36,612 nucleotides of DNA from Acidimicrobiales bacterium (lineage in GTDB: Bacteria; Actinomycetota; Acidimicrobiia; Acidimicrobiales; Aldehydirespiratoraceae): the NCBI GenBank assembly GCA_029263215.1, contig JAJCXY010000083.1, positions 1 through 36,612 of the forward strand. Direction: 5' to 3'. A program made the position numbers and the translations under genes. Shown piece by piece: positions 1-36,612 of the stretch; the first letter of the stretch is position 1, and each line of letters starts with the position of its first letter. The notes under the pieces are model-generated. The model saw only the letters and a list, made by a program, of their open reading frames with translations. It was not told the DNA's origin and did no database searches.

Positions 1-716
1 GTCTCGCCGAGCAGGGTGGCGATGTGGCCGACCTCGGTGGCCATGGCCGTGGCGGTTACAACCGCCCGACCGCGTCCCGACACCGCCGCGGTGCCTGCGA
101 ACACCATTGAGAGACGATCGGCCAGCGCAGCGTCGGTGCTCACGGGTTGGATTGCTTTGATGACCGACTCACTCTCACCGGTCAGTGATGCCTCCGAGAT
201 CCGGAGAGTGTTCGCCTCGACGAGACGAGCGTCGGCCGGTACTGAGTCGCCTTCGGTGAGAACGATCGTGTCGCCCACGACCACCTCACGGGCGGGAATC
301 TGATGGAGGCGGCCGTCGCGGATCACGCCGGCCTGAGCCGCGGCCATCGCCGCCAGTGCGGCCACCGCCCGCTCGGCCCGCTCCTCCTGGATCGCCCCGA
401 TCGCGGCATTGAGGGCAACGATCGCGCCGATGGCGATGGCGTCGAAGGGCAGGCCCCCCTCATCGTCGAGCCACCATGCCAATAGCGAGATCGCGATCGC
501 GGCGAGGAGCAGGATCACGAGCGGATCCGCGAACTGGGCGGCGGTGCGTTGGAACCAACCGGGGGTGTCTTCGCCCGTCAACTCGTTGGGACCGTGGGCG
601 CTGAGGCGTTGGGCTGCCTCGGTTGAGGCGAGCCCGCGGACAGGGTCGGCGCCGAGTGCGATCGCCACATCGCCTGCAGCCTGGGCGTGCGGATGCCTAG
701 GCGTCGGCCCGTTCAT
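1..716 (-). CDS. P2-type cation-transporting ATPase, N-terminal part (partial)
   Basis: The first 238 residues of a P-type ATPase that would pump a cation (Ca2+-like subgroup by N-terminal layout) across the cytoplasmic membrane using ATP. The gene runs off the left edge, so the phosphorylation site (DKTGT), nucleotide domain and remaining helices are not visible and the ion cannot be assigned. Visible parts in order: a cation-ATPase N domain (about residues 10-60, with GPNEL at 42-46), TM1 (about 64-81), TM2 (about 90-109), then the actuator domain with the phosphatase loop TGES at 179-182. The start is the only ATG at the family's usual distance from GPNEL; no strong Shine-Dalgarno is seen. 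It is divergent from the aromatic operon and there is no sign of a functional link. Confidence 0.88.
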   Translation of the reverse strand, partial: MNGPTPRHPHAQAAGDVAIALGADPVRGLASTEAAQRLSAHGPNELTGEDTPGWFQRTAAQFADPLVILLLAAIAISLLAWWLDDEGGLPFDAIAIGAIVALNAAIGAIQEERAERAVAALAAMAAAQAGVIRDGRLHQIPAREVVVGDTIVLTEGDSVPADARLVEANTLRISEASLTGESESVIKAIQPVSTDAALADRLSMVFAGTAAVSGRGRAVVTATAMATEVGHIATLLGE

Positions 717-745
717 GGCTGCCGATCGAAGCTGAATGTGTTGAT

Positions 746-760
746 GTGGTTCTCTACCAC
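746..760. promoter_or_regulatory. Small inverted repeat in the ATPase/ligase divergent gap
   Basis: Perfect 5-bp arms GTGGT and ACCAC around a 5-nt centre (TCTCT), between the divergent ATPase and acyl-CoA ligase genes. It could be a regulator site for the ATPase gene or chance. The rest of the 717-969 gap holds the operon promoter and a near-palindrome, listed separately. Confidence 0.2.
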
Positions 761-880
761 CGACAGGCAACTTTCTGGAGGCGGCCGACCCGGATCGATC
801 CGCGGTTTGCAAGAACTCCGCTTGCTGGCCCAAGCTATCGCCGCATGCTTGGAGGATCCCGAGGCGATAATTGGCCTGAT

Positions 881-895
881 CTTGAATGATCAAAG
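881..895. promoter_or_regulatory. Candidate operator upstream of the paa/liv operon
   Basis: The 15-mer CTTGAATGATCAAAG is a near-palindrome (CTTGA, 5 nt, CAAAG) ending 2 bp before the predicted -35 box. It shares the layout CTT-S-A-N5-NN-AAG with the perfect inverted repeat over the start of the MarR-type gene (15980-15994), so it may be bound by that regulator. The match is 8 of 15 positions, so this is a hypothesis. Confidence 0.35.
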
Positions 896-897
896 CC

Positions 898-926
898 TTG
901 ACGACCTGCCTCGATATTCCTAGGGT
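898..926 (+). promoter_or_regulatory. Predicted sigma-70-type promoter of the liv-paa operon
   Basis: TTGACG (898-903) and TAGGGT (921-926) are separated by exactly 17 bp. The predicted transcription start near 933 gives a leader of about 37 nt that contains a strong Shine-Dalgarno (GGGGGAG, 954-960) ahead of the ATG at 970. This is one of two well-formed -35/-10 pairs I found in the window. Confidence 0.6.
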
Positions 927-969
927 GCCACGAGCCTGACCGCGCAGATCCTTGGGGGAGAGCACAAAT

Positions 970-2838
970 ATGGCCACAACGCTCGAGAAGCAGCCCTCCA
1001 CGGGTGTCGGGTCCACGACCGTCGCGTCTTTGGCGCGCGACTGGGCCCAACGAGCTCCGAATCAGATCGCGCTGAGGGAGAAGGACTTTGGCATCTGGCA
1101 GGAATACAGCTGGGAGAAGACCTGGGACCTGATCGAGTTGGCCGCACATGGTCTGCTGGCACTGGGCATCGATGTCGGCGATCGGGTCACGATCCACGCC
1201 GAAGACCGGCCTGAGTGGATAATTCTCGATCTGGCCACCGTGGCCATCAGGGGGGTCACCGTTGGCCTCTACCCCACCAACCCGCTGGCCGAGGTTGAGT
1301 ATCTAGTGGGCGACTGCACCCCGAAGGTTTTCTTCGCGGAAGACCAGGAGCAGGCCGACAAGGTTCTCGAGGTCGATCGCTCCGTCGCCGCCAGCATCAC
1401 GAAGATCTTGTATGTCGAGCCCCGTGGATTCGGCGACTACGACGACCCGCGCCTCATGTTCTGGGTCGACTTCCTCGAGTTGGGACGAACCCATCGCGAG
1501 CAGAATCCTGCTGCGGTCGACCAGAGGATGGCGGCGGCAGAAGCCGACGACATCATGACTCTCGTCTACACGTCCGGCACCACAGGCCCGCCGAAGGGGG
1601 CGATGCTCAGCAACGCCAACGCCGCCTTCGCCATCGACAAGATCATCAGTGAGACATCCCGGATTCCCGACGGCAAGGGTCCGAACCCCAGCGATCTCAT
1701 CGTCACCTATCTCCCCTTGTGCCATGTGGCTGAGAGGATCTTCTCCACCTGGACCCTCGTGGGCGCGGGCCCCACCCTCAACTTCGCCGAGTCGATCGAC
1801 ACCGTCACCGCCAACCTGCGCGAGATCCAGCCCACCATCTTCTTCGCGGTACCCCGGATCTGGGAGCGCCTCCACGCGAGCGTCTACATCCGCGGCAATG
1901 ATGCAACCTGGTTCAAGAAGAAGTTCTTCGACTTCGGCCTGAAGGCTGCTTCGATAATCGGGCGTGAGAAGGCCGCCACCGGCGGAAGCCACACCTTCAA
2001 GAGCCGCCTGCTCTACGCGATCGGTCAGCCCCTGGTGTTCCGGGCGATGAAGGAACGGCTCGGTCTGCGCCGTTGCCGCTACGCCGCGTCGGGAGCGGCC
2101 GCGGTGGCCCCCGAGGTTCTCGAGTTCTTCATGGGTATCGGCATCCCGGTCTTCGAGCTCTACGGAATGACCGAGAACTCTGCCGTTGCCACCTGCAACT
2201 TCGCGGGTCGCAACAAGCTGGGCACGGTCGGTGAGCCCTACCCCGACATCGGACTCCGGCTCGATGAGGAGACCGGCGAGATCCAGACCAAGCACCCCGG
2301 CAACTTCCAGGGCTACTGGAACAAGCCCGACAAGACGGCGGAGACCATGACCAGTGATGGCTGGCTCATGACCGGCGATGTCGGTGAGTGGGTCGACGGC
2401 ACCCACATCAAGATCATCGACCGTATCAAGCACATCATCATCACCTCCGGGGGCAAGAACATCTCGCCATCGGAGATCGAGAACAGCCTCAAGACCTCGA
2501 TCTTCGTGAAGGAGGCGATGGTAATCGGCGACGGGCGCAAGTTCCTGAGCGCTCTGGTGGGGATCGAGCCCGAGACCGTCGGCGACTGGGCCCTGCGCAA
2601 GAACATTCCTTACACCACCTACCGCGACCTCTCCGAGAAGCCCGAGGTGATAGAGCTGATCCAGGGCGTGGTCAGCGAGACCAACGAGAAGTTCGCGAGG
2701 GTCGAGAACGTTCGAGAGTTCCGCCTGATTCCCAAAGAACTCGATCACGAGGACGGTGAGTTGACCGCTACGCAGAAGCTCAAGCGCAGTTCGATGATGG
2801 AGATGTTCGGCGACCTCGTGGAGTCGATGTACACATGA
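970..2838 (+). CDS. AMP-forming acyl-CoA ligase (long-chain/aromatic type)
   Basis: A 622-residue member of the adenylate-forming family, activating a carboxylic acid to its CoA thioester via an acyl-adenylate in the cytoplasm. Motifs seen: the P-loop-like YTSGTTGPPKG (residues 200-210), YGMTE (398-402), GWLMTGDVGEW, and the hinge region IIDRIKHIIITSGGKNISP, followed by a C-terminal KLKR. Length and motif spacing fit the long-chain (FadD15-like) group. ATG 970 is preferred over TTG 952 because GGGGGAG lies 9 nt upstream of the ATG. It is the first gene of the operon and overlaps livH by 4 bp (ATGA), so it is probably co-translated with the permease. Ligases of this type often sit beside Liv transporters in aromatic-acid operons; the substrate (fatty, phenylalkanoic or other aryl acid) cannot be read from sequence. 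It is distinct from PaaK, which closes the operon. Confidence 0.9.
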   Translation: MATTLEKQPSTGVGSTTVASLARDWAQRAPNQIALREKDFGIWQEYSWEKTWDLIELAAHGLLALGIDVGDRVTIHAEDRPEWIILDLATVAIRGVTVGLYPTNPLAEVEYLVGDCTPKVFFAEDQEQADKVLEVDRSVAASITKILYVEPRGFGDYDDPRLMFWVDFLELGRTHREQNPAAVDQRMAAAEADDIMTLVYTSGTTGPPKGAMLSNANAAFAIDKIISETSRIPDGKGPNPSDLIVTYLPLCHVAERIFSTWTLVGAGPTLNFAESIDTVTANLREIQPTIFFAVPRIWERLHASVYIRGNDATWFKKKFFDFGLKAASIIGREKAATGGSHTFKSRLLYAIGQPLVFRAMKERLGLRRCRYAASGAAAVAPEVLEFFMGIGIPVFELYGMTENSAVATCNFAGRNKLGTVGEPYPDIGLRLDEETGEIQTKHPGNFQGYWNKPDKTAETMTSDGWLMTGDVGEWVDGTHIKIIDRIKHIIITSGGKNISPSEIENSLKTSIFVKEAMVIGDGRKFLSALVGIEPETVGDWALRKNIPYTTYRDLSEKPEVIELIQGVVSETNEKFARVENVREFRLIPKELDHEDGELTATQKLKRSSMMEMFGDLVESMYT

Positions 2839-3914
2839 CATCGCTAACCCTCCGCCTCCTCAACGCCCGCGGGTCCGTGTCACCCGTCGTTGCGTTCATG
2901 GTTGGCCTCGGCAGCGTGCTCGGGGTCTTCATGTTGTTGCAGCTGTTCAACGACCCCGAGATCTTCATCCAGACCTTGGCCAAGTCGTTGGGGTTGGGTT
3001 CGGTCTACGCAATCATCGCCTTGGGTTTCGTGCTGATTTTCAAGGCGACCCAAACGGTGAACTTCGCCCAGGGCGGCCTGGCTGTCGCCGGTGCGCTGTT
3101 CTTGTCGTTCCTGGTGGCCGACGACCACATCCCGTTCACCACCATCAGTAATCCGTTCAACGACATCCCCGGACCTTCCTGGATCGGGTGGGGTGCCTCG
3201 GTGATCGTGGCGATGTGCTTTGCCGCCTTGCTCGGGCTCGTGATCGAGAGGCTCACCATTCGCCCGATGATCGGGCAGCCCCTCTTCTCGGTCGCCGTCA
3301 TCACCCTCGGCCTCGAGATCGTGATCCGGGTGTTCAACAACGACGCTGTCAAGATCGAGTTCCGCTCGCTCGAGGTGCCTTGGGGGGTCGACGGTTTCCG
3401 AATCGGCGACGCGTTCATCAACTGGAGCACAATGGCGGCGATGATCACCGCCGCGATCGCTTTCGTGGCGGTCTACTTTTTTTATCGCTCTCGTACCGGC
3501 ATCGCGATGCGAGCGGTGGCGTTCGATCAGGAAGCGGCCATGGCCCAGGGAATCGACGTGGGCCGGGTGTTCGCGATCGCCTGGGCGGCGGGTGCTGTTC
3601 TCGCCATGATCGGTGGGGTCTTCGCCACCCAGCCGCCGGTGAGACAGACCCTGTCAGTTGAACCCGAGACCGCCACGATCGCGTTCCGGGCCCTGCCCGC
3701 GGTGATCCTGGGTGGTCTCGACTCCGCCACCGGTGCCCTGCTCGGCGGCTTGATCATCGGCCTGGCCGAGATATTCGCCGGCCAGTACGCGGCCGGTGAG
3801 GTCGGCTGGCTCGGAGCGGGTTATCCGCTCATCGTTCCATACATCGTGATGATCATCGGCTTGATCATCCGACCCTACGGGCTGTTCGGAACGCCCGAGA
3901 TTCGGAGGGTCTGA
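2835..3914 (+). CDS. livH: Branched-chain/aromatic substrate ABC permease, LivH type
   Basis: A 359-residue integral membrane permease of the hydrophobic-amino-acid transporter family (HAAT/LivH), forming the membrane channel with LivM. Hydrophobic segments run from about residue 18 to the C terminus; the stretch GLGSVYAIIALGFVLIFKAT followed by NFAQGG is typical of LivH. It is longer than E. coli LivH (about 308 residues) because of an N-terminal extension of about 40 residues carrying an extra hydrophobic segment. The start overlaps the ligase stop codon, and livM begins 1 bp after its own stop. The operon setting suggests the substrate is an aromatic or phenylalkanoic acid rather than leucine, but that is inference. 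Confidence 0.9.
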   Translation: MTSLTLRLLNARGSVSPVVAFMVGLGSVLGVFMLLQLFNDPEIFIQTLAKSLGLGSVYAIIALGFVLIFKATQTVNFAQGGLAVAGALFLSFLVADDHIPFTTISNPFNDIPGPSWIGWGASVIVAMCFAALLGLVIERLTIRPMIGQPLFSVAVITLGLEIVIRVFNNDAVKIEFRSLEVPWGVDGFRIGDAFINWSTMAAMITAAIAFVAVYFFYRSRTGIAMRAVAFDQEAAMAQGIDVGRVFAIAWAAGAVLAMIGGVFATQPPVRQTLSVEPETATIAFRALPAVILGGLDSATGALLGGLIIGLAEIFAGQYAAGEVGWLGAGYPLIVPYIVMIIGLIIRPYGLFGTPEIRRV

Positions 3915-3915
3915 C

Positions 3916-5172
3916 ATGTACGGCCGCCCGAATCTCTACACCTCCTACAAGCAGGAGAGCCAGATTCTCCCGACGTGGAGCCAGAAGATCGTGCTGGGCA
4001 TTTTCCTGCTGATCTTGCTGGCGATGCCACTCGATCTCTGGCTCACCGAACAGATCCCGTTCGTTCGCTTCCTTGGCGACAACGAATGGCTTCCTCTCAT
4101 CAACAAGGTGTTGGTGTTTGCCATCGCCACCCTCGGCCTCAACCTTCTTGCCGGCGTCGCCGGTCAGGTTTCCCTCGGCCACGCCTTCTTCATGGGCGTG
4201 GGCGCGGTCACCGCTGTCTTCCTCGGTGGCCAGAGTTCCGACAACCTCCACGGTCTCGGGCTCCCCATCTGGATCTGGCTCCCCGGCGCGGGTGTGGCCG
4301 CCGCTTTGGCGGGGGTGATCGTTTCCCCTGTGGCTGTCCGACTTCGAGGCCTCTATCTGGCCATCGTGACACTGGGTTTGGTTTTCCTCGGCATCCACTT
4401 CGGCAACACCACTTGGGGAGCGAAGTTCGCCGGTGCTCCCGGACTGGGTCGCAAGGCACCAAAGCTCGACATCAGGCTCTGGAAGGAGGAAACGCCGCTC
4501 ATCAATCTCGACGACGATGGTCGATGGCTGGGGTTCGACGTCTCCGACAAGGCAAAGACCTATTTCCTCCTGCTAGGTCTCACCGTCATTTTCGCGGTGA
4601 TGGCCAAGAACATCATCCGTACTCGCACCGGGCGCGCCCTGCAAGCCATTCGAGACCGCGACATCGCGGCCGAGGTGATGGGCATTCCGGAGTTCCGCTA
4701 CAAGGTGATCGCCTTCGGAATCTCGTCTTTCTACGCTGGTGTCGCGGGCGCACTCTTCTCCGCCGCCCTTTCCGGGCAGGTGTTGGCAGCCGACTTCGGT
4801 CTCTTCTTCTCGGTCGAGTTCATCGCGGTGTTGCTCATCGGCGGAGCGGGCACCACTGCTGGTCCCCTGGTCGGCGCCTTCTTCGTGGTGATGATTCCCA
4901 AGTTCGTGGAGACCTTCACCAAGTGGCTCGACAAGACCGAAGGCGGCATCACCGGCAAGTTCGCCGATGTTGCACTCACGGGCCCCGAAGGCGACTTCGG
5001 TGTGATTTACACCGGCGTCCAGACTCCGGGCTGGCAGCTCAATGTGTTCGACTGGAACATCGTGCTATTCGGTTTCCTGATCATCGTGTTCTTGATCTTC
5101 GAACCACTCGGCCTCTACGGCGTGTGGATACGTGTCCGCAATTACTGGAAACGCTGGCCGTTCAGCTACTGA
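3916..5172 (+). CDS. livM: ABC transporter permease, LivM type
   Basis: A 418-residue second permease of the HAAT transporter. The core motif LNLLAGVAGQVSLGHAFFMGVGA and the segment GRALQAIRDRDIAAEVMGI (the coupling-helix region that contacts the ATPases) are typical of LivM. Hydrophobic segments flank a soluble stretch around residues 180-205. Near the C terminus (about 340-370) there is a second hydrophilic insert before the last helix. The Shine-Dalgarno CGGAGGG lies just upstream of ATG 3916 and overlaps the end of livH, giving tight coupling. Confidence 0.9.
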   Translation: MYGRPNLYTSYKQESQILPTWSQKIVLGIFLLILLAMPLDLWLTEQIPFVRFLGDNEWLPLINKVLVFAIATLGLNLLAGVAGQVSLGHAFFMGVGAVTAVFLGGQSSDNLHGLGLPIWIWLPGAGVAAALAGVIVSPVAVRLRGLYLAIVTLGLVFLGIHFGNTTWGAKFAGAPGLGRKAPKLDIRLWKEETPLINLDDDGRWLGFDVSDKAKTYFLLLGLTVIFAVMAKNIIRTRTGRALQAIRDRDIAAEVMGIPEFRYKVIAFGISSFYAGVAGALFSAALSGQVLAADFGLFFSVEFIAVLLIGGAGTTAGPLVGAFFVVMIPKFVETFTKWLDKTEGGITGKFADVALTGPEGDFGVIYTGVQTPGWQLNVFDWNIVLFGFLIIVFLIFEPLGLYGVWIRVRNYWKRWPFSY

Positions 5173-5242
5173 CGGCCGCCCAACGATCTCGGTGCCTGAC
5201 CCCAGACACCCTGAAACAAACCCAAATATGGAGGGAAAACCC

Positions 5243-6712
5243 ATGAGAAAGTTGCGATGGTTGCTCGCAATACTGCTTGCGTTTTCGCTCGTCGCCGCTG
5301 CCTGCGGTGACGACGATGACGCAGCGGATTCCGGCGTTGATGCCGGTGATGATGCCGACGCCGGTGATGATGCCGACGCCGATGATGCTGATGCTGATGC
5401 TGATGCTGATGCCGACGACGATGCTGATGCCGACGACGATGCTGATGCCGGCGATGATGCTGATGCCGGCGACGACGCCGACGCGCCCGCCGAACTCGTC
5501 ACCGGCGAAGGTGTAGACGCCGACGAAATGGTCATCCGAGTCGGACTCAACACCGACCTCTCGGGCCTTTTCGCCCCGCTCACCACCAAGATCACCGATG
5601 GCCAACTCGCCTACTGGGAGGATCTGAACGCCAACGGAGGAATCGAAGGCTGGACCATCGAGCCCATCGTCATCGACAACGCCTACGACGTCCCCACCCA
5701 CGTGGAGAACTACGAGGTGTTCTCCGGTGGAGGCGATGAGTCCGTTGTGATGCTCAGCACATCCACCGGTTCGCCCCACACCGCGGCGATCGCCGAGGAT
5801 CTCATCGACGACGAGATGTTTGCCATCCCGCTGTCGTGGTACTCCGGCTGGGCCGATCCGAGCATCGGTCAGAATGTGTTCGAGGTACAGACCAACTACT
5901 GCATCGAAGCCATGAACGGCGTTTCCTACCTGGCCGAGCAGTTCGGCAACAAGGTCGCCATCGCCAGCTTCCCCGGCGACTACGGCCAGGACGGCGCAAT
6001 CGGTGCCAAGGTTGCCGCTGAGGCCCTGGGCCTCGAGGTCGTCTACGACGGCGAGGCCGCGGTCGTTCCGGGTGCTGATCAAACACCAGTGATCACCGGT
6101 ATTGTCGAGTCGGGCGCCGATTTCGTTTGGCTCACAACCAATCCCGGCACTGCTGCGGAGCTCCTGGGCGGTGCAGCCGCCGGCGGCTTCACCGGTATGT
6201 GGTCTGGTAACAGCCCCACCTGGAACCCTGCTCTGCTCAACACCGGTATCGGCGACTATGCCGACACCAACTACATCCACTCCACCTACACGGTGCTGTG
6301 GGGAGTCGGTGATGCTCCTGCCATGGGCGACATGATCTCGGTGATGGAAGAGCTTCGTCCCGATGCTCCCCTCGACGACACCTACATCATCAGCTGGATC
6401 CAAGGACGGATCACCGAGCAGGTCATTCGTCAGGCGCTTGCCAACGGCGATATCACTCGCGCCGGCATGGTTGCCGCCGCCAACGAGATCACCGTCGACC
6501 TTGGTGGCCTCGCTCCCGACCAGAACTGGGGTGGCGATGCCAACGACGGAGTCGTCCGCGAGTCGTACATGTACGACGTCGACGCCTCGGTCTACTCACC
6601 GGGCGCCACCGTCGCCGAAGGCGGCGGCACGGGCTACACCCTCCTCGAAGGTCCGTTCGTGTCCGACACGGCGGCCGCTTGGGAGTACGAGCCCTGCTTC
6701 AAGGCCTCCTAG
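5243..6712 (+). CDS. livK: Periplasmic/extracytoplasmic substrate-binding lipoprotein, LivK type
   Basis: A 489-residue solute-binding lipoprotein of the Peripla_BP_6/LivK family that captures substrate outside the membrane for LivHM-FG. The signal peptide (residues 1-20) ends in a lipobox, LVAAAC, with the lipidated Cys at 21. An Asp/Ala-rich linker of about 55 residues follows, then the two-lobed binding domain from about residue 80 (EMVIRVGLNTDLSG). Start chosen at ATG 5243 because GGAGGG lies 7-8 nt upstream and the signal peptide begins there; the open frame extends further upstream but overlaps livM and lacks signal features. A hairpin follows the gene. The ligand is not determinable; context points to an aromatic or acyl acid. 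Confidence 0.9.
   Translation: MRKLRWLLAILLAFSLVAAACGDDDDAADSGVDAGDDADAGDDADADDADADADADADDDADADDDADAGDDADAGDDADAPAELVTGEGVDADEMVIRVGLNTDLSGLFAPLTTKITDGQLAYWEDLNANGGIEGWTIEPIVIDNAYDVPTHVENYEVFSGGGDESVVMLSTSTGSPHTAAIAEDLIDDEMFAIPLSWYSGWADPSIGQNVFEVQTNYCIEAMNGVSYLAEQFGNKVAIASFPGDYGQDGAIGAKVAAEALGLEVVYDGEAAVVPGADQTPVITGIVESGADFVWLTTNPGTAAELLGGAAAGGFTGMWSGNSPTWNPALLNTGIGDYADTNYIHSTYTVLWGVGDAPAMGDMISVMEELRPDAPLDDTYIISWIQGRITEQVIRQALANGDITRAGMVAAANEITVDLGGLAPDQNWGGDANDGVVRESYMYDVDASVYSPGATVAEGGGTGYTLLEGPFVSDTAAAWEYEPCFKAS
5338..5483 (+). repeat. GAT/GCC-rich repeat tract encoding an Asp-Ala linker
   Basis: Imperfect tandem 6-, 9- and 12-bp units (GATGCC, GATGCT, GACGAC) encode a run of Asp and Ala immediately after the lipidated Cys of LivK. 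The antisense reading also stays open, which explains long spurious antisense frames here. The tract would form a flexible, highly acidic tether between membrane and binding domain, and its length is likely to vary between strains. Confidence 0.8.
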
Positions 6713-6725
6713 GCCCTGAAATCTG

Positions 6726-6764
6726 AGACCGGGGGTGAGGACGAGGTGTCCTCGCCCCCGGTCT
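6726..6764 (+). terminator. Strong hairpin between livK and livF
   Basis: A 17-bp stem with one G-T wobble (6726-6742 pairs with 6748-6764) and a 5-nt loop GAGGT. No T-run follows, so it is not a classic intrinsic terminator. It lies between the binding-protein gene and the ATPase genes, where such hairpins commonly protect the upstream mRNA or partly stop transcription so that the binding protein is made in excess. Confidence 0.6.
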
Positions 6765-6798
6765 GAATTCACTCGACCACCATCCGGGGACGATCGTC

Positions 6799-7593
6799 TT
6801 GCTTGAAGTAGCCAACCTTGAAGTTGTGTACAACGAGGTGATCCTCGTGTTGCGCGGCCTGTCTATCGAGGTGCCTGAAGGTGAGATAGTCGCCCTCCTT
6901 GGTGCGAACGGTGCCGGCAAGACCACCACGGTGCGGTCCATCGCCGGCCTGCTCGACATCCACGAGGGTGACGCCACCAAGGGCAGCATCACGTGGAACG
7001 GTGAAGACATCACCAACGCCAGTCCGTCCCACATCGTGGAGGCCGGAATCACTCAGGTGATGGAAGGACGGCGCGTGTTCGCCGAACTCACCGTCGATGA
7101 GAATCTCGCCACGGGTGGCTTCACCGTGCGCGACAAGGCGGCCAACGCGGCCTCCTACGACCGGGTCATGGAATTGTTTCCGCTGCTCTACGACCGCCGC
7201 AAGCAGACTGCCGGCTATCTCTCGGGTGGAGAGCAGCAGATGCTCGCCATCGGCAGGGCTCTCATGTCGGATCCGAAACTGCTGATCCTCGATGAGCCGT
7301 CGCTCGGACTGGCACCAATGCTTATCGAGCAGATCCGCGACATCATCGTCGACATCAACAAGCAGGGCGTGAGTGTGCTGCTCATCGAGCAGAACGCGAT
7401 GATGGCCCTGTCGATCGCCAAGCACGGTTACATCCTCGAGACCGGCAAGGTCGTAATGGACGGCGAAGCCCAGAAGCTGCTGGCCGACGAAGATGTGCAG
7501 GAGTTCTATCTCGGGCTGCACGGCGAAGGCGGCGAACGCAAGTCATTCCGAGACGTCAAGCACTACAAGCGGCGCAAGCGCTGGCTGTCCTAG
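6799..7593 (+). CDS. livF: ABC transporter ATPase, LivF type
   Basis: A 264-residue nucleotide-binding subunit that hydrolyses ATP to power the Liv transporter at the inner face of the membrane. Walker A GANGAGKTTT (about residues 34-43), signature LSGGEQQMLAIGRAL, Walker B LLILDEPS, then LIEQNA carrying the LivF-type switch region (EQN in place of EHD). It starts with TTG at 6799; GGGGA lies about 8 nt upstream and the family's N terminus (LEVANLEVVY) begins at once. A basic C-terminal tail (KHYKRRKRW) is longer than in E. coli LivF. It lies downstream of the intercistronic hairpin and 15 bp before livG. Confidence 0.9.
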   Translation: MLEVANLEVVYNEVILVLRGLSIEVPEGEIVALLGANGAGKTTTVRSIAGLLDIHEGDATKGSITWNGEDITNASPSHIVEAGITQVMEGRRVFAELTVDENLATGGFTVRDKAANAASYDRVMELFPLLYDRRKQTAGYLSGGEQQMLAIGRALMSDPKLLILDEPSLGLAPMLIEQIRDIIVDINKQGVSVLLIEQNAMMALSIAKHGYILETGKVVMDGEAQKLLADEDVQEFYLGLHGEGGERKSFRDVKHYKRRKRWLS

Positions 7594-7608
7594 GAAAGCT
7601 GACCCGAC

Positions 7609-8397
7609 ATGAGCGAACTACTACTAGAGATCGAAGACATAACGCTCCGCTTCGGAGGCGTCACCGCCATTCACGGCGTGAGCTGCCACGTGAACGAGGG
7701 CGAGCTCTTCTCGATCATCGGCCCCAACGGCGCCGGGAAGACATCGATCTTCAACACCGTCAGCCAGGTCTACCGCCCCCAATCCGGCGATATTCGCTGG
7801 AAGGGTAAGAGCATCATGGGCACCCGACCCGATCGGGTCGCCGCGATGGGTATCGCCCGTACTTTCCAGAACATCGAACTCTTCCCCCAGATGACGGTGG
7901 TCGACAACCTGCTCACCGGTCGCCACGTGGCCATGAAGCAGTCGTGGTTGGCCGGGGCCATGTGGGTGGGAGCAGCCAAGCGCGAAGAGATGGCGCACCG
8001 CCGCAAGGTGGAAGACATCATCGATTTCCTCGAGATCGAGCAGTGGCGTAAGCACCCCGTTGCTCTTCTCCCCTACGGCTTCCAGAAGAGGGTCGAACTC
8101 GGCCGGGCCCTGGCCATGGACCCCGAACTCCTGCTCCTCGACGAGCCCGTCGCGGGCATGAACCTCGAAGAGACCGAAGACATGGCCCGCTTCATTCTCG
8201 ACATCCGTCGCGAGCTCGGAATTGCCATGATCATGGTCGAGCACGACATGGGTCTGGTGATGGACATCGCCGATCGCATCATGGTGCTCGACTTCGGTGA
8301 GAAGATCGCCGAGGGCACCCCGGAAGAGGTCCAGAGCGATCCCAATGTGATCGCGGCTTATCTGGGGAGCAGCGACCTCCACGTGGCCAACGAGTGA
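7609..8397 (+). CDS. livG: ABC transporter ATPase, LivG type
   Basis: A 262-residue second nucleotide-binding subunit of the transporter. Walker A GPNGAGKTSI (about residues 38-47), FQNIELFPQMTVVDNLLTGRH (Q-loop region typical of LivG), degenerate signature LPYGFQKRVELGRAL, Walker B LLLLDEPVAGMN, and switch histidine in MIMVEHDMGLV. The gene order livF-livG is reversed relative to E. coli livGF. It is followed after 12 bp by paaZ, so transport and catabolism lie on one transcript. Confidence 0.9.
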   Translation: MSELLLEIEDITLRFGGVTAIHGVSCHVNEGELFSIIGPNGAGKTSIFNTVSQVYRPQSGDIRWKGKSIMGTRPDRVAAMGIARTFQNIELFPQMTVVDNLLTGRHVAMKQSWLAGAMWVGAAKREEMAHRRKVEDIIDFLEIEQWRKHPVALLPYGFQKRVELGRALAMDPELLLLDEPVAGMNLEETEDMARFILDIRRELGIAMIMVEHDMGLVMDIADRIMVLDFGEKIAEGTPEEVQSDPNVIAAYLGSSDLHVANE

Positions 8398-8409
8398 CAC
8401 CCTGACCCC

Positions 8410-10440
8410 ATGATCGCGGTCGAGAGCTACGTACAGGGGGGGTGGCATCGCCCCGATACCGGCGCGTCGATTCTCCACGCCGTCACCGGCGATGAGCTGG
8501 CCACGATCTCGTCTTCGGGCATCGACATGGCGGCCGCGGTTGCCTACGGCCGAGAGGTGGGTGGACCTGCACTTCGCGACATGACCTTCCACGATCGTGC
8601 CGCGATGCTGCGCAATCTCGGCAAGCTCCTGCTCTCCAATACCGACCACCTCTACGAACTGTCCACTGCAACCGGCGCCACCCGATCCGACTCTTGGATC
8701 GACATCGAGGGCGGGGCCGGCGTCTTGATGACCTATGCGAGCAAGGGGCGCCGAGAGCTGCCCAACGCCAAGGTGTTCATCGATGGCGACACCGAAGGTC
8801 TGAGCCGCGACGGGTCGTTCCTCGGCGTACACATCGCTACTCCCCGCCGTGGCGTGGCGGTGCACATCAATGCTTTCAACTTCCCGTGCTGGGGGATGCT
8901 CGAGAAGCTTGCTCCAACCCTTCTCGCGGGGATGCCGGCCATAGTGAAGCCGGCCAGCCAGACGGCCTTCCTCACCGAGGTGATGGTGCGCGACATCATC
9001 GAGAGCGGCCTGTTACCCGAGGGTTCGCTCCAGCTGATCAGCGGGAGTGCGGGAGATCTGCTCAGCCATCTCGATGGCCAGGACGCCGTGGCGTTCACCG
9101 GGTCGGCCGATACCGCACGGAAGCTGAAGGCCCATCCGACGATCGTCGACCACTCGGTTCGGTTCAACGCCGAAGCCGACTCGCTCAACGCCGCGATCCT
9201 CGGAGAGGCGGCGGGCCCGGGCACGGCTGAGTTTGCGCTCTTCGCCGACGAGGTGGTGAAGGAGATGACCACCAAGGCGGGTCAGAAGTGCACCTCCATC
9301 CGGCGGGTCATCGTGCCCCAAGAGGTCGCGGGCGCCGTGGAAGAAGCCATTGCAGAACGCCTCCGAAGTGTGCGAGCCGGTGATCCTGCCGACAAATCCA
9401 CGGGAATGGGCCCACTCGCCAGCATTGCCCAACGCGATGAAGTGAAGCGCGCCGTCGCCGCCCTGTCCGAGGTCGGCGAGCCCGTCATCGACCTATGCGA
9501 GTTCCACGACGTCGATGCCGAACGGGGGGCATTCATGGCCCCCACCCTGATGAGAGCCACCGACCCGCGGGCGCGGGCCGTTCACTCGGTTGAAGCCTTC
9601 GGCCCGGTCGCAACCGTGATCGGCTACGAAGGCACAGCCGATGCGGTAGAGCTCGCGGCGCTCGGGGAGGGCAGCCTGGTGGCATCGGTCTTCACCCCTG
9701 ATGGCGACGAAGCTGCCGCACTCACTCTCGGGATAGCCGCCCATCACGGACGCGTCCATGTGGTCGACGAGCGCTGTGGGCGCAGCAGCACCGGTCACGG
9801 CTCGCCCCTGCCCCAGCTGGTGCACGGCGGCCCCGGGAGAGCGGGCGGAGGCGAAGAGTTGGGCGGAATCCGAAGTGTGATGCACTACATGCAGCGCACG
9901 GCAGTGCAGGGTTCACCCGACATGCTCACCGCCATCACCGGAAAATGGATCGAGGGATCCCGGCGCAACGACCACGGTCACCCGTTCAAGCTCCACTTCG
10001 AAGATCTCCAGATCGGCGATGCCGTCGAGACGCCGAGCCGCGTCATCACCATTGAAGACATCGAACGTTTTGCCGACCTCACCGGCGACTACTTCTACGC
10101 CCACATGGACGAGGAGGCGGCCAAGGCGAGTCCCATTTTCGATGGGCGCGTCGCCCACGGCTACTTCGTGGTGGCCGCGGCCGCGGGATTGTTCGTGTGG
10201 CCCGACCCCGGGCCGGTGTTGGCCAACTATGGCCTCGACAACCTGCGTTTCGCCACGCCCACCTATCCCGGAGCCGAGCTCAAGGTGTATCTCACCTGCA
10301 AGGAGAAGTCGTTGAGATCCGGTGCCGGCTACGGCGAGGTGAGGTGGGACACCCAGGTCGTCAATCAGGATGACGATGTCGTGGCCGCCTACGACGTCCT
10401 CACGATGGTCGCCTGCCGCGACACCGGCCCAGACACGTGA
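8410..10440 (+). CDS. paaZ: Oxepin-CoA hydrolase / 3-oxo-5,6-dehydrosuberyl-CoA semialdehyde dehydrogenase
   Basis: A 676-residue bifunctional fusion that opens the oxepin-CoA ring and oxidises the resulting aldehyde, the ring-cleavage step of the aerobic phenylacetyl-CoA pathway. Residues 1 to about 510 are an aldehyde dehydrogenase with general base E255 (in FNAEADSLN) and nucleophile C294 (in GQKCTSIRR). Residues about 525-676 form a MaoC-like hotdog hydratase with the catalytic loop GDYFYAHMD (D560, H565). Length and residue numbers lie within one or two of E. coli PaaZ as I remember it (681 residues; E256, C295, D561), so both activities should be present. It sits between the transporter and paaA, with paaA starting 11 bp after its stop. 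Confidence 0.93.
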
Positions 10441-10451
10441 TCGGAGACCTG

Positions 10452-11375
10452 ATGGAAGCTCAAGACCGATTCGACGCGATAATCGCCGCCGACGAGCGCA
10501 TCGAAGCCGACGACTGGATGCCAGACGACTATCGCAGCACCCTCATTCGTCAGGTGGCTCAACACGCCCACTCCGAGATCATCGGGATGCAACCCGAAGG
10601 CGAGTGGATCCCCCGGGCCCCCTCACTGCGGCGCAAGGCAATCCTCACCGCCAAGGTGCAGGACGAAGCGGGCCATGGGCTCTATCTCTACGGCGCCACC
10701 GAGACCCTCGGCGTCGAGCGCGCCGATCTTCTCGATCTCCTGCACAGCCGTAAACAGAAGTACTCGAGCATTTTCAACTATCCCGCCCTCACCTGGGCCG
10801 ACGTCGGCGCCATCGGTTGGCTGGTCGACGGCGCCGCCATCACCAATCAGGTACCCCTGTGCCGGTGTTCGTACGGGCCCTACGGGCGGGCGATGGTGAG
10901 GGTGTGCAAGGAGGAGAGTTTCCACCAACGCCAGGGTTTCCAGATCATGCTCACCCTCGCGGAGGGCACCGATGAGCAAAAGGCGATGGCCCAGGGCGCC
11001 CTCGATCGCTGGTGGTGGCCGAGCATCATGATGTTTGGGCCACCCGACACAGAGTCGGTCCACAACGCCCGCAACATGGCGTGGGGGATCAAGCGCTACA
11101 CCAACGACGAGTTGCGCCAGAACTTCGTTGACATGACCATCCCCCAGGCCGAACTGTTGGGGCTCACGATGCCCGACCCGGATCTCCGCTGGAATGAGGA
11201 ACGGGGCCACTACGACTACGGCGAGCCCGACTGGGAAGAGTTCATGCAGATGGTTCGCGGCGAGGGCGAGATGCCGGCCCAACGCATCAGGGTGCGCAAA
11301 TCGGCCCACGACGACGGTGCCTGGGTTCGTGAAGCGGCCGAGGCCTACGCACAAAAGCACGAGGCCGCCGCATGA
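10452..11375 (+). CDS. paaA: Phenylacetyl-CoA 1,2-epoxidase, catalytic subunit PaaA
   Basis: A 307-residue di-iron oxygenase subunit that epoxidises the ring of phenylacetyl-CoA with O2 as part of the PaaABC(D)E multicomponent enzyme. Iron-ligand candidates seen: E42 in HAHSEIIGM, and E72 and H75 in [12 protein letters not shown], then a second helix pair around [14 protein letters not shown] chose ATG 10452, with GGAG 5-6 nt upstream, over GTG 10437 (which overlaps the paaZ stop). With this start the carboxylate and His numbering matches the E. coli protein as I remember it. It overlaps paaB by 4 bp (ATGA). Confidence 0.94.
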
Positions 11376-11656
11376 CCGGCTCGTGGCCCATGTGGGAAGT
11401 GTTCGTGAGGGCTCGTAGGGGAGTCGACCACGTTCATTTCGGCTCGGTTCATGCCGCCGACGGCGAATCTGCGCTCCAAGCGGCGCGTGACCTCTTCACC
11501 CGTCGCCAGGAGGGTGTGAGCATCTGGGTGGTGCGCTCGAGTGATGTGGTGGCGTCTGACCCCGACGACGAGGCCGAACTCTTCGAACCCGCCGCCGACA
11601 AGGACTATCGGTTCCCCACCCACTACGAACTGCCGGCTGAAGTCGACCACATGTGA
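11372..11656 (+). CDS. paaB: Phenylacetyl-CoA epoxidase subunit PaaB
   Basis: A 94-residue small subunit of the phenylacetyl-CoA epoxidase, close to the family's usual 95. It begins [24 protein letters not shown] and ends [11 protein letters not shown], both diagnostic of PaaB. It has no catalytic role of its own that is firmly established; it is thought to help assemble or bridge the oxygenase core and reductase. Translation is coupled to paaA by ATGA overlap, and paaC follows after 4 bp. Confidence 0.93.
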
Positions 11657-11660
11657 ACCG

Positions 11661-12482
11661 ATGACCGGCCCTGACTTGCTGCCCTCCCTGCAGCCTTCCT
11701 TGCAGCCTTCCTTGCTGACCCATCTCCTTCGCCAGGGCGACCGCGCGCTTGTGCTCGCCCAACGACTCGGGCAGGTCATTACCCATGCGCCGGAGCTCGA
11801 AGAGGACATGGCCATCGCCAACATCAGCCTCGACCTCATCGGACAGGCCCGGCATCTCTACACCTATGCAGGTGAGGTGGAGGGTCTCGGCCACGACGAG
11901 AACCATTTCGCCTATTGGCGCAGTGCCGAGGAGTTCCTCAATCCCCAGCTCGTCGAGCAGCCCAACGGCGACTTCGCGGTCACGATCGTCCGCCAGTTCT
12001 TCCACGATGCCTACGCCCTCCACTACTGGGAGTCGATGGAGGCGAGCTCAGATGCCACCTTGGCCGCACTCGCCGCCCGCGCCCGTAAGGAGACCGCCTT
12101 TCATCTGCGCCACTCACAGGGCTGGGTGGTCCGGCTCGGCGACGGCACCGATGAGAGTCATCGTCGAGCCCAGCTAGCCATCGATTCGCTCTGGCGGTTC
12201 ACGTCCGACCTCGCTTCGATACCCGACGAGACCGAGCTGCACGATTCCGGAGTAGTGCCCGACTCCGAGGTCGGTGAGCGGTGGCGAGACACAGTGGTCG
12301 CGGCGCTGGCCGACGCCACCCTCGACATTCCTGCCAGCACCAGCACCAGCACTGGCACCAGCACCGGCGCTGGCACCGACATGGCTAGCAGCGGCTGGCA
12401 GGGTCACCACAGTTCCCATCTCGGCCCCCTTCTCGAAGAGCTTCAGGCTCTCACGCGGGCGCACCCCGGAGCCGAGTGGTGA
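11661..12482 (+). CDS. paaC: Phenylacetyl-CoA epoxidase, structural subunit PaaC
   Basis: A 273-residue ferritin-like partner of PaaA; in the family it stabilises the heterodimer and lacks the di-iron site. Conserved segments: GDRALVLAQRLGQ, ELEEDMAIANISLDLIGQARHLY, and HDAYALHYWESM. It is longer than E. coli PaaC (about 248) because of two repeat-born inserts: an N-terminal LPSLQPSLQPSLL and a Ser/Thr/Gly-rich loop (STSTSTGTSTGAGT) at about residues 225-240. The ATG at 11661 is 4 bp after paaB; no strong Shine-Dalgarno, so coupling is likely. Its end overlaps the start of paaD. Confidence 0.92.
   Translation: MTGPDLLPSLQPSLQPSLLTHLLRQGDRALVLAQRLGQVITHAPELEEDMAIANISLDLIGQARHLYTYAGEVEGLGHDENHFAYWRSAEEFLNPQLVEQPNGDFAVTIVRQFFHDAYALHYWESMEASSDATLAALAARARKETAFHLRHSQGWVVRLGDGTDESHRRAQLAIDSLWRFTSDLASIPDETELHDSGVVPDSEVGERWRDTVVAALADATLDIPASTSTSTGTSTGAGTDMASSGWQGHHSSHLGPLLEELQALTRAHPGAEW
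11677..11712 (+). repeat. Three 12-bp tandem units at the start of paaC
   Basis: TGCTGCCCTCCC is followed by two exact copies of TGCAGCCTTCCT. The units are in frame and encode L-x-P-S repeats at the PaaC N terminus, ahead of the conserved ferritin fold. Confidence 0.75.
12334..12379 (+). repeat. AGCACC-type microsatellite inside paaC
   Basis: Degenerate 6-bp units (AGCACC, AGCACT, GGCACC) encode alternating Ser/Thr/Gly in a loop near the PaaC C terminus. The insert stays in frame and lies outside the conserved helices. Confidence 0.7.
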
Positions 12483-12949
12483 GCACCGCAGCCGACGAGC
12501 TGGTCTTCAATGTCGAAGACCCCGAACTGCCCTACGTGACCATCGGCGATCTGGGCATGGTGAGGTCGGTCGACACCGATGGTTCGCGGGTGCGGGTCGT
12601 GCTGACTCCCACCTACACCGGCTGCCCCGCCACCGAGCAGATACGAGACGACGTCGCGCAGGCGCTTCGCGGCGCCGACTTCGAACCCGAGATCGAGTTC
12701 TCGCTGAGCCCCCCATGGACCACCGACTGGATCACTCCCGACGGCCGCCGCAAGCTCTCCGCCGCCGGCATCGCCCCTCCGGGGACGGTCGATCCCTCCT
12801 CGGCCACGGCTGTCGAGACGCCCATCGAGTGCCCCCGCTGTGGCTCCCGACGCACCCGGAGACTGGCCGACTTCGGTGCCACCGCATGTAAGGCGCCCTA
12901 CCGCTGCGAGGCGTGCCGCGAACCGTTCGAAGCGTTCAAGGCGTTCTGA
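12479..12949 (+). CDS. paaD: PaaD-type Fe-S assembly protein for the epoxidase
   Basis: A 156-residue member of the PaaD (DUF59/MIP18) family, thought to help mature Fe-S or iron centres of the phenylacetyl-CoA epoxidase. The N-terminal MIP18-like domain has DPELPYVTIGDLGMV and PTYTGCPATE with the conserved Cys. The C-terminal zinc-ribbon has CPRCGS, then TACKAPYRCEACREPFEAFK. Two in-frame GTG codons (12476, 12479) overlap the paaC stop; GGAG at 12468-12471 sits better for 12479. The paaE frame opens inside its 3' end. Confidence 0.9.
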   Translation: MSTAADELVFNVEDPELPYVTIGDLGMVRSVDTDGSRVRVVLTPTYTGCPATEQIRDDVAQALRGADFEPEIEFSLSPPWTTDWITPDGRRKLSAAGIAPPGTVDPSSATAVETPIECPRCGSRRTRRLADFGATACKAPYRCEACREPFEAFKAF

Positions 12950-12975
12950 CCGTGTGTCGCGCCGACTCGCCCACC

Positions 12976-14046
12976 ATGGCTCCGACGTTCGCGGTACTGC
13001 CGGTGATCACGCTCCGTCACGACACCGCCGAGTCGGTGGTGGTCACCCTTGATCCCGGTGATGATTCCCGTTTCCGGTTCGTTCACGGACAGCACCTGAC
13101 TTTTCGCCGAGAGTTCGACGGTGTCGAGGTGCGACGAAGCTATTCGATCTGCTCGCCGGCTCCCGACGGTGCTCTCCAGGTCGCGATCAAGCTGGTCGAC
13201 GGTGGTGTGTTCTCCACCTGGGCCAACCTTGATCTTGAGGTCGGCGACGAGCTCGATGTGATGAGCCCGACCGGCCACTTCACATGCGACCTCCGACCCG
13301 AGGAGGCCCGGAGCTACGCCCTGGTCGCGGCGGGTAGCGGGATCACGCCGGTCCTGTCGGTAGCCGCCACCGTGCTGGCCTCAGAACCCGACTCTGCCGT
13401 CACCTTGCTGCAGGTCAATCAGACCACCGGGTCGATAATGCTGCTCGAGGAGGTCGAGGCTCTCCGCAACCGCTACCTCGGGAGGCTCCAGATCTGGAAT
13501 GTCCTCACCCAGGAGCCCACGGCATCGCCGCTGTTCACCGGCCGTCCGGATCGTGACCGCCTCGCGGAGTTCTTCGCCCACGGGGTGCTGCCGGCGAGTC
13601 CGACGGAGGTGTTCGTGTGCGGACCCGAAGAGCTGGTCGACACGGTGCGCGATGCCTACTCCGAACAAGGCGTCGACCCTGCCCACATCCACGATGAGCT
13701 CTTCACCAGCTCCCAGCTGGGGCGGGTGGCATCCGCGGGTCCTCGCGAGGTCGAGCCCACTGCCTCACCGGTGGCCACCGGGGCTGCGGTTCTCCACGGG
13801 CGCAAAACCGCCTTCGCGGTCTACGAAGGCGACTCTGTTCTCGACGCGGCCCAGCGCACCCGGCCCGACGTTCCCTTCTCCTGTCGAGCAGGGGTCTGTT
13901 CAACCTGTCGAGCCAAGCTGTCCGAAGGCCAAGTCGAGATGGACGTGACCCACGGATTGGTGCCGGGTGAGGCCGAGGCGGGCTATGTGCTCACCTGCCA
14001 GGCCCGGCCCATCACCGACACCGTAAGGGTCGATTTCGACCGCTGA
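12976..14046 (+). CDS. paaE: Phenylacetyl-CoA epoxidase reductase PaaE
   Basis: A 356-residue ferredoxin-NADP reductase-type flavoprotein that passes electrons from NAD(P)H to the PaaABC oxygenase. Order: FAD domain with RRSYSICS, nucleotide-binding domain with AAGSGITPVLS and FVCGPEELV, then a C-terminal plant-type [2Fe-2S] ferredoxin with CRAGVCSTC and a distal Cys in LTCQ. The ATG at 12976 begins right at the domain; GTG 12952, 2 nt after the paaD stop, is a real alternative that would add 8 residues. Confidence 0.92.
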   Translation: MAPTFAVLPVITLRHDTAESVVVTLDPGDDSRFRFVHGQHLTFRREFDGVEVRRSYSICSPAPDGALQVAIKLVDGGVFSTWANLDLEVGDELDVMSPTGHFTCDLRPEEARSYALVAAGSGITPVLSVAATVLASEPDSAVTLLQVNQTTGSIMLLEEVEALRNRYLGRLQIWNVLTQEPTASPLFTGRPDRDRLAEFFAHGVLPASPTEVFVCGPEELVDTVRDAYSEQGVDPAHIHDELFTSSQLGRVASAGPREVEPTASPVATGAAVLHGRKTAFAVYEGDSVLDAAQRTRPDVPFSCRAGVCSTCRAKLSEGQVEMDVTHGLVPGEAEAGYVLTCQARPITDTVRVDFDR

Positions 14047-14090
14047 TCCAGAGCTGACCCAGAGCCCAACAAGAAGGAACGCTGATCAAG

Positions 14091-15368
14091 ATGGCAGAGC
14101 CAGAGGGGTACCAACCGATCGAGACGGCGTCGGTCGATGAGCTGCGTGCCCTCCAGAGCCAGCGCCTGGCGGCCACCGTTCGAAACGCCTACGACAACAT
14201 CGCTCACTACCGTTCGGCGTTCGACGCAGCCGGCGTCCACCCCGACCACATCACCGGCATCGAAGATATTTCCAGGCTTCCGTTCCTCGTGAAGGACGAT
14301 CTTCGAGCGGCGTACCCATTCGGAATGTTCGCGGTGCCCCGCACCGACCTCATTCGTGTCCACGCTTCCTCGGGCACCACCGGTAAGCCGACGGTGGTGG
14401 GATACACCAGAAACGACATCGAGGTGTGGGCAACGGTGATGGCCCGGTCGATGTTTGCCGCCGGAGGGAGGCCCGGCGATCTCGTCCATGTCGCCTACGG
14501 CTACGGACTCTTCACCGGCGGTCTCGGCGCCCACTACGGAGCCGAGAAACTCGGATGCACCGTGGTGCCCATGGGCGGGGGCCAAACCGAGAAACAGGTG
14601 ACCCTGATCACCGATTTCGAGCCGTCGATAATCATGGTCACCCCGTCGTATTGCCTGAATCTCATCGACGAGATGGAACGGCAGGGGATCGATCCGGCTG
14701 CCAGCTCCCTGAAGCTGGGGATCTTCGGCGCCGAGCCGTGGACCGAAGGCATGCGCACCGCGATCGAGCAACGCCTCGACATGGACGCCGTCGACATCTA
14801 TGGCCTCTCGGAGGTGATCGGGCCGGGCGTCGCCGCGGAATGTCTGGAAACCAAAGACGGGCTCACGATCTGGGAAGACCACTTCTATCCCGAGATCATC
14901 GACCCCGTCACCGGCGAAGTTCTCCCGGACGGTGAGGAGGGGGAGCTGGTTCTCACCTCGCTCACCAAGGAGGCCCTCCCCGTGATTCGCTATCGCACGC
15001 GCGACGTCACCACCTTGCTGCCGGGCACTGCTCGCACGATGCGTCGCCTCACCCGGGTGACGGGCCGCACCGACGACATGCTCATCATCCGGGGAGTCAA
15101 TGTCTACCCGTCCCAGATCGAACACGAGCTCCTGAAGGTGGAGGGCCTGTCGGCTCACTACCAGCTCCACACCACCCGCGACGCCAATATGGTCGGCCTC
15201 GTGGTGAACGTCGAGTCGGAGCGGGAAGTCGATTCCGACACCGCGGCCCAGTTGGCTGCTCGGGCCCGAGCCCAGATAAAGACAATGGTGGGGGTCAGCG
15301 CGGAGGTGGAGGTGCTGGCTCCGTTCACGGTGCCGCGGAGTGAGGGCAAGGCCCAGCGAGTGCTGTGA
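14091..15368 (+). CDS. paaK: Phenylacetate-CoA ligase
   Basis: A 425-residue AMP-forming ligase that converts phenylacetate to phenylacetyl-CoA, the entry step of the pathway. Motifs: HASSGTTGKPTVV (nucleotide loop), YGLSEVIGPGVAAEC, and TGRTDDMLIIRGVNVYPSQIE leading to the C-terminal PaaK-specific domain. Length is usual for PaaK. ATG 14091 has AGAAGGA about 12 nt upstream, a rather long spacing. It is the last gene of the operon, 44 bp after paaE, and converges on the MarR-type gene. Confidence 0.94.
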   Translation: MAEPEGYQPIETASVDELRALQSQRLAATVRNAYDNIAHYRSAFDAAGVHPDHITGIEDISRLPFLVKDDLRAAYPFGMFAVPRTDLIRVHASSGTTGKPTVVGYTRNDIEVWATVMARSMFAAGGRPGDLVHVAYGYGLFTGGLGAHYGAEKLGCTVVPMGGGQTEKQVTLITDFEPSIIMVTPSYCLNLIDEMERQGIDPAASSLKLGIFGAEPWTEGMRTAIEQRLDMDAVDIYGLSEVIGPGVAAECLETKDGLTIWEDHFYPEIIDPVTGEVLPDGEEGELVLTSLTKEALPVIRYRTRDVTTLLPGTARTMRRLTRVTGRTDDMLIIRGVNVYPSQIEHELLKVEGLSAHYQLHTTRDANMVGLVVNVESEREVDSDTAAQLAARARAQIKTMVGVSAEVEVLAPFTVPRSEGKAQRVL

Positions 15369-15384
15369 CCCCGGGCCGCCACGA

Positions 15385-15429
15385 CCTGGCTGGTAACGGC
15401 CTAGCTGGTAACGGCCTAGCTGGTACGAC
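15385..15429. repeat. Three 15-bp tandem units between paaK and the MarR-type gene
   Basis: CCTGGCTGGTAACGG, CCTAGCTGGTAACGG and CCTAGCTGGTACGAC lie head to tail in the convergent gap. A short hairpin (CCCAG 15429-15433 with CTGGG 15441-15445, 7-nt loop) follows and could act weakly as a two-way terminator. Confidence 0.75.
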
Positions 15430-15445
15430 CCAGCCGGCAACTGGG

Positions 15446-15985
15446 CTAGCCGGTCTCGCCCAGACTGGCGGTGCGAGCCTCGGCGCTGACCCTGCGCATC
15501 AGCTCAGTGAGAGTGGTGAGCTCTTCAGCGCTCAGGGATGCAAACACCTCGGCCTCCTTGGAGTTTTGCTCGCCGTAGGCCGCTACCAGCCGTTGAGCGC
15601 CGTCGGGAGCGAGGCTGACGGTGACCAGGCGACGGTCGGCGGATTCGCGTCGGCGGTCTACCAGACCATCGCGTTCGAGGGTGTTGAGAGCACTGGAGAT
15701 CGCGGCCCGGCTGAGTCCGGCCAGTCGAGCTATCTCGCGGGGCTCGAGATCTCCCGCCACCCAGAGGATGAACATCACCCTGAAGCCGGCCAAGCTCCAC
15801 CCCGCGGGCTTGTGCACGGTGGATTCGAGGTGGTTGAACATCAGTGTCGAAAGGCGAAAGAGCTGGAACATCCCCTTGAACGTGTCGACGTTGAGATCCT
15901 CGCGGCTCACCAGGCGGGCTGCCGCGTCCTCGAAGTCGTCGGCGGGGAGTCTGGCCTCGCGACCATTGACCATCTCAGGCTTCAC
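15446..15985 (-). CDS. MarR-family transcriptional regulator
   Basis: A 179-residue winged-helix protein. The central region (about residues 50-125) has REIARLAGLSRAAISSALNTLERDGLVDRRRESADRR, which holds recognition helix and wing of MarR proteins, flanked by dimerisation helices. Its gene converges on the end of the phenylacetate operon, so it is the likely repressor of that operon, with a CoA thioester such as phenylacetyl-CoA as a plausible ligand; PaaX (GntR-like) and TetR-type PaaR are the better known paa regulators. Start: GTG 15985 lies 6 nt after a TAGCTT -10 box, which suggests a leaderless transcript; ATG 15973 is the alternative. Confidence 0.85.
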   Translation of the reverse strand: MKPEMVNGREARLPADDFEDAAARLVSREDLNVDTFKGMFQLFRLSTLMFNHLESTVHKPAGWSLAGFRVMFILWVAGDLEPREIARLAGLSRAAISSALNTLERDGLVDRRRESADRRLVTVSLAPDGAQRLVAAYGEQNSKEAEVFASLSAEELTTLTELMRRVSAEARTASLGETG

Positions 15986-15997
15986 GACTTGAAGCTA
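15979..15997 (-). promoter_or_regulatory. Leaderless promoter and operator of the MarR-type gene
   Basis: On the minus strand TAGCTT (15992-15997) precedes GTG 15985 by 6 nt. A perfect 6-bp inverted repeat GCTTCA-CGACT-TGAAGC (15979-15995) covers both the -10 box and the start codon, a natural site for autorepression. No -35 box is seen at the right distance. Confidence 0.5.
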
Positions 15998-16026
15998 GCT
16001 GATGTCGGACTCCCGGATCGAACTGG

Positions 16027-17634
16027 TCAGCGGCCGCACTCGCAGGCCACCTTGTCGTCGAGGGCCTGCCACTTGTAGGCCCTCGGCTCCGACATCACCC
16101 CACAACCCGTGCATTGCAGAGCCCACTCCGCTCCCACCCGCTGCAAAGCCACAGGATTCTCCCCGGTGGACAGCCGCGGCTTCTCCTTGACCACCCTCTG
16201 CTGGCTGATCTCCGGCAACTTCGGGCTCCGAAGCTCCATGTAGGGCTGAGCAGTGGCAATCCACTCCGGGGCATCGGGCGAGGGCTCGGGCGGCGTGAAA
16301 GTGCCCACCGTCTCCGGCTCGATCACTTCGGCGGGCCCGGTGTAATCGAGAAAATCGGCCAGCTGATCGAACTCACTGGGCCGGAATATCCGAGAGGCTT
16401 CGGCGATCTCCTCGATTTCCTCGAGGAACCCGTCGCGATCCTCAGAGAAGCGCGGGTCCTCCAGAGTGTCGGCCGCGAAGATGATCACGAAGCGAGCACC
16501 GCTGCCCAGAGGCTTGCGGCGCAGTATCCGCCCCATGCGTTGGATCATCTGGCGCCGTGTGCGGCTCGCACTCACCACCAGGCCCAGATTGGCATTGGGA
16601 ACATCGACACCCTCGTCGAGCACCCGGGGCGCCGCCACCGCGTCGAGTGTTCCGGCGCGCAGATGGTCGAGAATGGTGCCGCGATCACCGCGAGCGGTAT
16701 CGCCGGTGATGATCTCGATGGCGACGTGGGGGTCGAGGCGTACCACGGCGTGATTGGCGGCACGGACAGTCTCGGTGAACAACAGAGCGCCATCGGCGTC
16801 CTTGATCGCCGGCGCGAACTTGCCGAGCGCCTCGTACTTCGCGGAGCTGGTGGCGACGATCTCGCGGCGGGCCGCGAAGGCATTGAGATAGTCGTTCGCG
16901 GCTCGGCCGTCGGGGCCGGCATCGTTGGTGGCGAGGTGATGCACCGCGGCGAGGAAGTCGCCGAACGGGTTGTGGGGCACGCCCTTGATCTGCTTCAACG
17001 CACGCCGGGCGGCCACGATCCTGCCCTCGGTGGCGTCGTATTCGGACCGCTCGACGTCGGTGAGAGGTACCGCCATGAATCCCACCCGGGGCTGGGCGCA
17101 CACGCCATCGCTGATGGCGGCGCCGAAGTCGTAGCGGTAGCAGATCCCTCCGAAGTAGGGCAGAAGGGTGGTGTCGACTGCATCGTCGGAGCGCTCGAGG
17201 GTGGCGGTGAGGCCGAGTCGCTCCTCGTACTCGGGGAGGAGCGACTTGCGCAGGACCGCGCCGCCGAATCCGTGACACTCGTCGGCGACGAGTATCCCTC
17301 CCTTTTCGCTGGTGGGCAGGGGCACTCGTGATGCTGCGGAGTGACGGGTGGTGATCAACACATCGCAGTCGATGGGCCGGTCGCGGTAGCCGTCGCCGAG
17401 GCGACCGATCGAATGATCGGGCATCCAGCGGGTGAGACGTTCGTGCCACTGCTCCATCAGTACCCGGCTGGGCACGATGACAAGGGCGAACAGGCCGCGA
17501 CCCACGGCGTCCTCGATCGCGGTGAGGGCGACATCGGTTTTGCCCGAGCCGGTCACGGCTTCGACCACTCCTCGCCGCCCGCAGCGGTGCCACGCCATCA
17601 GGGCGTCGTGTTGCCATCGGTAGAGGGAGTGCAC
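16027..17634 (-). CDS. DEAD/DEAH-box helicase, XPB/SSL2-like, with C-terminal zinc ribbon
   Basis: A 535-residue superfamily 2 helicase/translocase. Motifs: Q-type start YRWQHDALMAWH, Walker A VTGSGKT (about residues 28-34), motif II DECHGFGG, motif III LTATLER, and motif VI QRMGRILRRK. The C terminus carries CTGCG...CECG, a likely zinc ribbon. It lacks the N-terminal damage-recognition domain of full XPB. The frame stays open far upstream into folD on the other strand, but GTG 17634 fits: the helicase domain begins there and a TAGCCT -10 box lies 8 nt ahead. It probably acts in DNA repair or remodelling; there is no clear link to its neighbours. Confidence 0.8.
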   Translation of the reverse strand: MHSLYRWQHDALMAWHRCGRRGVVEAVTGSGKTDVALTAIEDAVGRGLFALVIVPSRVLMEQWHERLTRWMPDHSIGRLGDGYRDRPIDCDVLITTRHSAASRVPLPTSEKGGILVADECHGFGGAVLRKSLLPEYEERLGLTATLERSDDAVDTTLLPYFGGICYRYDFGAAISDGVCAQPRVGFMAVPLTDVERSEYDATEGRIVAARRALKQIKGVPHNPFGDFLAAVHHLATNDAGPDGRAANDYLNAFAARREIVATSSAKYEALGKFAPAIKDADGALLFTETVRAANHAVVRLDPHVAIEIITGDTARGDRGTILDHLRAGTLDAVAAPRVLDEGVDVPNANLGLVVSASRTRRQMIQRMGRILRRKPLGSGARFVIIFAADTLEDPRFSEDRDGFLEEIEEIAEASRIFRPSEFDQLADFLDYTGPAEVIEPETVGTFTPPEPSPDAPEWIATAQPYMELRSPKLPEISQQRVVKEKPRLSTGENPVALQRVGAEWALQCTGCGVMSEPRAYKWQALDDKVACECGR

Positions 17635-17642
17635 AGCCCGAC

Positions 17643-17648
17643 AGGCTA
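17643..17648 (-). promoter_or_regulatory. -10 box for the helicase gene (leaderless)
   Basis: TAGCCT on the minus strand ends 8 nt before GTG 17634. No -35 box at standard distance and no Shine-Dalgarno. Confidence 0.4.
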
Positions 17649-17660
17649 CGGCGTCAGCAC

Positions 17661-17715
17661 GCAAGAGCCGCCCAAGAACTACCCAAGAGCTGCCCAAAGA
17701 GCGGCACAAGAGCGG
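17661..17715. repeat. Five 11-bp tandem units in the helicase/folD gap
   Basis: Degenerate units GCAAGAGCCGC, CCAAGAACTAC, CCAAGAGCTGC, CCAAAGAGCGG and CACAAGAGCGG run end to end in the divergent gap. The 11-bp period is close to one helical turn, so the copies face the same side of DNA; they could be regulator sites or merely slippage products. Confidence 0.65.
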
Positions 17716-17774
17716 CGCACGTCGCCGCGCTGCCCGTTCTCGATGCCTCGCGCCGATCGTGGGCCGGCAGGCGC

Positions 17775-17780
17775 TAGCTT
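17775..17780 (+). promoter_or_regulatory. -10 box for folD (leaderless)
   Basis: TAGCTT ends 7 nt before GTG 17788, within the same 8-mer (GCTAGCTT) found ahead of the MarR-type gene. No -35 box is visible. Confidence 0.45.
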
Positions 17781-17787
17781 CTCGCGG

Positions 17788-18678
17788 GTGACCAACAGCG
17801 AAGAATTCGAGCGCACACCCGGTGGCGCCGTGATCATGGACGGCAAGCGACTCCGCGACGAGATCGTGGCGGGAATCCGCACGAAGCTCGACGGGCTCGG
17901 CAATCCGGCGGTCTGTCTCGCCACGGTGCTCGTCGGCGACGACAAGCCCAGCCAGATCTATGTGCGAAACAAGCACAAGAAGGTCGAGGAAGCCGCAATG
18001 GTGTCGCGCCACGTCGGCCTCCCCGCCGATGTGTCCCAGGGCGAACTCGAGGCTGCGGTCACCGACCTGGCCCAGGATCCGAATGTTCACGGCATCCTTG
18101 TGCAGCTGCCCCTGCCCGAAGGTCTCGACGCCGAGCGGGTCCTCGATCTCCTGCCTCCGGAGAAGGACGTCGACGGGCTCACCGAACGATCGATGGGACG
18201 CCTCGTACGCGGACGCGACGGGCATGTCCCCTGCACCCCGTTGGGTGTGATGAGGCTGATGGAGCGCTATGGCGTGGAGACGAGCGGCAAGAGTGCCGTC
18301 GTCATCGGTCGATCGACTCTTGTCGGGCTGCCCCAGGTCCTCCTGCTCGGCCGTAAGGGTGTGGATGCCACCGCCACACTTGCCCACAGCCGCACCACTG
18401 ATCTTGCCGCCGTATGCCGAGAGGCCGACATCATCGTTGCCGCCGCGGGCATGGCGGGCCTGGTCACCGCCGAGTTCGTGAAGCCGGGCGCCGCAGTGCT
18501 CGATGTGGGCATCTCGCGCACCGCCGACGGTATCCAGGGCGATGTGCACTTCGAAAGCGTCCAGGCCGTGGCCGGTGCGATCACCCCCATGCCGGGTGGC
18601 ACCGGGCCCATGACCATCGGCTGCCTGATGGAAAACACCCTCAGCGCGGCCCGCATGCTCGGAGCACTCCCAGGCTGA
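17788..18678 (+). CDS. folD: Methylene-THF dehydrogenase / methenyl-THF cyclohydrolase
   Basis: A 296-residue bifunctional enzyme interconverting 5,10-methylene-THF and 10-formyl-THF with NADP(H). Seen: SQIYVRNKHKKVEEA (catalytic Lys region), VQLPLPEGLD, KDVDGLT, PCTPLGVMRLME, the nucleotide site VVIGRSTLVGLPQ and the C-terminal PGGTGPMT. The usual IVGKP reads LVGLP and the usual PGGVGPMT reads PGGTGPMT, mild deviations. GTG 17788 is favoured by the -10 box 7 nt upstream; GTG 17830 or ATG 17836 would trim 14-16 residues, but the family's conserved (A)VIMDGK begins just there. It faces the helicase gene and belongs functionally with fhs and folC in this window. Confidence 0.92.
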   Translation: MTNSEEFERTPGGAVIMDGKRLRDEIVAGIRTKLDGLGNPAVCLATVLVGDDKPSQIYVRNKHKKVEEAAMVSRHVGLPADVSQGELEAAVTDLAQDPNVHGILVQLPLPEGLDAERVLDLLPPEKDVDGLTERSMGRLVRGRDGHVPCTPLGVMRLMERYGVETSGKSAVVIGRSTLVGLPQVLLLGRKGVDATATLAHSRTTDLAAVCREADIIVAAAGMAGLVTAEFVKPGAAVLDVGISRTADGIQGDVHFESVQAVAGAITPMPGGTGPMTIGCLMENTLSAARMLGALPG

Positions 18679-18700
18679 CACCGGCTCGCCCCCCCGGCTG

Positions 18701-18730
18701 GCTCTGGTTGGCTCAGGCTGGCTCAGGCTG
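18701..18730. repeat. Three 10-bp tandem units between folD and the DUF1015 gene
   Basis: GCTCTGGTTG followed by two exact copies of GCTCAGGCTG in the short convergent gap. Confidence 0.7.
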
Positions 18731-18731
18731 A

Positions 18732-19979
18732 CTATGAGGGCGGTAGGTGCTCGGTGGCGCCGATCCCCAGTACTCGCAAGAAGATCCCTGATCGAGGTTT
18801 GGGCGCGACATAAGACGATTTCGGTGGCATCAGTTCGCCGGCATCGGCCACCGCCATCAGGTCTTCTATCGAGGTGGGGTGGACGATGAAACCGACGGAG
18901 CCGTCGGCATCGCAACGCCGGATGACCTCCTCGATCCCGGTGGGGGCAGGCACATAGTCGACCCCACTGTTCTGCTCGAGTTCGTCGACACCAAGCACAT
19001 GGCCGATCACGTCGCGGCGAAGCCTTTCCACATCGAGTTGGGCGAGTGCGCCGGGGCGTTCTATCGGATCGAAGGCGAGCCGGAACCAGCAGCCATGGGT
19101 GTAGACGCCGACCTCGCCCTTGCGTTGGGGGCGGGCTTGCTCATGATTGTCGGCGGGTTCGATCGTGCCGACGGTTGCCAAGGCAGCCAGGAGATCGTCG
19201 AGGGGGCGATTGTCGCGGTCGGGGCTGCGACGATGAAACGCCTCGACCCGCAAGGCGTCGTCGGGGAAGAGCACAGCAAGCGTGCGCTGAAACGAATGAT
19301 CCTCGGGTCGTGCCATCCAGCCGGCCAAGGCGGCGGCAGAACGATGATGGCCATCGGTGACATAGACCACCGAGTTGGCCAGTAGCTCGGCCACCATCGC
19401 GCTGTTGGAATCGGAGAGAGTCCAGACCTGGTGGTGTACTTCCTCCACCACGTGGTCGACGTCGGGGTCGGCGGAGGTGGCGTGATCGAGTATCGCCTGC
19501 ACTCCCGGGTTGGCTCGATGGGTGAGGGCGATGGGGGAGGAGGTACCGCCCACCCATCGGAGGTGGCGGCTGAGCATCTTGGCGCGGATCGGCCGAACGT
19601 TTTCGTGGGTGAGCACCCGTCCGTCGCCGAAGCCATCGATGTGGAGGGCGCCGACAATCCCGGTCTGGGCATGGCCGGCAAAGGTGAGGCGGTAGGCGTA
19701 GAGCGCGGGTCGGCCGGTGGGCTCGAACGCGCTGGCATCCATTATTCGGGTGAGTGTGTCGGCCCCGCGTTGGAGGAGGTCCTCATCGCTTGCTTCATCT
19801 TGGGCGAGGAGATCCTCACGAGATCGAGTGACTCCGAGGTAGGAGAGTGGGTTGGCTTCGACGATCTCTCTGCGCTCGGCTGGGGTCTTCGCGTCGTACG
19901 CTCCCGCGATGACCCGCGATGCCCAATCGGGTTTGATCAACCAGCCCGCGAACGGAGCAAAGAGGGGCGGCCTCGTCAT
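18732..19979 (-). CDS. DUF1015 family protein
   Basis: A 415-residue protein of the DUF1015 family. Diagnostic segments: APFAGWLIKPDWASRVIAGAYD at the N terminus, YAYR in the middle, TDGHHRSAAALAG with DGHHR at residues 209-213, and MPPKSSYVAPKPRSGIF at the C terminus. The function is not established. Genes of this family are often seen with serA and serC, and here the start overlaps the serA stop by 4 bp (CCATGA). The DGHHR motif resembles the GxxR/DGHxR motif of the ParB/sulfiredoxin-like fold that includes archaeal and staphylococcal serine kinases (SerK, SbnI), so a role in serine or phosphoserine metabolism is a reasonable but unproven guess. Confidence 0.85.
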   Translation of the reverse strand: MTRPPLFAPFAGWLIKPDWASRVIAGAYDAKTPAERREIVEANPLSYLGVTRSREDLLAQDEASDEDLLQRGADTLTRIMDASAFEPTGRPALYAYRLTFAGHAQTGIVGALHIDGFGDGRVLTHENVRPIRAKMLSRHLRWVGGTSSPIALTHRANPGVQAILDHATSADPDVDHVVEEVHHQVWTLSDSNSAMVAELLANSVVYVTDGHHRSAAALAGWMARPEDHSFQRTLAVLFPDDALRVEAFHRRSPDRDNRPLDDLLAALATVGTIEPADNHEQARPQRKGEVGVYTHGCWFRLAFDPIERPGALAQLDVERLRRDVIGHVLGVDELEQNSGVDYVPAPTGIEEVIRRCDADGSVGFIVHPTSIEDLMAVADAGELMPPKSSYVAPKPRSGIFLRVLGIGATEHLPPS

Positions 19980-21181
19980 GGACGGGTGACGGCGACGTTG
20001 ATCACGTCGTTGAGGGCCTGGATCTCAGCGAGGATTTCGGCGGACGGATCATGACCGACGTCGATGGTGGCCACCGCGGCCTTCGACCCCGCGAACACCT
20101 GATTCTTCATGGTGGACACGTTGAGCTGGGCGGTGCGCAAGATGGCGAGAATCGCAGCGAGCACGCCCACCCGGTCGCGGTGACGGATAGAGAGTGTGGC
20201 GGCTCGGGCCGGTACCGGCTCGAGGTTGACACAATCGACAGGATGACCCCGGCGGTAGGCTTCGATGGCGTCGACGGTGCCTTCCGCGACGGCATTCTGG
20301 GCCTGCGTGGTGGAGGCGCCGATGTGATGGGTGGCGGCGACATTGGGGTGGCGGGCGAGCTCGCTCCGAAACTCGCCGGTGCCGATTCCGGGTTCGTTGG
20401 CGAAGACGTCGAGTCCGGCTCGCAGTCCCCGCGTGTTCATGGCATCGATGAGGGCCGTCTCGTCGACCACATCGCCTCGCGAGGTATTGAGCAGGACAGC
20501 CCTGTCCTTCATCTGGGCCAGGAACGCGGCATCGACGAGGCCCTTGGTGTCGGGTGCCCCCGGAACGTGGAGAGACACGATGTCTGAGCTCGATAGCAGG
20601 GTGGCGAGATCGGCGACGAAGGTGACGCCCGCCCGCTCGGCTCGATCAAGGGACTGGGGTTCACGATCCGGCTTGGCGACCACCAAAACGTCGAGGCCGA
20701 ATGCGGTGGCTCGCTCAGCCACGGCCAGCCCGATGTCGCCGAGCCCGATGATCCCCATCGTGCGTCCGAACAGGCCATCGGATTTGGAGTAGGCCTTCTT
20801 GTTCCAGGCTCCCTCGCGAAGATCGGCGGTGGCATCGGCGATGTGGCGGTCGATGCTGATGAGCAGACCGAGGGTGAGTTCGGCCACGGCCAGCGCGTTG
20901 CGGCCGGGAACGTTGCACACGAGGATCCCGACGCCGGCTGCGCTCTCGCAATTGATGTTGTTGGTGCCGGCTCCGGCCCGCACGATGATCCCCAGCTTGT
21001 CGGCCGCTTCGATCGCTTGGGCCGACACCTTCGTGCTACGAACCACCAGGGCTTCGACTCCGGCGATTGCGCCCGGTAGATCGTGCTCGGAGAGCTCCGG
21101 TCGTACGATGACCTCGTCGCCCGCGGTGATGAGGCGCTGGACGGCTGCCTCGGGCAACGAATCGGCAAGTAGTACCTTCAC
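19976..21181 (-). CDS. serA: D-3-phosphoglycerate dehydrogenase
   Basis: A 401-residue NAD-dependent 2-hydroxyacid dehydrogenase with a C-terminal ACT domain, the first step of serine synthesis. Seen: GIIGLGDIGLAVAERA (NAD fold), LNTSRGDVVDE (substrate Arg), ANEPG (Glu) and THHIGAST (catalytic His; most relatives have PHIGAST). The ACT domain covers about residues 325-401 and may bind serine. I chose GTG 21181 because GGGAG lies 8 nt upstream and VKVLLADSLPE is the normal N terminus; ATG 21196 has no Shine-Dalgarno. It is the first gene of a two-gene unit with the DUF1015 gene and feeds serine, hence methylene-THF, into the folate pool. Confidence 0.9.
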   Translation of the reverse strand: MKVLLADSLPEAAVQRLITAGDEVIVRPELSEHDLPGAIAGVEALVVRSTKVSAQAIEAADKLGIIVRAGAGTNNINCESAAGVGILVCNVPGRNALAVAELTLGLLISIDRHIADATADLREGAWNKKAYSKSDGLFGRTMGIIGLGDIGLAVAERATAFGLDVLVVAKPDREPQSLDRAERAGVTFVADLATLLSSSDIVSLHVPGAPDTKGLVDAAFLAQMKDRAVLLNTSRGDVVDETALIDAMNTRGLRAGLDVFANEPGIGTGEFRSELARHPNVAATHHIGASTTQAQNAVAEGTVDAIEAYRRGHPVDCVNLEPVPARAATLSIRHRDRVGVLAAILAILRTAQLNVSTMKNQVFAGSKAAVATIDVGHDPSAEILAEIQALNDVINVAVTRP

Positions 21182-21238
21182 CTGATCGGCTCCCATCGTG
21201 TTGTGCAGTGCGAAACAGTTCGGTGTTTCGGGACTGCC

Positions 21239-21248
21239 AGAGTAGCGT
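21239..21248. promoter_or_regulatory. Overlapping divergent -10 boxes for serA and folC
   Basis: TACTCT on the minus strand (21239-21244) and TAGCGT on the plus strand (21243-21248) share two base pairs. They would place starts of transcription about 50 nt before serA and about 30 nt before folC. No matching -35 boxes were found, so confidence is low. Back-to-back sharing would make the two genes compete for polymerase. Confidence 0.3.
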
Positions 21249-21285
21249 TCGGTGTCCAAAAGCACCGAGGCAGGTCGATCGATCG

Positions 21286-22581
21286 GTGAGTAGTCCAAGT
21301 ACCCCCGACCACTTCGTCAGCTGGTTGCTGAGCCATGTAACCAGCGATGCCTCGAGGGGGATCGCTGCGCTCAGGGCATCGCGACGTCTCTTCTCCCTGC
21401 TGGGGGACCCGCAGGACCGGGTCCGTGCGGTGCATGTGGTGGGTACTGCGGGGAAGGGCACCGTGGTGGCGATGATCTCCGCAGGTCTGGTGAGTGGCGG
21501 CCACACGGTGGCGAGTCACCTGTCGCCCCATGTCGACGATGTGAGAGAGCGCTTTGTTATCGACGGACAACTCCCGGAGTGGGATCTGGTGCTCGAGGCC
21601 GCCCGCCAGGTCTGTGCTGCCGCCGACGAGATGAAGGATGAGGCGGGGGATGAGATGGGCAGGCCCAGCCGGCCTACCCGGCCCACGCGGCCCACGCGGC
21701 CCACCTATTTTGCGCTCACGGCGGCCCTGAGCGCCGTCATCGGGCGCCTGGTCGACACCGACTTCCTAGTGCTGGAGGCTGGAATCGGCGGCCGCGTCGA
21801 TGCCACCAATGTGATGTCTCGCACCGACGTGCTCACCGTCGTCACTGCGATAGGGCTCGATCACACCGATGTTCTCGGCACCACGGTGGAGGCCATCGCC
21901 GCGGAGAAGGCGGCTGTACTGGCGGGCCGCTCCGATGTCGTCGTCGCCCCCCAACTCTCGTCGGGTGCAGATCGCGTGGTGAGAGAAGCGGCTCGAGAGT
22001 TCGGGGTCAGGGTCCACGATGTCGAGACCGGGGCCAACAGCACCTGGCCTGACGTCGCAGAGCAGACCGCGAGAGTTGCCCTGGACGTTCTGGGGCGACA
22101 GACCGGACGCACCTACACCCCCGACTCCAACGCTCGCCCGCCTGGCCGTTTCGAACGCCTCCTTCGCGGCGGCCGGATCGTGATTCTCGACGGTGCTCAC
22201 AATCCGATGAAGCTCGGGGCGCTCGTCGAGCTCCTCGCGGAGGAACGGATTCGTCCTGCGGCGGCGGTGGTGGCGGTCGGGGCATCGAAGGACCTCGATG
22301 CTTGCGCGGCCGAGCTGATCCACCTCGCGCCTGGTCTGATCGCGGCGACCTTCGGGTCTCCCGGATCGGTCGGGCCCGAAGGCCACGGTTCCCCAGACCT
22401 CGCGGCCGCCCTCAAAGGGGCAGGAGCGCAGCGGGTGACCGACAGCGGATCGGTGCAGAGCGCGGTAGCAGCCGCTCTCGACCAGACCGAACAGGGTGAC
22501 ACCATCGTGATCACCGGCTCGTTCCTGCATCTCGCGGCTGCCCGAGCAGCGCTCGACAGCGTCGCCGCCGAGCACACCTAG
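21286..22581 (+). CDS. folC: Folylpolyglutamate synthase / dihydrofolate synthase
   Basis: A 431-residue Mur-ligase-type enzyme that adds glutamate to folates. Seen: VGTAGKGTVVAMI (ATP loop; usually GTNGKGS), HLSPHVDDVRERF, LEAGIGGRVDATN, IGLDHTDVLG, IAAEKAAVL and ILDGAHNP. Just before the conserved TYFALTAALSA there is an RPT-repeat insert made by four 9-bp units. Start GTG 21286 is favoured by AGGCAGG about 11 nt upstream and by the family start; GTG codons at 21208 and 21223 are possible. It is divergent from serA and converges on the MTHFR-type gene. Confidence 0.9.
   Translation: MSSPSTPDHFVSWLLSHVTSDASRGIAALRASRRLFSLLGDPQDRVRAVHVVGTAGKGTVVAMISAGLVSGGHTVASHLSPHVDDVRERFVIDGQLPEWDLVLEAARQVCAAADEMKDEAGDEMGRPSRPTRPTRPTRPTYFALTAALSAVIGRLVDTDFLVLEAGIGGRVDATNVMSRTDVLTVVTAIGLDHTDVLGTTVEAIAAEKAAVLAGRSDVVVAPQLSSGADRVVREAAREFGVRVHDVETGANSTWPDVAEQTARVALDVLGRQTGRTYTPDSNARPPGRFERLLRGGRIVILDGAHNPMKLGALVELLAEERIRPAAAVVAVGASKDLDACAAELIHLAPGLIAATFGSPGSVGPEGHGSPDLAAALKGAGAQRVTDSGSVQSAVAAALDQTEQGDTIVITGSFLHLAAARAALDSVAAEHT
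21670..21705 (+). repeat. Four 9-bp tandem units inside folC
   Basis: CGGCCTACC, CGGCCCACG, CGGCCCACG and CGGCCCACC encode an R-P-T repeat in a loop before the conserved substrate-site segment. The insertion keeps the frame. Confidence 0.75.
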
Positions 22582-22605
22582 CTCCCGGCAGACCTGGGCT
22601 CCTCG

Positions 22606-22641
22606 GATCTGCTGGGCCCGTCAGGCCTGCTGGGCCCGTCG
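22606..22641. repeat. 18-bp direct duplication across the end of the MTHFR-type gene
   Basis: Two adjacent 18-bp units sharing the core CTGCTGGGCCCGTC (22609-22622 and 22627-22640). On the minus strand the first copy encodes the last residues (ARRAQQA) and the second lies at and after the stop codon. Confidence 0.7.
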
Positions 22642-23523
22642 CCACTCGTCGGTGGCGGCCACCTGGTTGAAGGTGAACACGTGGAGAGCTTCGACACCGA
22701 GCTCGAGCAGATCCTGGCTGAGTGGCCGGAGCAGATCATTGGGGTCGTAGTGCGCGGTGGTCATCATCGACGTGATGGCCTTGCGGTTCTTGCGCAGATA
22801 AGAAAGCGACTGGCCGATTCCGAGCCGGGCCCCCATGGTGAGCAACTTGGTGCGGTCGACCACCCCGCTCAACCCGAGATGAACCGGCATCGTGAGCCCT
22901 GCGGCGCGTTCGGTGCGGAGCCAGCTCGCGATCGTGTTGGGATCGAAGCACATCTGGGTGGAGCAATAGCTCGCCAGATCGGCCTCGGACAGCAGATCCT
23001 GCTTGGCGTGGAGAACCTCGTGCATGGTGGCGTGGCTGATGAGGTTGTGGCCGTCGGGGTAAGCCGCGACTCCGATCGTGGTGAGACCATGATCGGTGTC
23101 GAGAAAGTCGGAGAGAAACTCAACCGCATCGAAGTAGTCGCCGGGCTCCTCGGCGTCGCCCCCGATGAGGAACATGGTGGAGATTCCCGAAGAGCGCAGC
23201 CACTGAGCCAGCTCCTTGGTGTGAAGCTTGTCGCGCACGAGCCGAGCCGAAATGTGGGGAACGACTGTGAACCCTTTGCCGAGGAGACGGTCGGCGATCT
23301 CACGGGTTGCGTCGAGGCCCTTGGTCGGTGAGGCAGTGATGGAGACCTTCGCTCCCGGAGGCAGAGCCTGCTCCGCGGCATCGAGACTCTTGAGCGGCAC
23401 GACCTCGAAAGTGAGGTCCTTGATCAGAGCGATCCTGTGGCGCCGCGCCTCGTCGGATTCAGAGATTGACGGGGCACCGATCAGGCGCCTTATGAGAGGA
23501 AGACGGGCAAGCACGATGGTCAC
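22621..23523 (-). CDS. Methylenetetrahydrofolate reductase-family protein (divergent)
   Basis: A 300-residue TIM-barrel protein of the MTHFR superfamily, which reduces methylene-THF to methyl-THF with a flavin. Seen: FEVVP (residues 39-43, E40 matching the FEFFP glutamate of MetF), VSITASPTKGLDATREIADRLL, PHISAR, and FLIGGDAEEPGDYF in the region of the flavin-binding Asp. It is clearly more distant from E. coli MetF than a housekeeping copy would be; related non-canonical actinobacterial proteins are known. The GTG start immediately follows the fhs stop codon, so it is co-translated with fhs. Its placement suggests it handles folate-bound C1 from methylamine-type substrates, possibly as a reductase or an unrecognised variant. 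Confidence 0.75.
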   Translation of the reverse strand: MTIVLARLPLIRRLIGAPSISESDEARRHRIALIKDLTFEVVPLKSLDAAEQALPPGAKVSITASPTKGLDATREIADRLLGKGFTVVPHISARLVRDKLHTKELAQWLRSSGISTMFLIGGDAEEPGDYFDAVEFLSDFLDTDHGLTTIGVAAYPDGHNLISHATMHEVLHAKQDLLSEADLASYCSTQMCFDPNTIASWLRTERAAGLTMPVHLGLSGVVDRTKLLTMGARLGIGQSLSYLRKNRKAITSMMTTAHYDPNDLLRPLSQDLLELGVEALHVFTFNQVAATDEWRRAQQA

Positions 23524-25221
23524 CTAGCTGAGGTTGATGATGTTGCCGTCGGAATCGATGTCGATCGAGGCCGCGGCAGGTGTCTTTCCGAGTCCGGGCA
23601 TCGTTCGCATCTCGCCACAGATCGGGTAGACGAACCCCGCTCCGACAGAGGCCCGAATCTCGCGCACCGGCAGGGTCCAACCCGTCGGGGCACCCTTCAG
23701 CTTGGGGTCGGAGCTGATCGAGAGGTGGGTCTTGGCGATGCACACCGGCAATTTGTCGAAGCCAGCGGCGTTGTAGGTGGCCAGCTGCTTTTCGGCCTGG
23801 GCGGAGTATTCCACCCCGTCGGCGCCGTAGATCTTGGTGGCCACCGCGTGGATCTTGTCCTTGATGGAGTCTTCGAGGGGGTAGAGGACCTGGAATTCGC
23901 TCTCTTCGTCGGCAGCTTCGGCGATTGCCTCGGCGAGTTCGGCGGCGCCCTTGCCGCCATCGGCGAAGTGGGTGGATATCGCGGCGCGGGCCCCGTACTC
24001 GGCCGCGATCTCGTGTATCGCGGCGACGTCGGCGTCGTGATCGCCGGGGAACACATTGATCGCCACCACGGGTGTGGCGCCGTGGATCTGCATGTTTTCG
24101 AGCTGCTTACGCAGGTTGTCGCCACCCTGATGAACTTCATCGGGGTTTTCCGCCAGCAGGGCCTCGGGCAGGGGCCGCCCGGCGACGATGTGATGATTTC
24201 CGGAGTGGGCCTTCAGGCCGCGCACGGTGGCTACGAGCACGGCGGCGTCGGGGGCGATACCGGAATAGCGACACTTGATGTTGAAGAAGCGCTCGGCTCC
24301 CATGTCGGCGCCAAACCCGGCCTCGGTGAGCAGGTAGTCGCCGGTGTGGATCCCGATGCGATCGGCCACGATCGAGCTATTGCCGGTGGCAATGTTGCCG
24401 AAGGGGCCGGTGTGCACCAGGGCCGGGGTGTTCTCGAGGGTTTGCATGAGGTTGGGCTTGATGGCCTCGCGCAGGATCACCGTCATCGAACCGGCGGCAC
24501 CGATCTCCTCGGCGGTGATGGGGGTGCCGTCCTTGGTGTAGCCCAACACGATGCGGCCCATTCGGGCCCTGAGGTCGTGCAGGTCGGTGGCGAGGGCCAG
24601 AGCGGCCATGACCTCCGACGCGGCGGTGATGTCGAAACCCGTTTCGCGCGGGATGCCATCGAGGCGACCACCGAGGCCGACATTGATGTTACGCAACGAC
24701 CGGTCGTTGATATCGAGGACCCTGCGCCAACCGATGTTGTGGATGTCGAAGCCGGCTTCGTTGCCATGGTAGAGGTGAGCGTCGAGCATGGCAGCACAGA
24801 GATTGTGGGCCGCGGTGACGGCGTGCATGTCGCCAGTGAGGTGGAGGTTGAACAGTTCCATCGGCACCACCTGGGAGTAGCCGCCTCCGGCTGCTCCACC
24901 CTTGATCCCGAAGGTCGGGCCCATCGATGGCTGGCGGATGGCGATCGTGGCGGTCTTGCCGATGTGTTGGAAAGCCTGGCCGAGGCCCACCGCGGTGGTG
25001 GTCTTGCCCTCACCGAGAGGGGTGGGTGTGATGGCGGAGACGACGACGTATTTCCCCTTTGGCCGGTCGCTCATTGCTTCGATGGCTTCGAGCTTGATCT
25101 TCGCCGCTCCCGAGCCGTAGGGCTCGAGTAGATCGGTGGGGATCCCCGCAGCCTCTGCGATCTCCGGCAGGGGCTTGAGATTTGCTCGACTGGCGATCTC
25201 GAGATCGCTCGGGAATGACAT
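23524..25221 (-). CDS. fhs: Formate-tetrahydrofolate ligase
   Basis: A 565-residue ATP-dependent ligase joining formate and THF to give 10-formyl-THF, and reversible, so it can release formate with ATP gain. Seen: the nucleotide loop PTPLGEGKTTT, GIKGGAAGGGYSQVVPMELFNLHLTGD, GRPLPEALL, and the C-terminal GEMRTMPGLGKTPAA. Length matches the family (about 556). ATG 25221 has GGAG 7 nt upstream. It lies between the GntR gene and the MTHFR-type gene and forms a unit with the latter. With folD and fdhA in the same window it would connect methylene-THF with formate and CO2. Confidence 0.95.
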   Translation of the reverse strand: MSFPSDLEIASRANLKPLPEIAEAAGIPTDLLEPYGSGAAKIKLEAIEAMSDRPKGKYVVVSAITPTPLGEGKTTTAVGLGQAFQHIGKTATIAIRQPSMGPTFGIKGGAAGGGYSQVVPMELFNLHLTGDMHAVTAAHNLCAAMLDAHLYHGNEAGFDIHNIGWRRVLDINDRSLRNINVGLGGRLDGIPRETGFDITAASEVMAALALATDLHDLRARMGRIVLGYTKDGTPITAEEIGAAGSMTVILREAIKPNLMQTLENTPALVHTGPFGNIATGNSSIVADRIGIHTGDYLLTEAGFGADMGAERFFNIKCRYSGIAPDAAVLVATVRGLKAHSGNHHIVAGRPLPEALLAENPDEVHQGGDNLRKQLENMQIHGATPVVAINVFPGDHDADVAAIHEIAAEYGARAAISTHFADGGKGAAELAEAIAEAADEESEFQVLYPLEDSIKDKIHAVATKIYGADGVEYSAQAEKQLATYNAAGFDKLPVCIAKTHLSISSDPKLKGAPTGWTLPVREIRASVGAGFVYPICGEMRTMPGLGKTPAAASIDIDSDGNIINLS

Positions 25222-25246
25222 CACATGACTCCGTTGTCTGTGTCTG

Positions 25247-25315
25247 CTGTCTGGTATTTGCCGTCTGGACTTGCTGCCTGGTATTGGCTGCCTGGTATTG
25301 GCTGCCTGGAATTCA
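25247..25315 (-). repeat. Five 13-14-bp tandem units in the fhs leader
   Basis: Units CTGTCTGGTATTTG, CCGTCTGGACTTG, CTGCCTGGTATTGG (twice, exact) and CTGCCTGGAATTCA (plus-strand reading) lie just ahead of the fhs start, inside the probable 5' leader. I do not recognise a folate or glycine riboswitch here. Confidence 0.7.
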
Positions 25316-25345
25316 GGTGTTCGTGGGTGCCCGGACATGCGAAAT

Positions 25346-25366
25346 GCCCGCCGAGTCGCGACGGGC
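25346..25366 (-). terminator. Hairpin downstream of the GntR gene
   Basis: GCCCGCCG (25346-25353) pairs with CGACGGGC (25359-25366), an 8-bp stem with one wobble and a 5-nt loop, followed on the minus strand by ATTT. It may end the GntR transcript before the fhs gene. A second inverted repeat, GGCTGAC/GTCAGCC (25422-25428 and 25447-25453), spans the GntR stop codon. Confidence 0.4.
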
Positions 25367-25447
25367 TGTTCCGCATACCGGAACGATTCCACATTACAGA
25401 ACATCTTGATGGTTGGCCAGAGGCTGACTCGGTTTTTGTCCTCGTGG

Positions 25448-26104
25448 TCAGCCGGCGAGGGGCGACTCGAGTCGTTCGGTGACCGCCGACCGGATCTGCT
25501 CGTCGAAGGACCGAACGTGGGCCTCCACCAGATCAGAGGAGCGAGCACCGTTGGCGGCCTTCAACGCCTCGAGAATCTCGGTGTGCTCGCTCACCGCGAT
25601 CTTGGTGTCGACCACATCGGCGAGGTAGAGGTGCCAGAGTCGGTCGCTCTGGGCGTAGAGCATGTCGAGAGTGTCGAGCAGGAAACGATTGTCGGCCGCG
25701 GCCCACATGATTTCGTGGCAGCGTCGGTCGATGGCCATGAGCGTTTCTGGGTCGCCGGCCGCCGCGGGAGTCTCCGAGAGGGCCTCATCCATGGTCTGCC
25801 AATGGGCGCTGGTTCCCCTCGCTGCCGCCAGGCGGGCCGCGTAGGGCTCGAGCACGGTGCGCGTTTCGAACAGCATCGAGAGTTCGGAAACGTCGATACC
25901 CGACACGAACATTCCGCGGCGGGGGATCACGGTGACGAAGTGTTCGCGGGCGAGGCGCTGCAGGGCTTCGCGGATGGGGGTGCGGCCGATGCCGAGGAGC
26001 TCACGCAGCGCTTCCTCGCTCAGTACGTCGCCCGGCGCGAAGTCGAGGCGCACGATCATGTGGCGCAGCTTCTGATACGCCTGCTCGCTGAGTGAGAGTT
26101 CCAT
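25448..26104 (-). CDS. GntR-family regulator, FCD (FadR-like) type
   Basis: A 218-residue regulator. The N-terminal winged helix-turn-helix (about residues 5-70) contains GDVLSEEALRELLGIGRTPIREALQRLAREHFV and the wing IPRRGMFVSGI. The C-terminal FCD domain (about 80-205) is all-helical, with His residues in RRCHEIMW, SEHTEIL and EAHVRSF that could form its usual metal/ligand site. It is divergent from the dehydrogenase-etfBA operon and most likely represses it through the palindrome at 26171-26186. The ATG 26104 is where the family starts; no clear Shine-Dalgarno. The open frame upstream crosses the operator and is not coding. Confidence 0.88.
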   Translation of the reverse strand: MELSLSEQAYQKLRHMIVRLDFAPGDVLSEEALRELLGIGRTPIREALQRLAREHFVTVIPRRGMFVSGIDVSELSMLFETRTVLEPYAARLAAARGTSAHWQTMDEALSETPAAAGDPETLMAIDRRCHEIMWAAADNRFLLDTLDMLYAQSDRLWHLYLADVVDTKIAVSEHTEILEALKAANGARSSDLVEAHVRSFDEQIRSAVTERLESPLAG

Positions 26105-26129
26105 GGCTGATCGGATCGCTATCAGGGGG

Positions 26130-26158
26130 TTGTCGGGCGGGGGTCGGTCATCTAGTAT
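26130..26158 (+). promoter_or_regulatory. Promoter of the dehydrogenase-etfBA operon
   Basis: TTGTCG (26130-26135) and TAGTAT (26153-26158) are spaced by exactly 17 bp, the best -10 match to TATAAT that I noticed in the window. The predicted transcript start is near 26165. Confidence 0.6.
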
Positions 26159-26170
26159 TCCATGATACAT

Positions 26171-26186
26171 GAGTGATATATCACTC
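26171..26186. promoter_or_regulatory. Perfect 16-bp palindrome, probable GntR operator
   Basis: GAGTGATATATCACTC is a perfect palindrome lying about 5-20 nt downstream of the predicted transcription start of the dehydrogenase operon. On the minus strand it falls between a weak TCGACG and TATCAT pair that could serve the GntR gene itself. A bound repressor would therefore block both directions. FCD-type GntR operators are typically short AT-centred palindromes of this kind. Confidence 0.7.
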
Positions 26187-26233
26187 GTCGACCAGATTTC
26201 CCACATGGGGGACTGATCCAAAGGGAGAAAACA

Positions 26234-28756
26234 GTGAGTGAATTCCCCAACACCGCGAAGGTCGTCGTAATCGGCGCCGGCATCGTGGGCAACTGCCTCG
26301 TCGGCCATCTCGCCCGGCTCGGTTGGACCGACATCGTGTTGGTCGAGAAGGGCCCGCTTCCCAACCCCGGTGGTTCCACTGGCCACGCATCCAACTTCAT
26401 CTTCCCCGTCGACCACAACAAGGAGATGGCCCTGCTGGGCGAGCAGAGCGCCAACCAGTTCCGCGGCTTCGACCTGTCGGTCGATTCCGGCGGCATCGAA
26501 GTGGCCCGCTCCGAGGAGCGCATGGAGGAGCTGCGCCGCCGCATGACCTCCGCCAAGGCCTGGGGTATCGAAGCTCACATGCTCACGCCCGCCGGGGTGC
26601 AGGAGCTCGTGCCATTCATCAACCCCGAAGTCATCATGGGCGGTTTCTACTGCCCCACCGTGTCGGTGGTCGACTCCCTCGAGACCGGCACCGTCATGCG
26701 TAAGGAAGCCATCGAAACCGCGGGATGCCAGGTGTTCGCCAACACCGAAGTGCTCGATCTCACCACAGACGACGCTGTCGGCCCCAACGGTAGACGCAAG
26801 ATCACCGGGGTCATCACCGACAAGGGGACGATCGAAACCGAGCATGTCGTGATCGCCTGTGGCGTGTGGTCCAACCGCATCGCCAACATGGCCGACACCT
26901 ATATCCCTCTCGTGCCCACCGTGCACCAGATGGCCGACGTCGGCCCGATGGACATCCTCGCCGAGACCAACAACGAGATCGGCTACCCGATCATCCGCGA
27001 CATGGATACCTTCTGCTACGAACGCCAGTCGTCGGGCTCCATGGAAGTCGGCTCCTACGGGCACCGGCCGATCCTGCATCACCCCGATGAGATTCCGTCC
27101 AACGAGGAGGCCGCCCTCTCACCCACCGAGATGCCGTTCACCCCCGACGACTTCGACGACCAGATGGAGACCGCCATCGAGTTGATCGAGATGCTCGGCG
27201 AGGCCGAGATCAAGTACGCGATCAACGGCCTGCTCTCCATCACCCCCGACGGCATGCCCTGCCTCGGCGAGCTCCCCGACGTGGAAAACCTGTGGTCGGC
27301 TGCTGCTATCTGGGTGAAGGAAGGCCCCGGCATGGCCCAGGTCGTCGCCGAATGGATGACCTACGGCTACCCCCGCGTGATCGATGCCCACGGCGCTGAT
27401 ATCGCCCGCTTCTACGATGAGGAGAAGAGCGACGCTCACATCTGGGCCCGGGCCGAGGAGAGCTTCATCAAGACCTACGGGATCGTGCATCCCGCCGAGC
27501 AGTGGGGCGACCGCCGCCATCTGGTGGAGTCCCCCTACCGGAGCCGCCAGGAGGTTCTCGATGCTGAGTTCTTCCAGGCCCGGGTCTGGGAGCGGCCCCA
27601 GTGGTACAACTCCAACGCCGACCTCGTCGAGCGTTACGGCCTCGCCGAGCGCGGGGTGGAGTGGGACAACCGCTGGTGGAGCCCCATCACCACCGGCGAG
27701 CATCTCAACATGCGAGAGAACTGTGGTGTCGTCGATCTCTCCGCGTTCCAGATCTATGAGCTGGAGGGACCCGGCGCCGTCGAGTTCGCCGACTATCTGG
27801 CTGTCAACAAGGTGGATGTGGCGGTCGGTCGGTCGATCTACACGCCGTGGCTCAACCACGACGGCGGATTCCATTCCGACCTCACGATGATGCGTATGGC
27901 TGAAGACAAGGTTCGGGTGGTCACTGGCGTGTTCGACGGCGGTCGCGACGATTTCTGGGTCAGAAAGCACATGCCAAACGACGGCTCGGTCACCTTCACC
28001 AACATCACCAAATCTGTCACCACCCTCGGCCTGTGGGGTCCCAACGCGCCGGCGGTTCTCGGCCAACTCACCGACCAGGATCTCAGCCAGGCCGGTTCCG
28101 GCTACGGCTCGATCATCGATGTCGAGGTGGCCGGGGTGCCTTGCCAGCTGTTCCGGATCTCCTATGTGGGCGACACCGGCTGGGAGATCTACACCGCATG
28201 GGAGAACGGCCCCGCTCTTTGGGATGCCCTGTTCGAGGCCGGCCGAGAGCACGGACTCCGGGCCACCGGTGGCGGCGTTTACGGCTCCTCGGGCCGTCTC
28301 GAGAAGGGCTACCGCCTCATGGGGGCTGAGCTCGAAAGCGAGTACAACCCGGTCGAGGCCGGGCTGGCTCGCCCCAAGGTGAAGGCGGCCGACTTCATCG
28401 GCAAGGAGGCCTATCTGGCCGCCCGCGAAGCGGGAGCCGAGGTGCAGTGCGTCACTCTCACCGTCGAGGATCAGACCGATTCGGCAGGCCAGCAGCGTCA
28501 CATGATGGGCGGCAACGAGCCGATCCTGACCCTCGAGGGCGAGCGCATCGTCGACTCCCACGGGCGGGTCTCGCGGGTTACCTCTGCGGGCTACGGCCCC
28601 TCGGTCGGCAAGCATCTTCTCATGGGTTACCTGCCCAACGAGCTGGCGTTCGCCGGCACCGATCTCCAGGTCATGTACATGAACGAGTTGTTCCCGGTGA
28701 AGGTGGTCGGTCCAGGCTCCGCCTTCGACGCCGACGACTCGCGCTTGAAGAGCTGA
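26234..28756 (+). CDS. Dimethylglycine/sarcosine dehydrogenase-type FAD enzyme with GcvT domain
   Basis: An 840-residue two-part enzyme. Residues 1 to about 365 form a DAO-type FAD oxidoreductase: VVVIGAGIVGNCL binds FAD and GGSTGHASN carries H51, the position of covalent FAD attachment in mammalian dimethylglycine and sarcosine dehydrogenases. A linker domain (about 370-425) follows, then GcvT-like folate-binding domains (about 430-825) with RENCGVVDLSAF and SYVGDTGWEIY. The family oxidatively N-demethylates a methylated amine, passing electrons to ETF and the methyl carbon to THF as methylene-THF. Which amine is used is not shown. GTG 26234 has GGGAG 7-8 nt upstream. etfB and etfA follow at once, which fits ETF as the electron acceptor. 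Confidence 0.88.
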   Translation: MSEFPNTAKVVVIGAGIVGNCLVGHLARLGWTDIVLVEKGPLPNPGGSTGHASNFIFPVDHNKEMALLGEQSANQFRGFDLSVDSGGIEVARSEERMEELRRRMTSAKAWGIEAHMLTPAGVQELVPFINPEVIMGGFYCPTVSVVDSLETGTVMRKEAIETAGCQVFANTEVLDLTTDDAVGPNGRRKITGVITDKGTIETEHVVIACGVWSNRIANMADTYIPLVPTVHQMADVGPMDILAETNNEIGYPIIRDMDTFCYERQSSGSMEVGSYGHRPILHHPDEIPSNEEAALSPTEMPFTPDDFDDQMETAIELIEMLGEAEIKYAINGLLSITPDGMPCLGELPDVENLWSAAAIWVKEGPGMAQVVAEWMTYGYPRVIDAHGADIARFYDEEKSDAHIWARAEESFIKTYGIVHPAEQWGDRRHLVESPYRSRQEVLDAEFFQARVWERPQWYNSNADLVERYGLAERGVEWDNRWWSPITTGEHLNMRENCGVVDLSAFQIYELEGPGAVEFADYLAVNKVDVAVGRSIYTPWLNHDGGFHSDLTMMRMAEDKVRVVTGVFDGGRDDFWVRKHMPNDGSVTFTNITKSVTTLGLWGPNAPAVLGQLTDQDLSQAGSGYGSIIDVEVAGVPCQLFRISYVGDTGWEIYTAWENGPALWDALFEAGREHGLRATGGGVYGSSGRLEKGYRLMGAELESEYNPVEAGLARPKVKAADFIGKEAYLAAREAGAEVQCVTLTVEDQTDSAGQQRHMMGGNEPILTLEGERIVDSHGRVSRVTSAGYGPSVGKHLLMGYLPNELAFAGTDLQVMYMNELFPVKVVGPGSAFDADDSRLKS

Positions 28757-28775
28757 AGGCCGGGATCAACAAGAC

Positions 28776-29555
28776 ATGCGCATCCTCGTTTGTGTGAAGC
28801 GGGTGCCCGCGCCGGGCGCCAAGATCAATGTGTCGGCCGATTGTCAAGACGTCGACGCGGCTCATCTCGGGTTCACCACCAGCCCCCACGAGGAGTGCGC
28901 ACTGGAGGGCGCGGTCCAGCTCGTGGAGGAACACAGTGGCGAGGTCACGGTGCTCACTCTCGGGGTGGGCGAGGCCGAAGAGCAACTGCGCTACGCGGCA
29001 TCGGTCGGAGCCGGCCACGCCGTGCTGGTCGAGGCCGACAGCAACGCCTGGGACCCTCAGCGAACCGCAACTGCGCTCACCGCGGCGATCCAGGACCTCG
29101 AGTCCTCCGACGGGCCTTTCGATCTGATGCTGTTCGGCAACGAGTCGGCCGACTCCGGCGGCTTCCAGGTAGGGGTGCGCGTGGCCCATGCCCTGGGCCG
29201 GCCGATAGTCAACGGCATCAAGGGCATCGAGGTGTCGGGCGATGGGGCGAGCGAGAGCCTCATCACGGCTCGCCGTGAGATCGACGGTGGGTTCGAGGTC
29301 TACGAATTGCCCCGGCCATGCGCGCTGGGGGTGATGGAAGGTCTGAATCTTCCTCGTTACCCCACCATGAAGGGGCGCTTGGCGTCGAAGAAGCTCGAGA
29401 TCACCACGGTTGAGGCCGCCGCGGGGGCGGGAGGCCAGGAGCGGGTGAAGCTCTACCGGCCGCCGGAAACCGTCTCAAACACGGTGGTGCTCGGCACTGG
29501 CGCGGATGCCGCCCCGGCAGTCGTCGATGTTCTTGAAGAGCTGGGGGTGCTCTGA
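28776..29555 (+). CDS. etfB: Electron transfer flavoprotein, beta subunit
   Basis: A 259-residue ETF beta subunit that binds AMP and pairs with EtfA. Seen: MRILVCVKRVPAPGAKI, SPHEECALEGAVQL, and the C-terminal NLPRYPTMKGRLASKKLE, all typical. It lies 19 bp after the dehydrogenase gene and overlaps etfA (TGATG), so it is dedicated to, or at least co-made with, that enzyme. ETF passes electrons to the quinone pool through an ETF:quinone oxidoreductase not in the window. Confidence 0.93.
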   Translation: MRILVCVKRVPAPGAKINVSADCQDVDAAHLGFTTSPHEECALEGAVQLVEEHSGEVTVLTLGVGEAEEQLRYAASVGAGHAVLVEADSNAWDPQRTATALTAAIQDLESSDGPFDLMLFGNESADSGGFQVGVRVAHALGRPIVNGIKGIEVSGDGASESLITARREIDGGFEVYELPRPCALGVMEGLNLPRYPTMKGRLASKKLEITTVEAAAGAGGQERVKLYRPPETVSNTVVLGTGADAAPAVVDVLEELGVL

Positions 29556-30529
29556 TGCTTCTCGTCTTTGTCGAACACGAAGATGGCGTACTCGTCGAGG
29601 CCGCCCGGGAAGCGCTCACCTTCGGGCGCACGCTCGCGGTGAAGATGGGCGAAGACCTGCATGCCGCGCTCATCGGCTCCGACGACGACGATCTCGTCGA
29701 GGCGGCGGGGGAGTACGGTGCCGAGACGGTTCACACCGCCACCCGCGCCGCCCTCACCGACTACAGCCCCAGTGCCTACGGCTCGATCGTCGCCCAGATG
29801 GTCGAGTCGCTCGGTCCCGCCGCGGTGTTGGCCTGTGGCACGAGCCGGGGCAACGAGGTGATGGCTCAAGTGGCCGCTCGCCTCGACGTGCCTTTCGTGG
29901 CCAACGCCCTCGACATCACTCCCGACGACGACTGGCAGATCACCCGCGTGCAGTGGGGCGGATCCCTGCTCGAGGACGTCTCGCTCGAAGCGGAGGTCCC
30001 CCTCGTCACCTGCGGCCTCCACGCTGTGGTGTCCGAGCCCGGCCATTCTCAGGATCCCGATATACCCGATATAGAAGAGTTCGATATCGAGCTCGAAGAC
30101 GCCGACCTCGTCACCATGGTGCGAGACCGTGTCGTGCAGGAAGCGGGGGTAACTCTCCCCACCGCACCGGTGGTGTGCGGCGGCGGGCGAGGGGTCGGCT
30201 CGGCTGATGGTTTCAGTCAGCTAGAGGAGTTGGCCGGCCTGCTCGGCGGGCGTGTCGGCTGCTCTCGGGCAGTGACCAACCTCGGTTGGCGTCCCCACTC
30301 CGATCAGGTGGGCCAGACCGGCACGCGCATTGCCCCGGAGATCTACATCGCCTCGGGCATCTCCGGAGCGATCCAGCACTGGGTGGGGGCGATGGCGAGC
30401 AAGCACATCCTTGCCATCAACACCGATGCCGAAGCCAACATGGTCACCAAGGCCGACTGGGCGGTCATCGGCGATCTCCACGAGGTGATCCCCGCGATAG
30501 TCGAAGAGATCAAGGCCCGTCGGGCCTAG
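29555..30529 (+). CDS. etfA: Electron transfer flavoprotein, alpha subunit
   Basis: A 324-residue ETF alpha subunit carrying the FAD. The C-terminal signature VGQTGTRIAPEIYIASGISGAIQH, continuing to HILAINTDAEANM, binds FAD. Start overlaps the etfB stop (TGATG). Between residues about 165 and 190 there is an Asp/Glu-rich stretch (DPDIPDIEEFDIELEDADL). It ends the operon; a weak hairpin (30565-30579) lies in the convergent gap before the HNH gene. Confidence 0.93.
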   Translation: MLLVFVEHEDGVLVEAAREALTFGRTLAVKMGEDLHAALIGSDDDDLVEAAGEYGAETVHTATRAALTDYSPSAYGSIVAQMVESLGPAAVLACGTSRGNEVMAQVAARLDVPFVANALDITPDDDWQITRVQWGGSLLEDVSLEAEVPLVTCGLHAVVSEPGHSQDPDIPDIEEFDIELEDADLVTMVRDRVVQEAGVTLPTAPVVCGGGRGVGSADGFSQLEELAGLLGGRVGCSRAVTNLGWRPHSDQVGQTGTRIAPEIYIASGISGAIQHWVGAMASKHILAINTDAEANMVTKADWAVIGDLHEVIPAIVEEIKARRA

Positions 30530-30645
30530 AAGCGACAGTTCGAGTTCGAGTTCTGCGTCAGCCGTCGTCGGGCCGACGATCAAGTCGGAGTTCTCGATGT
30601 GCTTGCCCTCGGGCTGCATGGTCCTCAGCCCCGAGCCCGCGCCAG

Positions 30646-31788
30646 TCATGGCGGTTGGAGGCTCCAGCCGCCGTCGCCTGTGGGTACGAACCTGAACCCG
30701 AGGTCGTGTACGAGATGGTGATGATGGCTGCAGATCAGGGCCAGATTGTCGATGTCGGTGGGTCCGCAGCCCGGCGGTTGCCAGGGAACGATGTGATGGG
30801 CTTCGCACCTCGAAGGGTGAGCGTCGCAGACAACGCACCCTCCGTCGCGCACGATGAGTGCTCGCCACTGGCCATCGGTGGCGAGCCGCGCTTGACGGCC
30901 GATCCAGAGGGGATCACCGGCTTCGGACAGGATCGCGGCAAATAGATCTGACCCGCAGGCCAAGCGCTCGACCACCGCAGCAGGCAGGGGCGACCCGTCG
31001 ATCAGCTGACCGTCGGTGACCTCACCGCCTTGAAGCCTGGCCATGAGCAGCATCTGATTTCGCACCGGTGCCGTTGGCCGCGCCTTGCCGGATGCTCCGG
31101 AGTGGGTCAGCAGGCCGGTGATCGCGTCGGCTCGTCGTTGTTCGGGCGTTCGCGCCTCGCTCGCGCTGCCGCGTCCGCCGTCGATATGAAACAGCCGGTT
31201 GGCCTCCGCGCTGATCGCCGAGCGCAGCTTCTCCCCGGTGGCGGGATCGAACTCGCCGTGCAGAACGAACATGCCGTCGTCGTTTTCGAACATTGAGAGT
31301 CGTCGGGCGGCATAGCGGCGCCGATGAGCCCGCTCGATGTCGGTATTGGTCTGCTGGCGTCGAATCCAGTCTCTCGTGTCTCGGGCGTGGAGATCGGCCG
31401 GGCGGCGGCATGCCTTCTCGACGAGCCCGGAACCCTCCACTGCTTCGGGCGATGTGGCCTCGACGGCGCGGCCGAGAGCCTCGATGTGCTCTGACGACAG
31501 GCGCCCCTCGGCAAGTGCATCGACCGCGGTAGGCAGCTTGGTGAGCGTGGCGGCGCGTCCGGCCCGCCGATCGGCCTCCTTCTGGGAGCATCGCCCAGCC
31601 GCACGGGCGACCACTGATGCAGATGCTCCGCGGTCGTCCAACGCGTCGACGGCGGCGAGAGCCCTTGCCTCGAGGGCGTCGGCGGCTGATCTGAGTTGGG
31701 CCGCGGCCGCGATCACGTCGCAGAGTGCCGGACGATCCAAACGAGCCACCGATCGTCGGGCAAGTTGATTGATCCAGTCCTCGAACAC
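30646..31788 (-). CDS. DUF222/HNH endonuclease (13E12-repeat family type)
   Basis: A 380-residue protein with an N-terminal DUF222 region (about residues 1-250, helical and Ala/Arg-rich) and a C-terminal HNH nuclease domain: RDGGCVVCDAH, RCEAHHIVPW, DIDNLALICSHHHHLVHD. Two CxxC-like pairs probably hold a zinc ion. Such genes are multicopy and mobile-looking in actinobacteria (REP13E12 in Mycobacterium). GTG 31788 is chosen because GGGAGG lies 5 nt upstream; TTG 31830 is less likely. It sits between two functional groups and looks unrelated to either. A TTCGA-CTC-TCGAA repeat (31800-31812) lies just upstream. Confidence 0.87.
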   Translation of the reverse strand: MFEDWINQLARRSVARLDRPALCDVIAAAAQLRSAADALEARALAAVDALDDRGASASVVARAAGRCSQKEADRRAGRAATLTKLPTAVDALAEGRLSSEHIEALGRAVEATSPEAVEGSGLVEKACRRPADLHARDTRDWIRRQQTNTDIERAHRRRYAARRLSMFENDDGMFVLHGEFDPATGEKLRSAISAEANRLFHIDGGRGSASEARTPEQRRADAITGLLTHSGASGKARPTAPVRNQMLLMARLQGGEVTDGQLIDGSPLPAAVVERLACGSDLFAAILSEAGDPLWIGRQARLATDGQWRALIVRDGGCVVCDAHPSRCEAHHIVPWQPPGCGPTDIDNLALICSHHHHLVHDLGFRFVPTGDGGWSLQPP

Positions 31789-31901
31789 GCGCGCCTCCCT
31801 TCGACTCTCGAAACACCTGGGGAAGTTCAACTGAGAACCGGGATGACGGCCCGGCGACCGATGAGTACACCTTACGAAAGAGGTGTGACATCACCGTCAC
31901 C

Positions 31902-31958
31902 ACAGGTTTTCTGAGCACCAACGCGCGAATAGCGCGCAGAAGTGCTCAGAAAACCTGT
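31902..31958. repeat. 57-bp palindromic element upstream of the HNH gene
   Basis: Perfect 17-bp arms (31902-31918 ACAGGTTTTCTGAGCAC; its complement at 31942-31958) surround a 23-nt centre that itself holds a 5-bp GC hairpin (GCGCG 31923-31927, CGCGC 31933-31937). No T-run follows on either side. It lies between the IclR stop and the HNH start. It may be a transcription barrier, a recombination or nuclease site, or a small repeated element. Confidence 0.75.
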
Positions 31959-32008
31959 CGTCTGGGGGCGTGTGGGCCGTGCATGACGGCGTGGCCGATC
32001 ACTCGAAC

Positions 32009-32752
32009 TCAGTCGGTGAGGTACTCGGTGATGCTGGCCGCCGCTGCTACCACCAGCACTCCCAGATCGTGGCTGCGATCGGGGTTGGGGAAACGGTAGG
32101 CGGGACCATGGATGTGGACCGCGGCCTCCACGCTGCCGTCAGCTTCGAAGATCGGAGCGGCCACCGAATTGATGCCGTCGACACCCTCCTCGTAGCCCCA
32201 CGCGTAGCCGAGGCTGCACACCTGGGCGAGTCGATCGCGGATCGCGTCGGGTTCCACGAGCGTGTAGGCGGTGGCTTTCTCGAGTTCGATGTCCAGATAG
32301 GCGTCGAGTTTGTCGTCGGGCCAGTGGGCCATGATGCACATGCCTGATGGCACGGTGTGCATGGGCAGCGACTCGCCGGTCCATTCCCGTACCTGCACAT
32401 CGCTCTCGCTCTCGACATGGTCGAGGTAGTAGACGGCGCCGTCGCTCTCGATGGAGAGTCCGGATGTCTCGCCCACATCGGCGGTGAGTTCGAGGAGGTG
32501 GGGGCGCACCGTGGCGACGAGGTTGCGGCCAGGCTGGGTGGCGCCGGCAATGTCGATGAGGCCTTCACCGAGGCGGTATTCGCCGCCGTCCTCCACCTGG
32601 GCGACTGCCCCTTCGGTCTCGAGGGCGGCGAGGAGTCGGGCCACCGTCGACTTCGGCAGACCCACTCGTTGGGCCAGGCTGGTGACGCCCATGGGGCCCA
32701 GGGCGAGTGCACGGAGCAGGGAGAAGGCTCGCTCGATCGACTGCACTGACAT
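32009..32752 (-). CDS. IclR-family transcriptional regulator
   Basis: A 247-residue regulator. The N-terminal winged helix (about residues 1-65) has SIERAFSLLRAL and GLPKSTVARLLAALETEGAV; the C-terminal IclR effector domain (about 75-245) has MHTVPSGMCIMAHW and ALSS-like segments such as GINSVAAPIFE. ATG 32752 lies 6 nt after a TAGGCT -10 box, so the mRNA is probably leaderless. A perfect operator lies over its -35 region. Its targets are unknown; it sits just after proS and next to no obvious catabolic gene, so it may act elsewhere as well as on itself. Confidence 0.88.
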   Translation of the reverse strand: MSVQSIERAFSLLRALALGPMGVTSLAQRVGLPKSTVARLLAALETEGAVAQVEDGGEYRLGEGLIDIAGATQPGRNLVATVRPHLLELTADVGETSGLSIESDGAVYYLDHVESESDVQVREWTGESLPMHTVPSGMCIMAHWPDDKLDAYLDIELEKATAYTLVEPDAIRDRLAQVCSLGYAWGYEEGVDGINSVAAPIFEADGSVEAAVHIHGPAYRFPNPDRSHDLGVLVVAAAASITEYLTD

Positions 32753-32758
32753 GGTGCC

Positions 32759-32764
32759 AGCCTA
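32759..32764 (-). promoter_or_regulatory. -10 box of the IclR gene (leaderless)
   Basis: TAGGCT on the minus strand ends 6 nt before ATG 32752. The place for a -35 box falls inside the inverted repeat at 32778-32806. Confidence 0.5.
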
Positions 32765-32777
32765 GCTTTGCCATTGC

Positions 32778-32806
32778 GGAAGCGTTCCACGATGTGGAAC
32801 GCTTCC
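32778..32806. promoter_or_regulatory. Perfect 13-3-13 inverted repeat, probable IclR operator
   Basis: Arms GGAAGCGTTCCAC (32778-32790) and GTGGAACGCTTCC (32794-32806) with a 3-nt centre GAT. The inner GTTCCAC/GTGGAAC resembles IclR-family sites. It covers the expected -35 region of the IclR gene and begins 8 nt after the proS stop codon, so in RNA it could also form a strong hairpin that ends or protects the proS transcript. No T-run follows. Confidence 0.7.
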
Positions 32807-32814
32807 AGGCGAGG

Positions 32815-34515
32815 TCAGGTGCTGACCGCGGTGAGGATCCGGTATTCGATCTCGTCGAGCGCGACCCGTTCGGTGGTGCCGGCGCGACGGTCGGTGAACT
32901 CCACTTCGCCCTCGGCCAACGCCTTGGGGCCGAACGTGATCCGGTAGGGGATACCGACGAGTTCGGCGTCGGTGAACTTCACGCCGGCTCGCGCGTCTCG
33001 ATCGTCGAGCAACACGTCGGCCCCGCGGGAGCGCAGCTCGTTGTAGAGATGTTCAGCGGCCTCCACCGATGCCTCGTCCTTCATGGTCACGAGGGTTATC
33101 ACCACTTCGAAGGGGGCGACGGCGACCGGCCAGCTGAGGCCCTTGTCGTCGTAGTAGGTCTCGGCGATGGCCGCCATTGCGCGTTCGATGCCGATGCCGT
33201 AGCTGCCCATGACGAGAGGTCGCTTCGTGCCGTCGGGGTCGAGTACGTGAGCGCCGAGGGCGTCGGCGTACATCGTGCCGAGCTTGAAGATGTGACCGTT
33301 CTCGATGCAACGCACGATCTCGAGAGGGTTGCCACACGAGATGCATGGTTCGCCGACGCCCACCTCGCGGAGGTCGATCCAGTGGTCGACGGCGATGTCG
33401 CGCTCGATGTCGACCCCGCTGAAGTGCCAGTCGTCGGCGTTGGCGCCGGTGGTGAGACCGGAGCGACCCTGCAGAGCAGGATCGGCGACGATCTTCATTC
33501 CTTCCACCAGAACCGCACCGAGTGAACCAGGGCGGGCCCCAAGGTGCTCGAGTGCTTCTTCGGGAGTGGCGGGCCTGATGTCGATGGCTCCGGTGCCGTC
33601 CTGGAGTTTCTGGACATTGAGCATGTGGTCGCCTCGAACCAGGGCGAGGGTGACGGTGCCGTCGAGCATCATCACCATGGTCTTGATCTGGTGCTCGGCC
33701 GGCGCGCCGCCCTCGACTGTTTCGAGCGCCGCGATCGTGCGCACACCTGGGGTGGGGAAGCGTTCGAGCTCGCCGCCGGGGCGATCGTCGATGGCGGGGA
33801 GGGCGGAGCTGGCTCTCTCGACATTGGCGGCGTAGTCGCAGTTGCCGCACACGACAACGTCGTCCTCGCCGGCGGGGGAGGGCACCATGAATTCGGTGGA
33901 GCCGGTGCCGCCCATCGCCCCCGATGAGGCATCGACGGGAATCGCCGGGAGTCCGAGTCGTTCGAAGATTCGAACGTAGGCGCCGTGGTGGAGTTCGAAC
34001 GAGGCGTCGAGCCCGGCTTCGTCGAGGTCGAAGGAGTAGGAGTCCTTCATTGCGAATTCGCGCACACGGAGCAGGCCGCTCTTGGGCCGGGGCTCGTCGC
34101 GGAATTTGGTCTGGATCTGATACCAGATCTGGGGAAGGGTCTTGTAGGACGTGATCTCCAGGGCGAGAGTCGTGAAGACCTCCTCGTGGGTCATGCCGAG
34201 AGCGTTTTCGGCGCCCTTGCGATCGGTGACCCGAAACATCTCATCGCCCATGATTTCCCAGCGGCCCGACTTGTGCCAGAGCGACGCAGGGTGCATCGCC
34301 GGGAGCAGAAACTCCTGGGCCCCGATGGCGTCCATCTCTTCGCGCACGATCTGCTCGACCTTACGAAACACCCGCCAGCCGAGCGGCAGAATTGAGTAGT
34401 GGCCGGCGTGGAGTTGGCGGATGAACCCGGCCTGAACGAGGAGCTTGTGGCTCGCCGCCTCGGCATCGGCGGGAGCGTCTCGCAGGGTGGGAACGTGGAG
34501 TTGTGACCAGCGCAT
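32815..34515 (-). CDS. proS: Prolyl-tRNA synthetase (bacterial type)
   Basis: A 566-residue class II synthetase that charges tRNA-Pro. Motif 2 region TKFRDEPRPKSGLLRVREFAMKDSYSF, catalytic-site segment GRWEIMGDEMFR, the inserted editing (INS) domain at about residues 220-385, motif 3 GSYGIGIERAMAAI, and a C-terminal anticodon-binding domain with LLDDRDARAGVKF. ATG 34515 is preferred over ATG 34521 because a TACGGT -10 box ends 8 nt upstream of it, and no Shine-Dalgarno is seen. It is divergent from fdhA and followed by the IclR gene. Confidence 0.95.
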   Translation of the reverse strand: MRWSQLHVPTLRDAPADAEAASHKLLVQAGFIRQLHAGHYSILPLGWRVFRKVEQIVREEMDAIGAQEFLLPAMHPASLWHKSGRWEIMGDEMFRVTDRKGAENALGMTHEEVFTTLALEITSYKTLPQIWYQIQTKFRDEPRPKSGLLRVREFAMKDSYSFDLDEAGLDASFELHHGAYVRIFERLGLPAIPVDASSGAMGGTGSTEFMVPSPAGEDDVVVCGNCDYAANVERASSALPAIDDRPGGELERFPTPGVRTIAALETVEGGAPAEHQIKTMVMMLDGTVTLALVRGDHMLNVQKLQDGTGAIDIRPATPEEALEHLGARPGSLGAVLVEGMKIVADPALQGRSGLTTGANADDWHFSGVDIERDIAVDHWIDLREVGVGEPCISCGNPLEIVRCIENGHIFKLGTMYADALGAHVLDPDGTKRPLVMGSYGIGIERAMAAIAETYYDDKGLSWPVAVAPFEVVITLVTMKDEASVEAAEHLYNELRSRGADVLLDDRDARAGVKFTDAELVGIPYRITFGPKALAEGEVEFTDRRAGTTERVALDEIEYRILTAVST

Positions 34516-34523
34516 GACCATGC

Positions 34524-34529
34524 ACCGTA
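34524..34529 (-). promoter_or_regulatory. -10 box of proS (leaderless)
   Basis: TACGGT on the minus strand, 8 nt ahead of ATG 34515; no -35 box recognised. Confidence 0.4.
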
Positions 34530-34601
34530 CCGACTCGACGGCCCGCCTTCGTGGTGGTTTCCGAATCGACCGAACCGGGCCGCTTGACGACCTCGGTCAG
34601 C

Positions 34602-34607
34602 TACTCT
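34602..34607 (+). promoter_or_regulatory. -10 box of fdhA (leaderless)
   Basis: TACTCT ends 6 nt before GTG 34614. A TTGACG lies upstream at 34584-34589, but the spacer of 12 bp is too short for a standard pair. Confidence 0.45.
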
Positions 34608-34613
34608 TCCGCC

Positions 34614-36581
34614 GTGGCCAACACGATGAAGAACAAGGCGAAGCGGTACTCCGATCCGCTCCCGAGGTTGACGACGCCGATGGTTCGCGACGATGGCGAA
34701 TTGAGGCCGGCCTCTTGGGAGGAGGCGCTGGATCGAGTGGTGGAGGGGTTCAGTTCGATCCGCGAGGAGCACGGGCCTGAGGGCTTCGCGATGTTCAGCT
34801 GCTCGAAGTCGACCAACGAGATGAACTATGCGGCGCAGAAGTTCATTCGCACCGCGATGGGGTCGAACAACATCGACTCCTGCAATCGAACTTGACACGC
34901 TCCTTCGGTCGTCGGTCTGGCGACAGTGTTCGGAGCGGGTGGCGGAACCTCGTCTTACACAGAGATCGAGGAGACCGATGTCATCTTGCTGTGGGGATCC
35001 AATGCCCGTGAAGCTCATCCCATCTTCTTTCATCACCTGTTGAAGGGTCTCGACAACGGCGCGCTGATGTACGCGGTGGATCCGCGCCGCACGTCGTCGT
35101 CGAAGTTTGCCGATGTCTGGCTCGGCCTCGACGTCGGCACCGACATCGCCATGGCCAACGCCGTGGGCCGCGAGATCATCGCCGCTGATCTCCAGAACAA
35201 GGAGTTCATAGAGCACTCGACGGAGGGGTTCGAGACCTATAAGGAGGCGGTCGAACCCTTCACTCTCGACTACGCCGAGCAGATCACCGGTGTGCCCGCG
35301 GCCGCGATTCGCGAGATGGCTCACGCCTATGCGTCGGCGGAGAAGGCCCAGATCCTGTGGACCCTCGGAATCACCGAACACCACAACGGGGTCGACAATG
35401 TGTTCTCGCTCTGCAATCTCGCTCTCCTCACCGGCCATGTGGGTCGCTGGGGTTCGGGCCTCGTGCCCCTGCGCGGCCAGAACAATGTGCAGGGCGGCGG
35501 CGACATGGGAGCTCTGCCCAACAAGTTTCCCGGCTTCCAGACCGTGGGCGATCCCGAAGCCCAAGCCAAGTTCGAAGCGGCCTACGGGGTGGATCTCAAC
35601 CCCGAGCCCGGCCTCCACCTCACCCTGATGTTCGAGGCCATGGACGAAGGCACCATCAAGGGCGCCTACGTCATCGGTGAGAATCCGGCCGACTCCGAAG
35701 CCGATGTCGATCACGCCCGGAGGCTTCTGGCCGACCTCGACATTCTCGTCGTGCAGGACATTTTCATGACCCGCACCGCGGAGTTGGCCGACGTGGTTCT
35801 TCCTGCTTCGGTGGGCTGGGCCGAGGCCGACGGCACCGTCACCTCGTCGGAGCGCAGGGTGCAACGGGTGAGAGCGGCAGTGACGCCTCCCGGTGAGGCC
35901 CGTCACGACACCGAGATCATCGGGGAACTCGCCCGCCGCCTCGGCGTCGAGTGGGGTGAGCCGTCGTCTGAGGATCTGTGGGACGAGCTCAGGTCGCTTT
36001 CGCCGTTACATCAGGGCATGAGCTGGGAGCGGCTCGAAACGGAGGGTGGACTCCAGTGGCCGTGCCCCGATCTCGATCATCCCGGCAGCCCATACCTCCA
36101 CGGATGGTTGTGGGAGTCGGATCTCGGCGGCCGCGGCCCGGCCCCGTTCACCGTCACCGAGCACGAGGGGCCCATCGATGAGCTCACCGACGAATTCCCT
36201 TTGCGGCTCACCACCGGCCGAGCTCTCGACTCTTACAACACCGGGGTGCAGTCCGGCGGCTTCGAGTCGCCTATCCGCTACGGCGATGCCATCGATCTGA
36301 ATCCTGCCGATGCGCTGACCCTCGAGATCGCCGATGGCGAACGGGTGCTGGTGACCTCGCCGCGAGGAGCGGTGGAGATGGTGACGCGGATACAGCCCGA
36401 CATTCCTCGAGGTCTCACCTTCACCACCTTCCATTTCCCGGAGCTGGTCGACATCAACACCATCACCAACGACGCGTGGGACCCCCAGTCGGGCACCGCT
36501 GAGTTCAAGGCAGCCTCGATCCGGATCGACAAGTTGGCTCCGGTGACGGCGGGCGACAAGTCGGTGGATGCCAATGGCTGA
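34614..36581 (+). CDS. fdhA: Formate dehydrogenase alpha subunit, selenocysteine-containing
   Basis: A molybdopterin (Mo or W) formate dehydrogenase oxidising formate to CO2, 655 residues when the in-frame TGA at 34893-34895 is read as Sec (U94). Around it the protein reads IDSCNRT-U-HAPSVVGLATVFG, which aligns with the U140-H141 active site of E. coli FdhF; a SECIS-like hairpin follows. Other signatures: PLRGQNNVQGGGDMGALPNKFPG (with the conserved Arg), VVQDIFMTRTAELADVVLPA, and a C-terminal molydopterin dinucleotide-binding domain. Read without Sec it looks like two open frames split by a stop. The N terminus starts directly at RLTTPMVRDDGELRPASWEEAL, so the usual N-terminal [4Fe-4S] domain with four Cys is missing. 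GTG 34614 follows a TACTCT -10 box by 6 nt. It overlaps the next gene. Confidence 0.92.
34893..34937 (+). promoter_or_regulatory. UGA-Sec codon with SECIS hairpin
   Basis: TGA (34893-34895) is followed by a stem-loop inside the coding sequence: lower stem CGCTCC (34898-34903) with GGAGCG (34932-34937), upper stem GTCG (34908-34911) with CGAC (34921-34924), plus U-G and C-G closing pairs, and apical loop GGTCT (34914-34918). The loop begins 19 nt after the TGA, the same place as the GGUCU loop that SelB binds in E. coli fdhF as I remember that sequence. Confidence 0.88.
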
Positions 36582-36612
36582 TCTCTTCATATCCGAAGAC
36601 CAGGCCGACGAG
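36574..36612 (+). CDS. Start of a gene after fdhA (partial, unidentified)
   Basis: Only 13 codons (MADLFISEDQADE) are visible, starting 8 bp inside the end of fdhA with GGTGG upstream. The overlap suggests the same operon. By position it could be another formate dehydrogenase subunit or a maturation protein, perhaps the partner that supplies the Fe-S clusters missing from FdhA, but 13 residues do not allow identification. Confidence 0.5.
   Translation, partial: MADLFISEDQADE

Follow-up and report, generated by a model that had tools for sequence, protein, structure and literature searches.

An in-frame TGA, likely a selenocysteine codon, in a formate dehydrogenase gene of an Acidimicrobiales bacterium

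The window analysed here, a stretch of 36,612 nucleotides, ends with two open reading frames that lie in the same frame and are parted by a single TGA. Is this a broken gene, or one formate dehydrogenase (FDH) gene in which the TGA encodes selenocysteine (Sec)? The best explanation is one gene, fdhA, whose TGA is likely a Sec codon and whose product is the predicted catalytic subunit of a cytoplasmic NAD-dependent FDH, with the Mo-proximal [4Fe-4S] domain on a separate subunit. We put the probability of this reading at about 0.93. The coordinates of the features are collected in Table 1.

Table 1. Features of the window around fdhA. Nucleotides (nt) of the hairpin are counted from the U of UGA.
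Feature	Coordinates	Strand	Remarks
folD-like	17341-18678		upstream of fdhA
fhs, formate-tetrahydrofolate ligase	23524-25548	-	mechanical ORF, match from residue 113; homologue in 36/80 relatives' loci
dimethylglycine/sarcosine-dehydrogenase-GcvT-like	26234-28756	+	under NCBIfam cut-off
ETF-beta-like	28776-29555	+	under NCBIfam cut-off
ETF-alpha-like	29555-30529	+	under NCBIfam cut-off
IclR-type regulator	32009-32752	-	IclR homologue in 25/80 relatives' loci
proS	32815-34521	-	divergent from fdhA and not an enzyme subunit; in 19/80 relatives' loci
fdhA, catalytic (Mo/W-bisMGD) subunit of FDH	34614-36581	+	without N-terminal [4Fe-4S] domain
in-frame TGA, predicted Sec codon, residue 94	34893-34895	+	from relatives and FdhH alignment
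span closed by lower helix of hairpin	34898-34937	+	nt 6-11 pair with nt 40-45 here; poor conservation
apical stem-loop, predicted SECIS	34908-34924	+	stem nt 16-21/27-32
loop GGUCU	34914-34918	+	nt 22-26; apical stem 6 bp
fdhB, first 13 codons (MADLFISEDQADE)	36574-36612	+	overlaps fdhA stop; contig ends there

One gene across two open reading frames

The mechanical open reading frames at this locus are 34551-34895 and 34926-36581. Between 34614 and 36578 the TGA at residue 94 is the sole internal stop, and the terminal stop of fdhA (36579-36581) is also a TGA. The start is uncertain: the product has 655 aa from the GTG at 34614 or 651 aa from the ATG at 34626, and conservation is seen from about residue 13 on. 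TIGR01591 (Fdh-alpha) is the best NCBIfam match of FdhA, with 647.3 bits over residues 16-638 and model positions 51-672. This is 19 bits under the curated cut-off (666.25), because the first 50 positions of the model are absent. Pfam finds both molybdopterin domains, Molybdopterin and Molydop_binding. The segment 34614-36581 is one FDH gene, and both frames encode one protein. An earlier note had proposed this from two same-frame frames parted by one TGA; its coordinates hold, and the TIGR01591 match spans both frames.

Translation through the TGA gives CNRT-U-HAPSVVGL, which the same note had recognised as an FDH active site, and in the alignment with E. coli FdhH residue 94 indeed coincides with its Sec. 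U94, H95 and R287 of FdhA align to Sec, His and Arg of FdhH (1aa6; the Arg was counted by hand), which we take to be Sec140, His141 and Arg333 and whose catalytic roles we likewise assume. FDH alpha is listed with the motif UHxP in a part of PMC13188914.

According to a passage of PMC10100899, annotation programs cut selenoprotein genes at TGA, and gene callers had been expected to truncate fdhA. This is borne out by the databases. The best 120 of 8000 scored database proteins, which include that of the window itself, measure 523-558 aa, and all 120 match FdhA only from residues 99-125 on, which is the part after the Sec codon. Formate oxidation by these bacteria, which are mostly known from metagenomes, is easily missed where databases end genes at TGA. 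A plasmid search gave 236 records, all below 60% identity.

The TGA codon, the hairpin behind it and the Sec machinery

Relatives of fdhA were collected by a scan of genome contigs, and the best 80 of 129 were kept. The residue-94 codon is TGA in 78 of these 80 and TGC (Cys) in the other two, so that the relatives carry a Sec-type TGA or Cys at this residue, a comparison that the note had asked for. The protein downstream of the TGA is 60-84% identical in the relatives kept. The two TGC rows are isolates (L076 and L094) titled Marinactinospora and Marinitenerispora. Within the class, 38 of 148 sampled genomes have a close fdhA, and each match includes one or more TGA codons; 37 of these matches are unbroken with an identity of at least 60%, and that of G090 is in two pieces. 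Among those 38, the TGA was confirmed as the same codon only in the host genome (G000), G075 and G027. G027 is a single-contig 4.83-Mb genome in which the TGA-bearing fdhA is followed by fdhB and fdhC, which speaks against an assembly fault.

Some titles of the relatives are doubtful. L084, L087 and L092, titled 'Bifidobacterium breve', are metagenome bins whose titles look mislabelled, and L066, L068 and L086, titled 'Ferrithrix thermotolerans DSM 19514', are also metagenome bins. On the tree, fdhA of these six bins clusters with rows titled Acidimicrobiaceae or Ilumatobacteraceae.

The TGA is followed by a SECIS-like hairpin. A GGTCT loop at the distance seen in E. coli fdhF had been claimed, and the loop indeed lies at nt 22-26 from the U of UGA both here and in fdhF of E. 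coli K-12. To describe its conservation, 79 Sec rows (78 relatives and the window) were counted, with the two Cys rows left out and handled separately. The GGT loop codon is present in 79 of 79 Sec rows; GGT makes up only 20% in 30 other conserved Gly columns of fdhA, and of the 93 conserved codon columns with fourfold degeneracy, that of the loop Gly is the sole invariant one. At stem bases 18 and 30, which are free third codon positions (Val and Ala), 41 of the 79 rows have C-G, the other 38 have G-C, and none is mispaired. In the two Cys rows these bases are C-C and the loop is GGCCT, so neither the loop nor full pairing is kept.

Pairing was scored cell by cell over 68 distinct rows. It is complete (100%) in the apical helix and reaches 81.9% in the lower one, which is poorly conserved. 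The full hairpin scores 90.9%, versus 86.6% for shuffles and 32-60% after a shift of 1-3 columns. Two-sided pair changes were not raised over shuffles (252/500), and neither were further pair types (245/500). The C-G/G-C swap at the stem bases is a single event on the tree, that is, one compensatory event. The support for the hairpin is therefore the strict keeping of both states and of the loop, not repeated covariation. The fold energy of the window hairpin is unremarkable (z -0.71; 43 of 200 shuffles as good), and the E. coli fdhF region does not surpass it (z -0.67; 49 of 200), so single-sequence fold energy is uninformative here. No Rfam family passes its gathering score in the whole window; by E-value, a search of 101 bases gave SECIS_3 only (16 bits, E 0.23, gathering score 63). 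A blastn search with the Sec region against E. coli genomes gave no match.

The host had been expected to carry selA, selB, selD and a UCA tRNA-Sec, and homologues of all four were found in its genome. SelB (273 bits, over cut-off), a SelA homologue and tRNA-Sec (64 bits, over cut-off, anticodon tca) are all on contig C78, which places selA, selB and selC on one contig; SelD is on contig C18. The host selD (L010 1501-2427; G000:C18:50460-51386) has an in-frame TGA of its own in the context GAGUGCK and is itself a predicted selenoprotein gene. The earlier statement that selenoproteins are sparse in actinobacteria does not apply to Acidimicrobiia, since SelB was over cut-off in 73 of 148 sampled genomes of this class. 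By hand count, 37 of the 38 genomes that carry a close fdhA have SelB over cut-off, versus 36 of the 110 others (Fisher p 2e-13 over the 148 genomes, with kinship ignored). The 95% complete draft G058 has a close TGA-bearing fdhA and no SelB over cut-off. Taken together, the TGA of fdhA is likely read through as Sec.

Other accounts of the TGA were weighed on the same evidence. Were it a true stop, fdhA would be a pseudogene or would carry an assembly or sequencing error. Gene callers do treat the TGA as a stop, and the window comes from a 131-contig draft, but the conservation of TGA at one codon in 78 of 80 kept loci with Cys in the others, the loop and stem that go with TGA and not with TGC, and the same TGA in the single-contig genome make this account very improbable. 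Translation could also stop at the TGA and restart at the GTG at 34926, giving a working 551-aa enzyme and a short leader. An open frame with this GTG start exists, and the listed database proteins are predicted in this way. Yet the TGA sits on the metal ligand, a restart would lose the active-site Sec-His pair, and two of 80 relatives have Cys within a continuous frame, so that two working polypeptides deserve as little credence as a true stop. The most remote account is that the TGA is decoded as Cys or Trp via a code change or a suppressor and not via SelB. No evidence in favour of it was found, except that an open frame alone leaves the residue unnamed; the host homologues of SelA, SelB, SelD and UCA tRNA-Sec, the conserved SECIS-like hairpin and the terminal TGA stop of fdhA itself all argue against it. 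Decoding of the TGA as Sec is therefore the reading kept below.

The separate [4Fe-4S] domain and the partner subunits

FDH catalytic chains such as FdhH start with a [4Fe-4S] domain. This domain (PF04879) is absent from FdhA in the Pfam search, and an Fe4S4 motif before the Sec codon was found in 0 of 80 relatives, two of which (L037 and L099) are truncated where their contig begins. In the alignment with FdhH the catalytic residues match, but FdhA is neither FdhF-shaped nor FdsA-shaped, because the [4Fe-4S] domain is absent; in relatives this domain is encoded by a separate gene.

The genes downstream of fdhA are known from relatives. The fdhB gene encodes a NuoE-NuoF fusion, with the domains found by Pfam in 3 of 3 fdhB tested. 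The fdhC gene encodes [2Fe-2S] and two [4Fe-4S] sites followed by PF04879 at the end, again in 3 of 3 tested. The products run through Pfam have 588-648 aa for fdhB and 286-403 aa for fdhC. Of the 69 loci that extend more than 1.5 kb past fdhA, 67 have an fdhB-like gene there (all but L062 and L097); of the 61 that extend more than 3.3 kb, 59 have an fdhC-like gene (all but L062 and L067). L062 has 6 kb of downstream sequence without fdhB and fdhC. A CxxCxxxC...C (Fe4S4) motif was found downstream in 58 of the 61 loci with more than 3.3 kb. A second script found the motif in 60 of 64 fdhC-like frames, followed by a median of 13 residues. Among the four frames without it, those of L023, L056 and L064 run off the contig and that of L085 ends early.

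About 2 kb separates fdhA from fdhB in 11 of the 80 loci (L052, L057, L059, L066, L067, L068, L077, L080, L081, L087 and L092). A second fdhA copy in this gap was considered and rejected, as no second match was found there.

The closest comparison is with 6tg9_A, which we take to be the FdsABG-type FDH chain of Rhodobacter capsulatus. FdhC of L033 aligns to residues 24-303 and FdhA of the window to residues 302-931 of this solved alpha chain, which indicates that an FdsA-type chain is divided between its [4Fe-4S] and molybdopterin domains. The NuoE- and NuoF-type domains of FdhB presumably correspond to FdsG and FdsB. Unlike in FdsABG, the single alpha chain is represented by two genes in reversed order that flank fdhB, and the NuoE- and NuoF-like parts are fused. 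The HxxxCxxCxxxxxC site of 6tg9_A was found in 0 of 64 FdhC-like frames, 63 of which are informative (the L079 frame starts past the site). The active-site residue also differs, being Sec here and not Cys; a part of PMC10100899 lists FdsA as Cys type.

The host assembly is a 94.8% complete draft of 131 contigs, and no fdhB, fdhC or fdhD was found elsewhere in it; FdhD was searched with TIGR00129 and PF02634 without a match. The best matches of fdhB and fdhC in the host genome, 40% and 30% identical, are both on contig C116 and were taken as complex I genes. We assume that the assembly lost all three where the contig breaks off. A genome of the same family, G075, has fdhA-fdhB-fdhC plus fdhD, and among the 38 genomes that carry a close fdhA, 35 have FdhD and only G000, G008 and G050 lack it. 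The idea of an FdhD-free FDH was accordingly dropped. In another genome, G121:C31:4520-6379 holds a relative of 44% identity, an open frame of 965 codons that contains one TGA. It is possibly a fused Sec-FDH within the same bacterial class and would be of use for comparison with the split enzyme.

The NuoE/F-like fdhB and the fdhC that ends in the missing domain indicate that the enzyme is likely a cytoplasmic NAD-linked FDH with an FdsA-like subunit in two pieces. An alternative is that the same selenoprotein serves a partner other than NAD+, either reducing CO2 or working with a different carrier. The best solved-chain match of FdhA is a subunit of a hydrogen-dependent CO2 reductase and the next is an F420-linked FDH, and the host assembly lacks fdhB and fdhC. 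Against this, the NuoE/F-type fdhB is nearly always present where the relatives' loci leave room, and the first 13 fdhB codons are inside the window. We regard another partner as improbable, though less so than the other accounts of the TGA, and retain the NAD-linked reading.

A mechanism for FdhABC can be proposed from homology, with FdhB and FdhC as known from relatives. Insertion of Sec at the UGA would rely on SelA, SelB, SelD and tRNA-Sec, SelB being bound to the GGUCU hairpin. As a ligand of Mo or W in bis-MGD, Sec94 would oxidise formate together with His95 and Arg287. The electrons would then move from one protein to another, entering the [4Fe-4S] cluster at the FdhC C-terminus, and pass the two [4Fe-4S] sites and one [2Fe-2S] site of FdhC to FdhB, whose predicted [2Fe-2S], [4Fe-4S] and FMN cofactors would serve to reduce NAD+. 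In a broader form, this would be a widespread and unrecognised class of Sec-FDH in which the catalytic chain has given up its Mo-proximal [4Fe-4S] domain, now the tail of a NuoG-like electron-wire subunit, the first electron step runs between proteins, and the catalytic half is hidden by truncation at the TGA; we lean towards this broader view by a small margin. The split catalytic chain would offer a natural test of how electrons exit a Mo-Se site.

Known enzymes and the gene neighbourhood

A Sec-containing three-subunit FDH of similar subunit lengths has already been published. Actinomycetospora chiangmaiensis DSM 45062 is described as having three Sec-containing FDHs, of which FDH3 is termed cytoplasmic NAD+-dependent and has subunits of 640, 614 and 316 aa, with its FdhD listed outside the FDH3 cluster; formate removal by this strain needs selenite, and the authors credit FDH1 and FDH3 jointly (parts of PMC7176365). 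Judged by the number and size of its subunits, FDH3 appears to share the arrangement described here (655 aa for FdhA, with the relatives' FdhB and FdhC ranges given above). The passages of that paper on FDH3 contain no mention of a missing [4Fe-4S] domain or of a division of FdsA. In our literature search, supplements aside, no description of an FdsA division or of a Sec-FDH in Acidimicrobiia was recognised. E. coli FdhH shares the aligned Sec-His-Arg and the GGTCT loop at equal distance. It differs in that its own chain carries the [4Fe-4S] domain and that it serves formate-hydrogen lyase, not NAD+. The protein studied here is probably a selenoprotein FDH of known kind, and the split catalytic chain is the part that deserves the attention of specialists. 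As wider background, FDH alpha and SelD are named as the most widespread bacterial selenoproteins in a passage of PMC5029168, and SelA and SelB are mentioned in sponge-symbiont bins of various phyla in a passage of PMC5649159.

Upstream of fdhA the window also holds folC and an MTHFR-like gene. Among the neighbours, folC, fhs and proS pass NCBIfam cut-offs, and the other one-carbon, ETF and IclR genes are under them. The neighbour counts cover 80 relatives' loci that reach at most 6 kb upstream. A demethylase-like homologue was found in 11 of them, three below 30% identity and one downstream of fdhA; ETF alpha was found in nine and ETF beta in seven. G075 keeps the demethylase (its end only, as the stretch begins inside it), ETF, IclR and proS through to fdhC. 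In G027, a 16-kb stretch around fdhA contains none of these neighbours, be it the one-carbon genes, ETF, IclR or proS.

The nearby folate one-carbon genes suggest that the FDH finishes a demethylation pathway, in which N-methyl groups would pass via folate to formate and then to CO2 and NADH. Dimethylglycine or sarcosine would yield methylene-THF, from which FolD and then Fhs in reverse would release formate. This reading predicts that the use of methylated compounds by these bacteria depends on trace selenium.

Elsewhere in the window, 8410-15368 is a phenylacetate degradation cluster, with PaaZ, PaaA, PaaC, PaaD and PaaK over cut-off and a PaaE-like gene. It is adjoined by a branched-chain-amino-acid-type ABC transporter (2835-8397).
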